Shown here: piece by piece, positions 1 through 52,285 of the stretch
How the letters are laid out: every line of letters starts with the position of its first letter
Position numbering within the stretch: the first letter of the stretch is position 1
Virus record (IMG/VR): IMGVR_UViG_3300009149_000045
Location: 1-52,285 of that record
DNA length: 52,285 nt
Source of the DNA: a virus
Direction: 5' to 3' (one strand)
Program-made: the position numbers and the translations under genes
Notes under the pieces: model-generated
The model's input: only the letters and a program-made list of their open reading frames with translations
Database searches by the model: none
What the model was told of the DNA's origin: nothing

Positions 1-1
1 A

Positions 2-907
2 AAAGTTCCAGATTATTCAAGTAAACAAAGATATGAAGAAGCAGTGGCTACTGTAAAATCTAAGACAACGGAGCGAAAGGGTGGTATAACTAGAGATGTT
101 CCTGGTGCTTCTACAAAAGAAACAATAGGTGCAGTACAATATGTAAAAAATTATTCAGAACAAAGATTGAAATATTTTGAACAACTAGAAAAGTCAGAGA
201 TAAAATTAACTAAAACACAAGAGAAAGAAAAAAAAGTATTACAAGAAAATCTTGATCTTTTGACAAATTTTTTAGAAACATACAAAGAAGCTGCTACAGA
301 AGCGGAGAAAGAAAAGGTTTTAGAAAGATTTAAAGATAAATTTGATAAGACTGGTATTAGTAAGGAGCGCATAAAAGAAATAAATGAAAAGAAAAATGGC
401 GTGAGATCGACTAAAAAAAGATTAACTAAATTAGAAGAAGACGAAGCTAGAAGGTTAGGAGATAAGAAACAACTTGCCGCTGATAAAGTAAAAAAAGATG
501 GTGGTCCATTAAGTGATCAAGCTGCTGCTCGTGAAAGGGTTGAAAGGGAAGAAATTGTTAAACGAGAAATTGTTAAACAACAGAGGATAGGTGATAAAGC
601 TGCTGATGAAATCGCTGCTAAAGGTGGAGATAAAGCTGCTCAAGAAGAAGCTAGACGTAAAGCTATAAAAGAAACAGAAGAAGCTAAAAAATCAGAAGAA
701 CAAAAACGTATTGAAAAGGAATCCGCACTATCTACAGAACGTCATGCAGAAATAATGAAAAGTAGTAAGAAAAGAAATGATTTGTTAGTTATGATTTTAA
801 ATAATTCAACAGAGGGTAATCCATTTCGAAAGGAATATTCTTTGAATAGCTCAGATAAACTTTATTCATATCGCGGATATGCTCCTCCTACAACGGCTTC
901 GAAATAA
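2..907 (+). CDS. Coiled-coil, charged protein, 5'-truncated by the window edge
   Basis: The reading frame is open from base 2 with no stop upstream, so the true start probably lies outside the window; a GTG at 44 is the first possible internal start. About 300 residues are visible, dominated by Lys, Glu, Ala and Arg in heptad-like patterns (for example EEARRKAIKETEEAKKSEEQ), which predicts a long coiled coil. The last 45 residues are less charged and end near YAPPTTASK. No enzymatic motif is seen. Its place immediately before tail genes would suit the C-terminal part of a tape-measure or tail-assembly protein, but that is inference from position only. The stop TAA (905-907) is one base from the next ATG, so the two genes are probably co-translated. 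Confidence 0.6.
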   Translation, partial: KVPDYSSKQRYEEAVATVKSKTTERKGGITRDVPGASTKETIGAVQYVKNYSEQRLKYFEQLEKSEIKLTKTQEKEKKVLQENLDLLTNFLETYKEAATEAEKEKVLERFKDKFDKTGISKERIKEINEKKNGVRSTKKRLTKLEEDEARRLGDKKQLAADKVKKDGGPLSDQAAARERVEREEIVKREIVKQQRIGDKAADEIAAKGGDKAAQEEARRKAIKETEEAKKSEEQKRIEKESALSTERHAEIMKSSKKRNDLLVMILNNSTEGNPFRKEYSLNSSDKLYSYRGYAPPTTASK

Positions 908-908
908 A

Positions 909-1736
909 ATGATACCATACTTTACAAACAGTGATGGTGAAATTTTACAATTAGGCCATGACGGATATGGCGTATGGAATGGGTCAAGCTCTCCAAATAT
1001 AAAGACATTTCCAAGAACAATAGGTGGTATAATAAAACCTACAAATCAAATATCTAAAAATGTAACTGCTAATATCTATTTAGTTCCTCCAAGTGATACA
1101 ACTAAAACAACAGTGGAATATTTTCAATATCAGTTGAATGAAAAATTAGCTAAATCACCAGGAACTTTATCATTGAGTGGAAACTCCTATAGCAATGCTT
1201 ATCCAGTAAGTACAAATTTCGATCCAGTTATTACTGACGGATATATAAGATACACCATAGATTTTTTATTAGGTGATCAAGATTCTTGTGGTGTAGTAAA
1301 TCAATTATCCACTCCAGATCTGTATGAACTTGGAAGAGGAAGATCTTTAAGTTTTACGACTACACAATTAGATGATACTGAAAATATTTTTTACTTCTGG
1401 CACAATGTAGATAGTATCAGAAACTTGGAAATGAACATAACTGAAACTAATTCAGGTAAGGATGGTAAAGAAGGACAAGTTGTAAAATCTGGTGGATTTG
1501 AAAGAATAGCTTGTGAATGTTGGTTTATTATGTTTGACAATGAGACAAGAACATCTATAGAAGCCTACCTATACAATATGATAAACGGTCCATTGGGTCA
1601 AGTTGGGACACTAATATATAATGCTCCTGGTGATAATACTTGGAATAACTGTTTTTTGCAGAATATTAGGATGGATGATAAAATATTTGCAGGAGCAAGA
1701 TACAACCTTGAGTTTTTAACGCCCCTTCAATGCTAA
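909..1736 (+). CDS. Putative tail structural protein (275 aa)
   Basis: I chose the ATG at 909, directly after the upstream stop, over an in-frame codon at 879 that would overlap the previous gene. The 275-residue product is mostly beta-type sequence with many Gly, Asn, Thr and aromatic residues and no membrane segment or catalytic motif. The C-terminal stretch is the kind of sequence seen in distal-tail or tail-tip proteins. It sits between a coiled-coil protein and other tail genes, so a virion tail role is likely, but the exact component is not recognised. About 80 bases with an A+T-rich, TATAAT-containing spacer follow before the next gene. Confidence 0.55.
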   Translation: MIPYFTNSDGEILQLGHDGYGVWNGSSSPNIKTFPRTIGGIIKPTNQISKNVTANIYLVPPSDTTKTTVEYFQYQLNEKLAKSPGTLSLSGNSYSNAYPVSTNFDPVITDGYIRYTIDFLLGDQDSCGVVNQLSTPDLYELGRGRSLSFTTTQLDDTENIFYFWHNVDSIRNLEMNITETNSGKDGKEGQVVKSGGFERIACECWFIMFDNETRTSIEAYLYNMINGPLGQVGTLIYNAPGDNTWNNCFLQNIRMDDKIFAGARYNLEFLTPLQC

Positions 1737-1816
1737 CTAATAGATATATTTAAGGTGTTATTTATAATAATGTATGATTATAAAATACGTTATTATTTTT
1801 TTTGGGGAGATTCTGA

Positions 1817-3697
1817 ATGCGGATAATGATATTAGATCCAGGATTTGATTATAGCACAATGGCAGTAGCAGAAGCTTACTACAATGCTTTTACAAATTCT
1901 GGTTATGAGGTAATAGAATACGACACGAATGGTTATTATAAAAATCTAAAAATTATGATGGAACATATTGATAGAAAATTTAATTGGATGGAAATAACTG
2001 AACAATTATCAGGTTTAATTCTAAATCATATAATACAAGATAAAGTAGATGTGATCATAGCAATCCATGGATGGCATATAAATCCTTCAGTTATAAATAG
2101 CGCAAGAAAGTTAGGCTGTAAAACTGCTTTAATATTAACTGATGAACCACAACAAGTTGACGTTAGCACACAATGGTCAAGTCACTATGATTATGTGTTT
2201 TCTAATGAAAGGAACACTGTATACAGACATAAAAATTGTAGCTTTCTACCTATGGCTGCTAATCCCGATATATTTTATCCAAGAGATATTGACGAAAAAT
2301 ATAAAAGTGATGTATTATTTGGTGGAAGTTTTTATAGAGAACGTGTAGATTTTATAATGGACGATCGTATGTATGATGCGATTAAAAATAGAAACGTTAA
2401 ATGTGTTGGTGCTAGAAGATTTGAAATAGATTATACTGATCCAAGAGGTAAATGGTTCGTTGAAAATAAGATTGATATAAACACTATGTCAGAATATGTA
2501 GCTGGCGCGAAAATTGCAATCGATATTCCTAGAAACGAACTATCGTGTGGTATATTTGGTGAGGCTAACAAAATGGAAATAAAAGCTACAAATTTATCTC
2601 CAAGGATATACGAATGCGCTTTGTCCAATTGTTTAGTTTTAACAGATAATTCTAGAGAAGACATTAATAACTTATTTCCAGCAAATCTATTTCCAACATA
2701 CAATAACCATGAAGAATTAAAAGAACTAATAGATCACTATTTAGACAATGAATCAATAAGATCAGATGTTGTAGCAAATCAAATGAATTTTTGTTTAGGA
2801 AATCACACTTATAAAAATAGGGTAAAAGACATAGAAAAGATTATGGGATTAGTTCCTTCAAGAAAGTTAAAAGGATATTTTTCAAAAGATTTATTAATTA
2901 ATGAAAAGGTTATCGAAAGCTTTAATGATGACTGGGCAATGAACATAGTTAAGAATAATCAGCTTGGAATATATAAAGATGAAAACAATATAAAGCACCT
3001 GAAAGATTCCAAAAGGGGACAAGAAGCAATTTTAGTGAGTAATGGTGCTTCTTTAGAAGAAACCTATATTGAACTGATAGATAATATAGTTGATTATAAT
3101 AATGTATATTGTCTTAATCAAGCAGGAAAACTATTAAATGAATTTAAAATATCATGGAAAAATCTTATTGTAATACATCCCAATGAAGATGTTTATGATA
3201 GAGCTATTAAGGATTTAGAAAATATTGAAGATAAGATTTTATTTGCTAGTTCAGTGATACACTATAAATGCCTCCAGGACTGGGTTAAGGTACAAGGTAA
3301 GCTTGCACTATTTAGTACAAGTAACTGTGGTCACAAACAGCTCGTGAACGCCTACATAGACCTTCCAATGCTAGGTGCTGGTGTTACGGTTGCCTATAGT
3401 GCCTTGACAATACTAAAATATTTAGGATATAAAAGTATTAAGATATTCGGATTAGATTTTTCATATAATAATTATAAAGAATACGCATTTCAAAAATTAG
3501 ACTTTGATAAGATATGTAGGCTTTCTCCAGAATTAGTTCAGTCAGTAAATAGCAATCCTATACTAACTAACTTGACATTTTTACAATCATTAGAAAGTTG
3601 TAAGAATTTTATTGCAAACAATAAGGATATAGAATTTATATCTTTTGGCGATAATATGCTCTACGATAATAAATTCGATAATCTAAAAAATAGATAA
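1817..3697 (+). CDS. CgeB-like glycosyltransferase fused to a MAF/DUF115-like domain
   Basis: The 626-residue protein has two parts. Residues 1-345 look like a GT-B glycosyltransferase of the CgeB / glycosyl-transferase-group-1 type: a Rossmann-like start (MRIMILDPGFDYS), then the pattern LPMAANPDIFYP, a FGGSFYRERVDF strand and an ARIAIDIP/SPRIYECALS region typical of the sugar-nucleotide-binding half. Residues about 400-626 resemble the DUF115 / motility-accessory-factor (MAF, MptE-like) family, with AILVSNGASLEE and GAGVTVAYSALTILKYLGY followed by IKIFGLDFSY. MAF proteins take part in flagellin glycosylation in bacteria. The gene has a good GGGGAG ribosome site and lies inside the tail operon. 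I infer modification of a tail or host surface protein; substrate is unknown. Confidence 0.7.
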   Translation: MRIMILDPGFDYSTMAVAEAYYNAFTNSGYEVIEYDTNGYYKNLKIMMEHIDRKFNWMEITEQLSGLILNHIIQDKVDVIIAIHGWHINPSVINSARKLGCKTALILTDEPQQVDVSTQWSSHYDYVFSNERNTVYRHKNCSFLPMAANPDIFYPRDIDEKYKSDVLFGGSFYRERVDFIMDDRMYDAIKNRNVKCVGARRFEIDYTDPRGKWFVENKIDINTMSEYVAGAKIAIDIPRNELSCGIFGEANKMEIKATNLSPRIYECALSNCLVLTDNSREDINNLFPANLFPTYNNHEELKELIDHYLDNESIRSDVVANQMNFCLGNHTYKNRVKDIEKIMGLVPSRKLKGYFSKDLLINEKVIESFNDDWAMNIVKNNQLGIYKDENNIKHLKDSKRGQEAILVSNGASLEETYIELIDNIVDYNNVYCLNQAGKLLNEFKISWKNLIVIHPNEDVYDRAIKDLENIEDKILFASSVIHYKCLQDWVKVQGKLALFSTSNCGHKQLVNAYIDLPMLGAGVTVAYSALTILKYLGYKSIKIFGLDFSYNNYKEYAFQKLDFDKICRLSPELVQSVNSNPILTNLTFLQSLESCKNFIANNKDIEFISFGDNMLYDNKFDNLKNR

Positions 3698-3707
3698 GGA
3701 TATAGAT

Positions 3708-4247
3708 ATGGCAGTTGTCATTGGTGATGTAATACTTACACATCCTATTTCACATTCGCCAGATCATAGATCAAAGATTGGTGGTAAAAATTCTTATGCT
3801 TCTATAATAGGATCCGAAGTCAATAATATATTTCTTCCGGGTATGATAAAGAATAGTGAATTCAGTGACACTAATTATTATCAATATACAAAACTATTCA
3901 TTTTTAATTCAAATTCTACAGATACAATGTACGATACAAGAATATATGGATATAATACTAAAAGGAATAATATCGTTTCTTTCGCTTTAGAAAGAGATAT
4001 TAACGGTAACTTAATATTAGATGGTGAAGAAACAATCAAAAATAGAATAGTAGAACCATCATTCGACGATTATTCTTTTATAGAAGCTCATAGTGACAAT
4101 GCTATAGACGCTGGAATCAATGGTGACGGGGAACTACCCCCATTATCAGGTCAAGGAGTTTGGTTAAAAATGGAATGTAATTTAAGCGATACTGAAGATG
4201 CTTTAGACAATTTTAAAATTGGCGTAAAATTTAAAACGGAGGAATAG
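3708..4247 (+). CDS. Putative tail/virion protein (179 aa)
   Basis: This 179-residue product follows the glycosyltransferase gene by 10 bases with the ribosome site AAGGATATAG. It is rich in Asn, Asp, Ser and aromatic residues, has no membrane segment and no recognised motif. It is followed after one base by the next ATG (4249), showing tight translational coupling inside the tail operon. A structural role in tail or baseplate is inferred from context only. It could also be a partner or substrate of the neighbouring glycosyltransferase. Confidence 0.5.
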   Translation: MAVVIGDVILTHPISHSPDHRSKIGGKNSYASIIGSEVNNIFLPGMIKNSEFSDTNYYQYTKLFIFNSNSTDTMYDTRIYGYNTKRNNIVSFALERDINGNLILDGEETIKNRIVEPSFDDYSFIEAHSDNAIDAGINGDGELPPLSGQGVWLKMECNLSDTEDALDNFKIGVKFKTEE

Positions 4248-4248
4248 G

Positions 4249-4794
4249 ATGGGTCTTACCAATAATAGTAGATTAAAAAGAAGTAATGTCGTGGGAATTG
4301 GTGGAACATTTTTTGTAGAATGTTATGATAAGTATGGTAATAAAAAATGGGAAGAAAATTTTAACAACGCATGGACTAACGCTGGACTTCTTTGGTTAAT
4401 GCAAAGAAGTTTTAAGGATTCAAAACCATCTGACTTGACATTCTATATGGGATTAATTGATACTGGCGCGTCTTTGGCTAATTCCGATGTAATGAATTCT
4501 CACGCAGGATGGACAGAAAACATTAACTATAGTGAAACTTCTCGTCCATTGTGGGATAACGCTGATCCGACTGAAAGTGCTGGTATTGTTAGTTCATTAA
4601 ATTCCGTAAGAACAGAATTTACTTGTGATACTAATAGCCAGACTATTAATGGTGCATTCCTTACATCTGGAAGCGCAAAAAGTGGTACAGCCGGTACATT
4701 ACTGGTTACAGGTTCTTTTGCATCTGGACAAGAGTTAAACGACGATGATGTTCTAAAAGTTCAGTACACTCTGAAGGCTCAGAAGAAAGTGTAA
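4249..4794 (+). CDS. Conserved phage virion-associated protein (181 aa)
   Basis: The 181-residue product has a pattern familiar from many tailed-phage structural operons: an early FFVECYDKYGNKKWEENFNN segment, then a TNAGL(L)WLM stretch, a Y-M-G-L-I-D strand, a SHAGWTENINYSE segment, and a Ser/Gly-rich C-terminal half (NGAFLTSGSAKSGTAGTLLV). I recognise the layout as a conserved uncharacterised tail protein rather than an enzyme. It overlaps nothing and is followed after three bases by the LamG gene. Function beyond virion association is not known to me. Confidence 0.55.
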   Translation: MGLTNNSRLKRSNVVGIGGTFFVECYDKYGNKKWEENFNNAWTNAGLLWLMQRSFKDSKPSDLTFYMGLIDTGASLANSDVMNSHAGWTENINYSETSRPLWDNADPTESAGIVSSLNSVRTEFTCDTNSQTINGAFLTSGSAKSGTAGTLLVTGSFASGQELNDDDVLKVQYTLKAQKKV

Positions 4795-4797
4795 TAA

Positions 4798-6240
4798 ATG
4801 GCCGGTAATGATTCGTATACAAAACTTTTATTGCATTGTGACGGGGTTGATGGTTCTCAATTGTTCCCTGATGCGTCTGCAAGCGACCACACTGTTACTG
4901 CTCATGCTGATGCGCAGGTTGATACTGCCTTGCAGGAGTTTGGCACCGGGTCGTTGTTGCTTGACGGTACTGGTGATTATCTATCAGTGCAGAATCATGC
5001 GGATTTTAATTTCGGAGTCGGTGATTTCACTATCGATTGTTGGGTTCGATGGGGAGAAACACCAACAGGTTCACAGGCGATCATGGCCCATTACGATCAA
5101 GGTACAAATCAAAGAGCATGGTCATTTTTGGCTACAGCCACAGGCTTTTCGGTGTACTTCTCAGATGATGGAGCTCACAGTGATGGTCATTTCGTTATAT
5201 TGCCATGGACTTATTCCATAGTTGCCGACACATGGTATCATCTCGCGCTTGTTAGATCAGGGAATAATGTAATTCTTTTCGTCGACGGTATCTTGCAGTC
5301 ATCTCAAGCAATGAATTATACGCTACATGACTCAACCGCCAATGTCACTATTGGCTGTAGTCTGGTTAGTGGCTCACCTGCAACCGATATTATGACTGGA
5401 AATGTTGACGAATTGAGAGTAAGTAAGGGCATTGCACGATGGACTGCGAACTTTATTCCTTCAACTTCCGCTTATACAAGTTCCGACTCTGAATCTGAAG
5501 AAGAATCCGAATTTGATATTGAACTTACTGCTGGCGGAGATCGTGGTAAAGATGCTGAAGAAGAATCCGAATTTGATATTGAACTTACTGCTGGCGGAGA
5601 TCGTGGTAAAGATGCTGAAGAAGAATCCGAATTCGATATAACTTTGGACGCAAAAATTATAGAAGCAAAAGAACAAGAAGAAGAATCCGAATTCGATATA
5701 ACTTTAAGTGCAACAATAACAAGAAATTATGAAAAGCTGTTTAATATTAAACATACTAGAATAAATACTAATGCTAATATAGAAAAGACAAGAAGAGATT
5801 ACTATAATCCACTTTCGTTAATTGTTTATATAGATTATGATTTAGTATCTGATTACTATTTACCATATGAAAGAGTACCATTCGCAGTATACATAGATAA
5901 CGAGTTTTATAAAGAATTTTTTGGAACAGAAGTTAAAGTACAATTAGAAAATATTAACATAGCTTCTAATATAAGAATATTCGCATTGTCAAATCCTGGA
6001 TTTAGATATATATTTAATAAAGCGACGCCTGGAAATAAAATAAGGATGAGATTTAAAGCTAAAGAAGCAAATGACTTTGATATAGAATCACACATTGTAT
6101 ACTACGATAATAAAACTGGATCTTATGAATCTAGTCCAATAGGAACAATAGACGCAATTACCGGGACAGGTGGTGGTAGATTATTAAAAAAATCAAAAAT
6201 GTTATCTAAGTCTGAAATAAGGGCAATATATCCCAAATAG
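4798..6240 (+). CDS. LamG-domain tail protein with acidic tandem repeats
   Basis: Residues 1-225 form a LamG/concanavalin-A-like lectin domain, shown by the pattern LLLDGTGDYLSV, FTIDCWVRW, WYHLALVRSGNNVILFVDG and MTGNVDELRVSKGIARW; this fold often binds carbohydrate in tail fibres. Residues about 233-305 carry repeats of EEESEFDIELTAGGDRGKDA with a 60-bp DNA period. The remaining C-terminal part is a separate beta-rich region (IVYIDYDLVSDYY onward). Base use of the lectin part is clearly richer in G and C than that of its neighbours, whereas the C-terminal part returns to the A+T-rich local style, which suggests that the lectin domain was acquired by recombination. Confidence 0.75.
   Translation: MAGNDSYTKLLLHCDGVDGSQLFPDASASDHTVTAHADAQVDTALQEFGTGSLLLDGTGDYLSVQNHADFNFGVGDFTIDCWVRWGETPTGSQAIMAHYDQGTNQRAWSFLATATGFSVYFSDDGAHSDGHFVILPWTYSIVADTWYHLALVRSGNNVILFVDGILQSSQAMNYTLHDSTANVTIGCSLVSGSPATDIMTGNVDELRVSKGIARWTANFIPSTSAYTSSDSESEEESEFDIELTAGGDRGKDAEEESEFDIELTAGGDRGKDAEEESEFDITLDAKIIEAKEQEEESEFDITLSATITRNYEKLFNIKHTRINTNANIEKTRRDYYNPLSLIVYIDYDLVSDYYLPYERVPFAVYIDNEFYKEFFGTEVKVQLENINIASNIRIFALSNPGFRYIFNKATPGNKIRMRFKAKEANDFDIESHIVYYDNKTGSYESSPIGTIDAITGTGGGRLLKKSKMLSKSEIRAIYPK
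5497..5710 (+). repeat. 60-bp tandem repeat array inside the LamG gene
   Basis: A 60-bp unit beginning GAAGAAGAATCCGAAT is repeated in phase at about 5497, 5557, 5617 and 5677. The first two units are identical, and later ones diverge after the first 23 bases. Each unit encodes the acidic motif EEESEFDI followed by a variable linker. The period is a multiple of three, so copy-number change would keep the reading frame. Confidence 0.9.
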
Positions 6241-6252
6241 GAGTTTAATACT

Positions 6253-6849
6253 ATGGCTATTGAAAGTTTTCACGCCGCTAGTGATGGAATATATGTTACA
6301 GGATTATCTCCAAGTTGGGTCGGACTTAAACGTGAATCTAATAGTGTGAATATTAGTCAGCCAGCGATTTCAGAAGTGGGCTTTGGCTGGTACAGATATG
6401 ATTTAACAGTACCATCAGATGATAGGGCAGTTGGCGTCATAGACTGTGGGGCAGGATTAAGTGATACGAATAGATATATAGATATTAAAAATGAATATTT
6501 TAGCAATAAAAAAATATTGACAGAAGTCGACGCTTTACCAGAATTAAAAGAAGTGTTTCTTCTTCCAGTTTATGATGGAGATGCAGACGTTCTTACTTTC
6601 TTTGCCTACCTTATGCAGAATGGACAAATAGTTACAGCCAATCTTTCAGATATTGAAATTAATGTTTATACAAGTGCTCACGCATTAAGTTTTCAATTAA
6701 CGAGTAGTTCTGAAACTAACGGAATATTTGTTATGACTAAGAGTAGCCCTACGCTTTCTGCTTCTAGTGGATATTATGCGAAAGCAAAAATTACTTTGGA
6801 TGATTCTACTGAAATAGAATCTGTTGAAACTTATGTTGCATTGAGCTAA
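6253..6849 (+). CDS. Putative tail/baseplate protein (198 aa)
   Basis: The 198-residue product starts 12 bases after the LamG gene behind AGGAGTTTAATACT. It looks like a two-domain beta protein: an N-terminal segment with WVGLKRESNSVNIS and a GFGWYRYDLTVP strand, and a C-terminal Ig-like segment (residues about 105-198) with regularly spaced hydrophobic strands. No catalytic motif, signal peptide or membrane segment is visible. It is separated by two bases from the FN3-containing gene, so it belongs to the same tail operon. A virion accessory role is inferred. Confidence 0.5.
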   Translation: MAIESFHAASDGIYVTGLSPSWVGLKRESNSVNISQPAISEVGFGWYRYDLTVPSDDRAVGVIDCGAGLSDTNRYIDIKNEYFSNKKILTEVDALPELKEVFLLPVYDGDADVLTFFAYLMQNGQIVTANLSDIEINVYTSAHALSFQLTSSSETNGIFVMTKSSPTLSASSGYYAKAKITLDDSTEIESVETYVALS

Positions 6850-6851
6850 AA

Positions 6852-7775
6852 ATGAAAATAATATCAACAAAACATCCGATACTATTTAAAAATGTTGACG
6901 AAGTATATCGTCAACATTTAACAATGGATGCACTAAGAACTGGAACCTTTATACAATTAAATGGAACTTATGCGAGTCCATATGATTACTATGAACTAAT
7001 TACAAAATCATTAATTAATGGGGCATATAAACTTAAAGTGATATCAATGGATGATCTAGATAATGTTAATTCTGGAGTTGAAGGAACTGCAACCGTTTCT
7101 GGGTATGCTTTACCACCTAAAAATGTCGCAGTAACTTTATCAGGAAGTAATATTACTTTGACTTGGAGTCATTCTGTAAATGGTGCTCCTACTAATTATA
7201 AAGTGTATGGTAATGGAGGATCAGGAATAGTTATAGATAGGACTACTGTATTAAGTACAGTGATAGGAAGTCTTTTAACTTCAACTTTCGCTGTGGCCAA
7301 TGGTGAATGGTTACTTGTCGTGGAATCATTAACTAGTAGTAGTGAAAGTATAAATTTAGACACAGTTTCTATAACTGTCCCAGTAGCAGCAACGAAACCA
7401 CCAAGTCCTGGATTTGGCGGTAAGGCAAAGATAACTGGATTGTCATTAACAAGAGTTTCAGTAGGTAAGGTCAAGGTAAGATTTTATTGGTTGTATGGCA
7501 GTAGTGCAGCTTCTTTCAGAATATATCATGATGACGCAACAGGAACAATCAGTTATGTAACTCCAAAATTCTCATTTACTAGACAGAATAGTTATATTCA
7601 AGAATATACAACTACGGCATTACATACAGATGATGAAAACAAACAGTTTAAATTTGTAGTCAGATCAGTAACTTCAGATAGTGTAGAAGATACTAACACT
7701 GATGAATACACAATAGAAGTTGATGGTGATGCTCCTGATAACGCAACTATTATTTCTACGGAGTCTATATTCTAA
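6852..7775 (+). CDS. Fibronectin type III-like tail protein
   Basis: The 307-residue product contains at least one fibronectin type III-like domain, with PPKNVAVTLSGSNITLTWSH and the strand NYKVYGNGGSG at residues about 93-125, and a second related beta domain at about 190-300 (KVRFYWLYGSSAASFRIYHD). FN3 domains are common in tail proteins and usually assist surface attachment. The N-terminal 90 residues are different and may anchor it in the tail. Its stop overlaps the next start in a TAATG arrangement (7773-7777), which couples its translation to the large hub-like protein. Confidence 0.65.
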   Translation: MKIISTKHPILFKNVDEVYRQHLTMDALRTGTFIQLNGTYASPYDYYELITKSLINGAYKLKVISMDDLDNVNSGVEGTATVSGYALPPKNVAVTLSGSNITLTWSHSVNGAPTNYKVYGNGGSGIVIDRTTVLSTVIGSLLTSTFAVANGEWLLVVESLTSSSESINLDTVSITVPVAATKPPSPGFGGKAKITGLSLTRVSVGKVKVRFYWLYGSSAASFRIYHDDATGTISYVTPKFSFTRQNSYIQEYTTTALHTDDENKQFKFVVRSVTSDSVEDTNTDEYTIEVDGDAPDNATIISTESIF

Positions 7776-10402
7776 TGGTAAATATAAGTATAACAAATGA
7801 TCAACCCGTAAGCATGTCAAGCGATAGACTATTTGTATTACCAGATACTGATACAGTTTTTTTGGATGTTGATGGTGTAGAAATAACAAATGCAGAATTA
7901 GATTTTACGCAGATCAGAGTTAAAAGTGTAACTCGTTCTATAAATGAAACTATCGGTGTTGCGGAGTTAGAAATTGCAGATTATGTATTTGGAGATCATA
8001 TTCCAGTTTACTGTATTCCAATAAAAATAATCAGTGGTGATCCATTGTATGCTGCTGACAACATTGTGTTCAGAGGATTTATGGTAGCAGAAGTCGGGCA
8101 ATTAGATTCTGGATCAGACAATGTCACTGTAACCGCATATGATTATAAATGGGCATTAACAAAAATTGGAAGAGTGCGAGGAAAAATATATACAACTTCT
8201 ATAAGAAATTTTCCAGGTTATGAAGCTATGGATTATAACCGAGGAGAAAGTCAAGGATCTGATCCGGCAATCTACGATGATTTTAGGCGTCTAGAACGGT
8301 TTAGATATACACTTGGGTTAAACAATTACCCTAAAGGTTATAATGCGTCTGAGCGTACTATATTTAATCCTGACGGTGAGCCTAACTGCGCCACAGATAT
8401 TTATGGAGACAATACAGTAATATTCAAAGAACCATTAATAGATCAGGCCAATGATGTTTATGAATTATCATTTTATTGGAATTATGCACAGATAATTTCG
8501 CACATATTTACATTTTGGATTTTACCGTATGTGAATGTTGATAAAATAGAAATAACTGGTCTAGATAAGATTGCAAATTTTCACGAAGATGTTAAAGCTT
8601 ATCTATTAAAAAGAAATCCAGAATCTACAGTTGCGGAAGACATTGATATAACTTTTATTCAACCTGTTAGTTTTGATATAAGTTCTCTGAATCCATTAGA
8701 AGCTCTCGATAAAGCCATAAAAGCAATCCCTGGAGATTGGGCTTGGGATATACTATATCACGGAGATATGATAGAGATAAAAATTCAAAATATGATGGCA
8801 GAGATGTTTGATGGTGAAAGAAAAGTTTTAGTTATAGGTACTGGAGAGAAATTAGCGACAGATGATAATGAAGCCAACGTAGCATCTATAACTATTAATA
8901 GATCAATCGAAGACAGAATTTCACATGCTGTAGGTATTGGTGGAGCATTGAAGATAGAAACAACTTTAGAATTGTATCCTAACTGGCCAAGATATCTTAT
9001 ACCGTCAGATGATGAAAGAACTTGGGATTATGATTTTGGTGATGGATCTACACCGGGAGACTGTGAAGATTATGATGGAAGTAATATTCCTTCAGGACAA
9101 GTTGTTTCTGACTTTAAAGGTAAAGAGGATTTTGACTGCTGGATTAGGTTCATTAAGGGAGAAGAAAACGCAGTTGTTACTACAGAAACAGAAAAAAGAT
9201 ATGAATCGATATATAGATCGTTTACAGTATATGCTCCTAATTTTAACTTTGCCAATTCTGGCGTACTTGGGGCGCACACAAATATAAATATAGGTTCAGC
9301 GATAAATTATCCATATGGAAATAGGTGGCCAAGTAAGATAAATAACTATTATACGGGTCACTTATCAGGCGATGAAATAGCGTTTTCAATTTTATCACAC
9401 TTAAACGTTAAACGTAGTATAGAAGCACCATTAACAGATCAATCCATGGTAGACATTTCTCCTGATCCAGCAGATGGAATTACATATAAAATCAGTGAAA
9501 AGGTAACTAATACTGATGATAAAAAGCCGTTTGTGTTTATGTATGATGAAGATATGGAATATCATATATATGATCAGAAGAATAAAGAATCACAAGATTT
9601 ATCTGATAGCGAGCTAGAAGAATTTTATAATAGAATGAAATGGATTATTCCAGAAAAAAGAGGCATAAGCTACTCTATCGGAAATAATAATGAAAGTGTA
9701 GAATTTGATGAACCACAATTTCAAAGAAAATTAACTTCTATATCACACGCTTCTGATGCTTCTGGAGATTTGCCTGTAGATTTTAGAGACACTTCTTATA
9801 GACGTATTTTTATGACATGTGTTGTTTCTAGTGATCTTTCTGAAGTCTTTGATTATTATAGTTCACGAAAAAGATCAAAATATAATGGTATGAATTTAAT
9901 AGGTTATCATTTTGATGATTCACAAAATATCGTTTTAAGGGTTGGAGCATTATATCCGACACCTGATGGTAAGAATGGTCATAAACTAGAATATTCTGAA
10001 ACTGGATTATCAATATACCCTACTACTGTTAGCAGTAACTATCAGTTCGTAGATTGGAATATGTTAAATAGCGATAATGCATTAAGAGAACTTTTTATAA
10101 TAGACACTTCTTCTATATTTATACAAACAGTAATGGATATGGTTGATGGATTGAATACTTATAAAGAAACTATAAGTGCAGACCTAGGGAGATTAGATTT
10201 AACATATGATCCGCTTGATGGCATAAAAGAAGTTAGAAATTCAGAAACTGATAGACCTAATAGTGGATATTATGATTTAGATTCTTATATAAGAACTGTG
10301 TCATATAATAAAGAGAGCGATAGCGACGTTTACACAACCAACATTTCTGCAGAAAACAGAAGTGCTCAATCCAGTGTATTAAGGTTAGCCAGGAGTAAAT
10401 GA
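7775..10402 (+). CDS. Large tail hub / baseplate-like protein (875 aa)
   Basis: At 875 residues this is one of the two largest tail proteins here. The N-terminal 130 residues have the layout of phage tail-hub proteins, with a segment FRGFMVAEVGQLDSGSDNV followed by TVTAYDYKWALTKIG, comparable to the hub/protein-D family in which a short beta domain is followed by a kinked helix. The middle (residues about 260-420) contains a DISSLNPLEALDKAIKAI segment and IEDRISHAVGIGG; the rest is beta-rich. No lysin or peptidase motif is evident. It is translationally coupled at both ends (TAATG at 7773, ATGATG at 10399). The hub role is inferred from size, order and these patterns. Confidence 0.55.
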   Translation: MVNISITNDQPVSMSSDRLFVLPDTDTVFLDVDGVEITNAELDFTQIRVKSVTRSINETIGVAELEIADYVFGDHIPVYCIPIKIISGDPLYAADNIVFRGFMVAEVGQLDSGSDNVTVTAYDYKWALTKIGRVRGKIYTTSIRNFPGYEAMDYNRGESQGSDPAIYDDFRRLERFRYTLGLNNYPKGYNASERTIFNPDGEPNCATDIYGDNTVIFKEPLIDQANDVYELSFYWNYAQIISHIFTFWILPYVNVDKIEITGLDKIANFHEDVKAYLLKRNPESTVAEDIDITFIQPVSFDISSLNPLEALDKAIKAIPGDWAWDILYHGDMIEIKIQNMMAEMFDGERKVLVIGTGEKLATDDNEANVASITINRSIEDRISHAVGIGGALKIETTLELYPNWPRYLIPSDDERTWDYDFGDGSTPGDCEDYDGSNIPSGQVVSDFKGKEDFDCWIRFIKGEENAVVTTETEKRYESIYRSFTVYAPNFNFANSGVLGAHTNINIGSAINYPYGNRWPSKINNYYTGHLSGDEIAFSILSHLNVKRSIEAPLTDQSMVDISPDPADGITYKISEKVTNTDDKKPFVFMYDEDMEYHIYDQKNKESQDLSDSELEEFYNRMKWIIPEKRGISYSIGNNNESVEFDEPQFQRKLTSISHASDASGDLPVDFRDTSYRRIFMTCVVSSDLSEVFDYYSSRKRSKYNGMNLIGYHFDDSQNIVLRVGALYPTPDGKNGHKLEYSETGLSIYPTTVSSNYQFVDWNMLNSDNALRELFIIDTSSIFIQTVMDMVDGLNTYKETISADLGRLDLTYDPLDGIKEVRNSETDRPNSGYYDLDSYIRTVSYNKESDSDVYTTNISAENRSAQSSVLRLARSK

Positions 10403-12588
10403 TGAATCCAACAGAACAATCTTATATTTTAAGGCGTTTAGAAAAGGTAGAAGCACAAGTAAAGAATATAAATAAAGGTGGCGATTCAAAAGCAGTTAAA
10501 TCAAAAAATAAAGAAACTATTGTGCGAGCTATTTGTAGAAATGAAGATGGTCTTGAATCAAATAGATTAGTTAGAATATGGACAAGAAAAATTGACGATG
10601 GAGATCCAGCAGATGATGAGATGGGTGGACTTCCTTCTTGCGATTATATAGATAGTAATAATAGTGATTTTAGATACGGTGTAACAGTACATAAAGTTAA
10701 TAAAGAAAACGATGTTGTCTCTATACAAATAACAGGTGCTATACTAATCGCTTTTGAATCTAATGAAAATACAAAAGTAAAATATGGAACACCGCTTTTC
10801 CCAATAAGTACGGAAGGTAAAATAGCAGGATTTGGCGATGACATCTATTCTTTAAATACGTGTATAGCATTGGAATCAGAAAATGACGATGAAGAATACA
10901 CTGCAATAAAATGTCTTTTAATGACTTCCAAAGATAATTCTTGGATAAAGGTAAAAAATATTTATGAAGATATAATACCTGATAATGGAGTTATGGAAGC
11001 GGAATACGTAGGAGATTACTATGAAGTAACTAGACCAACTGAAGATAGTATGAAAAATATTTTAATCTTAGATGATAATGATTTAGCAATAGATGAAGAA
11101 AGATTCCTGCAATTGAAGGGTATATATAATGCTAGATATAGTTCGGATGACATTATAAATCCTAATGATAAAGTTGGGTCAACAGCAGATAGCTTTGAAC
11201 TAAGTCTTAATAAAAGAGGATTGTATGCATATGGGACAACGGGGGGGCGCTGCTCAGTGCGTTTTTTTAGCTTGGGCTATGAATTATCTGGATCATATTC
11301 GAATTCTAGATCATTAGGTGATAGTTACTTAGGTTACAGTGATGACATAGAAAGCTATTCTGAAAAAATAGGTGATTACGCAGGTGGAACAAGAGCTTTA
11401 TCAACATGGTATCCAGCAACGGAATCAACTTTAGAATTACTGCATTTTACTCTTGATGATTATTCAAGTTATTCTGACTATACTCTATTGGGGGAGATAA
11501 CTTCTGATTTTGGAAACAATTGGACAGTGATATCATCATATCCAGGCGGCGGACATTTTTTTAATTACCCTTCTTGGTGGAATTATAGTGGCGTTTATCC
11601 CGTACACTTGCAGTCATATCTTTCAAATTTATCTTACGTCAGGGGAGATAGTGACGAAATTTTTGCTTCATTAAATTTGGCAAAAGACGCGGGTGGTAGT
11701 CCATTAAATGAAACGCGATGTATAGCTAAATCCTCTGATAATGGTGTAACTTGGTATCGAAACTTAGAATTGGAAGCAAAAATTGGAACCCTTAAAACTT
11801 ATAAATCCGCACCTTGGGAATTTTTAAGCATATTGGAGTCAAGTAAATACCACTCCACATATCCCACCTATGTTAGCACTGCTCTAGTGATGAACTGGGA
11901 AATCCCAGATACATCTGATCGTTATAGAGTTATTTATAACATCTATTCCACAGACTCGGGGACCACTTGGAGTCATGAAATACTTTTAGAAGGTGACCTA
12001 AACGATCCTGGATATGGAGACGTTTGGATTAGATATTTTACGACATCTCCGACCAACCTTACAGCGAAGGAGAAATATTTTTGTGCATCATCTGGCAGTA
12101 AAATTGGTACACCAAGCGAAAATACCCCATTCTGGATTTCTGACAATTCTGGTGTTTCTTGGTCTAAAAAATATGTACCGTCAGGTTACGCGGTATCTGG
12201 AGATTTCAGAGACCCTCCAAACAAAATATATTGGATAAGAGACTCCACTAATTTACCAGACTCTATGGTATTATTTTTTGTTATGGAAGATTCGAGTAAT
12301 GCTAGAATCAGCCATTTAATACGATCAGACGATTTAGGTGATACTTGGACAGAATTAGCAACTTTAGAATATTCAGACGTACATGGATATAGGTACTTTA
12401 ATAATCCTACGTTATTGTTTTCCGAAAGAGAACCGGGAACAATCTTCTGCGTTGGTCCTGCTCCAACTTTGCCAGAATATGGACATCAAGCAATTTGGAT
12501 AAGCTTTGATTGGGGTGTAACTTTCGAATTAAGCGATAATTATGGATTCTCCAATAATTCAATTTTTGAACATATTAACTTGACATAA
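10399..12588 (+). CDS. BNR/Asp-box repeat protein, candidate receptor-binding spike
   Basis: This 729-residue protein (start ATG 10399 or 10402, behind AGGAGTAA) carries six Asp-box (BNR) motifs of the S-x-D-x-G-x-T/S-W type: SDFGNNW at about 369, SSDNGVTW at 445, STDSGTTW at 517, SDNSGVSW at 581, SDDLGDTW at 643 and a degenerate SFDWGVTF at 702. Such repeats mark sialidase-like or VPS10-like beta propellers. The N-terminal 60 residues are basic and helical and may attach it to the tail. As the last gene before a terminator it is a good candidate for host recognition, with or without glycan cleavage; the catalytic Arg triad of sialidases could not be assigned. A G7 tract lies at 11241-11247. 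Confidence 0.7.
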   Translation: MMNPTEQSYILRRLEKVEAQVKNINKGGDSKAVKSKNKETIVRAICRNEDGLESNRLVRIWTRKIDDGDPADDEMGGLPSCDYIDSNNSDFRYGVTVHKVNKENDVVSIQITGAILIAFESNENTKVKYGTPLFPISTEGKIAGFGDDIYSLNTCIALESENDDEEYTAIKCLLMTSKDNSWIKVKNIYEDIIPDNGVMEAEYVGDYYEVTRPTEDSMKNILILDDNDLAIDEERFLQLKGIYNARYSSDDIINPNDKVGSTADSFELSLNKRGLYAYGTTGGRCSVRFFSLGYELSGSYSNSRSLGDSYLGYSDDIESYSEKIGDYAGGTRALSTWYPATESTLELLHFTLDDYSSYSDYTLLGEITSDFGNNWTVISSYPGGGHFFNYPSWWNYSGVYPVHLQSYLSNLSYVRGDSDEIFASLNLAKDAGGSPLNETRCIAKSSDNGVTWYRNLELEAKIGTLKTYKSAPWEFLSILESSKYHSTYPTYVSTALVMNWEIPDTSDRYRVIYNIYSTDSGTTWSHEILLEGDLNDPGYGDVWIRYFTTSPTNLTAKEKYFCASSGSKIGTPSENTPFWISDNSGVSWSKKYVPSGYAVSGDFRDPPNKIYWIRDSTNLPDSMVLFFVMEDSSNARISHLIRSDDLGDTWTELATLEYSDVHGYRYFNNPTLLFSEREPGTIFCVGPAPTLPEYGHQAIWISFDWGVTFELSDNYGFSNNSIFEHINLT

Positions 12589-12614
12589 TATATAAACATC
12601 TAATTTTACTTGAG

Positions 12615-12640
12615 CCGTTATTACTATTATAACGGTTTTT
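12615..12640 (+). terminator. Intrinsic terminator after the tail operon
   Basis: A 7-bp stem CCGTTAT (12615-12621) and ATAACGG (12629-12635) with a 7-base loop is followed by TTTTT. It lies 26 bases after the stop of the spike gene and just before the ribosome site of the helicase gene, so it marks the end of the tail transcription unit. Confidence 0.75.
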
Positions 12641-12653
12641 GTATGGAGTAATC

Positions 12654-14504
12654 ATGAGAAATTGTGTAAGAACTCAACTATTGTCACATGGATGGATATT
12701 GTTAAATATAAAGGCTAACAGTCGTGAGCTTTTTAATAATATTCTAATTAAGTTAAAATCACAATTACCTGTGATGATATATGATAGAACTAGAAAACGT
12801 TATAAAGCTTCAATATTTTATTTAGATGAATTAAAAAATATCTGTGAAAAATATGGCATTGATCTGTATTGTTCACAAGGAACCTTAAAATATAAGAAAG
12901 ACTTTGATAGAAAGTTTAGTAATATACGAAATGTAAAAAATTCTAAAAAATTTAAATCTATATTTTGGACCGATAACAAAAAATGTCAATTATATCCAGA
13001 TCAAGTAAAAGCTGTTAATATCTTATTCAATACTTTGGGATGTAAATTAGGTGGTTTTGCTATTGGTGATGATATGGGAGTTGGTAAAACCGCTGAATCA
13101 CTAGCCGTAATGTGTAAACTGTTTGAAAATGGATATGAACAGACATTGATAGTTGTTCCTAATAGATTAAAATATCAATGGAAGGATGAAATATTAAAAT
13201 TTACAAAATTTAAAGAAAAAGATATAAGTGTGGTCGATGGCAACAATCTTAAATGCATACTTAATAAAATAGATAAACCTGATTTTAGAAAGCCATTGTG
13301 TAAAAAATGCAGTAGATGTGACGAATGCAAAAACTTAAAAACTAATCCTAATCTATTAAGGAATCTACAAATAAATAGTGGAATAATCATAATAATAAAT
13401 TATGAAATACTAGACAAACATAAAAAAGAATTGAAGAAAGAACAGTTTGATATAATTATAATAGACGAAGCGACTAGGATAAAGAATTTTAATTCTATAA
13501 GAACTAAAGCTTTCTTTGAAATTAGAAAAGCATTACCGGCACATTGTTTAATTTTTCCGATGTCTGGAACTTTTATTGAAAATAGATTAGAAGAAATATA
13601 TAATCCTTATACATTAATAAATCCTAAGATATTTGGAGAACATTATTGTTTTAAGAATCATTATTTATTGTATGATTATTATAACAGTGTCATAGGATAT
13701 AAAAATAAAAAGAGTCTTAAAAAGATAATAAGATCCTGGATGGTAAGACGTACAATCGAAAGTGTATGGAAGGACAGACCAAAACTTACAGAAATTACTA
13801 GAGTGTGTGTCATGAATGAAAAACATAGAAAGTTTTATGAAGATATAAAAACAGCTAAGATGGCAGAGCTTCATGATTTAGAATTACAAGATAAATTAAA
13901 CACTGCTTCCATTGGTGCGTTATTAATGTACCTCATACAGATTTGTGATTCAACAGAAACTATAGATCCAAATTTAAAGTTATCTTGTAAAATAGATTAC
14001 CTAAAGGAATTAGTAACGGAAGAAATATCAAGAAAGAAGAAGATCGTTATATTTTCATTTTTTGCTAATAAAGTGATTCCAATTATAAAAAGAGAATTGA
14101 ATGCTTTAAATTGTGGAAAAGTTTTATCAATCGTAGGCGGTGTTAGCCTAGACAAAGCAGAAATAATAAAGCAGAAATTTTTAACTAAGAAGGATTATAG
14201 ATTTTTAGTGTGTAGTGATTCTATGTCTTATGGAGCTAACTTGCAAGCGGCAGAATATGTTATAAATTTTGACCTTCTATGGAATCCTGCTACCTTAGAT
14301 CAAAGAATGAAGAGGGTGTACAGAAGGGGACAAAAGAATAATGTTACGGTTATAAATCTGGTGACTGAAAATACTATTGAAGATCGTATTATGGAAGTAT
14401 TAGGTTCAAAAAGAGAACTATTTTCCTATTTTATAGGTTATGGCAGTAAAAAAATAGTTAAGCCTACATTAAAAACTTTATTGAGTATTCTTAAGGCTAA
14501 TTAA
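12654..14504 (+). CDS. SNF2-family DEAD/H helicase-like ATPase with cysteine cluster
   Basis: The ATG at 12654 has a TGGAG ribosome site and is preferred over an in-frame TTG at 12639. The 616-residue product has the SNF2 motif set in order: Walker A DDMGVGKTAES near residue 140, LIVVPNRLKYQW, the Walker B-type box IIIIDEATRIKN near 270, MSGTFIENRLEE, and in the second RecA-like lobe SDSMSYGANLQAAEYVINFD and DQRMKRVYRRGQKNN. An insertion near residues 218-230 has C-x2-C-x2-C-x2-C spacing (CKKCSRCDEC) and may bind zinc. SNF2 proteins are dsDNA translocases; in phages related proteins act in replication or recombination restart. It is the first gene after the tail terminator. Confidence 0.9.
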   Translation: MRNCVRTQLLSHGWILLNIKANSRELFNNILIKLKSQLPVMIYDRTRKRYKASIFYLDELKNICEKYGIDLYCSQGTLKYKKDFDRKFSNIRNVKNSKKFKSIFWTDNKKCQLYPDQVKAVNILFNTLGCKLGGFAIGDDMGVGKTAESLAVMCKLFENGYEQTLIVVPNRLKYQWKDEILKFTKFKEKDISVVDGNNLKCILNKIDKPDFRKPLCKKCSRCDECKNLKTNPNLLRNLQINSGIIIIINYEILDKHKKELKKEQFDIIIIDEATRIKNFNSIRTKAFFEIRKALPAHCLIFPMSGTFIENRLEEIYNPYTLINPKIFGEHYCFKNHYLLYDYYNSVIGYKNKKSLKKIIRSWMVRRTIESVWKDRPKLTEITRVCVMNEKHRKFYEDIKTAKMAELHDLELQDKLNTASIGALLMYLIQICDSTETIDPNLKLSCKIDYLKELVTEEISRKKKIVIFSFFANKVIPIIKRELNALNCGKVLSIVGGVSLDKAEIIKQKFLTKKDYRFLVCSDSMSYGANLQAAEYVINFDLLWNPATLDQRMKRVYRRGQKNNVTVINLVTENTIEDRIMEVLGSKRELFSYFIGYGSKKIVKPTLKTLLSILKAN

Positions 14505-14569
14505 ACAATCCTGCTGTATAGTTTTAAGTTATATACACACAACTATACGCCAAACAATAAAGGTAGTCT

Positions 14570-15493
14570 ATGAACGATTTATTAAACTTTATTTGTATAC
14601 CTGATATAGTTTTCGATAGGATTGCATGTGTAAATGGTAAACGAGTCCATAGAATATTCTATGTTATTCTGAAGAATGGTTGTATTACAAAAACTAAACT
14701 CATCGAAGAATGTGGATATGATAAAAATGGAATGAATAAAGCTATTCTGACTTTGATTAATATTGGACTAATTAATAAGTTTATGAATAAAGATGGAATA
14801 ATAGTTTATTTTATAAGTGGTCTTATCCTTAGCAAAATAAAATTAATTTGTGGAGAATGTAAATATGGAAAAATAAGAACAAAAAAGATAGATGATTGTT
14901 CGGTTAGATATATTAATTGTAAAAGAATTAAGCCAGAATCCTGTATAAAAAATAGATTCAGAGAATACTATAACGCATATAAAATCATATCACTATCATT
15001 TAGAAATATCACAGAAGTTGAAAACTTAAAAAGAGAAAAGATTGAAGAAGAAAATATTCTTGAACAAAATTCCGATGAATGGAATGCAACGAAATTTAAT
15101 AAATTTGTGATTGCATTATATTATGAGTTTTTTGATGATGTTATAGTAACTGGTAATTTTAGAAAAATCTTACACAATAAAATGAGATCATTATGTAAAA
15201 TATTCTTTGACATAATTGGCAAAAACTGGCGGAGGGCTTTAAGGTGTTATTTATATTCAGAACTATTAGAAGCAAAAAACAAAAGTCGTGGTATAAACTG
15301 GGACTATGTAATAGATCTGAATCATATAAAAAAGATAATTGAAAAGATCAATATAGATTTTAAAAGGATAAACAGGTGTAAGATAAAAAATATCAATTGT
15401 AAATATATGCAGAAGGACGGTTGCTCATTAATTAAAGATGGAATTGGATGTAGTCAAAATATAATAAACTATATGAAAAGAAGATACTCTTGA
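14570..15493 (+). CDS. Winged-helix/zinc protein next to DnaB helicase; possible loader or initiator
   Basis: The 307-residue product is not a family I can name. Residues about 20-80 look like a winged helix (NGCITKTKLIEECGYDKNGM). Two cysteine clusters follow: CGECKYGKIRTKKIDDC with another Cys ten residues on near 95-125, and C-x6-C-x7-C-x8-C near the C-terminus (about 272-297). A helical middle has W, Y and R-rich segments such as NWRRALRCYLYSELLEAKN. Its stop overlaps the TTG start of the DnaB-like gene in TTGA. A DNA-binding protein immediately before a replicative helicase suggests a replication initiator or helicase loader; this is inference from context. Confidence 0.5.
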   Translation: MNDLLNFICIPDIVFDRIACVNGKRVHRIFYVILKNGCITKTKLIEECGYDKNGMNKAILTLINIGLINKFMNKDGIIVYFISGLILSKIKLICGECKYGKIRTKKIDDCSVRYINCKRIKPESCIKNRFREYYNAYKIISLSFRNITEVENLKREKIEEENILEQNSDEWNATKFNKFVIALYYEFFDDVIVTGNFRKILHNKMRSLCKIFFDIIGKNWRRALRCYLYSELLEAKNKSRGINWDYVIDLNHIKKIIEKINIDFKRINRCKIKNINCKYMQKDGCSLIKDGIGCSQNIINYMKRRYS

Positions 15494-16905
15494 TAAAAAA
15501 GAAAATAAATAGAAAAAGACATAGAACATCTGATTTTAGAAATATCAAACTTGAAAAAAAGTTTGTTGGTGGAATTTTGCAGAACGCTGATTTATTCAGA
15601 CGCGTTATAAGAAGCTTTGATAGTAATGCATTAAGTAGTGATAAACTAAAATGGATATATGATAAGGCTGTAAACTTTTATAATCAAGAAGGAGTTATTT
15701 TAGATGAAGAATCGTTCGAAATGATTTTAGATATGAATAACAATAAAAGAGAATTCTATCGTGTCCTATGGAAAAGTCTTTTTACAATCGGAAAAAATTT
15801 AAAAGAGGCATCCGTGATAGCTGCCAAAAATAAATTGAATAGACAATACCAAGCGAGAATAATTGAACTGGGAATGAAAGAAACATTAGATAATCTATTA
15901 AAAGCAATAGCTGGTGACGATTCGTATATCGATAAGGCTACTTCAGCAGTGTTAAACACTGCTGAACTCATAAGTATAAAAGATACGCCTGTGATAATAT
16001 CAGACCCGATAGCAAAATATGAAGAATATGAATTATTCCATAAGCGAGTGCAAAAGAATCCAGAGGACTTTTTAGGAGTACCAACTGGCATAGAACAATT
16101 AGATAGTAGGATGAAGGGTTTAAGAAATTCAGAGTTTGGATTAATAACTGCTGGAACAGGTATAGGTAAGTCAATCATATTACTAGACATAGCTACGCAT
16201 GTTTGGATTACAAAAGGAGATATCATATATGTAACAATCGAAATGCCAGAAGATCAGATTCGGCAGAGATTTTACTGTAGATTAACAGGTATTGATTATG
16301 CTTATTTTAGATATTTTGAATTAAATAAAGAACATTTTAAGAAACTTAATAGGAAAATGAAATGGGCTAGGAATCACGAATATATGTTTAATATTATAGA
16401 TGTAGCAGAGTCAGCTACAGTCAATGTTATAAAAGCAGAAATAGAAAGCTTACTCAAAAAATCAAACAACGTTAAAGCAATCTTCATAGATTACTTGAAT
16501 ATTTTAAGATCTGGATCAGGTTCTGGTAATATAAACTTAGACTGGAAAAGTCAGATAGAAGTAGCAATAGAAATTAAACAAAAGATAGCACGATACTTTC
16601 AATTGCCAGTGTGGTCTGCAAACCAGTTAGCCGGTGCTTCTTCTGGAAAAGAATTTATCCAGATTAGTGATATGGCATTTGCAAAGAATCTACCCGACCA
16701 GACTGATGTTAATGTTTATATAGCTGAAATGGAAGATACAGAAGAAACAGGTTTATTAAAGATGGGTTTTTTGAAGACAAGAGACTTTCGAGCGGAATCA
16801 TTTACTGTAAAAGACAATAGGAATAAAATGCGCTTTAGTAATTATAACGAAAAAAAACAAGTCGACATATTAGTTTCTAATAATGAAAGGAAAATCAAAA
16901 CATGA
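15490..16905 (+). CDS. dnaB: Replicative DNA helicase, DnaB-like
   Basis: The 471-residue length fits DnaB. Residues about 20-130 form the DnaB N-terminal helical domain (LEKKFVGGILQNADLFRRVI). The C-terminal RecA-like domain has Walker A AGTGIGKSIILLD near residue 221, the segment VTIEMPEDQIRQRF, Walker B IFIDYLNILRSG near 331, and VWSANQLAG as the sensor-type motif. The start is TTG at 15490 in a TTGA overlap with the upstream gene; the next ATG is about 85 residues in and would delete most of the N-terminal domain. It should unwind the fork as a ring hexamer together with the DnaE-type polymerase and the primase encoded elsewhere in the window. Confidence 0.9.
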   Translation: MIKKKINRKRHRTSDFRNIKLEKKFVGGILQNADLFRRVIRSFDSNALSSDKLKWIYDKAVNFYNQEGVILDEESFEMILDMNNNKREFYRVLWKSLFTIGKNLKEASVIAAKNKLNRQYQARIIELGMKETLDNLLKAIAGDDSYIDKATSAVLNTAELISIKDTPVIISDPIAKYEEYELFHKRVQKNPEDFLGVPTGIEQLDSRMKGLRNSEFGLITAGTGIGKSIILLDIATHVWITKGDIIYVTIEMPEDQIRQRFYCRLTGIDYAYFRYFELNKEHFKKLNRKMKWARNHEYMFNIIDVAESATVNVIKAEIESLLKKSNNVKAIFIDYLNILRSGSGSGNINLDWKSQIEVAIEIKQKIARYFQLPVWSANQLAGASSGKEFIQISDMAFAKNLPDQTDVNVYIAEMEDTEETGLLKMGFLKTRDFRAESFTVKDNRNKMRFSNYNEKKQVDILVSNNERKIKT

Positions 16906-18008
16906 GTATCGTAATAGAGAAGATAAGTGATCTATTGACTCTGAATATAAAAGAAGGTGACAAACTAGACGTTATTATAGGAAATAGAAGTAGTGGCGTT
17001 ATAAATGATAAGACTAACATAATGTTTAGGATAGCTTATATTCTTTGGGTATTAAGAGGATCAAACCAGTTAGAAGACCTAATGTACTATTCTAACCATA
17101 TGTTTCATTATTCTGATAATTTAACTAATCTTAGAGGAGCATACGGTCCTCGTTTAATGTTCTGGGTTGGTGCAGATCAATTACAAGACGCTATCAATGT
17201 AAACATGAATATCGATGATGATAAAGATTTTGTTAAACCAGACGGTATTAATCAAATAAAGTCTATATATGAAGACTTTTCTGAATACAAGGTTAATACT
17301 TCTGTTGCAGTTATAAAAGATCCAGCAATTGATTTTGAAATTTCTAATGATATACCTGACTTGATATCTATGACGTTTTATAAAAAGACTGGCGATGGTG
17401 AGTTATTAAACCTACAAATGAACTATTCGCGTTTCGATTTAAATGAAAATCACTTAAATGACATTTATTTGGGAAGATTTTTATTGAGACTGTTGTGCGA
17501 TTCATTACACTTTGACATGGGCGTAATAAATGTGAACTCATCTTATTGCGTAGAATATGAGCAATCACTAAAAATAGAATTATATGAAATTCCGCCAGTA
17601 TATGATAATAGTGAAGAAGAAATTGTTAGCGACGTTTCAACAATAGAGAATGGTATCGAAGATATTCACAAACTATTCTTTTTAGATAGGCATATAAAAA
17701 ATATGATAACAAGTAATATAGCGACAATAGAAGACGTTTCTATAGAAACTATAACTGAAGCCATTGAAAGAAAAATAATATCTAACATAAATTCAAAGTA
17801 TCTAAAAAACTGTGGATACGCTTTATTGATTGGTGCAATAAAGAAGCATGTACCAACTGAAAGAATGTTTGAAGATTATATTTTACAGCTATTACAAAAG
17901 ATGTCTGGACCCATTAAATATGACATTTCTAAATGGTTATTATATTGTGGTGATAACTTACATACAGTTTTTTCAGAATGCACGGAAACTATAGATCAAG
18001 ATGGCTAA
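16902..18008 (+). CDS. Thymidylate-synthase-like protein lacking the catalytic cysteine
   Basis: The 368-residue product aligns by eye along the thymidylate synthase fold: AYILWVLRGSNQLEDL (residues 45-60) matches the ELLWFLxGxTN region, NLRGAYGPRLMFW (76-88) matches the GPxYGxQW region, and GINQIKSIYEDF (115-126) matches the DQI helix. Where the active enzyme has a Pro-Cys-His motif this one has IPDLISMTFY (151-160), so the nucleophilic Cys is absent; the Ser-Arg-Arg phosphate-binding motif is replaced by VNTS, and RS.D becomes YSRFD. Residues 225-368 are an added helical domain. It overlaps the DnaB gene by four bases (ATGA) and the HU gene by eight. A structural or regulatory role is more likely than catalysis. 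Confidence 0.6.
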   Translation: MSIVIEKISDLLTLNIKEGDKLDVIIGNRSSGVINDKTNIMFRIAYILWVLRGSNQLEDLMYYSNHMFHYSDNLTNLRGAYGPRLMFWVGADQLQDAINVNMNIDDDKDFVKPDGINQIKSIYEDFSEYKVNTSVAVIKDPAIDFEISNDIPDLISMTFYKKTGDGELLNLQMNYSRFDLNENHLNDIYLGRFLLRLLCDSLHFDMGVINVNSSYCVEYEQSLKIELYEIPPVYDNSEEEIVSDVSTIENGIEDIHKLFFLDRHIKNMITSNIATIEDVSIETITEAIERKIISNINSKYLKNCGYALLIGAIKKHVPTERMFEDYILQLLQKMSGPIKYDISKWLLYCGDNLHTVFSECTETIDQDG

Positions 18009-18336
18009 AAAATACGGAACAACAAGATATAAAACAGACGAAGAATTTATAAGCGAATTTATGAGAGAAACTAATGTAAGTAAAGAAAAGGCTGATATTT
18101 ATGTGAAAGCTTTTGCAGATTGTATAAAAAAGTGTGTAGAACTAAATGGCGTCTTAAATATAAGAGGATTGGGAATTTTTGCATTAAAATCAAAAAAGAA
18201 TATAAAAGTAAAGAGTTATAAGACTGGAGAAAATAAACTCATACCTATAATCTATAGAGTATTATTCGATGCTTCATTTTCTTTTAGAAATTTAATAAAT
18301 GCTAAGGTAAGAAAAAGTTTAAAGGATATGCAATGA
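18001..18336 (+). CDS. HU/IHF-family DNA-binding protein
   Basis: The 111-residue product has the HU/IHF layout: an N-terminal helical dimerisation part (SKEKADIYVKAFADCIKKCV), then the characteristic NIRGLGIFALKSKKNIKV strand pair, a beta-arm region and the closing helix FSFRNLINAKV. The usual RNPxT arm-tip motif is replaced by KTGENKLIPI, so it is a divergent member. It would bend or compact DNA. It overlaps both neighbours (start inside the thymidylate-synthase-like gene, end inside the polymerase start), placing it in the replication operon. Confidence 0.8.
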   Translation: MAKKYGTTRYKTDEEFISEFMRETNVSKEKADIYVKAFADCIKKCVELNGVLNIRGLGIFALKSKKNIKVKSYKTGENKLIPIIYRVLFDASFSFRNLINAKVRKSLKDMQ

Positions 18337-21300
18337 ATTATATAAATTTACATCAACATTCACACTATAGTAGATTAGACTCCAATGTTGATGTAGAGAC
18401 TTTGGTAAAAGTTAATAAAAAATTGGGAGCAAACGCCGTAGCTTTAACAGATCATGGAAATTTAGCGGGATCTTTTGAATTATGGAAACACTGTAGAAAT
18501 TATAAAGTAAAACCAATCCTAGGATTAGAAGCTTATTATGTAGATGATTACCAAAATGAAGCTGCACAAATTCCTTATTGCTATAGCCATATTATTTTAC
18601 TAGCTAAGAACGAAACTGGATGGAATAATTTAAAATATATGCAAGCTTATGCGTGGGAGTTAGGATTTAATAGAAAACCTAGGATAGATTTTAAATTATT
18701 AGAAGAACATAGAGAAGGAATAATAGTTACATCTGCTTGTACTGGTGGATTTTTAAATTCTTTATATCTCGGATATGATAAATATTATTCAGTTAAATCT
18801 TTTAAGATAAGAAAAAGGTTAGCAGTAAATCGTCTAAAGAAGTTTAAAAAACTTTTCGGAACTGATTTATATTTGGAAGTTCAATTAAATGATGTTGAAG
18901 ATTATGTAAGGGCAAATAAATTTATAATATCATTAGGTAAAAAGTATGATATTCCAATTATAGTATCAAATGATATTCATTATAAATGTAAAAAAGATGC
19001 AGAAATACATGATATAATAAAATGTGTATCTTTTAATAAGAAATTAAGTGAAGAAAATAATGGTACTTATGATACGCATAGTTTATATGTAGTTGGGTAT
19101 GATGGCTTAGTCGCATTTAAAGAAAAATGGCATGATGATTATATATCAGATTCACAACTAAAAGAATGGTGTAAAAATACACAAAAGATCGCAGATTGTA
19201 TTGAAGAATATCCTATAAAACCAGAACAAAGGACATTACCTTCCTTTTGTAAAGACCCTGACAAAAAATTAAAAGAAATATGCGATATTGGATTTCATAA
19301 TAAGATCATAAATTCTAATCAACCATATTACAAAAAAATGAGAAAAAATAAAAAAATTAGACAAGCCTATGTTGCACGGAATTTATATGAATTAAAGGTT
19401 ATTAAAGAATTAGGGTTCTCTGACTACTATCTGATAGTCTGGGACATAGTTAATAGGGCTAGGGTACTTGGTATACCTTTTAATATGCGCGGCTCTGTGT
19501 GCGGCTCTATGGCTGCTTTCTGCTGTGGAATATCTTGGATAGATCCTATAAGATTTAATTGCCCTTTTGAAAGATTCTTGACTGAAGATAGAATAAGTAT
19601 GCCAGATATGGATATGGATTTTGCTCAATCAAGACGTGAAGAAATGATTAGTTATGTTAGTGAAAAATATGGAGACGAATGTGTAGCACACATTGAAAAT
19701 TTTAGTAAGTGGAAACCTAAAGGTGCGATAAAAGATGTATGTAGGGTATTAGATATTAATTTTCAAGAAGCTAATACCATGACAAAGAAAATACCAGATG
19801 CTGTTAAAATCTGGAATGATATACCGATGGAAATAAACGGTATCCAAAACTTTTTTGATGAGCACGAAGACGTTGAATATTATGCAAAACAACTGATAGG
19901 ATTGATTCATGGTGCTGGAGTTCATGCTAGTGGTATTATAATAACACCAGATCTTCTTAAAAAATGGGTTCCAACTGCATACATGACTGTTAAAAACTCA
20001 GATGAGAAAAAGCCAGTAAAAGTAACTGAATGGGATATGTATGCTTTAGAAGAAATGAATATATTAAAATTAGATTTTCTTGGGCTTAGAAATTTAGATA
20101 TAGTGGCTGACTGTATAAGTTCTATAATTTCTAGATATGACGATCTACCATTTAATGACTTAGATACTATGTATGAACACATATTAGGAAATCTTGATGA
20201 TGATAAAATATATGGAATGTGTCGTAGTGGAAATCTAGTTGGCACATTTCAGATGGGTACAAGTGAAGGAATGCGTGATCTTATAGTAAAAATGGTCCCA
20301 ACTGATATTTCAGATATAATAAATTCAATAGCATTATACAGAACTGCTGTGCTTAAAGCTGGAATGCATTTAGAATATGTTAAGAGAAAATTTGGTGGAT
20401 ACCATAAAAGCATACATCCAAAATTAGACGAAGTATTAAAATCTACGAAGAACGTAATGATTTTTCAAGAACAATGTATGCAGACTGCGGTTACTATGGC
20501 GGGGTTTACACCATCAGACTCAGATCACTTTAGAAAAGGTATTAAATTAAAAGATCCAAAGAAATTTAAAGTATGGAAAAATAAATTTATAAAAGGCTGT
20601 ATGAAATATAGTAACACTGATAAGAAAAAAGCTAACGAAATATGGAAGTTTATTGAGAATTTTTCCGGTTATGGATTCTGTCTTTCCCACGCGACAAGTT
20701 ACGGTGTATTCGCTTACATAACGGCATGGTTGAAGTTTTATTATCCTATCGAATATATGGCTGCTCTGTTGTCTACAAGTATGGAAGATGATAAAAAACT
20801 AAGTATATATATTGCAGAAACAAAGAGAATGAAGATAAGAATAAAATCACCAGAAATTAATAAGTCATGCGAAAAATTTACAATATCTGGCAAAGAAATA
20901 ATATATCCATTTACTGCTATAAAGCAGTGTGGAACTAAAGCTGTAGAAGTAATTCTAAATGAAAGAAAAGAATCCGAATTTGAAGATTTTGGAGATTTCT
21001 TTAATAGAATAAATAAGAGGATAGTAAACGTTGGCGTGATGGTAAATTTAATTCTAGCTGGATGCTTTAGAAAATTTGGACCAAGGGCTAAGATATTTGA
21101 TAGACTAATGTCCTTGAGGGGTAAGGATAAAGTATTCAGAAGCTTATATTGTGAAGACTGTAAATACAGATATCCTATATCTTTAAAACTAAGTGACTAT
21201 GAAAGCAATAAAGCTTCTTGTCCTTCTTGTAATGGTAAAAATATTTCAGTTTATAATATAGATGGTAAGAAATTTGATATATCTTATGTAAATCTTAACG

Positions 21301-21668
21301 TATTTGGATTTACCTTTTCAGATAATCCCTTAAAACCTTATGCAGTGATGCTTATGACTGAAGACTGTGTTCCAATATCTACAGTAGAAGATATAGAAGA
21401 AAACGCTTCATTAAAATTTGGAGCAAGAGTAGTCAATATAAAATTACATAGAGATAAAAATGGGAATGAAATGGCATTTATAGATGTTAGTGATGGAAAA
21501 TTTAATTCTAGTATTACAGTGTTTGCTAGTGATTGGAATAGTCTAAAAGATAGAGTCAAAAAAGGTAACTGTTATATATTCGTTGCAAAGAAGAATAGAG
21601 GCGATAATTTTCTTTTAAATAGTTCTGTCAAGAATAATTGTGTGATTTTATCAAATAAGGTTAAATGA
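18333..21668 (+). CDS. dnaE: DNA polymerase III alpha subunit (DnaE-type)
   Basis: This 1111-residue protein is a complete C-family replicative polymerase. The N-terminal PHP domain begins with LHQHSHYSRLD and has LTDHGNLAG. The palm carries the catalytic Asp pair in PDMDMDF (residues 424-430) and the third Asp near residue 581 in LKLDFLGLRNLDIV. Downstream are FQEQCMQTAVTMAGF, the finger/thumb motif SGYGFCLSHATSYG, a helix-hairpin-helix part, a zinc-ribbon insertion CEDC and CPSC near residues 942-970, and a C-terminal OB-like domain. Phage-encoded DnaE polymerases are known but less common than family A or B enzymes. Start ATG overlaps the HU gene by four bases. Confidence 0.95.
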   Translation: MNYINLHQHSHYSRLDSNVDVETLVKVNKKLGANAVALTDHGNLAGSFELWKHCRNYKVKPILGLEAYYVDDYQNEAAQIPYCYSHIILLAKNETGWNNLKYMQAYAWELGFNRKPRIDFKLLEEHREGIIVTSACTGGFLNSLYLGYDKYYSVKSFKIRKRLAVNRLKKFKKLFGTDLYLEVQLNDVEDYVRANKFIISLGKKYDIPIIVSNDIHYKCKKDAEIHDIIKCVSFNKKLSEENNGTYDTHSLYVVGYDGLVAFKEKWHDDYISDSQLKEWCKNTQKIADCIEEYPIKPEQRTLPSFCKDPDKKLKEICDIGFHNKIINSNQPYYKKMRKNKKIRQAYVARNLYELKVIKELGFSDYYLIVWDIVNRARVLGIPFNMRGSVCGSMAAFCCGISWIDPIRFNCPFERFLTEDRISMPDMDMDFAQSRREEMISYVSEKYGDECVAHIENFSKWKPKGAIKDVCRVLDINFQEANTMTKKIPDAVKIWNDIPMEINGIQNFFDEHEDVEYYAKQLIGLIHGAGVHASGIIITPDLLKKWVPTAYMTVKNSDEKKPVKVTEWDMYALEEMNILKLDFLGLRNLDIVADCISSIISRYDDLPFNDLDTMYEHILGNLDDDKIYGMCRSGNLVGTFQMGTSEGMRDLIVKMVPTDISDIINSIALYRTAVLKAGMHLEYVKRKFGGYHKSIHPKLDEVLKSTKNVMIFQEQCMQTAVTMAGFTPSDSDHFRKGIKLKDPKKFKVWKNKFIKGCMKYSNTDKKKANEIWKFIENFSGYGFCLSHATSYGVFAYITAWLKFYYPIEYMAALLSTSMEDDKKLSIYIAETKRMKIRIKSPEINKSCEKFTISGKEIIYPFTAIKQCGTKAVEVILNERKESEFEDFGDFFNRINKRIVNVGVMVNLILAGCFRKFGPRAKIFDRLMSLRGKDKVFRSLYCEDCKYRYPISLKLSDYESNKASCPSCNGKNISVYNIDGKKFDISYVNLNVFGFTFSDNPLKPYAVMLMTEDCVPISTVEDIEENASLKFGARVVNIKLHRDKNGNEMAFIDVSDGKFNSSITVFASDWNSLKDRVKKGNCYIFVAKKNRGDNFLLNSSVKNNCVILSNKVK

Positions 21669-21768
21669 CAAAATAATACACATCTGATATTATGTTGAAG
21701 CGTTATATAGTATAATTGTTTTATGTTTGTTTTTTGGTTTATTTTTTTCTTTTTTAGGAGAACAAGAA

Positions 21769-22309
<541 letters not shown>

Positions 22310-22329
<20 letters not shown>

Positions 22330-22885
22330 AATAGACTTATCACAAAAGTTAATGAAGGCCGTTGGAATTATTACTAAGAAAAAGGCTAATGGATTCACAA
22401 TAAGTATACCAGCAAACATATGGGATCAGGCGGAAAAAGAATTTAATTTTTCTTTCAATATGTTAAAAGTTGGTGGTGATTTATCATTAGCTGAATTAGC
22501 AGAACATATGGATATGCAATCAGCAAATGAAGCAACATTTGGATCATTGGCTGAAATTGTTAGATATCAAAAAGAGCTCATGGATATAGATTTTGAAACT
22601 TGGTATAGCTCTAAATTCTATCTAGCGAAGAATAAATTGCCGACTGGTAAGAATACAGACAAAGCAGTACACGCTTATATCTTAAAAAAATGGCCTGAAG
22701 AATATAAGGATAAAAAGCGTGTACTGTGTGATCTGGAGTTTAAGTACAGATTGTTGAATAATGCAATATTCTCAGCAGTTGTCACTAAAGGAAAGATGTT
22801 GCAGTCGTTAAGGAATATTTTACAAGGAAATAATCAGTATGGTTTAAATGTTGATAAAGTATCTTCTTCATCAATAATTGCTTAA
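22310..22885 (+). CDS. Hypothetical protein in the recombination cluster (191 aa)
   Basis: Start codons at 22289, 22307, 22310 and 22319 are in frame; I prefer 22310, six bases after a GAGG, giving 191 residues and a 20-base overlap with the acidic protein gene. The product is mixed alpha/beta with ANGFTISIPANIWDQAEKEF near residue 26 and several helices; no catalytic motif or metal site is clear. It lies between the acidic-repeat protein and an OB-like protein upstream of recA, so a part in recombination or ssDNA handling is plausible. The function is not recognised. Confidence 0.5.
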
Positions 22886-22899
22886 CAAGGAGAATAGAA

Positions 22900-23364
22900 A
22901 TGGTGAAAAAGAAGACTAGTAAGAAAGCTAGTAAACAAGAAAACAAGGAACATGATATTAGCCCAGATGCTCTTCCTGTATCAGAAACTATTATCAAGCG
23001 AGTAGAGCCAGATGAATATTACAAAGCACGTTTTGATGAATGTGTCATTGGTGAAGGTAAATTCGGACAATATGCTAGACTTGTGTTTACCATATTGTCT
23101 GGTAATATTGAAGACTCTGATGAATCAGCAAAAGATTTACGAATGTCAGCCTTGTGTCCAGCAAACATAACACCGAATAATTCTGCATGGCCACTGATGA
23201 AAGGAATCACTGGTAAAGATCCTGAAGTGAATGAAGCTGTAGACATCACCCCATTCTATGGAAAAATTTATAAGGTAATGGTTAGCGACGGAAAAGCTAA
23301 ACCTGATGGATTTATTTCACAGAATATCACGAAAATAAAGAAATATGTAAGGAAGGCAAAATAA
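22900..23364 (+). CDS. Putative ssDNA-binding (OB-like) protein
   Basis: The 154-residue product has a strong AAGGAG site and a Lys-rich start (MVKKKTSKKASKQ). The core resembles phage ssDNA-binding or DUF669-type proteins: YYKARFDECVIGEGKFGQYA followed by RLVFTILSG and later VNEAVDITPFYGKIYKVMV, a strand pattern compatible with an OB fold. It lacks the acidic tail of classical SSB, but the neighbouring acidic-repeat protein carries such a tract. The stop overlaps the recA start by one base (TAATG). An ssDNA-binding role next to RecA is likely but not proven. Confidence 0.45.
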   Translation: MVKKKTSKKASKQENKEHDISPDALPVSETIIKRVEPDEYYKARFDECVIGEGKFGQYARLVFTILSGNIEDSDESAKDLRMSALCPANITPNNSAWPLMKGITGKDPEVNEAVDITPFYGKIYKVMVSDGKAKPDGFISQNITKIKKYVRKAK

Positions 23365-24482
23365 TGTTCGATGAAATAGAATCTATCGTAAATAACGCAA
23401 GAAAGAAATTTGGTAAAGAATCTGCGTATATATTGAGCTCTAACCATAAGATTAATGTGCCAACTATACGGTCTGGTGTTCCACAGATTGACCTTGCGCT
23501 AGGGATAGGGGGCTGGCCGAGAGGTAGAATAGTAGAAATATATGGTAGTGAATCTTCTGGTAAGACTACGCTTGCGTTACATGCGATTGCTAATGCACAG
23601 AAAAAAGGTAATATATGTGCATTTGTAGATGCAGAACATGCATTAGATCCTGACTGGGCTGAGAAAATAGGAGTTGATAAAGATGGTATGATTATTTCTC
23701 AGCCCAATAGCGGTGAGGAAGCTTTAGATTTAGTACAGATGTATGCGGAAGCAGGAGTCGGCATTGTAGTTATAGATTCAGTAGCTGCGCTGACTCCTGA
23801 AGCCGAATTAACAGCAGATATGGGAGCGACCCATATGGGTCTACAAGCTAGACTTATGGGTCAAGCAATGAGAAAGTTAAGGGGTATTTTGAGAGAAACA
23901 AATACTCTTTGTCTTTTTTTAAATCAGATAAGGCATAAGATTGGTGTTGTATTTGGAAGTCCTATAACAACTCCTGGTGGAAATGCATTGAAATTCTTTT
24001 CTAGCATACGTCTGGAATTAAGTGCTTATGCACCAAAAGAGGGTGATAAGCAAGGAGATAAAGTTGTTAGTAGGGATATAAGGTTTAAGGTGGTAAAGAA
24101 TAAATTGGCTCCTCCATTTAAAATTGGTACTGCTAAAATAGGTTTTGAAAATGGGTTTGATTTGGCTAATAATCTAATTGATGGTATGATGGGAACTGGT
24201 TCTCTAGAAAAGACTGGTAATACTTATTCATACAATGAAGAAAAAATTGCGGTTGGTAAAAATAAAGTTATTGAATATTTTAGAAATCTAGACGAAGATA
24301 CTTTAGAAGGAATGTACGATAATCTTATATTGGACATGAATGAAGAATATCAAGAATTAAAGATTAGAAAACAGCAGATTGAAAAGAATATTATTAAAAG
24401 AAAAGAGAAGAATAAAGATGTTTCTGATAAAGAAGAAGAGCTAAAGGGAATTGAAGAAAAAATCGCTCGTATTAAAAAATAA
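23364..24482 (+). CDS. recA: RecA recombinase
   Basis: The 372-residue product is a clear RecA. It has Walker A GSESSGKTT (residues 61-69), the segment CAFVDAEHALDPDWA (86-100), Walker B VVIDSVAAL (135-143), the L1/L2-type segments GLQARLMGQAMRKL and FLNQIRHKIGVVFGSPITTPGG, and the strand FFSSIRLEL. The C-terminus is a Lys/Glu-rich helix rather than the usual short acidic tail. It binds ssDNA and promotes strand exchange. It is coupled to the upstream OB-like gene, and the Rad50/Mre11 and resolvase genes follow, forming a double-strand-break repair set. Confidence 0.97.
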   Translation: MFDEIESIVNNARKKFGKESAYILSSNHKINVPTIRSGVPQIDLALGIGGWPRGRIVEIYGSESSGKTTLALHAIANAQKKGNICAFVDAEHALDPDWAEKIGVDKDGMIISQPNSGEEALDLVQMYAEAGVGIVVIDSVAALTPEAELTADMGATHMGLQARLMGQAMRKLRGILRETNTLCLFLNQIRHKIGVVFGSPITTPGGNALKFFSSIRLELSAYAPKEGDKQGDKVVSRDIRFKVVKNKLAPPFKIGTAKIGFENGFDLANNLIDGMMGTGSLEKTGNTYSYNEEKIAVGKNKVIEYFRNLDEDTLEGMYDNLILDMNEEYQELKIRKQQIEKNIIKRKEKNKDVSDKEEELKGIEEKIARIKK

Positions 24483-24584
24483 CTAACAGTGGTATAATGC
24501 TACCAAAAAAATTAAACAATATTCCCAGAACAATCTCTATAGCTATAGAATTATAATAATTTGCATATAATAGATAGGGTTTGT

Positions 24585-24935
24585 ATGAGTAAAAGACATG
24601 GTAAAAAAAAGATTAAAAAAATCATAAAAACAAAAAAGAAAATAAGATATTTTCCTATTATATTTTGCATAAATGAAGATATATGCATTGGTGTTTCCAG
24701 TAAATACGCTAAAATTAAGTCTGATAGGTTTGGAGTTGTTAAACTAAAAAGTAAAGTTGATTTTGAACAATGGACTCCGTACGTTTGTAAGTTTAGATCA
24801 GAAGAATATATAATAGATTTAAGCTTGTATAAAATAGGAGATGAAATACACTGTCCTAAATGTGGTAGTAAAATAGATTTTAGGCTGTTTCCATCAAGCA
24901 CTCCACCTGTTATGGTTGAGATAAAAAATGATTAA
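24585..24935 (+). CDS. Small basic CxxC protein (116 aa)
   Basis: The ATG at 24585 has TAGGG upstream; an in-frame TTG at 24561 has none. The N-terminus is very basic (MSKRHGKKKIKKIIKTKKK), and one CPKCG motif lies near residue 90, a half zinc-knuckle that could pair with another Cys (FCINEDIC near 30). About 100 bases precede it with TATAAT-like sequences (24551, 24567), suggesting a promoter after recA. It overlaps the Rad50 N-terminal half gene by eight bases. A nucleic-acid-binding role is a guess from charge and context. Confidence 0.5.
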   Translation: MSKRHGKKKIKKIIKTKKKIRYFPIIFCINEDICIGVSSKYAKIKSDRFGVVKLKSKVDFEQWTPYVCKFRSEEYIIDLSLYKIGDEIHCPKCGSKIDFRLFPSSTPPVMVEIKND

Positions 24936-26001
24936 AACAATAACTTTAAGGAATTTCCAGATTCATAAATATAAAAAATTCGATTTCGATAAAGGTTTTA
25001 ATGTTATTCTTGGAGAGAACGACCGTGGTAAAAGTTCAATAATTAGAGCTTTGCACTGGATAATATATAATAAGCCTTCTGGTAATTGGATGTGTAAGAT
25101 TGACGATGATGGAGAATTATTAACTACTTCAGTAAAAATAGTTAGCTCAAATGGTGATGTAGTAATAAGAAAAAAAGGTCCAGAGGTAAATAGATATATC
25201 GTAAATGGAGACGCTTTTAATAATTTTGGATTTGATGTACCAAAATCAGTAAAAGATATTTTAGGTATTGATTTTTTAAACTTGAATGGTATTAACGTCA
25301 GTCCTAATGTGAGCATGGATTACGATTTACCATTCATGATCTTTGAAAAGAACACAACTAAGGCCGCACTGATAAATAATTTAACTGGGATTGATTTAGT
25401 AGAAAAAGCAAAGAAATCGTTTAATCGAGATATTTTAAACAATTCAAAAATGATATCGTTTTATAAAACAGAATTAGATAAAAATGAAAAGGAATTAAAA
25501 ACACTTCCTTATATAGCAGACATAAAAGAAGATTGTTTAGACATCGAAATAAAATTTATTGAATATGAAAGTGAGAATGAAAGGTTATCTAACTTGAAAA
25601 TTTTTGAAAATAGTTTAAATAGATTAAATAAAGATCTAAATTCCATAAACCACAAAGAAGATATACTGAGTAGTATGCACAGAGTAGATATGATTTTGAA
25701 GGAATATAAAAAGGATAAGGATACAGTTCTAAAATTATCTGATTTTAAAACTAACTTGAATTTTTATGAAAAATCTTGTGACGACTGTGTGTTAAGCGTT
25801 GATCTAGATATTGTAAAAGCTAAACTCAAGGATAATCAGTTTATGGAAGAAAAGATTGCTGATTTAGCTCAAATCAAAAAAGACTTAGATAATTATTTAG
25901 AAATTATTAAAAAATATGATAATATTCTAAAAGGCATAAAGAAAGAATACAATAAATTAAAAGGAAAGGCTTGTCCTTTGTGTGGTAAAAAATATGATTG
26001 A
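24928..26001 (+). CDS. Rad50/SbcC N-terminal half with zinc hook
   Basis: The 357-residue protein begins like Rad50/SMC ATPases: ITLRNFQIHKYKKFDF and Walker A GENDRGKSS (residues 29-37), followed by IIRALHWIIY. From about residue 170 it is coiled coil, and it stops at the C-terminus with GKACPLCGKKYD, a CxxC zinc hook with Cys at 349 and 352. A complete Rad50 would continue after the hook into the returning coil and the Walker B half; here that second half is a different gene at 27170. The stop overlaps the ATG of the Mre11-like gene. So the ATPase must assemble from two chains. Confidence 0.85.
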   Translation: MIKTITLRNFQIHKYKKFDFDKGFNVILGENDRGKSSIIRALHWIIYNKPSGNWMCKIDDDGELLTTSVKIVSSNGDVVIRKKGPEVNRYIVNGDAFNNFGFDVPKSVKDILGIDFLNLNGINVSPNVSMDYDLPFMIFEKNTTKAALINNLTGIDLVEKAKKSFNRDILNNSKMISFYKTELDKNEKELKTLPYIADIKEDCLDIEIKFIEYESENERLSNLKIFENSLNRLNKDLNSINHKEDILSSMHRVDMILKEYKKDKDTVLKLSDFKTNLNFYEKSCDDCVLSVDLDIVKAKLKDNQFMEEKIADLAQIKKDLDNYLEIIKKYDNILKGIKKEYNKLKGKACPLCGKKYD

Positions 26002-26953
26002 TAAATTCTGCTTTATAACAGATACCCATTTTAAAAATAAAACGCCAGTTAGTAGATCTGATGATTATTTTTTATCGTTATTAAAAAAGCTAGATTACGT
26101 TATAGAATTTTGTAAGAAAAGAAAAATAAAAAGTTTATTACATGGTGGTGATTTCTTTGATAGTCCATTTTCTTCCGACTATGTTGCTGGAATTGTAGCT
26201 AAGAGATTGACACTCTCAGGACTTAACGTGTATGCTATATTAGGAAATCATGATATAACAGGTAAAAATGCAGATTCTTATGTAAATGGTAAGATGCATC
26301 TATATGAATCATATCCTTGGTTCTATTTAATTGATAAGAAATATATAGAATTTGATAATTGTTATATAACGGGATTTAATTATTCAATAGATAATGAATG
26401 CCCTAATAGAATCATGGTTGATAAAAAAGATAAACCAGTAATAGCATTAATTCATTCTATGATATCAGAAGACAATGATATTCAGATTGGTAGCAAATTT
26501 AATGTTGTATCAGCCAAGACAATTATATCTAATGCAAGTATTGTCCTTATGGGTCACTATCACCTTGGATGCAGATTAGTAGAATATCCAATATCGGGGA
26601 GATGGTGTAATCCTGGGAGTTTTGCGAGATTAAGTACATTAGAAAACAATAAAGGTATAGGTCCAGGACTAGTTTATTTAAAAGCTTCAGATAGTATTGT
26701 AAAGGCAAAGAGGCTTATAATTCCTCATGATGATAGTGTATTCTCAAATAAGGTTGATGTAAAAGATCTATTCGAAGATAAAAAAGTATTTGAATTAGCG
26801 ATGAAAGAATTAGAGAATAGCGAAAATTCAAATAACAATGTTATACACACACTAAGAAGGTTAGAAAAAAATATCCCTAAAGTACTAGAAAAGCTGATAA
26901 ATAAAAAAATTATTAGAAATTGTATTAATAGAATTAAGGAATTTCAAAATTAA
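25994..26953 (+). CDS. Mre11/SbcD-like nuclease
   Basis: I use the ATG at 25994, which overlaps the TGA of the Rad50 N-half; a GTG at 25982 is also in frame. The 319-residue product has all calcineurin-like phosphoesterase motifs: ITDTHF (D10, H12), HGGDFFDS (D53), LGNHDITG (N85, H86), LIHSM and MGHYHLG. It should cut DNA ends with its Rad50 partner. The last 60 residues are helical and may bind the Rad50 coiled coil. Its place between the two Rad50 halves is unusual; T4-type phages keep gp47 and an unsplit gp46 as neighbours. Confidence 0.9.
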   Translation: MIDKFCFITDTHFKNKTPVSRSDDYFLSLLKKLDYVIEFCKKRKIKSLLHGGDFFDSPFSSDYVAGIVAKRLTLSGLNVYAILGNHDITGKNADSYVNGKMHLYESYPWFYLIDKKYIEFDNCYITGFNYSIDNECPNRIMVDKKDKPVIALIHSMISEDNDIQIGSKFNVVSAKTIISNASIVLMGHYHLGCRLVEYPISGRWCNPGSFARLSTLENNKGIGPGLVYLKASDSIVKAKRLIIPHDDSVFSNKVDVKDLFEDKKVFELAMKELENSENSNNNVIHTLRRLEKNIPKVLEKLINKKIIRNCINRIKEFQN

Positions 26954-26964
26954 GGAGGATAAGT

Positions 26965-27213
26965 ATGTCAGAAGACATAGTCAAAAGGATACAACGCTTA
27001 AATACTGAACAAGCTATTGCTCTAAGTGAAAAAGAAAAGGCAGAAAAGAACATAAAAGAGATCATGCAAAAACTGTCTAGTCTAGATATTCATTCGAATA
27101 AAGAACTATCTTCAGAAATAAAAATTTTAGAAGATAAGCTAAAATTAAAAGAAAAGGAACTAGAAAAGAATGTTAGCAAAATTGAAAGCGAACTCAAAGC
27201 AAGAAAGAATTAA
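26965..27213 (+). CDS. Small coiled-coil protein, likely part of the Rad50 arm
   Basis: The 82-residue product, behind AAGGAGGATAAGT, is almost entirely heptad-like (IQRLNTEQAIALSEKEKAEK and repeats of Lys-Glu-Leu) with no Cys. It ends 44 bases inside the gene for the Rad50 C-terminal half, which is in the +1 frame relative to it. It could be a separate subunit that supplies the returning coil of the Rad50 arm, or the first part of a product joined to the next by frameshifting. No independent function is evident. Confidence 0.65.
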   Translation: MSEDIVKRIQRLNTEQAIALSEKEKAEKNIKEIMQKLSSLDIHSNKELSSEIKILEDKLKLKEKELEKNVSKIESELKARKN

Positions 27214-27778
27214 TAATATAAGAATGGAATTAAGTTCAATCGATGGAAGTAAGAAAATAATAAATAACACAATAAAGAGGATATCAAAAGATCTGGTTAA
27301 TATAGAAAAAGAAAAGAATGTAGCAACAAAATCAGTTATGTTGCTAGATTATGTTATTAATAATAGCCATGATAATATTATAAACATGTTTGAAAAGGCA
27401 ATTAGTGGAGCGTTAAAAGATCTTTTTGATAGTTCATATGAATTTAAATTCGAGTTTGGTAAACGTGGTACAGCTATGACCTGTGAATATATGATAAAGA
27501 TGGGTGATTGCCATAACTGGCTTACACTGAAAATGTGTCACGGTACAAGTATAAAAGAAATAATAGGAGTTATAATTAGAATTATATTTGTAAAGATCAA
27601 AAATAATTTAGCCAATGTGGTCATACTAGACGAACCTCTATCGGGTTTATCACCAGAAAAACAAGTATTAGCTGGAAAATTTTTAGTAGAAATTGCAGAA
27701 AAGTTTAATATTCAAATAATATCTGTTAGCCATAGTGAAAGAATTTCTTCTTATGCATCTAAAAGGATAGAAATATAA
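27170..27778 (+). CDS. Rad50/SbcC C-terminal half
   Basis: The 202-residue product has a coiled-coil start (residues 1-60), then an ATPase C-lobe: EFKFEFGKRGTAMTCEY, Walker B VVILDEPLSGLSPEK (about 150-164) with the D-loop, and the H-loop as SVSHSE (His 188). The ABC signature position reads KMCHGTSIKEI near 121-131, so the usual Leu-Ser-Gly-Gly is degenerate. It has no Walker A, which the gene at 24928 provides. The ATG at 27170 overlaps the upstream coiled-coil gene by 44 bases, and the stop overlaps the next gene as TAATG. Confidence 0.85.
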   Translation: MLAKLKANSKQERINNIRMELSSIDGSKKIINNTIKRISKDLVNIEKEKNVATKSVMLLDYVINNSHDNIINMFEKAISGALKDLFDSSYEFKFEFGKRGTAMTCEYMIKMGDCHNWLTLKMCHGTSIKEIIGVIIRIIFVKIKNNLANVVILDEPLSGLSPEKQVLAGKFLVEIAEKFNIQIISVSHSERISSYASKRIEI

Positions 27779-28290
27779 TGCCTAGCGAATCTAGTTTCTC
27801 AAGTATAATAAGAAAAGACTTTAACACTGTATACCGTGAAAATGGAAAATCAATATTATTAGTAGACGCACCTAGATCTAATAAAAAAGATTGTGATGTT
27901 TTATTATACAAGGCAATAGAGAATAATCATGTAGATGCGTTAGCAATAGAGTTAAAATATGAAAAGGGTAATAGTATAAATTTTGCGAGAGTATCCTCTA
28001 ATCAAGTAATAAGTTTAAAAGAATGTGAATCAAGTAACATCAATACTTGGGTTCTTATATGGTTTTATAAATTCAAAACCGCTATTGCATTGAATATTTT
28101 TGCGTGGACGTATTTAGAAAAAGATTTTCAAGCTGAAAGCAGAAAATCTATAAAATTTGAAGAACTCGTATGGTTTATAGAAAAGTTAGAGGAGGATGAT
28201 CGATTCCATAGATGTGGACAAATTTTAAAGAGAAAAAAGATAGAAGATAAAACACGCTGGGAAGTTGAAAAGTTATTTACTAGGAGATAA
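27778..28290 (+). CDS. RecU-like Holliday junction resolvase (PD-(D/E)XK)
   Basis: The 170-residue product matches the RecU / penicillin-binding-protein-related factor A layout. It has a DCDVLLYKAIENNHVDALAI stretch leading to E58-x-K60 in IELKYEKGN, then FARVSSNQVISLKECE with the conserved Gln, and a following strand NTWVLIWFYKF. Asp40, Glu58 and Lys60 are the likely metal-binding residues. These enzymes cut four-way junctions after RecA-driven exchange, which suits its place right after Rad50/Mre11. Another PD-(D/E)XK nuclease role cannot be excluded. Confidence 0.75.
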   Translation: MPSESSFSSIIRKDFNTVYRENGKSILLVDAPRSNKKDCDVLLYKAIENNHVDALAIELKYEKGNSINFARVSSNQVISLKECESSNINTWVLIWFYKFKTAIALNIFAWTYLEKDFQAESRKSIKFEELVWFIEKLEEDDRFHRCGQILKRKKIEDKTRWEVEKLFTRR

Positions 28291-28291
28291 G

Positions 28292-28579
28292 ATGTTTAAA
28301 AGTATTAATCCAGAAAAAGAATATAAACATACAGATATATGGAACTATGTATATGAAAGGGATAATGGTAACTGTCAGCTCTGTGGTAAGAATAATGGAT
28401 GTGAACAGCATCATGTTATGCCCTTAGGAAACGGCGGCAAGACTAAACCAGGAAATCTTATCTTATTATGTACTATGTGTCACACGGGGTTAGGGCATAG
28501 TTTTACTCAAGAAATGACACAATATATGTATAATAGAATAAATAAAAACGAATCTAAGTTTAGAAAGATGATGATATGA
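28292..28579 (+). CDS. HNH endonuclease domain protein
   Basis: The ATG at 28292 has a TAGGAGATAAG site; an in-frame TTG at 28265 has none. The 95-residue product has CQLCG near residue 31, EQHHVMPLGNGG with the paired His, and LILLCTMCHTGLGH, giving two CxxC-type zinc ligands and the HNH catalytic His-Asn-His pattern. It is short, so it is a stand-alone HNH nuclease or a junction/repair nuclease, not a terminase companion judging by location. It ends overlapping the next ATG. Confidence 0.8.
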   Translation: MFKSINPEKEYKHTDIWNYVYERDNGNCQLCGKNNGCEQHHVMPLGNGGKTKPGNLILLCTMCHTGLGHSFTQEMTQYMYNRINKNESKFRKMMI

Positions 28580-28884
28580 TGCTAACAAAGTGGATTGAAA
28601 AAGTTGGGAAGGCAGTCATACATGATGGACAAACCGATGAAGAAATAACTATAGTGTCAGCAAAATCACCAATGCATTTAACAACATGGATAAGAAGTTT
28701 TTATGATCCTAAGATACATGACGCAGCCTTACTTATTAGAAATAAAAAAAGTGATTATGTGTTGTTTTTAGAAACACCGTTAGATGTGCCAATAAAAAAT
28801 ATTATAGATCCGAATTGCGGAAAATGTTATTTAATAAAGTACAGTGCAGATAAAATTGGAAAATGTCTTATAAGGGTTGATTAA
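28576..28884 (+). CDS. Hypothetical protein (102 aa)
   Basis: The ATGATG start (28576 or 28579) overlaps the HNH stop. The 102-residue product is a single mixed alpha/beta domain with WIEKVGKAVIHDG, a strand DYVLFLETPLD, and a GKCYLIKYSADKIGK segment near the end. No known motif is visible. It overlaps the following gene by one base (TAATG), so it belongs to the same operon as the repair genes. Confidence 0.5.
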   Translation: MMLTKWIEKVGKAVIHDGQTDEEITIVSAKSPMHLTTWIRSFYDPKIHDAALLIRNKKSDYVLFLETPLDVPIKNIIDPNCGKCYLIKYSADKIGKCLIRVD

Positions 28885-29084
28885 TGGATATTAAAAAAAA
28901 GGTGGAGGAAATAATGTCTAATAAGGAATCTAGAAAAATTTTAAAAATGGCAATATTGTCTGATGGAGAATTTATATCTGATATTGCCAAAGAGGTTTTT
29001 GCTTTGCCAGCAGAATCTGTTGGATTATTAGGGCCGGGGAGCATCGCAGATTTTTTTCGTTCAGATTGGATTAAAAAAACTTAA
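28884..29084 (+). CDS. Short ORF, possible N-terminal part of a frameshifted sigma-like gene
   Basis: The 66-residue product starts MDIKKKVEEIMSNKE and ends SDWIKKT at a TAA just after a run of seven A (29073-29079). The +1 reading frame is open from 29032 through 29706 and reads smoothly from the A run (LNPILEKFILEYDSYIKY) into the sigma-like gene downstream, although that frame has no ATG, GTG or TTG before 29215. So this may be the first part of a single gene of about 270 codons joined by +1 frameshifting, or broken by an indel in the T7 (29051-29057) or A7 run. As a stand-alone protein it has no recognised function. Confidence 0.4.
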   Translation: MDIKKKVEEIMSNKESRKILKMAILSDGEFISDIAKEVFALPAESVGLLGPGSIADFFRSDWIKKT

Positions 29085-29214
29085 TCCAATACTAGAAAAA
29101 TTTATTTTAGAATATGATTCTTATATAAAGTATAGGATTTCTATAACTATAAATAGTTATAGAAATAGAAGTTTTGACATACATTTAAGAGAAGACGCAT
29201 ACCAGTTTGTAGTT

Positions 29215-29706
29215 ATGAATTTAATAAAAATGTTTCCTAAAAGATTTAAATATACTGACTGGGATTTTCCAGTAAAATCAGCGATTAGAAGAAAAGTTAG
29301 TGACTTTGCTACAAAATATTCAAGATCTGGAAATAAATATATTTATGAGAATCAGAATAAATTGAATGAAGAATTTAGCGAAGATACTTTCTTAGATTTT
29401 CATAATACAAAAGACATAGATGTAACCACATCTTTAAACGAAAAATATTATGAGGTCTTAGACTATATAGAATATATACATTCTAAAATGACGGATAAGC
29501 TAAAAAATCAATTTAGTGATTGGGAAAGAGAATTTATCGAAGTAGTTTTAGAACTCCATAAATATAACAATGAAATAGAATTAAACGAAATTATGGAATG
29601 CATGGGATATGATAAAAATCAACGTTCAAAATTTATGAATAAGACTAATATTCTTCAGGCGAAGCTAAACAAATGCATAGAAGGGAATCTAATATGTCAG
29701 TTGTAG
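29215..29706 (+). CDS. Sigma-factor-like protein, apparently missing its in-frame start
   Basis: The ATG-initiated product has 163 residues, but coding-quality sequence in the same frame continues upstream to 29032. With that extension it has a region-2-like part (YRISITINSYRNRSFDIHLR, then MNLIKMFPKRFKYTDW) and, near the end, a region-4-like helix-turn-helix (EREFIEVVLELHKY, MECMGYDKNQRSKF). No good ribosome site precedes 29215. The likeness to sigma factors is by pattern only. It could be a second phage sigma factor next to the better one at 34581, expressed by frameshifting from 28884, or a decayed gene. Confidence 0.45.
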   Translation: MNLIKMFPKRFKYTDWDFPVKSAIRRKVSDFATKYSRSGNKYIYENQNKLNEEFSEDTFLDFHNTKDIDVTTSLNEKYYEVLDYIEYIHSKMTDKLKNQFSDWEREFIEVVLELHKYNNEIELNEIMECMGYDKNQRSKFMNKTNILQAKLNKCIEGNLICQL

Positions 29707-30806
29707 ACGACTTTAATCCAATGAAGATTTTAGTTCATAATGAGAAAATAAATCAACTCATAGATTTTCATAAAAAACAAACGAATCATATACCATATCC
29801 AGTTATGTTAGAAATAGATTTGTCAAATGTGTGTAACTTCAGATGCAGTTTCTGCCAGTGTGGTGCGAATTTAGATAAATCACATCTAAAACATTTTATA
29901 GATGAAGAAGATTGGTTTTATAATCTTCTTCCATTTATAATTAAAAATAAGATAAAAGGGTTGTTTTTCTGTGGTGGTGGTGAACCGTTATTAAATAAAG
30001 GTGCTAATAAAATTATTAGTTCTTTGATAGATTTGAATATAAAATCAGCAATTACTTCTAATGGTAGCCACATTGATTCATTAGATTCAGAAGTCTGTGC
30101 TAACACTTGTGAATGGATTACGTTTTCAGTCAATGCAGGTGATGAAAATACATTTATGATGACCAGTAATCCTTTAGATGTTAAGCTTACTTGGGAATCT
30201 TATATAAATAATTTAAGATCATTCGTAGAAGGTGTTAGAAAATATAGAAAAAATGTATCACCAGAACTATCGTATAAATTTGTAGTTACACCAGAAAACT
30301 ACGCTTCCTTGAAAGCAGGATATAATTTAGCGGTTGATATGGAATTTGATCAATTTATTATAAAACCCGCAGATTTAATTTGGTCACGTGACGGATTTAA
30401 AAAGGATTGGGATTTAGAAACTAGATTAGAAATCAATAAAATAATCTTAGATCTTAATAATGAAAATAAGATAAAGGTAAAGTCTTTAGAAGCTTATTGG
30501 CAACAAGATGATATGTCAAAAAAGGAAAGAGGATATGACATCTGTTGGACACAAAGTCTGGCTCCAGTATTACACCCTGATGGCAATATGTCAATCTGTT
30601 GCGATATGCGAGAAATATACAATATAGGTAAGTGGGATAATCCGTCGCTACAAAATTTTTGGGGAAGTTGGAGTCACATAAAAGCAGTTAGAGGATTTAA
30701 CAAAAGAGGGCTAGGTGGTTGCCCCATAAGATGTAAAATGGGTAGATACAATAAGGTAGTAAACGATATTTTCATAGATAAGAAAGTACACACATGCTTC
30801 CTATAA
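29694..30806 (+). CDS. Radical SAM enzyme with SPASM-like C-terminal cysteines
   Basis: The ATG at 29694 follows AAGGGAATCTAAT; an in-frame ATG at 29673 lies deeper in the previous gene. The 370-residue product has the radical SAM iron-sulfur motif CNFRCSFC (C47, C51, C54), then FFCGGGEPLLNKG as the SAM-binding Gly-Gly-Glu motif, and AITSNGSHI. The C-terminal part has more cysteines (DICWTQS, MSICCDMRE, GGCPIRCK), typical of SPASM/twitch domains that bind extra clusters and modify peptides or other large substrates. It overlaps the next radical SAM gene by 13 bases. The substrate is unknown. Confidence 0.88.
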   Translation: MSVVDDFNPMKILVHNEKINQLIDFHKKQTNHIPYPVMLEIDLSNVCNFRCSFCQCGANLDKSHLKHFIDEEDWFYNLLPFIIKNKIKGLFFCGGGEPLLNKGANKIISSLIDLNIKSAITSNGSHIDSLDSEVCANTCEWITFSVNAGDENTFMMTSNPLDVKLTWESYINNLRSFVEGVRKYRKNVSPELSYKFVVTPENYASLKAGYNLAVDMEFDQFIIKPADLIWSRDGFKKDWDLETRLEINKIILDLNNENKIKVKSLEAYWQQDDMSKKERGYDICWTQSLAPVLHPDGNMSICCDMREIYNIGKWDNPSLQNFWGSWSHIKAVRGFNKRGLGGCPIRCKMGRYNKVVNDIFIDKKVHTCFL

Positions 30807-32158
30807 AAGTTACGATCATTATACCACCAGAACCAATTTTAGATGAACCTTATAGCAATCAACCATTCGGTATTGTGCGTGTATATTCTTTGATGAAAGA
30901 GATAGTTGAAGAAGTTAATTTATTAGACTTAAGAGGTGAAAAGGATATAAAAAATATCAAGCTTGAACGTGCAGACGTTTTTATGTTCACTGCTGTATCA
31001 ATGGAAATAGGTGGTGTTAATCAGTTAGCTAAAATTATTAAAGAAAATTTTAATAGTTTGATAATTCTTGGTGGACCGCATATAAATTCTTTACACAAGA
31101 GTACTGTATGGCTTGAAAGTGATATTATAAAAAATCATCCAGATATTGATATATTTGCTATAGGTCAATATATGGATAAAGAATCACTAAAAGAAATGTT
31201 TTATGTATATGACTATGTTAAGGATTCTCCATTATTTTATAAATCTAAGTGTAAATCTTTTAATGTTGAAGATTTAGATTATAGCTGTTTAGAAAAGTAT
31301 GCATCTTCAAACGCTTCTATCATAAGAAAAGAAAATTTATCATTGATCGCTCAAAACACTATAACAGGGCTAGGGTGTGCGTTTAACTGCTCTTTTTGTG
31401 CAAACCCTCTAAGAACGATTCAAAGGGGCTCCCCAAAGCTTGTAATCAACCACTTGCAACTAATGGTTGACAAATATGGTATCGAAGCTTTTAAACTCAG
31501 CGACGATGATATATTACAGAATAGAAAGTGGATAGAAGAATTTTTAATTGAATTAAAAAAATCTAATTTGAAAACAAATTATTTGATTTCAACTAGACCA
31601 GATTTTATTAACAAGTCGTGGAAAATGGGGGTATTAGAAGAGTTTAGAGACCTTGGATTAATCAAGGTTGGAATAGGCGTGGAGAGTGCTGACAATAGAG
31701 TACTTTTAAATGTGAATAAACTTATAGATATTAATGAAATAAAATTATCTATTTTGTGCTTGCATTCGATTAGACTAGACGCATTATTATATACAATCTT
31801 CGGACTTATGCCGTTTGATAAGCTTGCAATAAATAATAATATAGAGTTCATAGATTGGTGTAAAAATATGAATGTTGAATCTGTAAATATGACACAATTA
31901 GTTCCACTTCCTGGCTGTGATATTTATGATAGATATTCAGAAGGATGCGGTTATAAAAATAATGTACGATATCCATATAATGATATATCTTGGGAAAAGT
32001 TCTGTTTCGTTGGGAATCATTTTAATAAACATATACACTGTTTGCCAGACAATGTAACAGAGGAAGAATATATAGAATATAGATTAAAGACTACTGATAA
32101 GCTAAAAGCTTGTGGTTTTATGCGGACTGAAATGCAAAAGGATGAAAATTTAAAATGA
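30794..32158 (+). CDS. B12-binding-like radical SAM enzyme
   Basis: The 454-residue product has a Rossmann-like N-terminal domain with ADVFMFTAVSMEIGG and LIILGGPHINSL, the layout of cobalamin-binding radical SAM proteins, although the DxHxxG cobalamin ligand motif is not evident. The radical SAM core follows with CAFNCSFC (C195, C199, C202), FKLSDDDIL and a GIGVESADNRVLLNVNK strand. Members catalyse methylations and other difficult reactions, for instance in antibiotic or lipid pathways. It overlaps the radical SAM gene before and the glycosyltransferase-like gene after by four bases, so the three are a cassette. Confidence 0.85.
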   Translation: MLPIKVTIIIPPEPILDEPYSNQPFGIVRVYSLMKEIVEEVNLLDLRGEKDIKNIKLERADVFMFTAVSMEIGGVNQLAKIIKENFNSLIILGGPHINSLHKSTVWLESDIIKNHPDIDIFAIGQYMDKESLKEMFYVYDYVKDSPLFYKSKCKSFNVEDLDYSCLEKYASSNASIIRKENLSLIAQNTITGLGCAFNCSFCANPLRTIQRGSPKLVINHLQLMVDKYGIEAFKLSDDDILQNRKWIEEFLIELKKSNLKTNYLISTRPDFINKSWKMGVLEEFRDLGLIKVGIGVESADNRVLLNVNKLIDINEIKLSILCLHSIRLDALLYTIFGLMPFDKLAINNNIEFIDWCKNMNVESVNMTQLVPLPGCDIYDRYSEGCGYKNNVRYPYNDISWEKFCFVGNHFNKHIHCLPDNVTEEEYIEYRLKTTDKLKACGFMRTEMQKDENLK

Positions 32159-33810
32159 ATATTGGATGGGCTAGATTATCAATGTCAATAGAACTAGATT
32201 TTAATATCGCGAAATCTGGATTTAGTCAAGAACGATGTCCCATAATTAGAAATTTAATGAAGCGTGGACATAATATAACTCTATATACTCCAATAACAAA
32301 GAAAGAAGAAAAAAATATAGAAAGCATTAAAGCTGGTAACATCAGTGAATTGTGGGATAATAGTCACATATCAGATATTAGTTATGAGCCTACTGGATTA
32401 CCAGACATAAATTGTGATATTTTAATAGTGGAATCTGGTGCATTAAATTTTGGATTTTTTGATAAATTTAATGATACTCCACAAATACGAAGGATGTCTA
32501 ATATAATAGACGCTCATAAAGGTTTAGTAATACTGCTACAAAATGATCCTGATTTACCATTTCCATTTTATAAGCTTGCAGGTTGTGAAAGAGACTGGAA
32601 TCATGAGGAAAACCCATATAGGTTAGGCAGTGGTACGATAAAAGAATGCACAAATTTAGAAGATTATGGATGGGCAACTTACGATGAAATATTTAAAGAT
32701 AAAAAATGGATTGTCTTAACTAAATCAGCTAACGAAGAATTAGTTTGGGAAGCATTTGATACTTCGAGAGCAAGATTTAAAAGTTTTGATAATGAATTAA
32801 CTCTAAAATTTTTACCAACCCCACAAACAAGTGAATTCGTAAATAAATTTGAAGTATGCGAGAAACCAGAATATGATATATTCTGCCCAGGATACCCTAG
32901 AAATAGGGAAAAAAGTTTTGAATCATTATTTTTACAGTTTGTTAAATATTATAACTTAGTATCTTGCGGTTTATGGGGCAGGGCTAAGAATTTTGACTAT
33001 AAAACAGATTGCATAGAACTTGGAATGAAATGTTTAGGATTTATTGATAATTATTTAGATATGTATAAAGCAATAAATAATTCAAACACAGTTATCCATT
33101 TAGGAGTTGGTAAAACAAGAAAATTGGGATGGATAACAGGTAGATATATTGAAGGAATTTTTTGTAAATCAATAGCGTTTTATGATGATAATATGATCGG
33201 TTATGACAATTATATAGATTACAGATTTGGTGTTAATAAAGAAAACGCTTATGAAAAATATAAATGGATTAGTAAATTAACACATGATCAAAGAAGAAAA
33301 TTGTGGGCTTATCAATATGATCTTGTTAAAACATACACCATTGCGAATTTTGTAGATAATCTTGAAAAAATCTGGATTGAAACTGGTATAGATAACAAAG
33401 TAGATGAAGAAAAAATTAAAAAATATTCATACATATATAATGAAGAATTAGTAGATCACAATATAGAATATACTCAAGATGAAATTGACGGAATATTTAA
33501 TCTTCTGGGGCAGAAAGCAACTATCAAAAATAAGCGTATGATGAAAAAATTACTCAAGAAATTAAGGAAGCCAAAAATTGAAATAATCACTATGGTCGAA
33601 CCAGAAGTTGAACCAGAAGTACCAATAATAGAAGAAATAATGTCCGATATTAAAGTTCCTGCAGAATTAGCATTACCAGTAGAACAAAAGGATGAAATTC
33701 TAGTTAAGAAAGAAATACCAGCAGAAATTGAAGCAATCTTAACAAAATTAGGCATAGAGAAAAGAGATGGTCTTAAAATTTATATAAAAGAAACTTTTAT
33801 TTGTTATTGA
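32155..33810 (+). CDS. CgeB-like GT-B glycosyltransferase with charged C-terminal tail
   Basis: The 551-residue product starts with a GT-B style N-lobe (MNIGWARLSMSIELDF, CDILIVESGALNFGFF) and has a C-lobe with DIFCPGYPRNREKSFESLFL, SNTVIHLGVGKTRKLGW and TGRYIEGIFCKSIAFYDD, resembling the sugar-nucleotide-binding half of CgeB-type enzymes. From residue about 470 it has a linker with PEVEPEVP and Lys/Glu-rich sequence, ending in a small domain (EAILTKLGIEKRDG) that may bind a partner. It is coupled by ATGA to the upstream radical SAM gene. A transferase acting on a product made by the two radical SAM enzymes is a reasonable inference. Confidence 0.6.
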   Translation: MNIGWARLSMSIELDFNIAKSGFSQERCPIIRNLMKRGHNITLYTPITKKEEKNIESIKAGNISELWDNSHISDISYEPTGLPDINCDILIVESGALNFGFFDKFNDTPQIRRMSNIIDAHKGLVILLQNDPDLPFPFYKLAGCERDWNHEENPYRLGSGTIKECTNLEDYGWATYDEIFKDKKWIVLTKSANEELVWEAFDTSRARFKSFDNELTLKFLPTPQTSEFVNKFEVCEKPEYDIFCPGYPRNREKSFESLFLQFVKYYNLVSCGLWGRAKNFDYKTDCIELGMKCLGFIDNYLDMYKAINNSNTVIHLGVGKTRKLGWITGRYIEGIFCKSIAFYDDNMIGYDNYIDYRFGVNKENAYEKYKWISKLTHDQRRKLWAYQYDLVKTYTIANFVDNLEKIWIETGIDNKVDEEKIKKYSYIYNEELVDHNIEYTQDEIDGIFNLLGQKATIKNKRMMKKLLKKLRKPKIEIITMVEPEVEPEVPIIEEIMSDIKVPAELALPVEQKDEILVKKEIPAEIEAILTKLGIEKRDGLKIYIKETFICY

Positions 33811-33835
33811 AAGTCTAGTTGTACGTTATTATATA
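33807..33835 (+). promoter_or_regulatory. Sigma70-like promoter before the basic-protein gene
   Basis: TTGAAA (33807-33812), overlapping the previous stop codon, is spaced by 17 bases from TATATA (33830-33835). It precedes a T-rich leader and a strong ribosome site (AAGGAGA) of the gene at 33891. Confidence 0.55.
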
Positions 33836-33890
33836 ATATGTATTTGTACTTTGTGTGGTTTTCTGTTTTTTAGAACAAGGAGAAAGAGAA

Positions 33891-34436
33891 ATGAGCGACA
33901 AGAAGGATAAGAAAGAGAAGAAAGAAGTAACGGCAGAGAAGGCAGAGAAGAAAGAGAAGACTGTAAAGGAAGTTAAGAAGCTTATCGTGAAGTCAAGTAA
34001 GGCTAATCCTAAGGAGCCCATTGATCCCAGGACTGGTACTCGGTTTGCTCCTGGCACCGCAAGGCAAGTTGCATTCGATATCATTTTTGATGCAGCTAAA
34101 AATGGAAAAGCAACTGGCGAGATTCGCGAAACCCTCAAGGCTAACAGAAAAGAAAATGGCAAGAAGTATAACCTTGATCAGGGATATTTGAATTTTGTCA
34201 TTGCCTCTCATCCAGAATTCTTTGAAGCTTACAGTGATGGTAAGATCAAAATAATTGGTAAGCCAACACCAGATCCAGAAGCCGCAAAGAAAATGGAAGA
34301 AGAATTAGCAGCTAGAAAGAAGAAGGCAACAGAAGCTCGCAATAAGCGTAAGGAAGCGAGTGAAGGCGGCGACGAAGCTAAGAATAAGGACAAGCCAAAG
34401 AAGAAAAAGAAAAAGGCTGTTGAAATAAAAGAGTAA
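33891..34436 (+). CDS. Lysine-rich basic protein with internal conserved core
   Basis: The ATG at 33891 follows AAGGAGAAAGAGAA; an in-frame ATG at 33855 lacks a site. The 181-residue product has Lys/Glu-rich ends (KKDKKEKKEVTAEKAEKKEK at the start, KPKKKKKKAVEIKE at the end) and a folded-looking middle (RQVAFDIIFDAAKNGKATGE, then YLNFVIASHPEFFEAYSDGK), possibly a small winged-helix-like unit. Codon choice is richer in G and C than the neighbours, and it has its own promoter and a strong terminator, so it is probably made in large amounts. A nucleoid-type or scaffold role is possible; function is not recognised. Confidence 0.65.
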   Translation: MSDKKDKKEKKEVTAEKAEKKEKTVKEVKKLIVKSSKANPKEPIDPRTGTRFAPGTARQVAFDIIFDAAKNGKATGEIRETLKANRKENGKKYNLDQGYLNFVIASHPEFFEAYSDGKIKIIGKPTPDPEAAKKMEEELAARKKKATEARNKRKEASEGGDEAKNKDKPKKKKKKAVEIKE

Positions 34437-34446
34437 ACACATCTTA

Positions 34447-34483
34447 CTTTTTAGCTAGGGGAGGCTATCCCCTAGCTAAAAAG
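34447..34483. terminator. Strong bidirectional intrinsic terminator
   Basis: A perfect 16-bp stem (34447-34462 with 34468-34483) and a 5-base GGCTA loop sit 11 bases after the basic-protein stop. The stem starts with CTTTTT and ends with AAAAAG, so it can work on both strands. Confidence 0.9.
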
Positions 34484-34505
34484 GTTCATTAAAAAATTTT
34501 TTTTG

Positions 34506-34533
34506 TTGCATTACGCAACTTTTACCGTATTAT
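34506..34533 (+). promoter_or_regulatory. Promoter-like site before the sigma-factor gene
   Basis: TTGCAT (34506-34511) is spaced by 16 bases from TATTAT (34528-34533). It follows the strong terminator and precedes the sigma-like gene start by about 48 bases. It resembles the TTGCG-type promoters near the right end of the window. Confidence 0.5.
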
Positions 34534-34580
34534 ATATATATGGTAATTTTAAGAAACCATCCTATTGTGAAAGGAACAAA

Positions 34581-35237
34581 ATGGCTCAGTTGTATGATAA
34601 AGCAGTAGAGCGGGTTTGGAATAAGAATAAGAGTAAAATATTTATGTCAATAATAATGAAGCTTGCAAGGTCTTTTAATTTGAAAGATATGAATTTTGAA
34701 GAATTAACAAGTGAAATGATGTTTTTGTTTTTTACAAAGTTTGATGAATTTTACGAAAATGATAATCAATATTTAAGATTTATGTTTATACTGTTTAAGA
34801 ACAAAATGTGTGATCTTTATAAAAAAGAAAAAAGATATCACACATGTATACTTTCTGAAGATAGAATAAATTCTATTAATGTTGGATCAGAATATGGGGA
34901 TGAAGATACTAACGTTTTTACGAACTTTATAGATTTCTTTTCACATACCAATAGACGGACCATCGATAACACATTGAATACTGTAATAGAAAATGAGATA
35001 ATTAAATTGATGAATAAAGATTTAGAGAAAAAAGGAGAAGAATCTGTTAGTATTTTCAAACTGATGATAAAGGGTTACAGACAGATGGAAATATGTAAAG
35101 AATTGGACATTCACGCATCTAAAGTAAACACTATCAAAAGAAAGCATATATGGCCATTAGCAAAAAAGGTCTTAAACATATCAGATAAAGACTACGACTA
35201 TCTCATTTGCTCTGGGCGCATATTTGTAACCGCTTAA
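34581..35237 (+). CDS. RNA polymerase sigma-factor-like protein
   Basis: I use the ATG at 34581 with AAGGAAC upstream; an in-frame TTG at 34503 lies in the promoter region. The 218-residue product has a region-2-like part (MNFEELTSEMMFLFFTKFDE, then FILFKNKMCDLYKKEKRY) and a region-4-like helix-turn-helix near the end (LMIKGYRQMEICKELDIH, KVNTIKRKHIW), typical of small ECF-type or phage sigma factors. It would direct host RNA polymerase to phage promoters. It stands right after a terminator with its own promoter, so it begins a transcription unit. Confidence 0.7.
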   Translation: MAQLYDKAVERVWNKNKSKIFMSIIMKLARSFNLKDMNFEELTSEMMFLFFTKFDEFYENDNQYLRFMFILFKNKMCDLYKKEKRYHTCILSEDRINSINVGSEYGDEDTNVFTNFIDFFSHTNRRTIDNTLNTVIENEIIKLMNKDLEKKGEESVSIFKLMIKGYRQMEICKELDIHASKVNTIKRKHIWPLAKKVLNISDKDYDYLICSGRIFVTA

Positions 35238-35283
35238 TACATTTACCTATAAAAATTAAAACTTTTGTCTAGGATGGCTTAAA

Positions 35284-35901
35284 ATGTGTCATAATAACTC
35301 ACTACATTTGAATTTTGATTTACCAATAGTGTATGAATGGAAAGAACCATATGCTTCAATCATAGATATAAATTCTATAGAAGAAGTGTGTGAATGGATA
35401 AGAAAATATTCAAAATACAGGCCAGATAAAGATGTATCTGATCCGTTGTATCGGGCAGTAATAGGATTTTATCAAATTGGAGATCTTATAAAATTATCAA
35501 AAAAGAAATCAGCATTATACAGTATGGAAGAAGTAAGTGAAGCAATAGCAAGTGTTATAATCCACACTTTGGCTTCTTGTGAAATGATAGGAATAGATTC
35601 GTCTTCTATCTTGATATGGCCAATGGGGGTTAATTCATTTTTAAAGTTCATCGATAAAAACACTGTAGATTCAAAATCTATATACGAAGATATATTATAC
35701 AGTGCAAGTCAATTTCAGCGACATATTCTATATTTTTGTATGAATAGAAAACATCGGTTCAATTCTGAGATTGTTAGACGTAGTTGTTCTAATCTTATTA
35801 ATCAATTGATATATGCTTTTAGGCATAGAAACTGGAATATAATAATAGGGCTATCACTCTGTATGTCTAAACTGCAGGATCAAGAACTGAATAATCATTA
35901 A
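35284..35901 (+). CDS. Hypothetical helical protein, weakly MazG-like
   Basis: The 205-residue product starts at ATG 35284 behind AGGATG. It has a helical segment DPLYRAVIGFYQIGDLIKL followed by YSMEEVSEAIASVIIHTLAS and IGID, which faintly recalls the all-alpha MazG/NTP pyrophosphohydrolase pattern, but the required EExxE metal motif is not complete. The rest is helical with FRHRNWNIIIGLSLCMSKL near the end. The function remains unknown, with MazG-like the best weak guess. Confidence 0.45.
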   Translation: MCHNNSLHLNFDLPIVYEWKEPYASIIDINSIEEVCEWIRKYSKYRPDKDVSDPLYRAVIGFYQIGDLIKLSKKKSALYSMEEVSEAIASVIIHTLASCEMIGIDSSSILIWPMGVNSFLKFIDKNTVDSKSIYEDILYSASQFQRHILYFCMNRKHRFNSEIVRRSCSNLINQLIYAFRHRNWNIIIGLSLCMSKLQDQELNNH

Positions 35902-36020
35902 AAGATTTTAAATATGGATCGCAGATAAATATTATGTGGCGTGGATAAATCGTTAATAGTATATATAATATATGTTTATTTTGTATTATTTTGTACCACT
36001 TCTTTGAAAGGAATAATATT

Positions 36021-36290
36021 ATGGCAGAACTAGCTAATCCAGCAACTTTTAAATATAGACCAGACCCAAGTCGTACAGATGAAGAAAATGCAAAAAGGAT
36101 TATAACATCTTTATCAAATTTATTAATTCGAAGCAGTGAATATATTGTTACATTGGAATTTCCTACAGATCAGACACTAGATCCAATAGAGATGAATGAT
36201 CTGATGCTGGCTGCGATTAAAACTCATGAAAAAATTATGGGTACACCAGAATTGAAAGAATTAATGGATGGTGATAATGATGAAGCTTAA
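36021..36290 (+). CDS. Small acidic protein (89 aa)
   Basis: The ATG at 36021 follows GAAAGGAATAATATT. The 89-residue product has a segment RTDEENAKRIITSLSNLLIR and an acidic C-terminus (MDGDNDEA), with no membrane segment or known motif. About 119 bases precede it, A+T-rich with TATATAAT near 35964, suggesting a promoter. Its end overlaps the next gene's start. Confidence 0.5.
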   Translation: MAELANPATFKYRPDPSRTDEENAKRIITSLSNLLIRSSEYIVTLEFPTDQTLDPIEMNDLMLAAIKTHEKIMGTPELKELMDGDNDEA

Positions 36291-36771
36291 AGAAATCGTT
36301 GGTGTAAGGTTTATATCAGGACTTACATTTTATGCATTAGGTATGGTTGCCGGAATAATTATTTTTAACTATTTTATACAATATACCGAAGAAAAACACT
36401 CAAAGATCGGAAGCTATAAAACAGAATCTGGTACAGAAGTTGATATTGTAGTGGCAAAGAATAAAGATGGGCAGGTCTTATCTATTGAAGCTAAAAATAT
36501 AAGTATCCCATTCTTTGAAAATAATTATCGTTCGGCTATGATTACTTCAGACAGAGTTATATATAGTAATTCAAAACCAACATTATTGATGAATCCCATT
36601 GTGTATAAATATGAAAAGGACGGAAAAACGATAAAGGCTAAATTAAGCGGTGATTTTGGAGAAATAGTTCTAAACATAATCAACAAAGAATCACCACTAG
36701 ATTCGTTAAAAATATGGGGAAACACAAGCATAGAAGTATACAATCCTTTAACAGAAGAGATTAAAAAATGA
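36280..36771 (+). CDS. Single-pass membrane protein (163 aa)
   Basis: Of the in-frame ATG codons at 36268, 36277 and 36280, I prefer 36280, giving 163 residues. One hydrophobic segment (FYALGMVAGIIIFNYFI, about residues 17-33) predicts an N-terminal membrane anchor without a signal-peptidase site, followed by a soluble beta-rich domain of about 125 residues, probably outside the cytoplasm. It overlaps the upstream gene by 11 bases and the exonuclease gene by four. It could act at the host envelope; no family is recognised. Confidence 0.55.
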   Translation: MKLKEIVGVRFISGLTFYALGMVAGIIIFNYFIQYTEEKHSKIGSYKTESGTEVDIVVAKNKDGQVLSIEAKNISIPFFENNYRSAMITSDRVIYSNSKPTLLMNPIVYKYEKDGKTIKAKLSGDFGEIVLNIINKESPLDSLKIWGNTSIEVYNPLTEEIKK

Positions 36772-37724
36772 AAAAGATAGCTGTGCTGGATGGGAATGGA
36801 ATATCGTATGGAATTTATCATCAATTTGCAACCAGTCCACAAGGTATCCTTAAGACCTCTGTTGGATTAAGCACAACAATATTATATGGAATGATTAGAG
36901 TACTAAATTCATTAACAGAAAAACAAAATTTTGATAAGTGTGTTGTTTGTTGGGATATGTATGGTTCGAAATACAGAAAAAAATTATGGTCTGGATACAA
37001 AGCAGAAAGAAAAACAAAAACTTCTCCATTTGACTTAAAAGATTATTATCAAGAACTAGATGATACAAGGTTATTCTTAGGTAAAATGGGAGTTTTGCAA
37101 GGAATGGCAAAATATGTAGAAGCTGATGATCTAATTGGTTGGTTGGCAGTAAAATTATCTAAAGAAGATAAAGTAGTAATCGTTTCAAATGATAAGGATT
37201 TCTTTCAAATTCCTAGAAAACGCATAAAGTTATATAGACCAATAAAAGATGAAGTGCTGTGTGAAGAAGATATTAAAGATATGTTTGAATTACCTAAATC
37301 TCGAGATTATGCTAAAATATTAGCGTTGGTCGGAGATAAAGATGAAGTCCCAGGTATTTTTAGATTAGGTCCAAAGACAGCCATAAAAATACTAAAAGAG
37401 TATGATTGGAATTTAACTAAGTTAGTTAATGAATATGAAAAAGTATTTGCAGTCGAAAGAGATGGAGATAAAAAATTATTAAAAGATATAGAACCATCTC
37501 GAAAAATAGCGTATAGACTTGCTAGAATAAGAACTAGAGACGCGATGTATTTAGGATGGGAAAGAAAACGTTTGTATTCCACTTGGCGTAGTATAAATAA
37601 TAAAAAAGAAATAGGCATTAGAGCTATTGTGCAATTATCAGAAATTTTAGAATTTAAGAGTATAAACTTATTATCAATCCTAAAAAGAATAGGGGTAAAT
37701 ATTAAGAAAAGGAAGAAAAAATGA
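36768..37724 (+). CDS. 5'-3' exonuclease / flap endonuclease (T5-exonuclease type)
   Basis: The 318-residue product has the PIN-like FEN layout: IAVLDGNGISYG with the first metal Asp, CVVCWDMYGSKYRKKL then YKAER, VEADDLIGWLA, VIVSNDKDFFQI and LVGDKDEVPGI followed by the helix-hairpin-helix GPKTAIKILKEY. All the acidic metal residues appear present. The enzyme removes RNA primers and flaps, working with the phage LigA, since the phage polymerase is DnaE-type and lacks this activity. It is coupled to the next gene by ATGA. Confidence 0.9.
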   Translation: MKKIAVLDGNGISYGIYHQFATSPQGILKTSVGLSTTILYGMIRVLNSLTEKQNFDKCVVCWDMYGSKYRKKLWSGYKAERKTKTSPFDLKDYYQELDDTRLFLGKMGVLQGMAKYVEADDLIGWLAVKLSKEDKVVIVSNDKDFFQIPRKRIKLYRPIKDEVLCEEDIKDMFELPKSRDYAKILALVGDKDEVPGIFRLGPKTAIKILKEYDWNLTKLVNEYEKVFAVERDGDKKLLKDIEPSRKIAYRLARIRTRDAMYLGWERKRLYSTWRSINNKKEIGIRAIVQLSEILEFKSINLLSILKRIGVNIKKRKKK

Positions 37725-38473
37725 TTATATTAACGGGTGCGACTGGAAAACTTGGAAGTGCTTTATATAAGAATCTAAGAAGTTTTAATCGAAAAATCTT
37801 AACACCTTCAAGGCAAGAAATGAATTTGCAAGATGGAGATAGTATTAGTGATTATTTATATAATGTTGATAATTCTTTAAATGATAAGAGTAAAGTATCA
37901 GTTATCCACTGTGCAGCAATGATAGGAGCGAAAGCCTGCGAAGATGATAAAGATAAAGCTTATAATACGAACGTGTTAGGTACAAGAAACATTGCTCGTA
38001 TTTGTAGTTTTTTAGGATGGCATATGTATTATATAAGCACTGATTATGTATTTGATGGAAGAAAGGGAAATTATTCTGAAAATGATACCCCTAATCCTTT
38101 AACTTATTATTCTTTGACAAAATTGCTAGGAGAAGAATCCGTATTATCATTAAATAAAAAAGTTATAAGATTATCACATTTTCCAGATGTATGTAATTAT
38201 AAATCAGCATATGCTGATAAAATTACAAGTGCATTATTGACGACAGAAATGGCTTACTTATTAAGTGGGGTTATATATAAATTAGAAAAAGCCAATTTTG
38301 TGAAATTAGATATAAATAGAAGGCTTATACACATTGGAGGAAAACCTAAATCATTTTATGATCTTGCTAAGAAAAGTAGTTTAAACGTAGAAAAAGCTAA
38401 AGCGCCAGAAGGAACACCTATGGATACTTCTTTTAATTTATCAAAAATGCGTATGATATTAGGAGAAAAATAA
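37721..38473 (+). CDS. RmlD-like NAD(P)-dependent sugar reductase
   Basis: The 250-residue product is a short-chain dehydrogenase-type enzyme. It has the nucleotide motif LTGATGKLGSAL (G6, G9, G12), HCAAMIGAKACEDD with the conserved NAD-side Ala, YISTDYVFDG with the RmlD-type Thr-Asp, and YYSLTKLLGE carrying the Tyr-x3-Lys catalytic pair. It is close to dTDP-4-dehydrorhamnose reductases, though a little short. It overlaps the exonuclease gene and the RmlC-like gene by one codon or less, so it is part of a nucleotide-sugar cluster. Confidence 0.8.
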   Translation: MIILTGATGKLGSALYKNLRSFNRKILTPSRQEMNLQDGDSISDYLYNVDNSLNDKSKVSVIHCAAMIGAKACEDDKDKAYNTNVLGTRNIARICSFLGWHMYYISTDYVFDGRKGNYSENDTPNPLTYYSLTKLLGEESVLSLNKKVIRLSHFPDVCNYKSAYADKITSALLTTEMAYLLSGVIYKLEKANFVKLDINRRLIHIGGKPKSFYDLAKKSSLNVEKAKAPEGTPMDTSFNLSKMRMILGEK

Positions 38474-39060
38474 TGTATAAGTACATTGAAGATTTTAATG
38501 GCCTAAAACTTATTGAATACAAGATTTATTCTGATAATCGTGGTCACTTTGAAGAATTGTATAAAGCTTCTAAATACCATAAACTCCCCGAAATGTCACA
38601 ATGGAATCATTCATTTAGTAAAAAAGGGGTTTTTAGGGGTATGCATTTTCAATGGAATCCTTTTATGGGTAAGCTAGTAACTTGCCTAAGTGGTTCCATC
38701 TATGATGCAGTAATTGATATTAGAAAAGATTCTCCAACCTACGGAGATCATTGCCTAGTTTCTTTATGTGAAGAAGATGGAACCTCTTTATGGGTTCCAC
38801 CCGGATTTGCTCACGGATTTTTTGCTACAGAAGATTCTAACGTAATATATGGCTGTAGCGGTGAATATAATGGACACTGTGAAGCTGGGATAAGTTATAA
38901 AATAATATCGGAAACTTTGTTATCTTCTATAGATGTATTGTTCCATTGCGACTACGCTTGCGATGATTTTTTGATGACAGATAAAGATAGAAATGCACAA
39001 TCTTTGGAAGAGTGGGAAAAGAATCCTGATAGTAACGTATTTACTTATGAGGAGGTATAA
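38473..39060 (+). CDS. rmlC: RmlC-like dTDP-4-dehydrorhamnose 3,5-epimerase
   Basis: The 195-residue length and motifs fit RmlC: DNRGHFEELY near the start, GVFRGMHFQ with the catalytic His58, YDAVIDIRKDSPTYG (Asp82, Arg84, Ser87) and WVPPGFAHGFFA. The enzyme epimerises 4-keto-6-deoxy sugars bound to dTDP, with RmlD doing the reduction. Full rhamnose synthesis also needs RmlA and RmlB, which are not in this window and could come from the host. The gene abuts RmlD by a TAATG overlap. Confidence 0.85.
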   Translation: MYKYIEDFNGLKLIEYKIYSDNRGHFEELYKASKYHKLPEMSQWNHSFSKKGVFRGMHFQWNPFMGKLVTCLSGSIYDAVIDIRKDSPTYGDHCLVSLCEEDGTSLWVPPGFAHGFFATEDSNVIYGCSGEYNGHCEAGISYKIISETLLSSIDVLFHCDYACDDFLMTDKDRNAQSLEEWEKNPDSNVFTYEEV

Positions 39061-39061
39061 G

Positions 39062-39172
39062 ATGGCAGCTAAAAAGAAAAAGAAGAAGAACCAAGTTATT
39101 AAGGCTTTTGTATCTGATGAAAAAAAGAACGACGTTACAATTAAAAATCATCATAAAGGAAATAAGAAATGA
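39062..39172 (+). CDS. Very basic 36-residue peptide
   Basis: An ATG at 39062, 6 bases after a strong GGAGG, opens a 36-codon frame starting MAAKKKKKKNQ and ending HHKGNKK, and closing with ATGA overlapping the epimerase start (39169). Ribosome site quality, coupling and codon use support it as a real gene. It would bind nucleic acid or acidic partners by charge, but function is unknown. Confidence 0.55.
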   Translation: MAAKKKKKKNQVIKAFVSDEKKNDVTIKNHHKGNKK

Positions 39173-40191
39173 GTAATATAATAGTGACTGGCGGTTTTGG
39201 ATATGTTGGATCATTGGTCGTCGAGAAATTATACAATGATGGAATACTTCCACATGTAATTGATAAAGGGTTCTTTGGAATAGATTCTGTATATAAGTCT
39301 ATGTATCAAAACTACTTTAAGTCTTTTACAGAATATAAAGAAAAGTGTAATTTTTGCGAAGGTGATACAATTATACATCTTGGTGGATTAAGCAATGATC
39401 CGATGGCAGATTATAGTAAAGAAGCAAACACAAGATTTAATACTAACTTCACAAACGATATAGCAAGCTTATTCGGAGAATCTGGCGGAAAGCGTTTTAT
39501 TTATGCTTCTACTGCAAGTGTGTATGGATTTAACGATAACAAAGTAACAGAAGAAACTAAGGTTAATCCAAATTCTGCATATGCAAAAAGTAAATATGCC
39601 GCAGAACAAATATTACAAGAATTGTCTAAAAAACACGGATTTGAATTGATAATAATTAGAAAAGCTACGTGTATGGGATTAAGCCCTAGACCAAGATTTG
39701 ATCTAGTAGTAAACACAATGCTTGCGAATGCATATAAACATGATAAAATATATTTACATGCTGGTGGAGAGACTTGGAGACCATTAGTCCATGTAGCTGA
39801 TGCTGCGGAATGTTATAAATATTTCGCATTAAGTGAAAAGGAATTTAATGAACCTATGACTTTTAATTTAGTTCATAAAAATTACAGAGTTAGTGAATTA
39901 GGCTTGTATATTAAGGCCATGCTAAAAAGACAATTTGATAAAGATGTTGAAATAATTTCCGACTACGATGTAGGTGAGTGTAGAAGCTATATGATGGACG
40001 GAACAAAATTAAAAGATTTTGGATTTGAAACTAAGATTGGTGTGCTTAAAACAATAGGCGAAATTTGGAATGTACTTCAGGGTGGAATTAATCCAGATGA
40101 CCCAATTAATAGAAATATTGATTGGCTCTTAAATTGTGAGCGTGTTTGTAAGTGTATGGGCCATAAATTTGACTTGTTAGAACAGTATTAA
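39169..40191 (+). CDS. NAD-dependent nucleotide-sugar epimerase/dehydratase
   Basis: The 340-residue product is an extended SDR enzyme: IIVTGGFGYVGSLVVEKL at the start, IIHLGGLSNDPMADY, FIYASTASVYG, and SAYAKSKYAAEQIL with the Tyr-x3-Lys pair. The C-terminal part (RPLVHVADAAECYKYF) matches GalE/WbpP-like sugar-binding sequence. It probably interconverts a UDP-, GDP- or dTDP-sugar. With RmlC and RmlD before it, it may supply an activated sugar to the glycosyltransferases at 1817 and 32155. Confidence 0.85.
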   Translation: MSNIIVTGGFGYVGSLVVEKLYNDGILPHVIDKGFFGIDSVYKSMYQNYFKSFTEYKEKCNFCEGDTIIHLGGLSNDPMADYSKEANTRFNTNFTNDIASLFGESGGKRFIYASTASVYGFNDNKVTEETKVNPNSAYAKSKYAAEQILQELSKKHGFELIIIRKATCMGLSPRPRFDLVVNTMLANAYKHDKIYLHAGGETWRPLVHVADAAECYKYFALSEKEFNEPMTFNLVHKNYRVSELGLYIKAMLKRQFDKDVEIISDYDVGECRSYMMDGTKLKDFGFETKIGVLKTIGEIWNVLQGGINPDDPINRNIDWLLNCERVCKCMGHKFDLLEQY

Positions 40192-40230
40192 AGCGTTCCT
40201 AGACAACAATTTAATAAGGGGGTACTGGTA

Positions 40231-40404
40231 ATGTTAATAGGTAATGGAGAAGCACCTAGGGAACAAAACAAACAAAACGTATCAGATGAACAGAAACCTG
40301 TAGACTATTGGATGTGTTTAGTTTTCTTTATGTTTCTGTGCTTGTGTTTTTTAGGAATTAAGGAGATAGTTGATATTCTATTAAAGTATGACTTGTGGTG
40401 GTGA
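40231..40404 (+). CDS. Small single-pass membrane protein (57 aa)
   Basis: An ATG at 40231 behind AAGGGGG opens a 57-codon frame. The N-terminal 25 residues are polar, then comes one membrane segment (WMCLVFFMFLCLCFLGI), and the end is LLKYDLWW. The stop is followed after 14 bases by the ATG of the thymidylate-synthase-like gene. It may be a small envelope peptide, for instance involved in lysis or superinfection control; there is no direct evidence. Confidence 0.55.
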   Translation: MLIGNGEAPREQNKQNVSDEQKPVDYWMCLVFFMFLCLCFLGIKEIVDILLKYDLWW

Positions 40405-40418
40405 CACGGGAGAAATTT

Positions 40419-41513
40419 ATGTACGCAAGGTCAGCAAGAAATTTACAAGAATCATGCCACATAATTTTAAAAGATGTAATGGAATATGGAAAAGAAGTAA
40501 GACCAAGAGGTGTTTTAACAAAAGAATTGCGCCCATATTTAATGAAGATTGAAGATCCAACTGCAAGAACTTTATTATATCCTAAACGTGGTAATAATCC
40601 TTTTCACGCGTTAGCTGAAACAATGTGGATATTAGCTGGTAGAAACGACATAGAATGGTTATCAAAATTTTTACCAAGGGCTAAGGATTTTTCAGATGAC
40701 GGCAAAACTTGGCGAGCCGGGTACGGCCCTAGAATAAGGGCATATGAAGGTATCGATGATAATAACCATGCAGTTTATGTAGACCAAATAAACTACATTA
40801 TTGAATGTTTGAAAAAGGATCCAGAAAGTAGGCAAGCTACAATTATAATTTGGAATCCAGCAAAAGAATGCACTATAAAAGAATCAAAGGACTATGCATG
40901 TAATCAGCGACTCCATTTTGTGATACGAGATAATAAACTTGAATGTGAAGCAGTTGCGCGTTCGACAGATGCAATCTGGGGTTATTCTAGTATAAATGTT
41001 TACGAATGGACAGTCCTACAGGAAATGATAGCTAAAGCATTAAAAGTTCAGGCAGGGCCGTTTTATTTTTATTCGTCGTCTATGCATATTTACGAACGCC
41101 ACTTTGAGAAGGCAGAAAAATTAATAGACTCTTATATAAAATTACCAGAAGTGCCAAAATTTAGATTTGCTTCCCACATTCATGAATTAGACATGGAGGA
41201 ATATTTATGCGAAATACAAGCAATGTGTAGTTATATATTGAGTGGAAATATTTATTGTGCAGACATAAGGTTTGTAATCCTTGAAGAAATATATCTGATT
41301 CTAAAAACATACCTTTCTTTTATAGATATCTACGAGCTTAATACCGTAAAGAATAATAAAGACCTATATGACTTTATTCATAAAGCGAATCCAGAATTTA
41401 TTAATATTGATTATACTGACCTTAAAGTGTCATGTGTTTGGTGGTTTATGAAAAAAATAAATAAAGATGCTTCAATTGGTGAAGCATTAGACTTTGTTAA
41501 AGACATGCGCTAG
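40419..41513 (+). CDS. Thymidylate synthase family enzyme (dUMP-type)
   Basis: The ATG at 40419 follows GGGAG by six bases; in-frame GTG codons from 40395 lie inside the upstream gene. The 364-residue product has the family motifs: ETMWILAGRND (67-77), TWRAGYGPRI, VDQINYIIECLKKDPESRQA (121-140, with the phosphate Arg), catalytic Cys161 in DYACNQRLHF, RSTDAIWGYSSIN (181-193) and SSSMHIYERH. Asn193 stands where dUMP-using enzymes have Asn and dCMP hydroxymethylases have Asp, so dUMP is the likely substrate. It may make dTMP, or hydroxymethyl-dUMP as in SPO1. The extra C-terminal 130 residues are not typical. Confidence 0.8.
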   Translation: MYARSARNLQESCHIILKDVMEYGKEVRPRGVLTKELRPYLMKIEDPTARTLLYPKRGNNPFHALAETMWILAGRNDIEWLSKFLPRAKDFSDDGKTWRAGYGPRIRAYEGIDDNNHAVYVDQINYIIECLKKDPESRQATIIIWNPAKECTIKESKDYACNQRLHFVIRDNKLECEAVARSTDAIWGYSSINVYEWTVLQEMIAKALKVQAGPFYFYSSSMHIYERHFEKAEKLIDSYIKLPEVPKFRFASHIHELDMEEYLCEIQAMCSYILSGNIYCADIRFVILEEIYLILKTYLSFIDIYELNTVKNNKDLYDFIHKANPEFINIDYTDLKVSCVWWFMKKINKDASIGEALDFVKDMR

Positions 41514-41522
41514 GAGAATGTA

Positions 41523-41876
41523 ATGGAAATTTTGGTCTATTGTGGTATCGCGGTATTGGTTCTTTTTGGCTTGGTTCAAGTTATTGAAATTGGTAAATGG
41601 CTAAAGGCTGTTTTGAAGACTACAGAAGCCTACGGTACTAAGATTTGGGATGTTGCATATGACGCGATTGGCAGGGTTCAGCAAGAATTTGTTGTGCCGA
41701 TTAAGCTAAAACATGGTGGAAAACTGACGGAAGCTGACATAAGCACTGCTAACGCAAAAGTTCGAGCTTATCTCGAAGCTGACCTAGAGAAGCTAGGTAT
41801 TGCAGTCAAGAAAGATATTATAGATATGAAACTTCCTGGGATGATAGAATTCGCAGTAAAGAAACTTAAGGGGTAA
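41523..41876 (+). CDS. Small membrane-anchored protein, possible LLH-type holin
   Basis: The 117-residue product, behind AGGAGAATGTA, begins with one hydrophobic segment (YCGIAVLVLFGLVQVIEI) followed by amphipathic helices. The part VRAYLEADLEKLGIAVKKDI and the closing IEFAVKKLKG resemble the end of LL-H family holins (a Gly-Ile then an acidic/hydrophobic helix before an IEAAV-like motif). Codons are richer in G and C than neighbours, implying strong expression. A holin is therefore possible, but no lysin is seen nearby; a different membrane role is the alternative. Confidence 0.45.
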   Translation: MEILVYCGIAVLVLFGLVQVIEIGKWLKAVLKTTEAYGTKIWDVAYDAIGRVQQEFVVPIKLKHGGKLTEADISTANAKVRAYLEADLEKLGIAVKKDIIDMKLPGMIEFAVKKLKG

Positions 41877-41879
41877 AGT

Positions 41880-42251
41880 ATGACAAAATATTTATACGAA
41901 TGTGAAATGTGCGAGGATTCGTGTAAGACAGTTAGACATCAGATGTCAGAAAATCCGGTGATACTCTGCGATAACTGTTTGAATCCCATGTATAGAGTTA
42001 TAACAGGTGGACAAAAATTTATCATAAAAGAAGAGAATTGTGCAGAATCAACAAAGCCGGACTCTTATTTTGCAAATGCAGAATGGAATAGGAAACAGAA
42101 TCAGAAAAAGAAACGTAAAATGGCTAGAGAAAAATTGCGTGATAAAGATAAAGAAACTATGGATAAGCTGCACAACAAAATTAGTAATATGGAAAGAGTA
42201 GGAAAAGAAGAAGAATCTGCAAAACTAATTCAGCAGATAGATAAGTTATGA
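41880..42251 (+). CDS. FmdB-like zinc-ribbon protein
   Basis: The 123-residue product starts with a zinc ribbon: YECEMCEDSC and ILCDNCLNPMYRVITGG, that is two CxxC-like pairs spaced as in FmdB/putative regulatory zinc ribbons. After residue 55 it is a long, highly charged helix (KKKRKMAREKLRDKDKETMD), probably a coiled coil. It is three bases after the membrane protein gene. Role in transcription or assembly is unclear. Confidence 0.65.
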   Translation: MTKYLYECEMCEDSCKTVRHQMSENPVILCDNCLNPMYRVITGGQKFIIKEENCAESTKPDSYFANAEWNRKQNQKKKRKMAREKLRDKDKETMDKLHNKISNMERVGKEEESAKLIQQIDKL

Positions 42252-42257
42252 GAGACA

Positions 42258-43292
42258 ATGAGCAAAAAAACAGATGTAAAAGATTTTCTTTTAGAAATAC
42301 TTAAAATCGCAGGATGTAAAGGAATTAGAGAAGGTAAAGACAAGATAAATTGCTCATGCCCATTTCACAATCCCCGAAAGAATGAAAATTCTTTCGGGGT
42401 TAATTTTGTTGCTGAAGATAAAGGCTATCCATTTAAATGCATGAGTGGCAAATGTGATATAAGGGGTAATATTTATCAACTGATAGCACATATCTATAAG
42501 TGTTCGTATAAAAAAGCATTTAGGATATTTGAAAAAAGAGTTTTAATAAATCCAATAAATATGTCAATCTTGAAAGAACTTTTTAACCAGCTACATAACG
42601 AAATTAATGAAATTAATAATCAAACTGTAAAATTCCCACCTATATCAAAAACAACAATTCCAATGATGAAATATCTTAAATGGAGAAATGAAAACAAGCA
42701 ACATAATGTTATGAATCTAGAATATATAATCGATAGATATAAATTGTATTACTGTTCTGAAGGTAGATATATGAATAGAATAATCATGCCAATAAAAAAC
42801 GATAAAGGTGAATGGGAACAATTCAACGATAGATCCGTTTTACATGATACAGAAAGAAAATCACTACACACTTATGGAACAGATATAACTAATTTTATAC
42901 ACGGATTAAGTGAAAGCAGTGATAAGAAAAAAGTTATCATAACTGAAGGTTCTTTTGATATGTTTCAAGTAATTAGTGTAATACTAAGATCAAGCAAATT
43001 AAAAGGCTTCGGATGTGTTGATTGTATGGGTACACTAATAAGTGAGCAAAGGGCAATACTATTGTCTAAGGCGTTTGAGGAGGCCTTTATACTATTCGAT
43101 AATGATGATGCAGGAGTTAAGGCAGCGTTTAAGGCAAAGTGTATTTTGGATAATGATATGTGCGTTCACGACATAACCAGAAATATTCCAAAAAAGAAAG
43201 ATCCTGCGATATGCACTTATGGACAAATAGTAAAGGCTGTGACTTTAAAGTCACAGCCTAGATTGTTTTATTATAAGGATAAGATTAAATAG
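42258..43292 (+). CDS. DnaG-type DNA primase (zinc finger plus Toprim)
   Basis: The 344-residue product has a CHC2-type zinc finger (C34 and H37 in CPFHNPRK, C61 and C66 in FKCMSGKCD) and a Toprim domain with VIITEGSFDMFQV and AFILFDNDDAGVKAA. It is shorter than bacterial DnaG and lacks the C-terminal helicase-binding domain. It should make RNA primers at the fork for the DnaE-type polymerase. Its zinc-finger region contains a perfect 11-bp inverted repeat at 42372-42399, and its 3' end a 26-bp palindrome at 43234-43259. Confidence 0.88.
   Translation: MSKKTDVKDFLLEILKIAGCKGIREGKDKINCSCPFHNPRKNENSFGVNFVAEDKGYPFKCMSGKCDIRGNIYQLIAHIYKCSYKKAFRIFEKRVLINPINMSILKELFNQLHNEINEINNQTVKFPPISKTTIPMMKYLKWRNENKQHNVMNLEYIIDRYKLYYCSEGRYMNRIIMPIKNDKGEWEQFNDRSVLHDTERKSLHTYGTDITNFIHGLSESSDKKKVIITEGSFDMFQVISVILRSSKLKGFGCVDCMGTLISEQRAILLSKAFEEAFILFDNDDAGVKAAFKAKCILDNDMCVHDITRNIPKKKDPAICTYGQIVKAVTLKSQPRLFYYKDKIK
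42372..42399 (+). repeat. Terminator-like hairpin inside the primase gene
   Basis: An 11-bp perfect stem (42372-42382 and 42389-42399, CCCCGAAAGAA against TTCTTTCGGGG) with a 6-base loop is followed by TTAATTTTG. In the coding frame it spells part of the zinc finger. The strong stem with trailing T is like an intrinsic terminator or attenuator placed within a gene. Confidence 0.8.
43234..43259. repeat. 26-bp perfect palindrome at the primase 3' end
   Basis: AGGCTGTGACTTT and its exact reverse complement form a perfect 26-bp palindrome. It lies 31 bases before the primase stop and 35 bases from the end of the convergent minus-strand gene, so it may terminate transcription from both sides or bind a dimeric protein. 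Confidence 0.8.
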
Positions 43293-43293
43293 C

Positions 43294-43557
43294 CTATTCT
43301 AAAAATCTTAATTCACTAATATTAAACCATTCAATTTTACCATTTTCTGAATTACCAAGCATGACCCAACACACTATAATCTCTTCACTATTTGTTTCTT
43401 CTTTTGGTTTTATATCATTTGTAAACATGTTGCTATTAACAGACTTATCAATATCAATTGCAAGAACTTTATAAGGAATATATTTATCATCTTCTGTTTT
43501 TCGTTTCCAACCTTTTCTTGCTTTGCGAATTCCAACGTTAAACGGATTAAAGTACAT
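43294..43557 (-). CDS. Minus-strand hypothetical protein (87 aa)
   Basis: On the minus strand an ATG at 43557, with GGAGG eight bases upstream, opens an 87-codon frame. The product starts MYFNPFNVGIRKARKGWKRK and has a strand EEIIVCWVMLGN near the end. It overlaps the stop of the upstream minus gene by one base. It is the last gene of the only reverse operon in the window, converging with the primase with one base between stops. No family is recognised. Confidence 0.6.
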   Translation of the reverse strand: MYFNPFNVGIRKARKGWKRKTEDDKYIPYKVLAIDIDKSVNSNMFTNDIKPKEETNSEEIIVCWVMLGNSENGKIEWFNISELRFLE

Positions 43558-43979
43558 TATTTTCCTCCATATGAGTTGTTGTTCTTATATAACCTAAGGG
43601 AAAATGCATAAGAACTTTTCAGTTTAATATCTTTAGAATTAGCTGGATGCTCACTAATAGCTATTATCTTTTTCGCCCTTTTATTGATATGGAATATACT
43701 TGTCATTCTTAAATACGCAAGATTAATAAAATCTTTTTCAGTAATAAATCGTCCATTCTTAGAATAATATTTTGCAACTTTCACATACATACCAGGAAAA
43801 TAGAATTTCAGTCTTGGATAAATTAAAGAAGTAAACGTTTTCTTTATAGACTTATTCTCTTTGAAGATTTTTGTCCAATTTATTTCTTTATCTATAATTA
43901 TAGCAATCATGCTTTTGTATAATCTACCTTGTTTACATTTTAACCAAGGAAATAAAACCCTTTTTTTCTTTTTAATCAT
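43557..43979 (-). CDS. Minus-strand hypothetical basic protein (140 aa)
   Basis: I chose the ATG at 43979 because AAAGGTGA lies just upstream on the minus strand; another in-frame ATG at 44003 overlaps the neighbouring gene further. The 140-residue product is basic (MIKKKKRVLFPWLKCKQGR at the start) with aromatic-rich segments (LIYPRLKFYFPGMYVKVAKY). No enzymatic motif, membrane segment or zinc site is obvious. It sits between the interrupted glycosylase-like gene and the 87-residue gene. Confidence 0.55.
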   Translation of the reverse strand: MIKKKKRVLFPWLKCKQGRLYKSMIAIIIDKEINWTKIFKENKSIKKTFTSLIYPRLKFYFPGMYVKVAKYYSKNGRFITEKDFINLAYLRMTSIFHINKRAKKIIAISEHPANSKDIKLKSSYAFSLRLYKNNNSYGGK

Positions 43980-43989
43980 GATTTCACCT

Positions 43990-44517
43990 TTAATGAATTT
44001 CATTCATATAAATTTTTCTTGGTACATCTTCACTGTATTCACATATGTTTTCATAATATTCGAATTTAGATAAATCTACATTTATATATTTACGAAAGAA
44101 TCTTTTATACCAAAAGAAGTTTTTATATAATAACGATATTTTATGACATCTAGAATGTAAATTGTTCCATTGTGATTTTTGAGAATAACATTCACTTTCA
44201 TGAGATAAATACACTTCTCTTAGATTATATCCATGATTATTTGGAGCTCCAGCGTTTTTTTACCATTTGTTTTTCGCTAATCTATAATATTCAATCAGTT
44301 CTTTTACAAATGGTGTTCCATCATTCCAGTACCAATTAAAGATGGGATGTTGATATAGCCATTTATTAGACTTACCATCTATCCATTTCTTTTTTCTAAA
44401 TATTGCCAATAATAGTTCTGGACAGGTTAAACATCCAGAAATGTATAAATCTTTTTTATCCAAACAACTAACTGAATCTTCAATATTCACATACGGTCTA
44501 TAGATCTGCATTTTCAT
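43990..44517 (-). pseudogene. Pyr_excise-like gene interrupted by an in-frame TAA
   Basis: Two minus-strand frames, 44517-44260 (85 residues) and 44259-43990, are in the same frame and are separated only by one TAA at 44262-44260. The first part begins MQIYRPYVNIEDSVSCLDKK and has ELLLAIFRKKKW, YQHPIFNWYW and FVKELIEYYRLAKNKW, which resembles the phage pyrimidine-dimer DNA glycosylase/DenV-like family (MQTFxPY..SxxxLD...HP...W). The sequence after the stop reads on sensibly (KNAGAPNNHGYNL, SECYSQKSQWNNLHSR), so the full product would be about 175 residues. One base change (AAA to TAA in an A-rich run) explains it. The rear part could also start at a GTG at 44214. Confidence 0.55.
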
Positions 44518-44599
44518 TTAGCCTTTTGAAGTATATAAGTATATAACTTTTTTTGTTAACTCAAATAACCCATTCAAAGTGGGATGAGTAATAGATTAG

Positions 44600-44628
44600 T
44601 TTTTGTAGTTTTGTAGTTTTTGTAGTTA
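44600..44628 (+). repeat. TTTTTGTAG tandem repeat upstream of the 44653 gene
   Basis: Three near-identical 8-9 base units (TTTTTGTAG, TTTTGTAG, TTTTTGTAG) followed by TTAATG lie between the divergent minus-strand cluster and the gene at 44653. They may be part of a promoter or leader region; the two outer TTGTAG elements are 17 bases apart from TTAATG in a promoter-like way, but this is weak. Confidence 0.5.
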
Positions 44629-44652
44629 ATGTTAAAATTTAGGAGATACACA

Positions 44653-45030
44653 ATGGCTAGTGAATATGCTCTTTTGTCTTTTCAACCTTCAACCATTGAA
44701 GCAGATCGTGCTACAATGATTGGAAAGAAGGCGTATTTCTATACGACTTACGCTTATGCTCTTGCGGCAGTTGACGATGATGATCCCACTGTTGCTACTG
44801 GGATTGTTACCTTGATGAAGGTTAATCTTCAAACTGGCAAAGTAGCTGCGACTGATTATGCATACGATCCGTATGTCGATATTACAGATAAGAGCGTAGC
44901 TGTTGATGAGAATGGTAACATCAATGTTGCGTTTGCGACTGCTGCTGATCGTTACATGGTTTTCCCGGATGCCGCCAACACTCAGCCATTCTTCATTCCC
45001 GCTGAAAGACTGGTTGATGCTAGTGTGTAA
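44653..45030 (+). CDS. Small, probably abundant protein (125 aa) with own terminator
   Basis: The ATG at 44653 follows TAGGAGATACACA; an in-frame ATG at 44629 has no site. The 125-residue product is rich in Ala, Val, Tyr and Thr (TTYAYALAAVDDDDP, GIVTLMKVNLQTGKVAAT) with no Cys, a composition like small capsid or tail decoration proteins. Codons are clearly more G- and C-rich than in the neighbours. An isolated gene with its own leader and a textbook terminator suggests strong late expression. A decoration role is a guess. Confidence 0.55.
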   Translation: MASEYALLSFQPSTIEADRATMIGKKAYFYTTYAYALAAVDDDDPTVATGIVTLMKVNLQTGKVAATDYAYDPYVDITDKSVAVDENGNINVAFATAADRYMVFPDAANTQPFFIPAERLVDASV

Positions 45031-45058
45031 ATAGAATAAGATAATTTATTTTACTCAG

Positions 45059-45088
45059 AGCCACCGTTTACGCGGTGGCTTTTTTTTT
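45059..45088 (+). terminator. Intrinsic terminator after the 125-aa gene
   Basis: AGCCACCG (45059-45066) and CGGTGGCT (45073-45080) make an 8-bp G+C-rich stem with a 6-base loop, followed directly by eight T. It lies 29 bases after the stop. Confidence 0.95.
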
Positions 45089-45130
45089 CTATTACGTTAT
45101 TATATATAGGCTTTTACAAGGGGTAAAAAT

Positions 45131-45532
45131 ATGATAATAGCAATAGATTTTGATGAGACTATTGTAAATTCAGAACTTATGAAGGACAAAGACATTGATC
45201 TTGTAAGGAATGGATATGACTTTAAAATATTAGGAATAAAGGAAAATGCAAAAGAAGTAATTTTGTGGCTATTTACAGAAGGACATACTCTGATATTATG
45301 GACTTGCAGAAATGGACACTATCTACATGAAGCTCGTAAATGGCTACAAGAAAATGAATTAGACGAATACTTTGAAACACACAATCAACAATGTGATATC
45401 GTTAGAGAACATCCATATTGGAGCTGTTTCAATACAAGAAAAATATACGCAGATCTTTATATAGATGACAAAAATCTCGGAGGATTTCCTGGATGGCTTT
45501 TTGTCAAAAAATATGTACGAACACTTAAATAA
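45131..45532 (+). CDS. HAD-superfamily hydrolase
   Basis: The 133-residue product has the HAD motif I as IAIDFDETIV (D6, D8, T10), motif II LILWTCRNG, and near the end YADLYIDDKNLGG as motif IV. The small size and lack of a cap domain resemble phage HAD proteins annotated as putative phosphatases, sometimes 5'-nucleotidase-like. A TATATA element (about 45105) between the terminator and the AAGGGG ribosome site probably belongs to its promoter. Substrate is unknown; a nucleotide or sugar phosphate is plausible. Confidence 0.75.
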   Translation: MIIAIDFDETIVNSELMKDKDIDLVRNGYDFKILGIKENAKEVILWLFTEGHTLILWTCRNGHYLHEARKWLQENELDEYFETHNQQCDIVREHPYWSCFNTRKIYADLYIDDKNLGGFPGWLFVKKYVRTLK

Positions 45533-45631
45533 AACAATCCTTGATTATTTGGTATTTGCATGGATAAATCAATGGCCATATATTATAAATAGCTTTTATT
45601 ATGTAGGTTATTAGCTATTGGGAGATAAAAT

Positions 45632-45790
45632 ATGGCAATATCCGTTAGAACACGTAAAAAAGAAGAAAGTATTGGTGTAAAAATATGGGAAATATCGTGT
45701 TTACTCGCAAGCATATCCGGTGGGATTGTGTTAAGTATCTATTTATGCATATGGATTGTATATAAAATTATCTGTTGGATTTTTTCTTAG
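45632..45790 (+). CDS. Small membrane protein (52 aa)
   Basis: An ATG at 45632 follows TTGGGAGATAAAAT and opens 52 codons: a basic start (MAISVRTRKKEES), then two close hydrophobic stretches (ISCLLASISGGIVLSIYLCI and WIVYKIICWIF). It ends at 45790, 8 bases before the ligase ATG. Topology suggests one or two membrane passes. No homology is recognised. Confidence 0.55.
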   Translation: MAISVRTRKKEESIGVKIWEISCLLASISGGIVLSIYLCIWIVYKIICWIFS

Positions 45791-45798
45791 GGGAGGCT

Positions 45799-47697
45799 AT
45801 GAATATAAAAAAATTAGAACAGAAATTATACGAAGCAAAAATAGCATATTATCGTGGCAGATCTATTATGTCAGATGTAGAATACGATACAAAAGAATCG
45901 CTTTTAAAAGAACATTGTCCAGATAGCTTTGTATTAAAAATGGTTGGCACTGATAAGATAAATAATAAAGCTACACATGAATCATTTATGGGAAGTTTGA
46001 ATAATCTTAATAATGATGAAGAATACAAAAAATGGGTTAATAGGATAAAAAAACATAATCAATATAGTTTTACCGCAAGTGAAAAATTAGATGGGTTAAG
46101 TATAGAACTAATATATAAGGGCGGATTCTTAGTAAGCGCAATAACAAGAGGTGACGGATTAGTCGGAGAAAACGTTCTCTCGAATATATTAAAAACATCG
46201 GTGCCAATAGAAATAGATAGTTCTAAATTCGTGAATATATCAATAAAAGGTGAATGTGTATTATTCAAGGAAAATTTAGATAAAATAAATAAGCAATTAG
46301 ATAAAAAATATAAGAATTGTCGTAACGCTGCGGCTGGAATAATCATGCGTGATGACGGAAAATTCTCTGAATATTTAGATTTTATTGCATATGATTTTGA
46401 CAGTGAGAATGACATACCAATGAAACTTTATAGCCACAAGCTAGAGACATTGGATGACTTAGGGTTTAAGATTCCAGAATATATAAATTTAGACGATATA
46501 GATAAATTATATGAATGGATTCTGAAATATGAATGTTTTAGAGATTCCATTGAATATGACATAGATGGCATAGTAATAAGGATGAATAATCCATATGCAT
46601 ATAGAGATTTAGGTATTACTGACGGAAGACCAAAAGGGGCGATGGCATATAAATTTAGACCTATAAAAGCGAGAGCAAAGATAATTGATGTAATACATCA
46701 AGTTGGGAGAACTGGTGCCATAACACCAGTCGCAATAATTGATCCGACAATGGTATCAGGGAGTATTATAGAAAGAGCTACTTTGCATAACTATGAAGAA
46801 ATCGCAAGATTAAAAGTAGCAGTGGGTGATACAGTTGAAGTTGTTAAAGCAGGAGACGTAATTCCTAAAATCACTAAAAGAATAAAAAAGGATATCGATA
46901 GAATTAAAATTAAAACTCCAAAATTTTGTCCTTGTTGCAATAAAGAACTTACAAAAGACGGGGTTATTATAAGATGTACTGAAATAAACTGTTCAGAAAG
47001 AAAATTAGGTAGGATTAAAAATTGGGTAAAATGTCGTAATATAATGAATCTCAATGATGGTATCTTAGAAGCATTATATGTTGTAGGTTCAATAGAAAAT
47101 ATAGCTGATTTATATAAGCTCACATTCGAGCAATTAGCAATGTTGGGACTTAAAAATGGAATACTTGGTGAAAAACGAGCAAATAAGATATTTGGCGAAT
47201 TAACTAAATCATCTTACAACGTTGACTTAGCTGAATTTATGGGTTCTTTAGGGATACGAATGCTTGGTGAAAGCAATGCTAATAAAATATTAATAGAGCT
47301 AAGAAAAGATTATAATATTGAAACACCAGAAGATTTTATGGATATAAAATTGTGTGAATTATTCCATTTGATTGATGGAATAGGAAATGAAATTCAATCA
47401 AATATAATAGAAGGATTTGATAATTTTGAAAATGAAATTATAGAACTTTCTAAATTTATGAATTTTACAAAACAAGTTGAAGGGTCTTTAACTGGGAAAA
47501 CATTCTGTATCACTGGAACATTGAGTAAATCAAGAAAAGAAATAGAACAAGATATTAAAAATAAAGGCGGAATAATAAAAGGATTCAGTAATATTATAGA
47601 TTATCTTATAGTTGGCGAAAAGGCTGGAAGTAAATTAGATAAAGCTCAAAAAGCTAATATCGCTATACTAACAGAGGAAGCGTTTGAGAAACTTTAA
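45799..47697 (+). CDS. ligA: NAD-dependent DNA ligase
   Basis: The ATG at 45799 follows GGGGAGG. The 632-residue product has the full LigA layout: domain Ia with YYRGRSIMSDVEYD, the adenylation motif EKLDGLS (Lys96), AAAGIIM, IDGIVIRMN, an OB fold (HQVGRTGAITPVA), a four-Cys zinc finger (CPCC near 377 and a Cys pair near 395-401), helix-hairpin-helix parts, and a C-terminal BRCT domain with TGKTFCITGTLSKSR. It seals nicks using NAD+. An NAD-dependent enzyme in a phage fits the bacterial style of its other replication proteins. Confidence 0.96.
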   Translation: MNIKKLEQKLYEAKIAYYRGRSIMSDVEYDTKESLLKEHCPDSFVLKMVGTDKINNKATHESFMGSLNNLNNDEEYKKWVNRIKKHNQYSFTASEKLDGLSIELIYKGGFLVSAITRGDGLVGENVLSNILKTSVPIEIDSSKFVNISIKGECVLFKENLDKINKQLDKKYKNCRNAAAGIIMRDDGKFSEYLDFIAYDFDSENDIPMKLYSHKLETLDDLGFKIPEYINLDDIDKLYEWILKYECFRDSIEYDIDGIVIRMNNPYAYRDLGITDGRPKGAMAYKFRPIKARAKIIDVIHQVGRTGAITPVAIIDPTMVSGSIIERATLHNYEEIARLKVAVGDTVEVVKAGDVIPKITKRIKKDIDRIKIKTPKFCPCCNKELTKDGVIIRCTEINCSERKLGRIKNWVKCRNIMNLNDGILEALYVVGSIENIADLYKLTFEQLAMLGLKNGILGEKRANKIFGELTKSSYNVDLAEFMGSLGIRMLGESNANKILIELRKDYNIETPEDFMDIKLCELFHLIDGIGNEIQSNIIEGFDNFENEIIELSKFMNFTKQVEGSLTGKTFCITGTLSKSRKEIEQDIKNKGGIIKGFSNIIDYLIVGEKAGSKLDKAQKANIAILTEEAFEKL

Positions 47698-47823
47698 GTT
47701 TTATATGGTGCTATGGTATTAAAATTTATTTATAATGGTCTAGGATTAAATTGTGGGCCTTCCAAATGTTCTGTTTGGGTTATATTGTATATGTTTACAA
47801 TGTCTGCTAAAAGGAGGATAAAC

Positions 47824-48303
47824 ATGGTGGATGATTACCTTAAAGAAAGAAGAAGCAATCAAATTAAAGAAATGTATCCAGGAGAAATGATGAAGGGTGA
47901 TATAAAGGTTCACAAAAACATAGATATGGAATCAATAACTTTAACAGAATATTTAGTGTCCGCAAGATCACGCATCGATCCCAAAATACTAAAGTATATA
48001 CAAAAAGATATTTCCACAATAGAGACTCAAATAGATCAGATTAGAGACGATGTAATAATAACTGCAAATTTACGAGTCTATGGCAAAGAAATTTGTAAAC
48101 CACAAATATTAAATATTAAATATCCTATAGATTGGTGGCAGGCATTCAAAGAAAGATGGTTTCCAAAATTGATCCTTTCAAGATATCCAGTTAAATATAA
48201 TCACGTTAATCACGTTGTGAAAAAATGGAAAGTAGTAGAAGTATATGCTTTAATGCGTAAACCTCCTGGAATAGATACAACTTTGTGTCTTATGGAATAC
48301 TGA
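47824..48303 (+). CDS. Hypothetical protein (159 aa)
   Basis: The ATG at 47824 has AAAGGAGGATAAAC upstream, better than any earlier in-frame codon back to 47713. The 159-residue product has helices (YLKERRSNQIKEMY, LVSARSRIDPKILKYI) and a later segment YPIDWWQAFKERWFPKLI, with strands near the C-terminus (WKVVEVYALMRKP). Some phage proteins with a DWWQxFKxRxFP motif are conserved but uncharacterised virion or replication-associated proteins. No role is assigned. Confidence 0.55.
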   Translation: MVDDYLKERRSNQIKEMYPGEMMKGDIKVHKNIDMESITLTEYLVSARSRIDPKILKYIQKDISTIETQIDQIRDDVIITANLRVYGKEICKPQILNIKYPIDWWQAFKERWFPKLILSRYPVKYNHVNHVVKKWKVVEVYALMRKPPGIDTTLCLMEY

Positions 48304-48492
48304 CTGTGATATAGAATTTACATAAATTGAATATTTATCCTAGTTATATAATACATAACCTTGCTCCAAGTCTTACAGGAGACTATAAATCCTTACTGTC
48401 TATATAATGAAATAGATATATTATATTATCTGTGGATTTATTGGCTGACTGAGACAGCGTATTTCTTATGGTGTGTAGGAGGCCAATCTATA

Positions 48493-48747
48493 ATGAAAAT
48501 TGTAATACTCGGGAAAGTTGGTTGTTTTAACTGCGAAAATGCTAAAAAACGTCTAACAGACATGGGACTTATCTATGATTTTTATTCTATTGAAGAAGCC
48601 GCAAAGGGTTGGCGTGAATTAAATCTTATCAAGGCAATGACAGAATATCAGATGACTCAAAAACTTCCTATTATAATGATAGATGGTGAACCTTATTCTT
48701 ATGCAAAAGGAATAACTGTGGCCAAAAAGGGATTAGACAATGCCTGA
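48493..48747 (+). CDS. Glutaredoxin-like protein
   Basis: The ATG at 48493 has GGAGG about 10 bases upstream; the frame is open further back to 48361 but that stretch is hydrophobic and lacks a site. The 84-residue product has the thioredoxin fold with the redox motif GKVGCFNCENAKKRL, then KLPIIMIDGEPYSY with the cis-Pro. Such phage glutaredoxins serve ribonucleotide reductase or other redox enzymes. The next gene overlaps its end by eight bases. Confidence 0.75.
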   Translation: MKIVILGKVGCFNCENAKKRLTDMGLIYDFYSIEEAAKGWRELNLIKAMTEYQMTQKLPIIMIDGEPYSYAKGITVAKKGLDNA

Positions 48748-48955
48748 AACAGAATTGCTAAAAAAGTTTTCATTTATGAATTTAAAAACTGGAAATATAA
48801 GATGTTCCACTATTGCAGAAAAGATTTTAGAAGAAATCACAATTAAAAATATTCCGAAGCATAATTGTAAAAAATGTTATGGAAGAGGATATGTCAGTAT
48901 AGGTAAAAAATCTAAATTAGTAACTCCTTGTAAGTGTGTATTCAAAGTAAATTAA
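48740..48955 (+). CDS. DnaJ-like zinc-finger small protein
   Basis: The 71-residue product ends with CKKCYGRGYVSIG, a run of charged residues and TPCKCVFKVN, a DnaJ-type zinc centre with the CxxCxGxG signature and a second Cys pair. The N-terminal half is helical. It may help in protein assembly or bind nucleic acid. It overlaps the glutaredoxin-like gene by eight bases. Confidence 0.65.
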   Translation: MPETELLKKFSFMNLKTGNIRCSTIAEKILEEITIKNIPKHNCKKCYGRGYVSIGKKSKLVTPCKCVFKVN

Positions 48956-48963
48956 AAAATGAT

Positions 48964-48992
48964 TTGCGTAGTAAATTCCTTTGTGTTACACT
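48964..48992 (+). promoter_or_regulatory. TTGCGT-type promoter before the SWIM gene
   Basis: TTGCGT (48964-48969) is spaced by 17 bases from TACACT (48987-48992). It lies between the stop at 48955 and the ATG at 49020, and the TTGCGT element recurs upstream of other genes to the right. Confidence 0.5.
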
Positions 48993-49019
48993 AAATATAG
49001 CTAACATAAAGGAGAAAAA

Positions 49020-49388
49020 ATGGTAACTGTAAACGTAGAAGGGAAAGACTACACAATTAATGTCCCGAGTGCAAGATGTCCATTATCAGTCTTTGGAATG
49101 AATAGTGATAATCCCAAGATAGTTGGGATTTCTCCTTGGCCTAGCTATACAAAAGAATTGTATGATAAGCTTATGGTTAAAATAACTGAATATCATGAAA
49201 ACAAAGAAGAAAGATATTGGAAAGTACAGTCAAGCAGTAATGAAAGAGCATTTTATACTGTTAGAGTAAAAGACATGAATTTTATGTGTACTTGTCCTGG
49301 ATACAAATACCATGATCATTGTAAACATATAGACTATATCAGAAGACAGTTCAATCTGGAAGTCAACAAACTTAATCAAACTTTATAA
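49020..49388 (+). CDS. SWIM-type zinc-finger protein
   Basis: The 122-residue product, behind AAAGGAGAAAAA, has in its C-terminal third a SWIM pattern: FMCTCPGYKYHDHCKHIDYI, with the C-x-C-xn-C-x-H ligands. SWIM fingers occur in proteins that bind DNA or protein. The N-terminal part has VNVEGKDYTINVPSARCPL and SSNERAFYTVRVKDM strands. The small size suggests an accessory regulator. Confidence 0.75.
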   Translation: MVTVNVEGKDYTINVPSARCPLSVFGMNSDNPKIVGISPWPSYTKELYDKLMVKITEYHENKEERYWKVQSSSNERAFYTVRVKDMNFMCTCPGYKYHDHCKHIDYIRRQFNLEVNKLNQTL

Positions 49389-49396
49389 AATGGAAT

Positions 49397-49425
49397 TTGC
49401 GTATTGCGTTCGCAGGCTGTAGTAT
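49397..49425 (+). promoter_or_regulatory. TTGCGT-type promoter before the 49472 gene
   Basis: TTGCGT (49397-49402), 17 bases, then TAGTAT (49420-49425), followed by ATAGTTGTA. The -10 region and its downstream bases nearly match those at 51551. A partial inverted match GTAATACGCAA lies at about 49444-49454. Confidence 0.6.
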
Positions 49426-49471
49426 ATAGTTGTATTACATTTGGTAATACGCAACCAAAAAGGAGAAAGAA

Positions 49472-49939
49472 ATGAAGGAAATAAAAGAACAGAATCAACG
49501 ATTGACGAAGACTAAGTTTAACAACCTGATGGACATGCTTAAAGGAAAGATTGGCACAGAAGAAATTGATAAGATTCTAAAATCAGCAGAATTGGATATT
49601 GCAGCAAAGACTATGAGAACTGGTGGTGGTATAAACGCAGTAGGTAAAATCGGACCAGTGTATTGTCCACAGGATACTTTTGATCAGATGGATTATGCTA
49701 CTGCATATCATGAATTGATGAAAGAACCATTGAGTAAAAATGAGATTTTCAGGAGAATGATTTTAGAATACTATAAAAAGTGTAGAGCTGATGCAAAAGC
49801 AAACAAAATAAACAAAAAGATCGAAAAGCGTGCCTTAGTTATTGCTGAAGAACGAGAAGAAGAAAAGGAAAGAAAGCGTATCGAAAAATTGGAAAAGTCA
49901 GAGATAAAATTTACTAAAAAACCGAAAATCGAGGATTAA
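49472..49939 (+). CDS. Hypothetical helical protein (155 aa)
   Basis: The 155-residue product, behind AAAAGGAGAAAGAA, begins with a helical part (MKEIKEQNQRLTKTKFNNLM) and a segment GGGINAVGKIGPVYCPQDTF, and ends in a Lys/Glu-rich coiled coil (AEEREEEKERKRIEKLEKSE). The ending LEKSEIKFTK resembles LEKSEIKLTK in the first gene of the window, with a 20-base identity at DNA level. The function is not recognised. Confidence 0.55.
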   Translation: MKEIKEQNQRLTKTKFNNLMDMLKGKIGTEEIDKILKSAELDIAAKTMRTGGGINAVGKIGPVYCPQDTFDQMDYATAYHELMKEPLSKNEIFRRMILEYYKKCRADAKANKINKKIEKRALVIAEEREEEKERKRIEKLEKSEIKFTKKPKIED

Positions 49940-49980
49940 CCAATAGATAAAAACAGGAGAATTGCCTATGGTAAAATAAC

Positions 49981-50010
49981 TTGTAACTTGCGAATTTATG
50001 TTTGTATATT
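49981..50010 (+). promoter_or_regulatory. Promoter-like site before the 50038 gene
   Basis: TTGTAA (49981-49986) is spaced by 18 bases from TATATT (50005-50010). The site is followed by a T-rich leader and ACAAGGAGAACAAA before the ATG at 50038. Confidence 0.45.
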
Positions 50011-50037
50011 CTTTATTTTTCTTACAAGGAGAACAAA

Positions 50038-50589
50038 ATGAGTGCGAAGAAAAAGAGCAAGGCTGACAAAGTTATCGCAAAGCAAGAAAAGGTTGTTGTG
50101 GAAAAAAGGGTTGTCACTGAAGAAGAGAAAAAAGTTGTTGCTGAAAAGGCTGAGAAGAAAAAGCGTCGTATTACTATGCGTAACCTCGCGGAGAGTTTCA
50201 AGTCAAAGCCAGCAGACATCAATGGGATAACAAATCCATTGATCGATCCTGAGCAGAAGAAGAGTAAGAGGGCATTGGCTGTTGCTGTTATACTCGAAGC
50301 TACTGCTATCGCGGAACGTAAGAATCTCAGTGAAGAAGTAAAGCATATCCTTTTTGTTGAGTCTATCGCTGCCAGTGGTATTCTCTACAAAGCCGAAGGA
50401 GAATATTCTAATGAACTGTCAGCTGCTAATGCTGAAGCTGATAGCTACGCAAGATGGGGACAGGAGGAGGCTCAGGGTGATAATTCGTATTATACGAATT
50501 ACAAGGATAACGTTGAATTTTGCCGAAAGTTTAGTAAGGCACTCACTTCAAAGATCTTTACTGAACTAAAGACTGCGGTAAACATCTAA
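50038..50589 (+). CDS. Lys/Glu-rich protein with conserved helical core (183 aa)
   Basis: The ATG at 50038 has a strong AAGGAG site; an in-frame ATG at 50002 has none. The 183-residue product has a charged N-terminus (KKKSKADKVIAKQEKVVVEK, EEEKKVVAEKAEKKKRR) and a helical core with KRALAVAVILEATAIAERKN and ILFVESIAASGILYKAEGE. Codons are more G- and C-rich than in the neighbours. The leader type resembles those of the genes at 21769 and 33891, so these three are probably co-regulated, abundant proteins. Confidence 0.6.
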   Translation: MSAKKKSKADKVIAKQEKVVVEKRVVTEEEKKVVAEKAEKKKRRITMRNLAESFKSKPADINGITNPLIDPEQKKSKRALAVAVILEATAIAERKNLSEEVKHILFVESIAASGILYKAEGEYSNELSAANAEADSYARWGQEEAQGDNSYYTNYKDNVEFCRKFSKALTSKIFTELKTAVNI

Positions 50590-50600
50590 CCTTTATGTGA

Positions 50601-50636
50601 ATGTGGATGGAATATTATATAATATTCCATCCACAT
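50601..50636. repeat. 36-bp perfect palindrome after the 50038 gene
   Basis: ATGTGGATGGAATATTAT and its exact reverse complement form a perfect 36-bp palindrome, beginning 11 bases after the stop. As RNA it would fold into a strong hairpin with only GAGGTTTTAAT after it. The A+T centre TATTATATAATA could also act as an operator. Confidence 0.9.
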
Positions 50637-50647
50637 GAGGTTTTAAT

Positions 50648-50827
50648 ATGAGTATATATATAACCATAAGAGAAAGAGAAACAAGATTTCTTATCAATCC
50701 TAAATTAAAATATACCTGGAATTATACCCACTTAAGAGGAACATGTATAAGTAGAAAGTGGTATACTTCAATAGCACTAGCAAAAGCTGACGCTATTCTT
50801 TCTATTCAAAGGAACAATCACGAATGA
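50648..50827 (+). CDS. Small hypothetical protein (59 aa)
   Basis: An ATG at 50648, behind GAGGTTTTAAT, opens 59 codons. The product begins MSIYITIRERETRFLINPKL and has HLRGTCISRKWYTSIALAKA; it is basic and has no membrane segment. It directly follows the 36-bp palindrome and is followed by the ribbon-helix-helix-like gene after nine bases. Function unknown. Confidence 0.5.
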   Translation: MSIYITIRERETRFLINPKLKYTWNYTHLRGTCISRKWYTSIALAKADAILSIQRNNHE

Positions 50828-50836
50828 GGAATTAAA

Positions 50837-51007
50837 ATGAATAAACAAGGAAGACCAAAGGGTAGAGCTCACACGGTAAGAAATTTTAGGTTATCAGAAC
50901 GTTTAAGTAAGAAGCTTGATAAAAAACTTGCCAAGACTGATGAAATATTCAGTGTATATATGCGAAGATTGATTATAAGGGATTTAAAACTAAATATTAA
51001 GAAATAA
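50837..51007 (+). CDS. Ribbon-helix-helix/AT-hook-like small regulator (56 aa)
   Basis: An ATG at 50837 opens 56 codons. The start NKQGRPKGRAH has the GRPKGR core of an AT-hook, and TVRNFRLSERLSKKLDKKL then DEIFSVYMRRLIIRDL fits the strand-helix-helix layout of small repressors of the RHH type. Such proteins bind palindromic operators as dimers; the neighbouring 36-bp palindrome (50601) is a possible target. The role is inferred. Confidence 0.55.
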   Translation: MNKQGRPKGRAHTVRNFRLSERLSKKLDKKLAKTDEIFSVYMRRLIIRDLKLNIKK

Positions 51008-51016
51008 TAACATATA

Positions 51017-51044
51017 TTGCGAATAATGTTCAATACGTTATTTA
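51017..51044 (+). promoter_or_regulatory. TTGCGA-type promoter before the 51071 gene
   Basis: TTGCGA (51017-51022), 16 bases, then TATTTA (51039-51044). It lies between the stop at 51007 and the ATG at 51071. Confidence 0.45.
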
Positions 51045-51070
51045 ACATGTAAAGCTTAAAGGATTTACTA

Positions 51071-51370
51071 ATGAATAAAAGTATTATACGATTTTATGCA
51101 ATCGGTATAGGTAATAATGAATACATAATTAGTATGACACTTTTCGATGAAGAAAATCAAGAAGAATGTGCTTATGAATTAAGAAGTTATCCAATGTTTA
51201 TATCTAGCAAGGAAAAGGTAAAGAGTGTCTTACTTTCATTTATAGAAACTTTAGTTTCTATAGAAAATGGTAAAATCGAATTATACATAACTGATCTAGG
51301 CTCACCAAAGAACGATTGTTTAGATAAAAATGAGATTTCTAAATATATTAAAAAATGTCAGCGTAATTAA
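51071..51370 (+). CDS. Hypothetical protein (99 aa)
   Basis: The ATG at 51071 follows AAAGGATTTACTA. The 99-residue product has strands at the start (SIIRFYAIGIGNNEYIISMT) and helices later (EKVKSVLLSFIETLVSIENG), ending LDKNEISKYIKKCQRN. No recognisable motif is present. It appears to be a soluble single-domain accessory protein. Confidence 0.5.
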   Translation: MNKSIIRFYAIGIGNNEYIISMTLFDEENQEECAYELRSYPMFISSKEKVKSVLLSFIETLVSIENGKIELYITDLGSPKNDCLDKNEISKYIKKCQRN

Positions 51371-51437
51371 TCCTAGAAAAAATTAAAGGTTAGTGCTTAA
51401 AATGGTATGCGGTTAATAAAACTGTAGTCTAGGATTA
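51368..51437. repeat. 70-base region bounded by a 10-bp inverted repeat
   Basis: TAATCCTAGA (51368-51377) and TCTAGGATTA (51428-51437) are exact inverted copies, so the transcript could close into a 10-bp stem, with a possible inner hairpin CGGTT/AACTG. It is tRNA-sized, but there is no T-loop (no TTCGA-type sequence), so a tRNA call is not supported. It could be a small structured RNA or an end-of-gene structure. It is the start of a 225-base gap. Confidence 0.5.
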
Positions 51438-51528
51438 AATTAAATACGTTCTTATAAAAAGTTACATACTATAATAGCTTGGCAGTTAAGATAGTCCATA
51501 AACTTAATCGCACTTTGTTATTTTTGAT

Positions 51529-51556
51529 TTGCGTAACATGTTCCTTATTGTAGTAT
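51529..51556 (+). promoter_or_regulatory. TTGCGT-type promoter before the 51596 gene
   Basis: TTGCGT (51529-51534), 16 bases, then TAGTAT (51551-51556), followed by GTAGTTGTA. It closely matches the promoter at 49397. The rest of the 51371-51595 gap holds a TATAAT at 51470 and no open frame of note. Confidence 0.6.
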
Positions 51557-51595
51557 GTAGTTGTAATATTTAAACTATTTAATAAGGAGAAAAAA

Positions 51596-51748
51596 ATGTT
51601 ATTGACAAGCAGAAAAGCCAGAATTAAAGACAGCTTGGTCGAATTTGTACAGAAAAAGATGTTTTGTGGAAATTTTGTTACTACAATCCGGCATGGATTA
51701 AAAGAAATTGAAAAGGACACTGATCTTACATTAAAAGTGAGGAAATAA
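51596..51748 (+). CDS. Small hypothetical protein (50 aa)
   Basis: An ATG at 51596, behind AAGGAGAAAAAA, opens 50 codons starting MLLTSRKARIKDSLVEFVQK and ending DLTLKVRK. The strong ribosome site and promoter upstream support it. It is basic and helical, without recognised motifs. The next gene starts three bases after its stop. Confidence 0.55.
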   Translation: MLLTSRKARIKDSLVEFVQKKMFCGNFVTTIRHGLKEIEKDTDLTLKVRK

Positions 51749-51751
51749 AAT

Positions 51752-51904
51752 ATGAAAATGTATGGTCTAGTAAATATAAGAAAAAATGGTAAAAGGTATG
51801 GAATGTTTCCTTTACACGCTGATAAAACGAGTGCTGAAAAAAGAGCTGAAGAAAAACGTTTAAAAGGTTTGACTATTGAGGTAAAAGAAATTGACGTAAA
51901 TTAA
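51752..51904 (+). CDS. Small hypothetical protein (50 aa)
   Basis: An ATG at 51752 opens 50 codons. The product begins MKMYGLVNIRKNGKRYGMFP and contains a basic/acidic helix (SAEKRAEEKRLKG), ending EVKEIDVN. The GTGAGG seven to twelve bases before its ATG can serve as ribosome site. It is co-transcribed with the gene before it. Function unknown. Confidence 0.5.
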   Translation: MKMYGLVNIRKNGKRYGMFPLHADKTSAEKRAEEKRLKGLTIEVKEIDVN

Positions 51905-51926
51905 TCTTTTTATATAGGAGAACAAA

Positions 51927-52217
51927 GTGGACGAATACACGAAAGATGCTTTTCTATATGTCATGAAAAATACCGCGTTGGCTACGTTAGCGGCTGTTGA
52001 TAATTTTTTAACGATAAAATTTTTATTGTTCGCGTTATTCATATGGTTTATAGGAATGACAATTAGCTTTGGGCTAACTGCACTGGAAACAGAAAAATAT
52101 AAAATGATTAAAAAAGATTTGAAAATAATGTATATTTCTATTTTTATACTGAAAAATATATTCATATGGCCGTGGGTTATTGGATATAAAATTGGAAAGT
52201 TTATTGATAAATTCTAA
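51927..52217 (+). CDS. Membrane protein with two predicted segments (96 aa)
   Basis: I chose the GTG at 51927 because AGGAG lies six bases upstream; the next ATG (51963) has no such site. The 96-residue product has two hydrophobic segments, FLLFALFIWFIGMTISFGL (about residues 32-50) and IMYISIFILKNIFIWPWVIG (about 67-86), separated by a charged loop. The N-terminus is acidic. It may be a holin-like or envelope protein of the phage; no family is recognised. Confidence 0.6.
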   Translation: MDEYTKDAFLYVMKNTALATLAAVDNFLTIKFLLFALFIWFIGMTISFGLTALETEKYKMIKKDLKIMYISIFILKNIFIWPWVIGYKIGKFIDKF

Positions 52218-52225
52218 GGAAAATA

Positions 52226-52285
52226 ATGGCTAAAGCAATTATTACTAGAAAAATAAGATTTATGCCATGTAATCCAAACAGTAGA
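52226..52285 (+). CDS. Start of a small gene, 3'-truncated by the window edge
   Basis: An ATG at 52226, eight bases after TAAGGAAA, opens a frame that runs to the end of the window (20 codons, starting MAKAIITRKIRF). It is too short to assign. It appears to continue the array of small + strand genes. Confidence 0.4.
   Translation, partial: MAKAIITRKIRFMPCNPNSR

What the first reader, a model, noticed from the sequence alone, without database searches (positions are those of the whole stretch)
24928..27778. Rad50 split into two genes with an Mre11 gene between the halves
The gene at 24928 encodes the Walker A lobe and ends right at a CxxC zinc hook (Cys349, Cys352). The Mre11-like nuclease follows at 25994, then a coiled-coil gene at 26965 and a gene with the Walker B lobe and H-loop at 27170. 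All necessary motifs are present but on separate chains, and the ABC signature is degenerate (KMCHGTSIKEI). Known phage systems such as T4 gp46/gp47 have an unsplit Rad50. The break lies exactly at the hook apex, as expected for a functional split rather than decay.
Basis: partly seen in the sequence, partly recalled or inferred. Interest (0 to 1): 0.75.

Follow-up and report, generated by a model that had tools for sequence, protein, structure and literature searches.

The report
Three-piece Rad50 split at zinc hook
Rad50, the long-armed ATPase that normally is one protein and works with the nuclease Mre11 to repair broken DNA, is here made as three separate proteins, cut exactly at its zinc-binding tip; the same cut occurs in many phages and in the chromosomes of many bacteria, where it sits beside recA and seems to replace the usual one-piece form.

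Summary
In the window the Walker A lobe (N, 24928-26001) ends five residues after CPLC; Mre11 (25994-26953), an 82-aa helical hairpin "K" (26965-27213) and the Walker B lobe (C, 27170-27778) are separate genes. It is not decay or a sequencing error: 60 of 64 non-redundant homologous N chains stop 2-16 residues after CxxC, and 132 loci (some redundant) carry all four genes in three orders (N-M-K-C, M-N-K-C, N-K-C-M), always N before K before C. N and C profiles hit solved archaeal Rad50 best (2e-16, 5e-17). The module is also chromosomal: 29 of 43 cellular loci lie between recA and RNase Y, and most of those genomes tested lack a recognisable one-piece SbcC. Three genomes carry a natural Mre11-N-C fusion that has lost arm, hook and K together. 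The N arm shows a 47-residue repeat absent from three full-length controls. Best reading: a functional multi-chain Mre11-Rad50 complex, a new variant of a known kind, not found described in the papers searched. Chain pairing, the role of K, zinc binding and activity are inferred, not shown.

The parts
24928..26001 (+). N chain: Rad50 Walker A lobe (Walker A at 25012-25035), arm, and terminal half zinc hook CPLC (25972-25983)
   Evidence: phrog_16465 1e-35; PDB Rad50 2e-16 with family profile; AlphaFold model pLDDT 82.5; motifs
25994..26953 (+). Mre11/SbcD-like nuclease, all metal-site motifs intact
   Evidence: Pfam Metallophos 2e-11; phrog_100 1e-16; motifs
26965..27213 (+). K: 82-aa helical hairpin subunit, near-universal in the family and always between N and C in gene order
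   Evidence: AlphaFold model of 46-sequence alignment: helices 2-39 and 45-81, pLDDT 87.9; present beside C in nearly all loci
27170..27778 (+). C chain: Rad50 signature/Walker B/H-loop lobe with a short N-terminal coil; signature 27539-27550, Walker B 27617-27637, H-loop 27725-27736
   Evidence: phrog_15167 4e-14; PDB Rad50 5e-17 with family profile; motifs
23364..24482 (+). RecA-type recombinase just upstream, as in the cellular loci (50% identical to Tissierella RecA); probable functional partner
   Evidence: Pfam RecA 6e-102
27778..28290 (+). RecU-like Holliday junction resolvase directly downstream; probable functional neighbour
   Evidence: phrog_843 1.5e-8; Pfam RecU 2e-4, below its cut-off

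Best explanation
The four genes encode one Mre11-Rad50 (SbcCD-type) DNA-end-processing complex whose Rad50 is assembled from separate chains. Inferred mechanism: N and C lobes meet to form one ABC half-head (Walker A from N; signature, Walker B and H-loop from C); two such heads sandwich ATP, bind DNA and gate an Mre11 nuclease dimer; the N arm ends in a half zinc hook, so two N chains can be clasped through one zinc ion; K is an arm-associated hairpin subunit. In the phage it acts with the adjacent RecA-type recombinase and RecU-like resolvase in recombination and repair. Shown by computation: separate ORFs, intact catalytic and hook motifs, relation to Rad50 and Mre11, conservation of the split, shared inheritance, and Mre11-N-C fusions in nature. 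Inferred: complex formation, chain pairing, zinc binding, activity and the role of K.
For: Split with hook at the N terminus end conserved in 60 of 64 N clusters; hook cysteines invariant in 40 chains; C-lobe Walker B invariant in 38; Rad50 is the best PDB match for both halves; four-gene module in 132 loci, N before K before C in all three orders; tree groups follow gene order and distance matrices of the four proteins correlate at 0.76-0.94; natural Mre11-N-C fusions without arm, hook or K and an Mre11-N fusion with separate C; recA-linked chromosomal locus without recognisable SbcC. From established knowledge: the classic P. furiosus Rad50 head structures (1f2t, 1ii8) were made from separately expressed N and C segments, which assemble; their two chains are listed apart.
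Against: No complex, zinc or activity was tested. The window sits on a long branch with uncertain placement and its C signature departs from the family consensus. K and C lengths do not follow the N arm length, so the ordinary antiparallel coiled-coil picture cannot hold for the whole arm. Some members have no CxxC (L003, L056/L072, L086). The structure search of the N model matches RecF and SMC heads as well as Rad50.
Confidence: 0.85

Rival explanations
1. The halves are products of a frameshift, sequencing error or pseudogene decay of an ordinary one-piece Rad50.
For: One cellular copy (Tissierella sp. P1, L156) does have its N gene broken in two frames, so such breaks occur.
Against: The same split with the same end point recurs in 60 of 64 N clusters, with other genes often lying between the pieces, own ribosome sites in the window, and conserved Walker and hook residues.
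Confidence: 0.01
2. N and C are ABC ATPases of another role (RecF-like, or an anti-phage or counter-defence ATPase) that merely neighbour an Mre11-like phosphoesterase.
For: N matches defence ATPases such as LmuB, GajA and PtuA at 1e-9 to 1e-11. The N model matches RecF heads at Z 12. The Mre11 of Mvi-JY20 has altered motifs (GQHD, GDTH).
Against: Most defence matches cover only the P-loop region (one LmuB match is longer); Rad50 is the best solved relative of both halves by sequence profile. RecF has no arm or hook. Mre11 motifs in the window are intact and Mre11-N-C occur as one protein. Cellular copies lie in a recA core locus.
Confidence: 0.1
3. N and C each act alone, for example as an N-only zinc-clasped tether and a separate C-only ATPase-like regulator, rather than forming one head.
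For: In Microbacterium phage Magritte the two genes are about 40 kb or more apart and N has no CxxC.
Against: Neither half has a complete ATP site, both keep their halves of it, they are co-inherited and fused in three genomes.
Confidence: 0.04

Closest known systems
Mre11-Rad50 / SbcCD of archaea and bacteria; phage T4 gp46/gp47
   Same: Walker A lobe, CxxC hook, Walker B lobe, Mre11 partner; best PDB sequence relatives of both halves are archaeal Rad50
   Different: Rad50 is encoded as three chains cut right after the hook; extra hairpin subunit K; 47-residue arm repeat not seen in controls
Mre11/Rad50 fusion proteins such as Mimivirus R555 (PMC3175470)
   Same: Fusions of Mre11 to Rad50 parts also occur here (L020, L170-L172)
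   Different: Those mostly keep a whole Rad50 in one chain. The paper notes two (Anaerostipes, Bacillus phage 0305phi8-36) in which one NTPase segment was not seen; whether they belong here was not tested
PHROG families phrog_16465 (exonuclease) and phrog_15167 (ATPase)
   Same: The N and C chains of the window match them
   Different: They are filed as separate families, without a note that they are the halves of one Rad50
Laboratory two-chain Rad50 head constructs (PDB 1f2t, 1ii8; recalled from knowledge, chain lists)
   Same: N and C segments as separate polypeptides that assemble
   Different: Man-made and without arm; here the split is natural and lies at the hook

Membership tests
Rad50/SbcC | Walker A lobe related to Rad50 | tested here: met
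   PDB Rad50 2e-16 with N profile; Walker A present
Rad50/SbcC | Signature, Walker B and H-loop lobe related to Rad50 | tested here: met
   PDB Rad50 5e-17 with C profile; Walker B invariant; signature is SGGG-type and drifted in the window
Rad50/SbcC | CxxC zinc hook at the tip of the arm | tested here: met
   CPLC 349-352, invariant in 40 N chains; zinc binding itself not tested
Rad50/SbcC | Both lobes and arm in one polypeptide | tested here: not met
   Three separate ORFs in the window and in relatives
Rad50/SbcC | Single continuous antiparallel coiled-coil arm | tested here: inconclusive
   47-residue repeat; K and C lengths do not follow the N arm; no complex model
Rad50/SbcC | Encoded with Mre11/SbcD | tested here: met
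   Mre11 gene in the module in the window and nearly all loci
Rad50/SbcC | ATP-dependent nuclease or tethering activity of the complex | not testable with these tools
   Needs purified proteins
Mre11/SbcD | Calcineurin-like phosphoesterase with the metal-site motifs | tested here: met
   Metallophos 2e-11; DTH, GGD, GNHD, GHYH

The most novel reading that the evidence does not exclude
A separate lineage of Mre11-Rad50 machines in which Rad50 is a hetero-oligomer and the arm is not the usual single antiparallel coiled coil: it is built on the N chain from 47-residue repeats, ends in a half-hook, and is served by a dedicated hairpin subunit K. This lineage would be the main SbcCD-type machine of much of an order of Firmicutes and shared with phages.
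Probability: 0.45. Interest if true: 0.85.

Novelty: new variant of a known kind. Interest (0 to 1): 0.76.

Why it matters
Whether the arm and hook of Rad50 signal to the ATPase heads through a continuous chain is a standing question. A natural Rad50 cut exactly at the hook, and natural Mre11-Rad50 fusions that dropped arm, hook and third subunit together, let it be tested with native proteins. It also gives a likely function to gene families annotated as hypothetical protein or ATPase, in phages and in the recA locus of many Firmicutes, and would explain why ordinary SbcC is not recognised in those genomes.

Tried and rejected
Single-protein scans of viral contigs with the window's N and C chains found nothing: the window is very divergent. 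The idea that K is simply the missing return strand of the coil: K and C keep their length while the N arm varies, so it holds at most in part; the post-hook tail of the L020 fusion resembles K only weakly. Hook distances in clean steps of 47 residues were not found. Intein or frameshift rejoining was rejected because N stops within 2-16 residues of the hook (no room for an intein half) and other genes can lie between the pieces. Searches of the open-access library found no description of a split Rad50/SbcC; subscription journals and preprints are not covered. K matched no curated family above cut-off, only coiled-coil noise.

Full report
Observation. The window is a whole 52,285-base uncultivated virus record. 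N (24928-26001) carries Walker A GENDRGKS and stops five residues after CPLC. Mre11 starts at 25994, overlapping the N stop, and keeps DTH, GGD, GNHD and GHYH. K (26965-27213) has a textbook ribosome site. C (27170-27778) carries Walker B VVILDEP and H-loop VSHS. N falls in phrog_16465 (exonuclease, 1e-35), C in phrog_15167 (ATPase, 4e-14), Mre11 in the SbcD-like phrog_100. A RecA-type gene lies upstream and a RecU-like resolvase directly downstream.

The same split elsewhere. Bacillus phage vB_BboS-125 has N (471 aa, ending ICPLCEQTHKGGGC), an AP2 gene, a 78-aa K, C, and then an unannotated Mre11. Microcystis phage Mvi-JY20 has exactly the window's order N-Mre11-K-C, with N ending 14 residues after CSQC. 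Scans of IMG/VR with an N alignment and with the vB_BboS-125 C lobe gave 80 and 27 loci, partly from the same contigs. Of 64 N clusters at 70% identity, 60 end 2-16 residues after CxxC, one is a fusion (L020), and three lack CxxC. In 40 aligned N chains only P105, C349 and C352 are invariant. In 38 C chains G125, D154 and E155 are invariant and the signature is SGGGxVDV, so the unusual signature is largely a family trait, though the window has drifted further.

Identity. The N profile hits M. jannaschii Rad50 best in the PDB (2e-16); the C profile hits P. furiosus Rad50 best (5e-17). The AlphaFold model of N (pLDDT 82.5) shows an ABC half-head, helices 155-192, 195-281 and 293-344, then the hook, and matches RecF, SMC and Rad50 heads over about residues 1-190; the structure comparison alone does not single out Rad50. 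K is predicted as a helical hairpin, residues 2-39 and 45-81, pLDDT 87.9. Where the first K profile missed it, a 78-96 aa hairpin-like ORF was found just before C in nearly all loci.

Cells. One scan of genome contigs gave 43 loci, nearly all with the four genes. In 32 of 43 a recA lies about 1-2 kb before the Mre11 gene, and in 29 an RNase Y gene follows as well. In Tissierella praeacuta the order is ftsK, a radical-SAM/TRAM (miaB-like) gene, pgsA, cinA, recA, Mre11, N, K, C, rny. So this is a core chromosomal locus there. Of 15 such genomes, strong hits to SbcC (TIGR00618, 123-130 bits) occur only in Brevibacillus and Sutcliffiella, whose split copies have the phage-type order; the others reach at most 38 bits. 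The SbcC Walker B domain is over its cut-off only in those two and in one 1358-aa frame of Caloramator. Absence of one-piece SbcC rests on these two models. Counted by me from the tables, about 63 of 398 genomes sampled from the phylum of Aedoeadaptatus have a separate C-lobe frame, and about 85 of 150 in its order.

Fusions. Three genomes have one ~700-aa protein with Mre11, N and C in that order, with no arm, no CxxC and no K found alongside in the stretches read (L170-L172). L020 has Mre11 fused to N with a separate C gene. These link the pieces functionally and tie K to the presence of the arm.

Evolution. The only four-gene orders found are N-M-K-C, M-N-K-C and N-K-C-M (132 loci, some redundant), always N before K before C, the order they would have along one Rad50 chain. 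A tree of N+M+C groups loci by gene order; the window is a long branch whose placement is not firm. Distance matrices correlate: C-M 0.94, M-K 0.90, C-K 0.89, N with the others 0.76-0.77, against permutation maxima of 0.08-0.13. This shows shared inheritance, not by itself contact.

Arm. The N arm has a 47-residue periodicity: lag 47 is the strongest lag over 88 non-redundant N chains (mean z 5.0) and lag 94 the second; in the window lag 47 ties for the top (z 3.2). Three full-length controls, two SbcC and one further SbcC/SMC-like ATPase, show nothing at lag 47 (z 0.8, -0.3, 0.2). The distance from Walker A to the hook differs between groups (medians 312, 428, 473) while K (77-84) and C (203-214) stay nearly constant. 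So K plus the C coil cannot pair along the whole N arm: the N arm pairs with itself, or with a second N chain, or is partly single. This is unresolved.

Literature. No description of a split Rad50 or SbcC was found in the open-access library. A paper on Mre11/Rad50 fusions mentions two in which one NTPase segment was not observed (PMC3175470), possibly related and not tested here. A jumbo-phage survey treats SbcC and SbcD as near-universal without mentioning a split in the passages read (PMC7824862).

Conclusion. The split is real, conserved and very probably functional. It is a new variant of the Mre11-Rad50 machine, not a new kind. What remains unproven is the assembly itself, the role of K, and the fold of the arm.

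Noticed in passing
L144 4907-11047; L129 and 27 further cellular loci: Split Rad50 module sits between recA and rny (RNase Y) in Tissierella, Peptoniphilus/Aedoeadaptatus, Caloramator, Halalkalibacterium and others.
   Followed up: partly
L170 2652-4754, L171 2764-4818, L172 3583-5670: Single ~700-aa Mre11-N-C proteins with no arm, no CxxC and no K: a coil-less Mre11-Rad50.
   Followed up: partly
window 25390-25960 and relatives: 47-residue tandem periodicity in the arm of the N chain, absent from three full-length controls.
   Followed up: partly
L008 3633-4592: Mre11 of Microcystis phage Mvi-JY20 has altered metal-site motifs (GQHD, GDTH) though the module is otherwise whole.
   Followed up: no
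L003 5001-6053 and L005 284-934: Microbacterium phage Magritte has N (no CxxC) and C far apart in its genome.
   Followed up: no
L056, L072, L086: N chains that end in CPIFDVPC, with six residues between the cysteines, in place of CxxC.
   Followed up: no
L156 6983-8435: N gene of Tissierella sp. P1 is broken into two frames; error or real decay not decided.
   Followed up: no
window 21727-22329: Gene with a long run of Asp-Glu/Asp-Lys repeats (about 80 residues of DEDEDKDE).
   Followed up: no
window 24561-24935: 124-aa gene just before N with a CPKC zinc-ribbon-like end; no family match above cut-off.
   Followed up: no
window 1817-3697, 7775-10402, 10399-12588, 30794-32158, 32155-33810: Large genes without any PHROG match at 1e-5, beside a DNA polymerase (18333-21668), helicase (12639-14504) and NAD-dependent ligase (45775-47697) that match well.
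   Followed up: no
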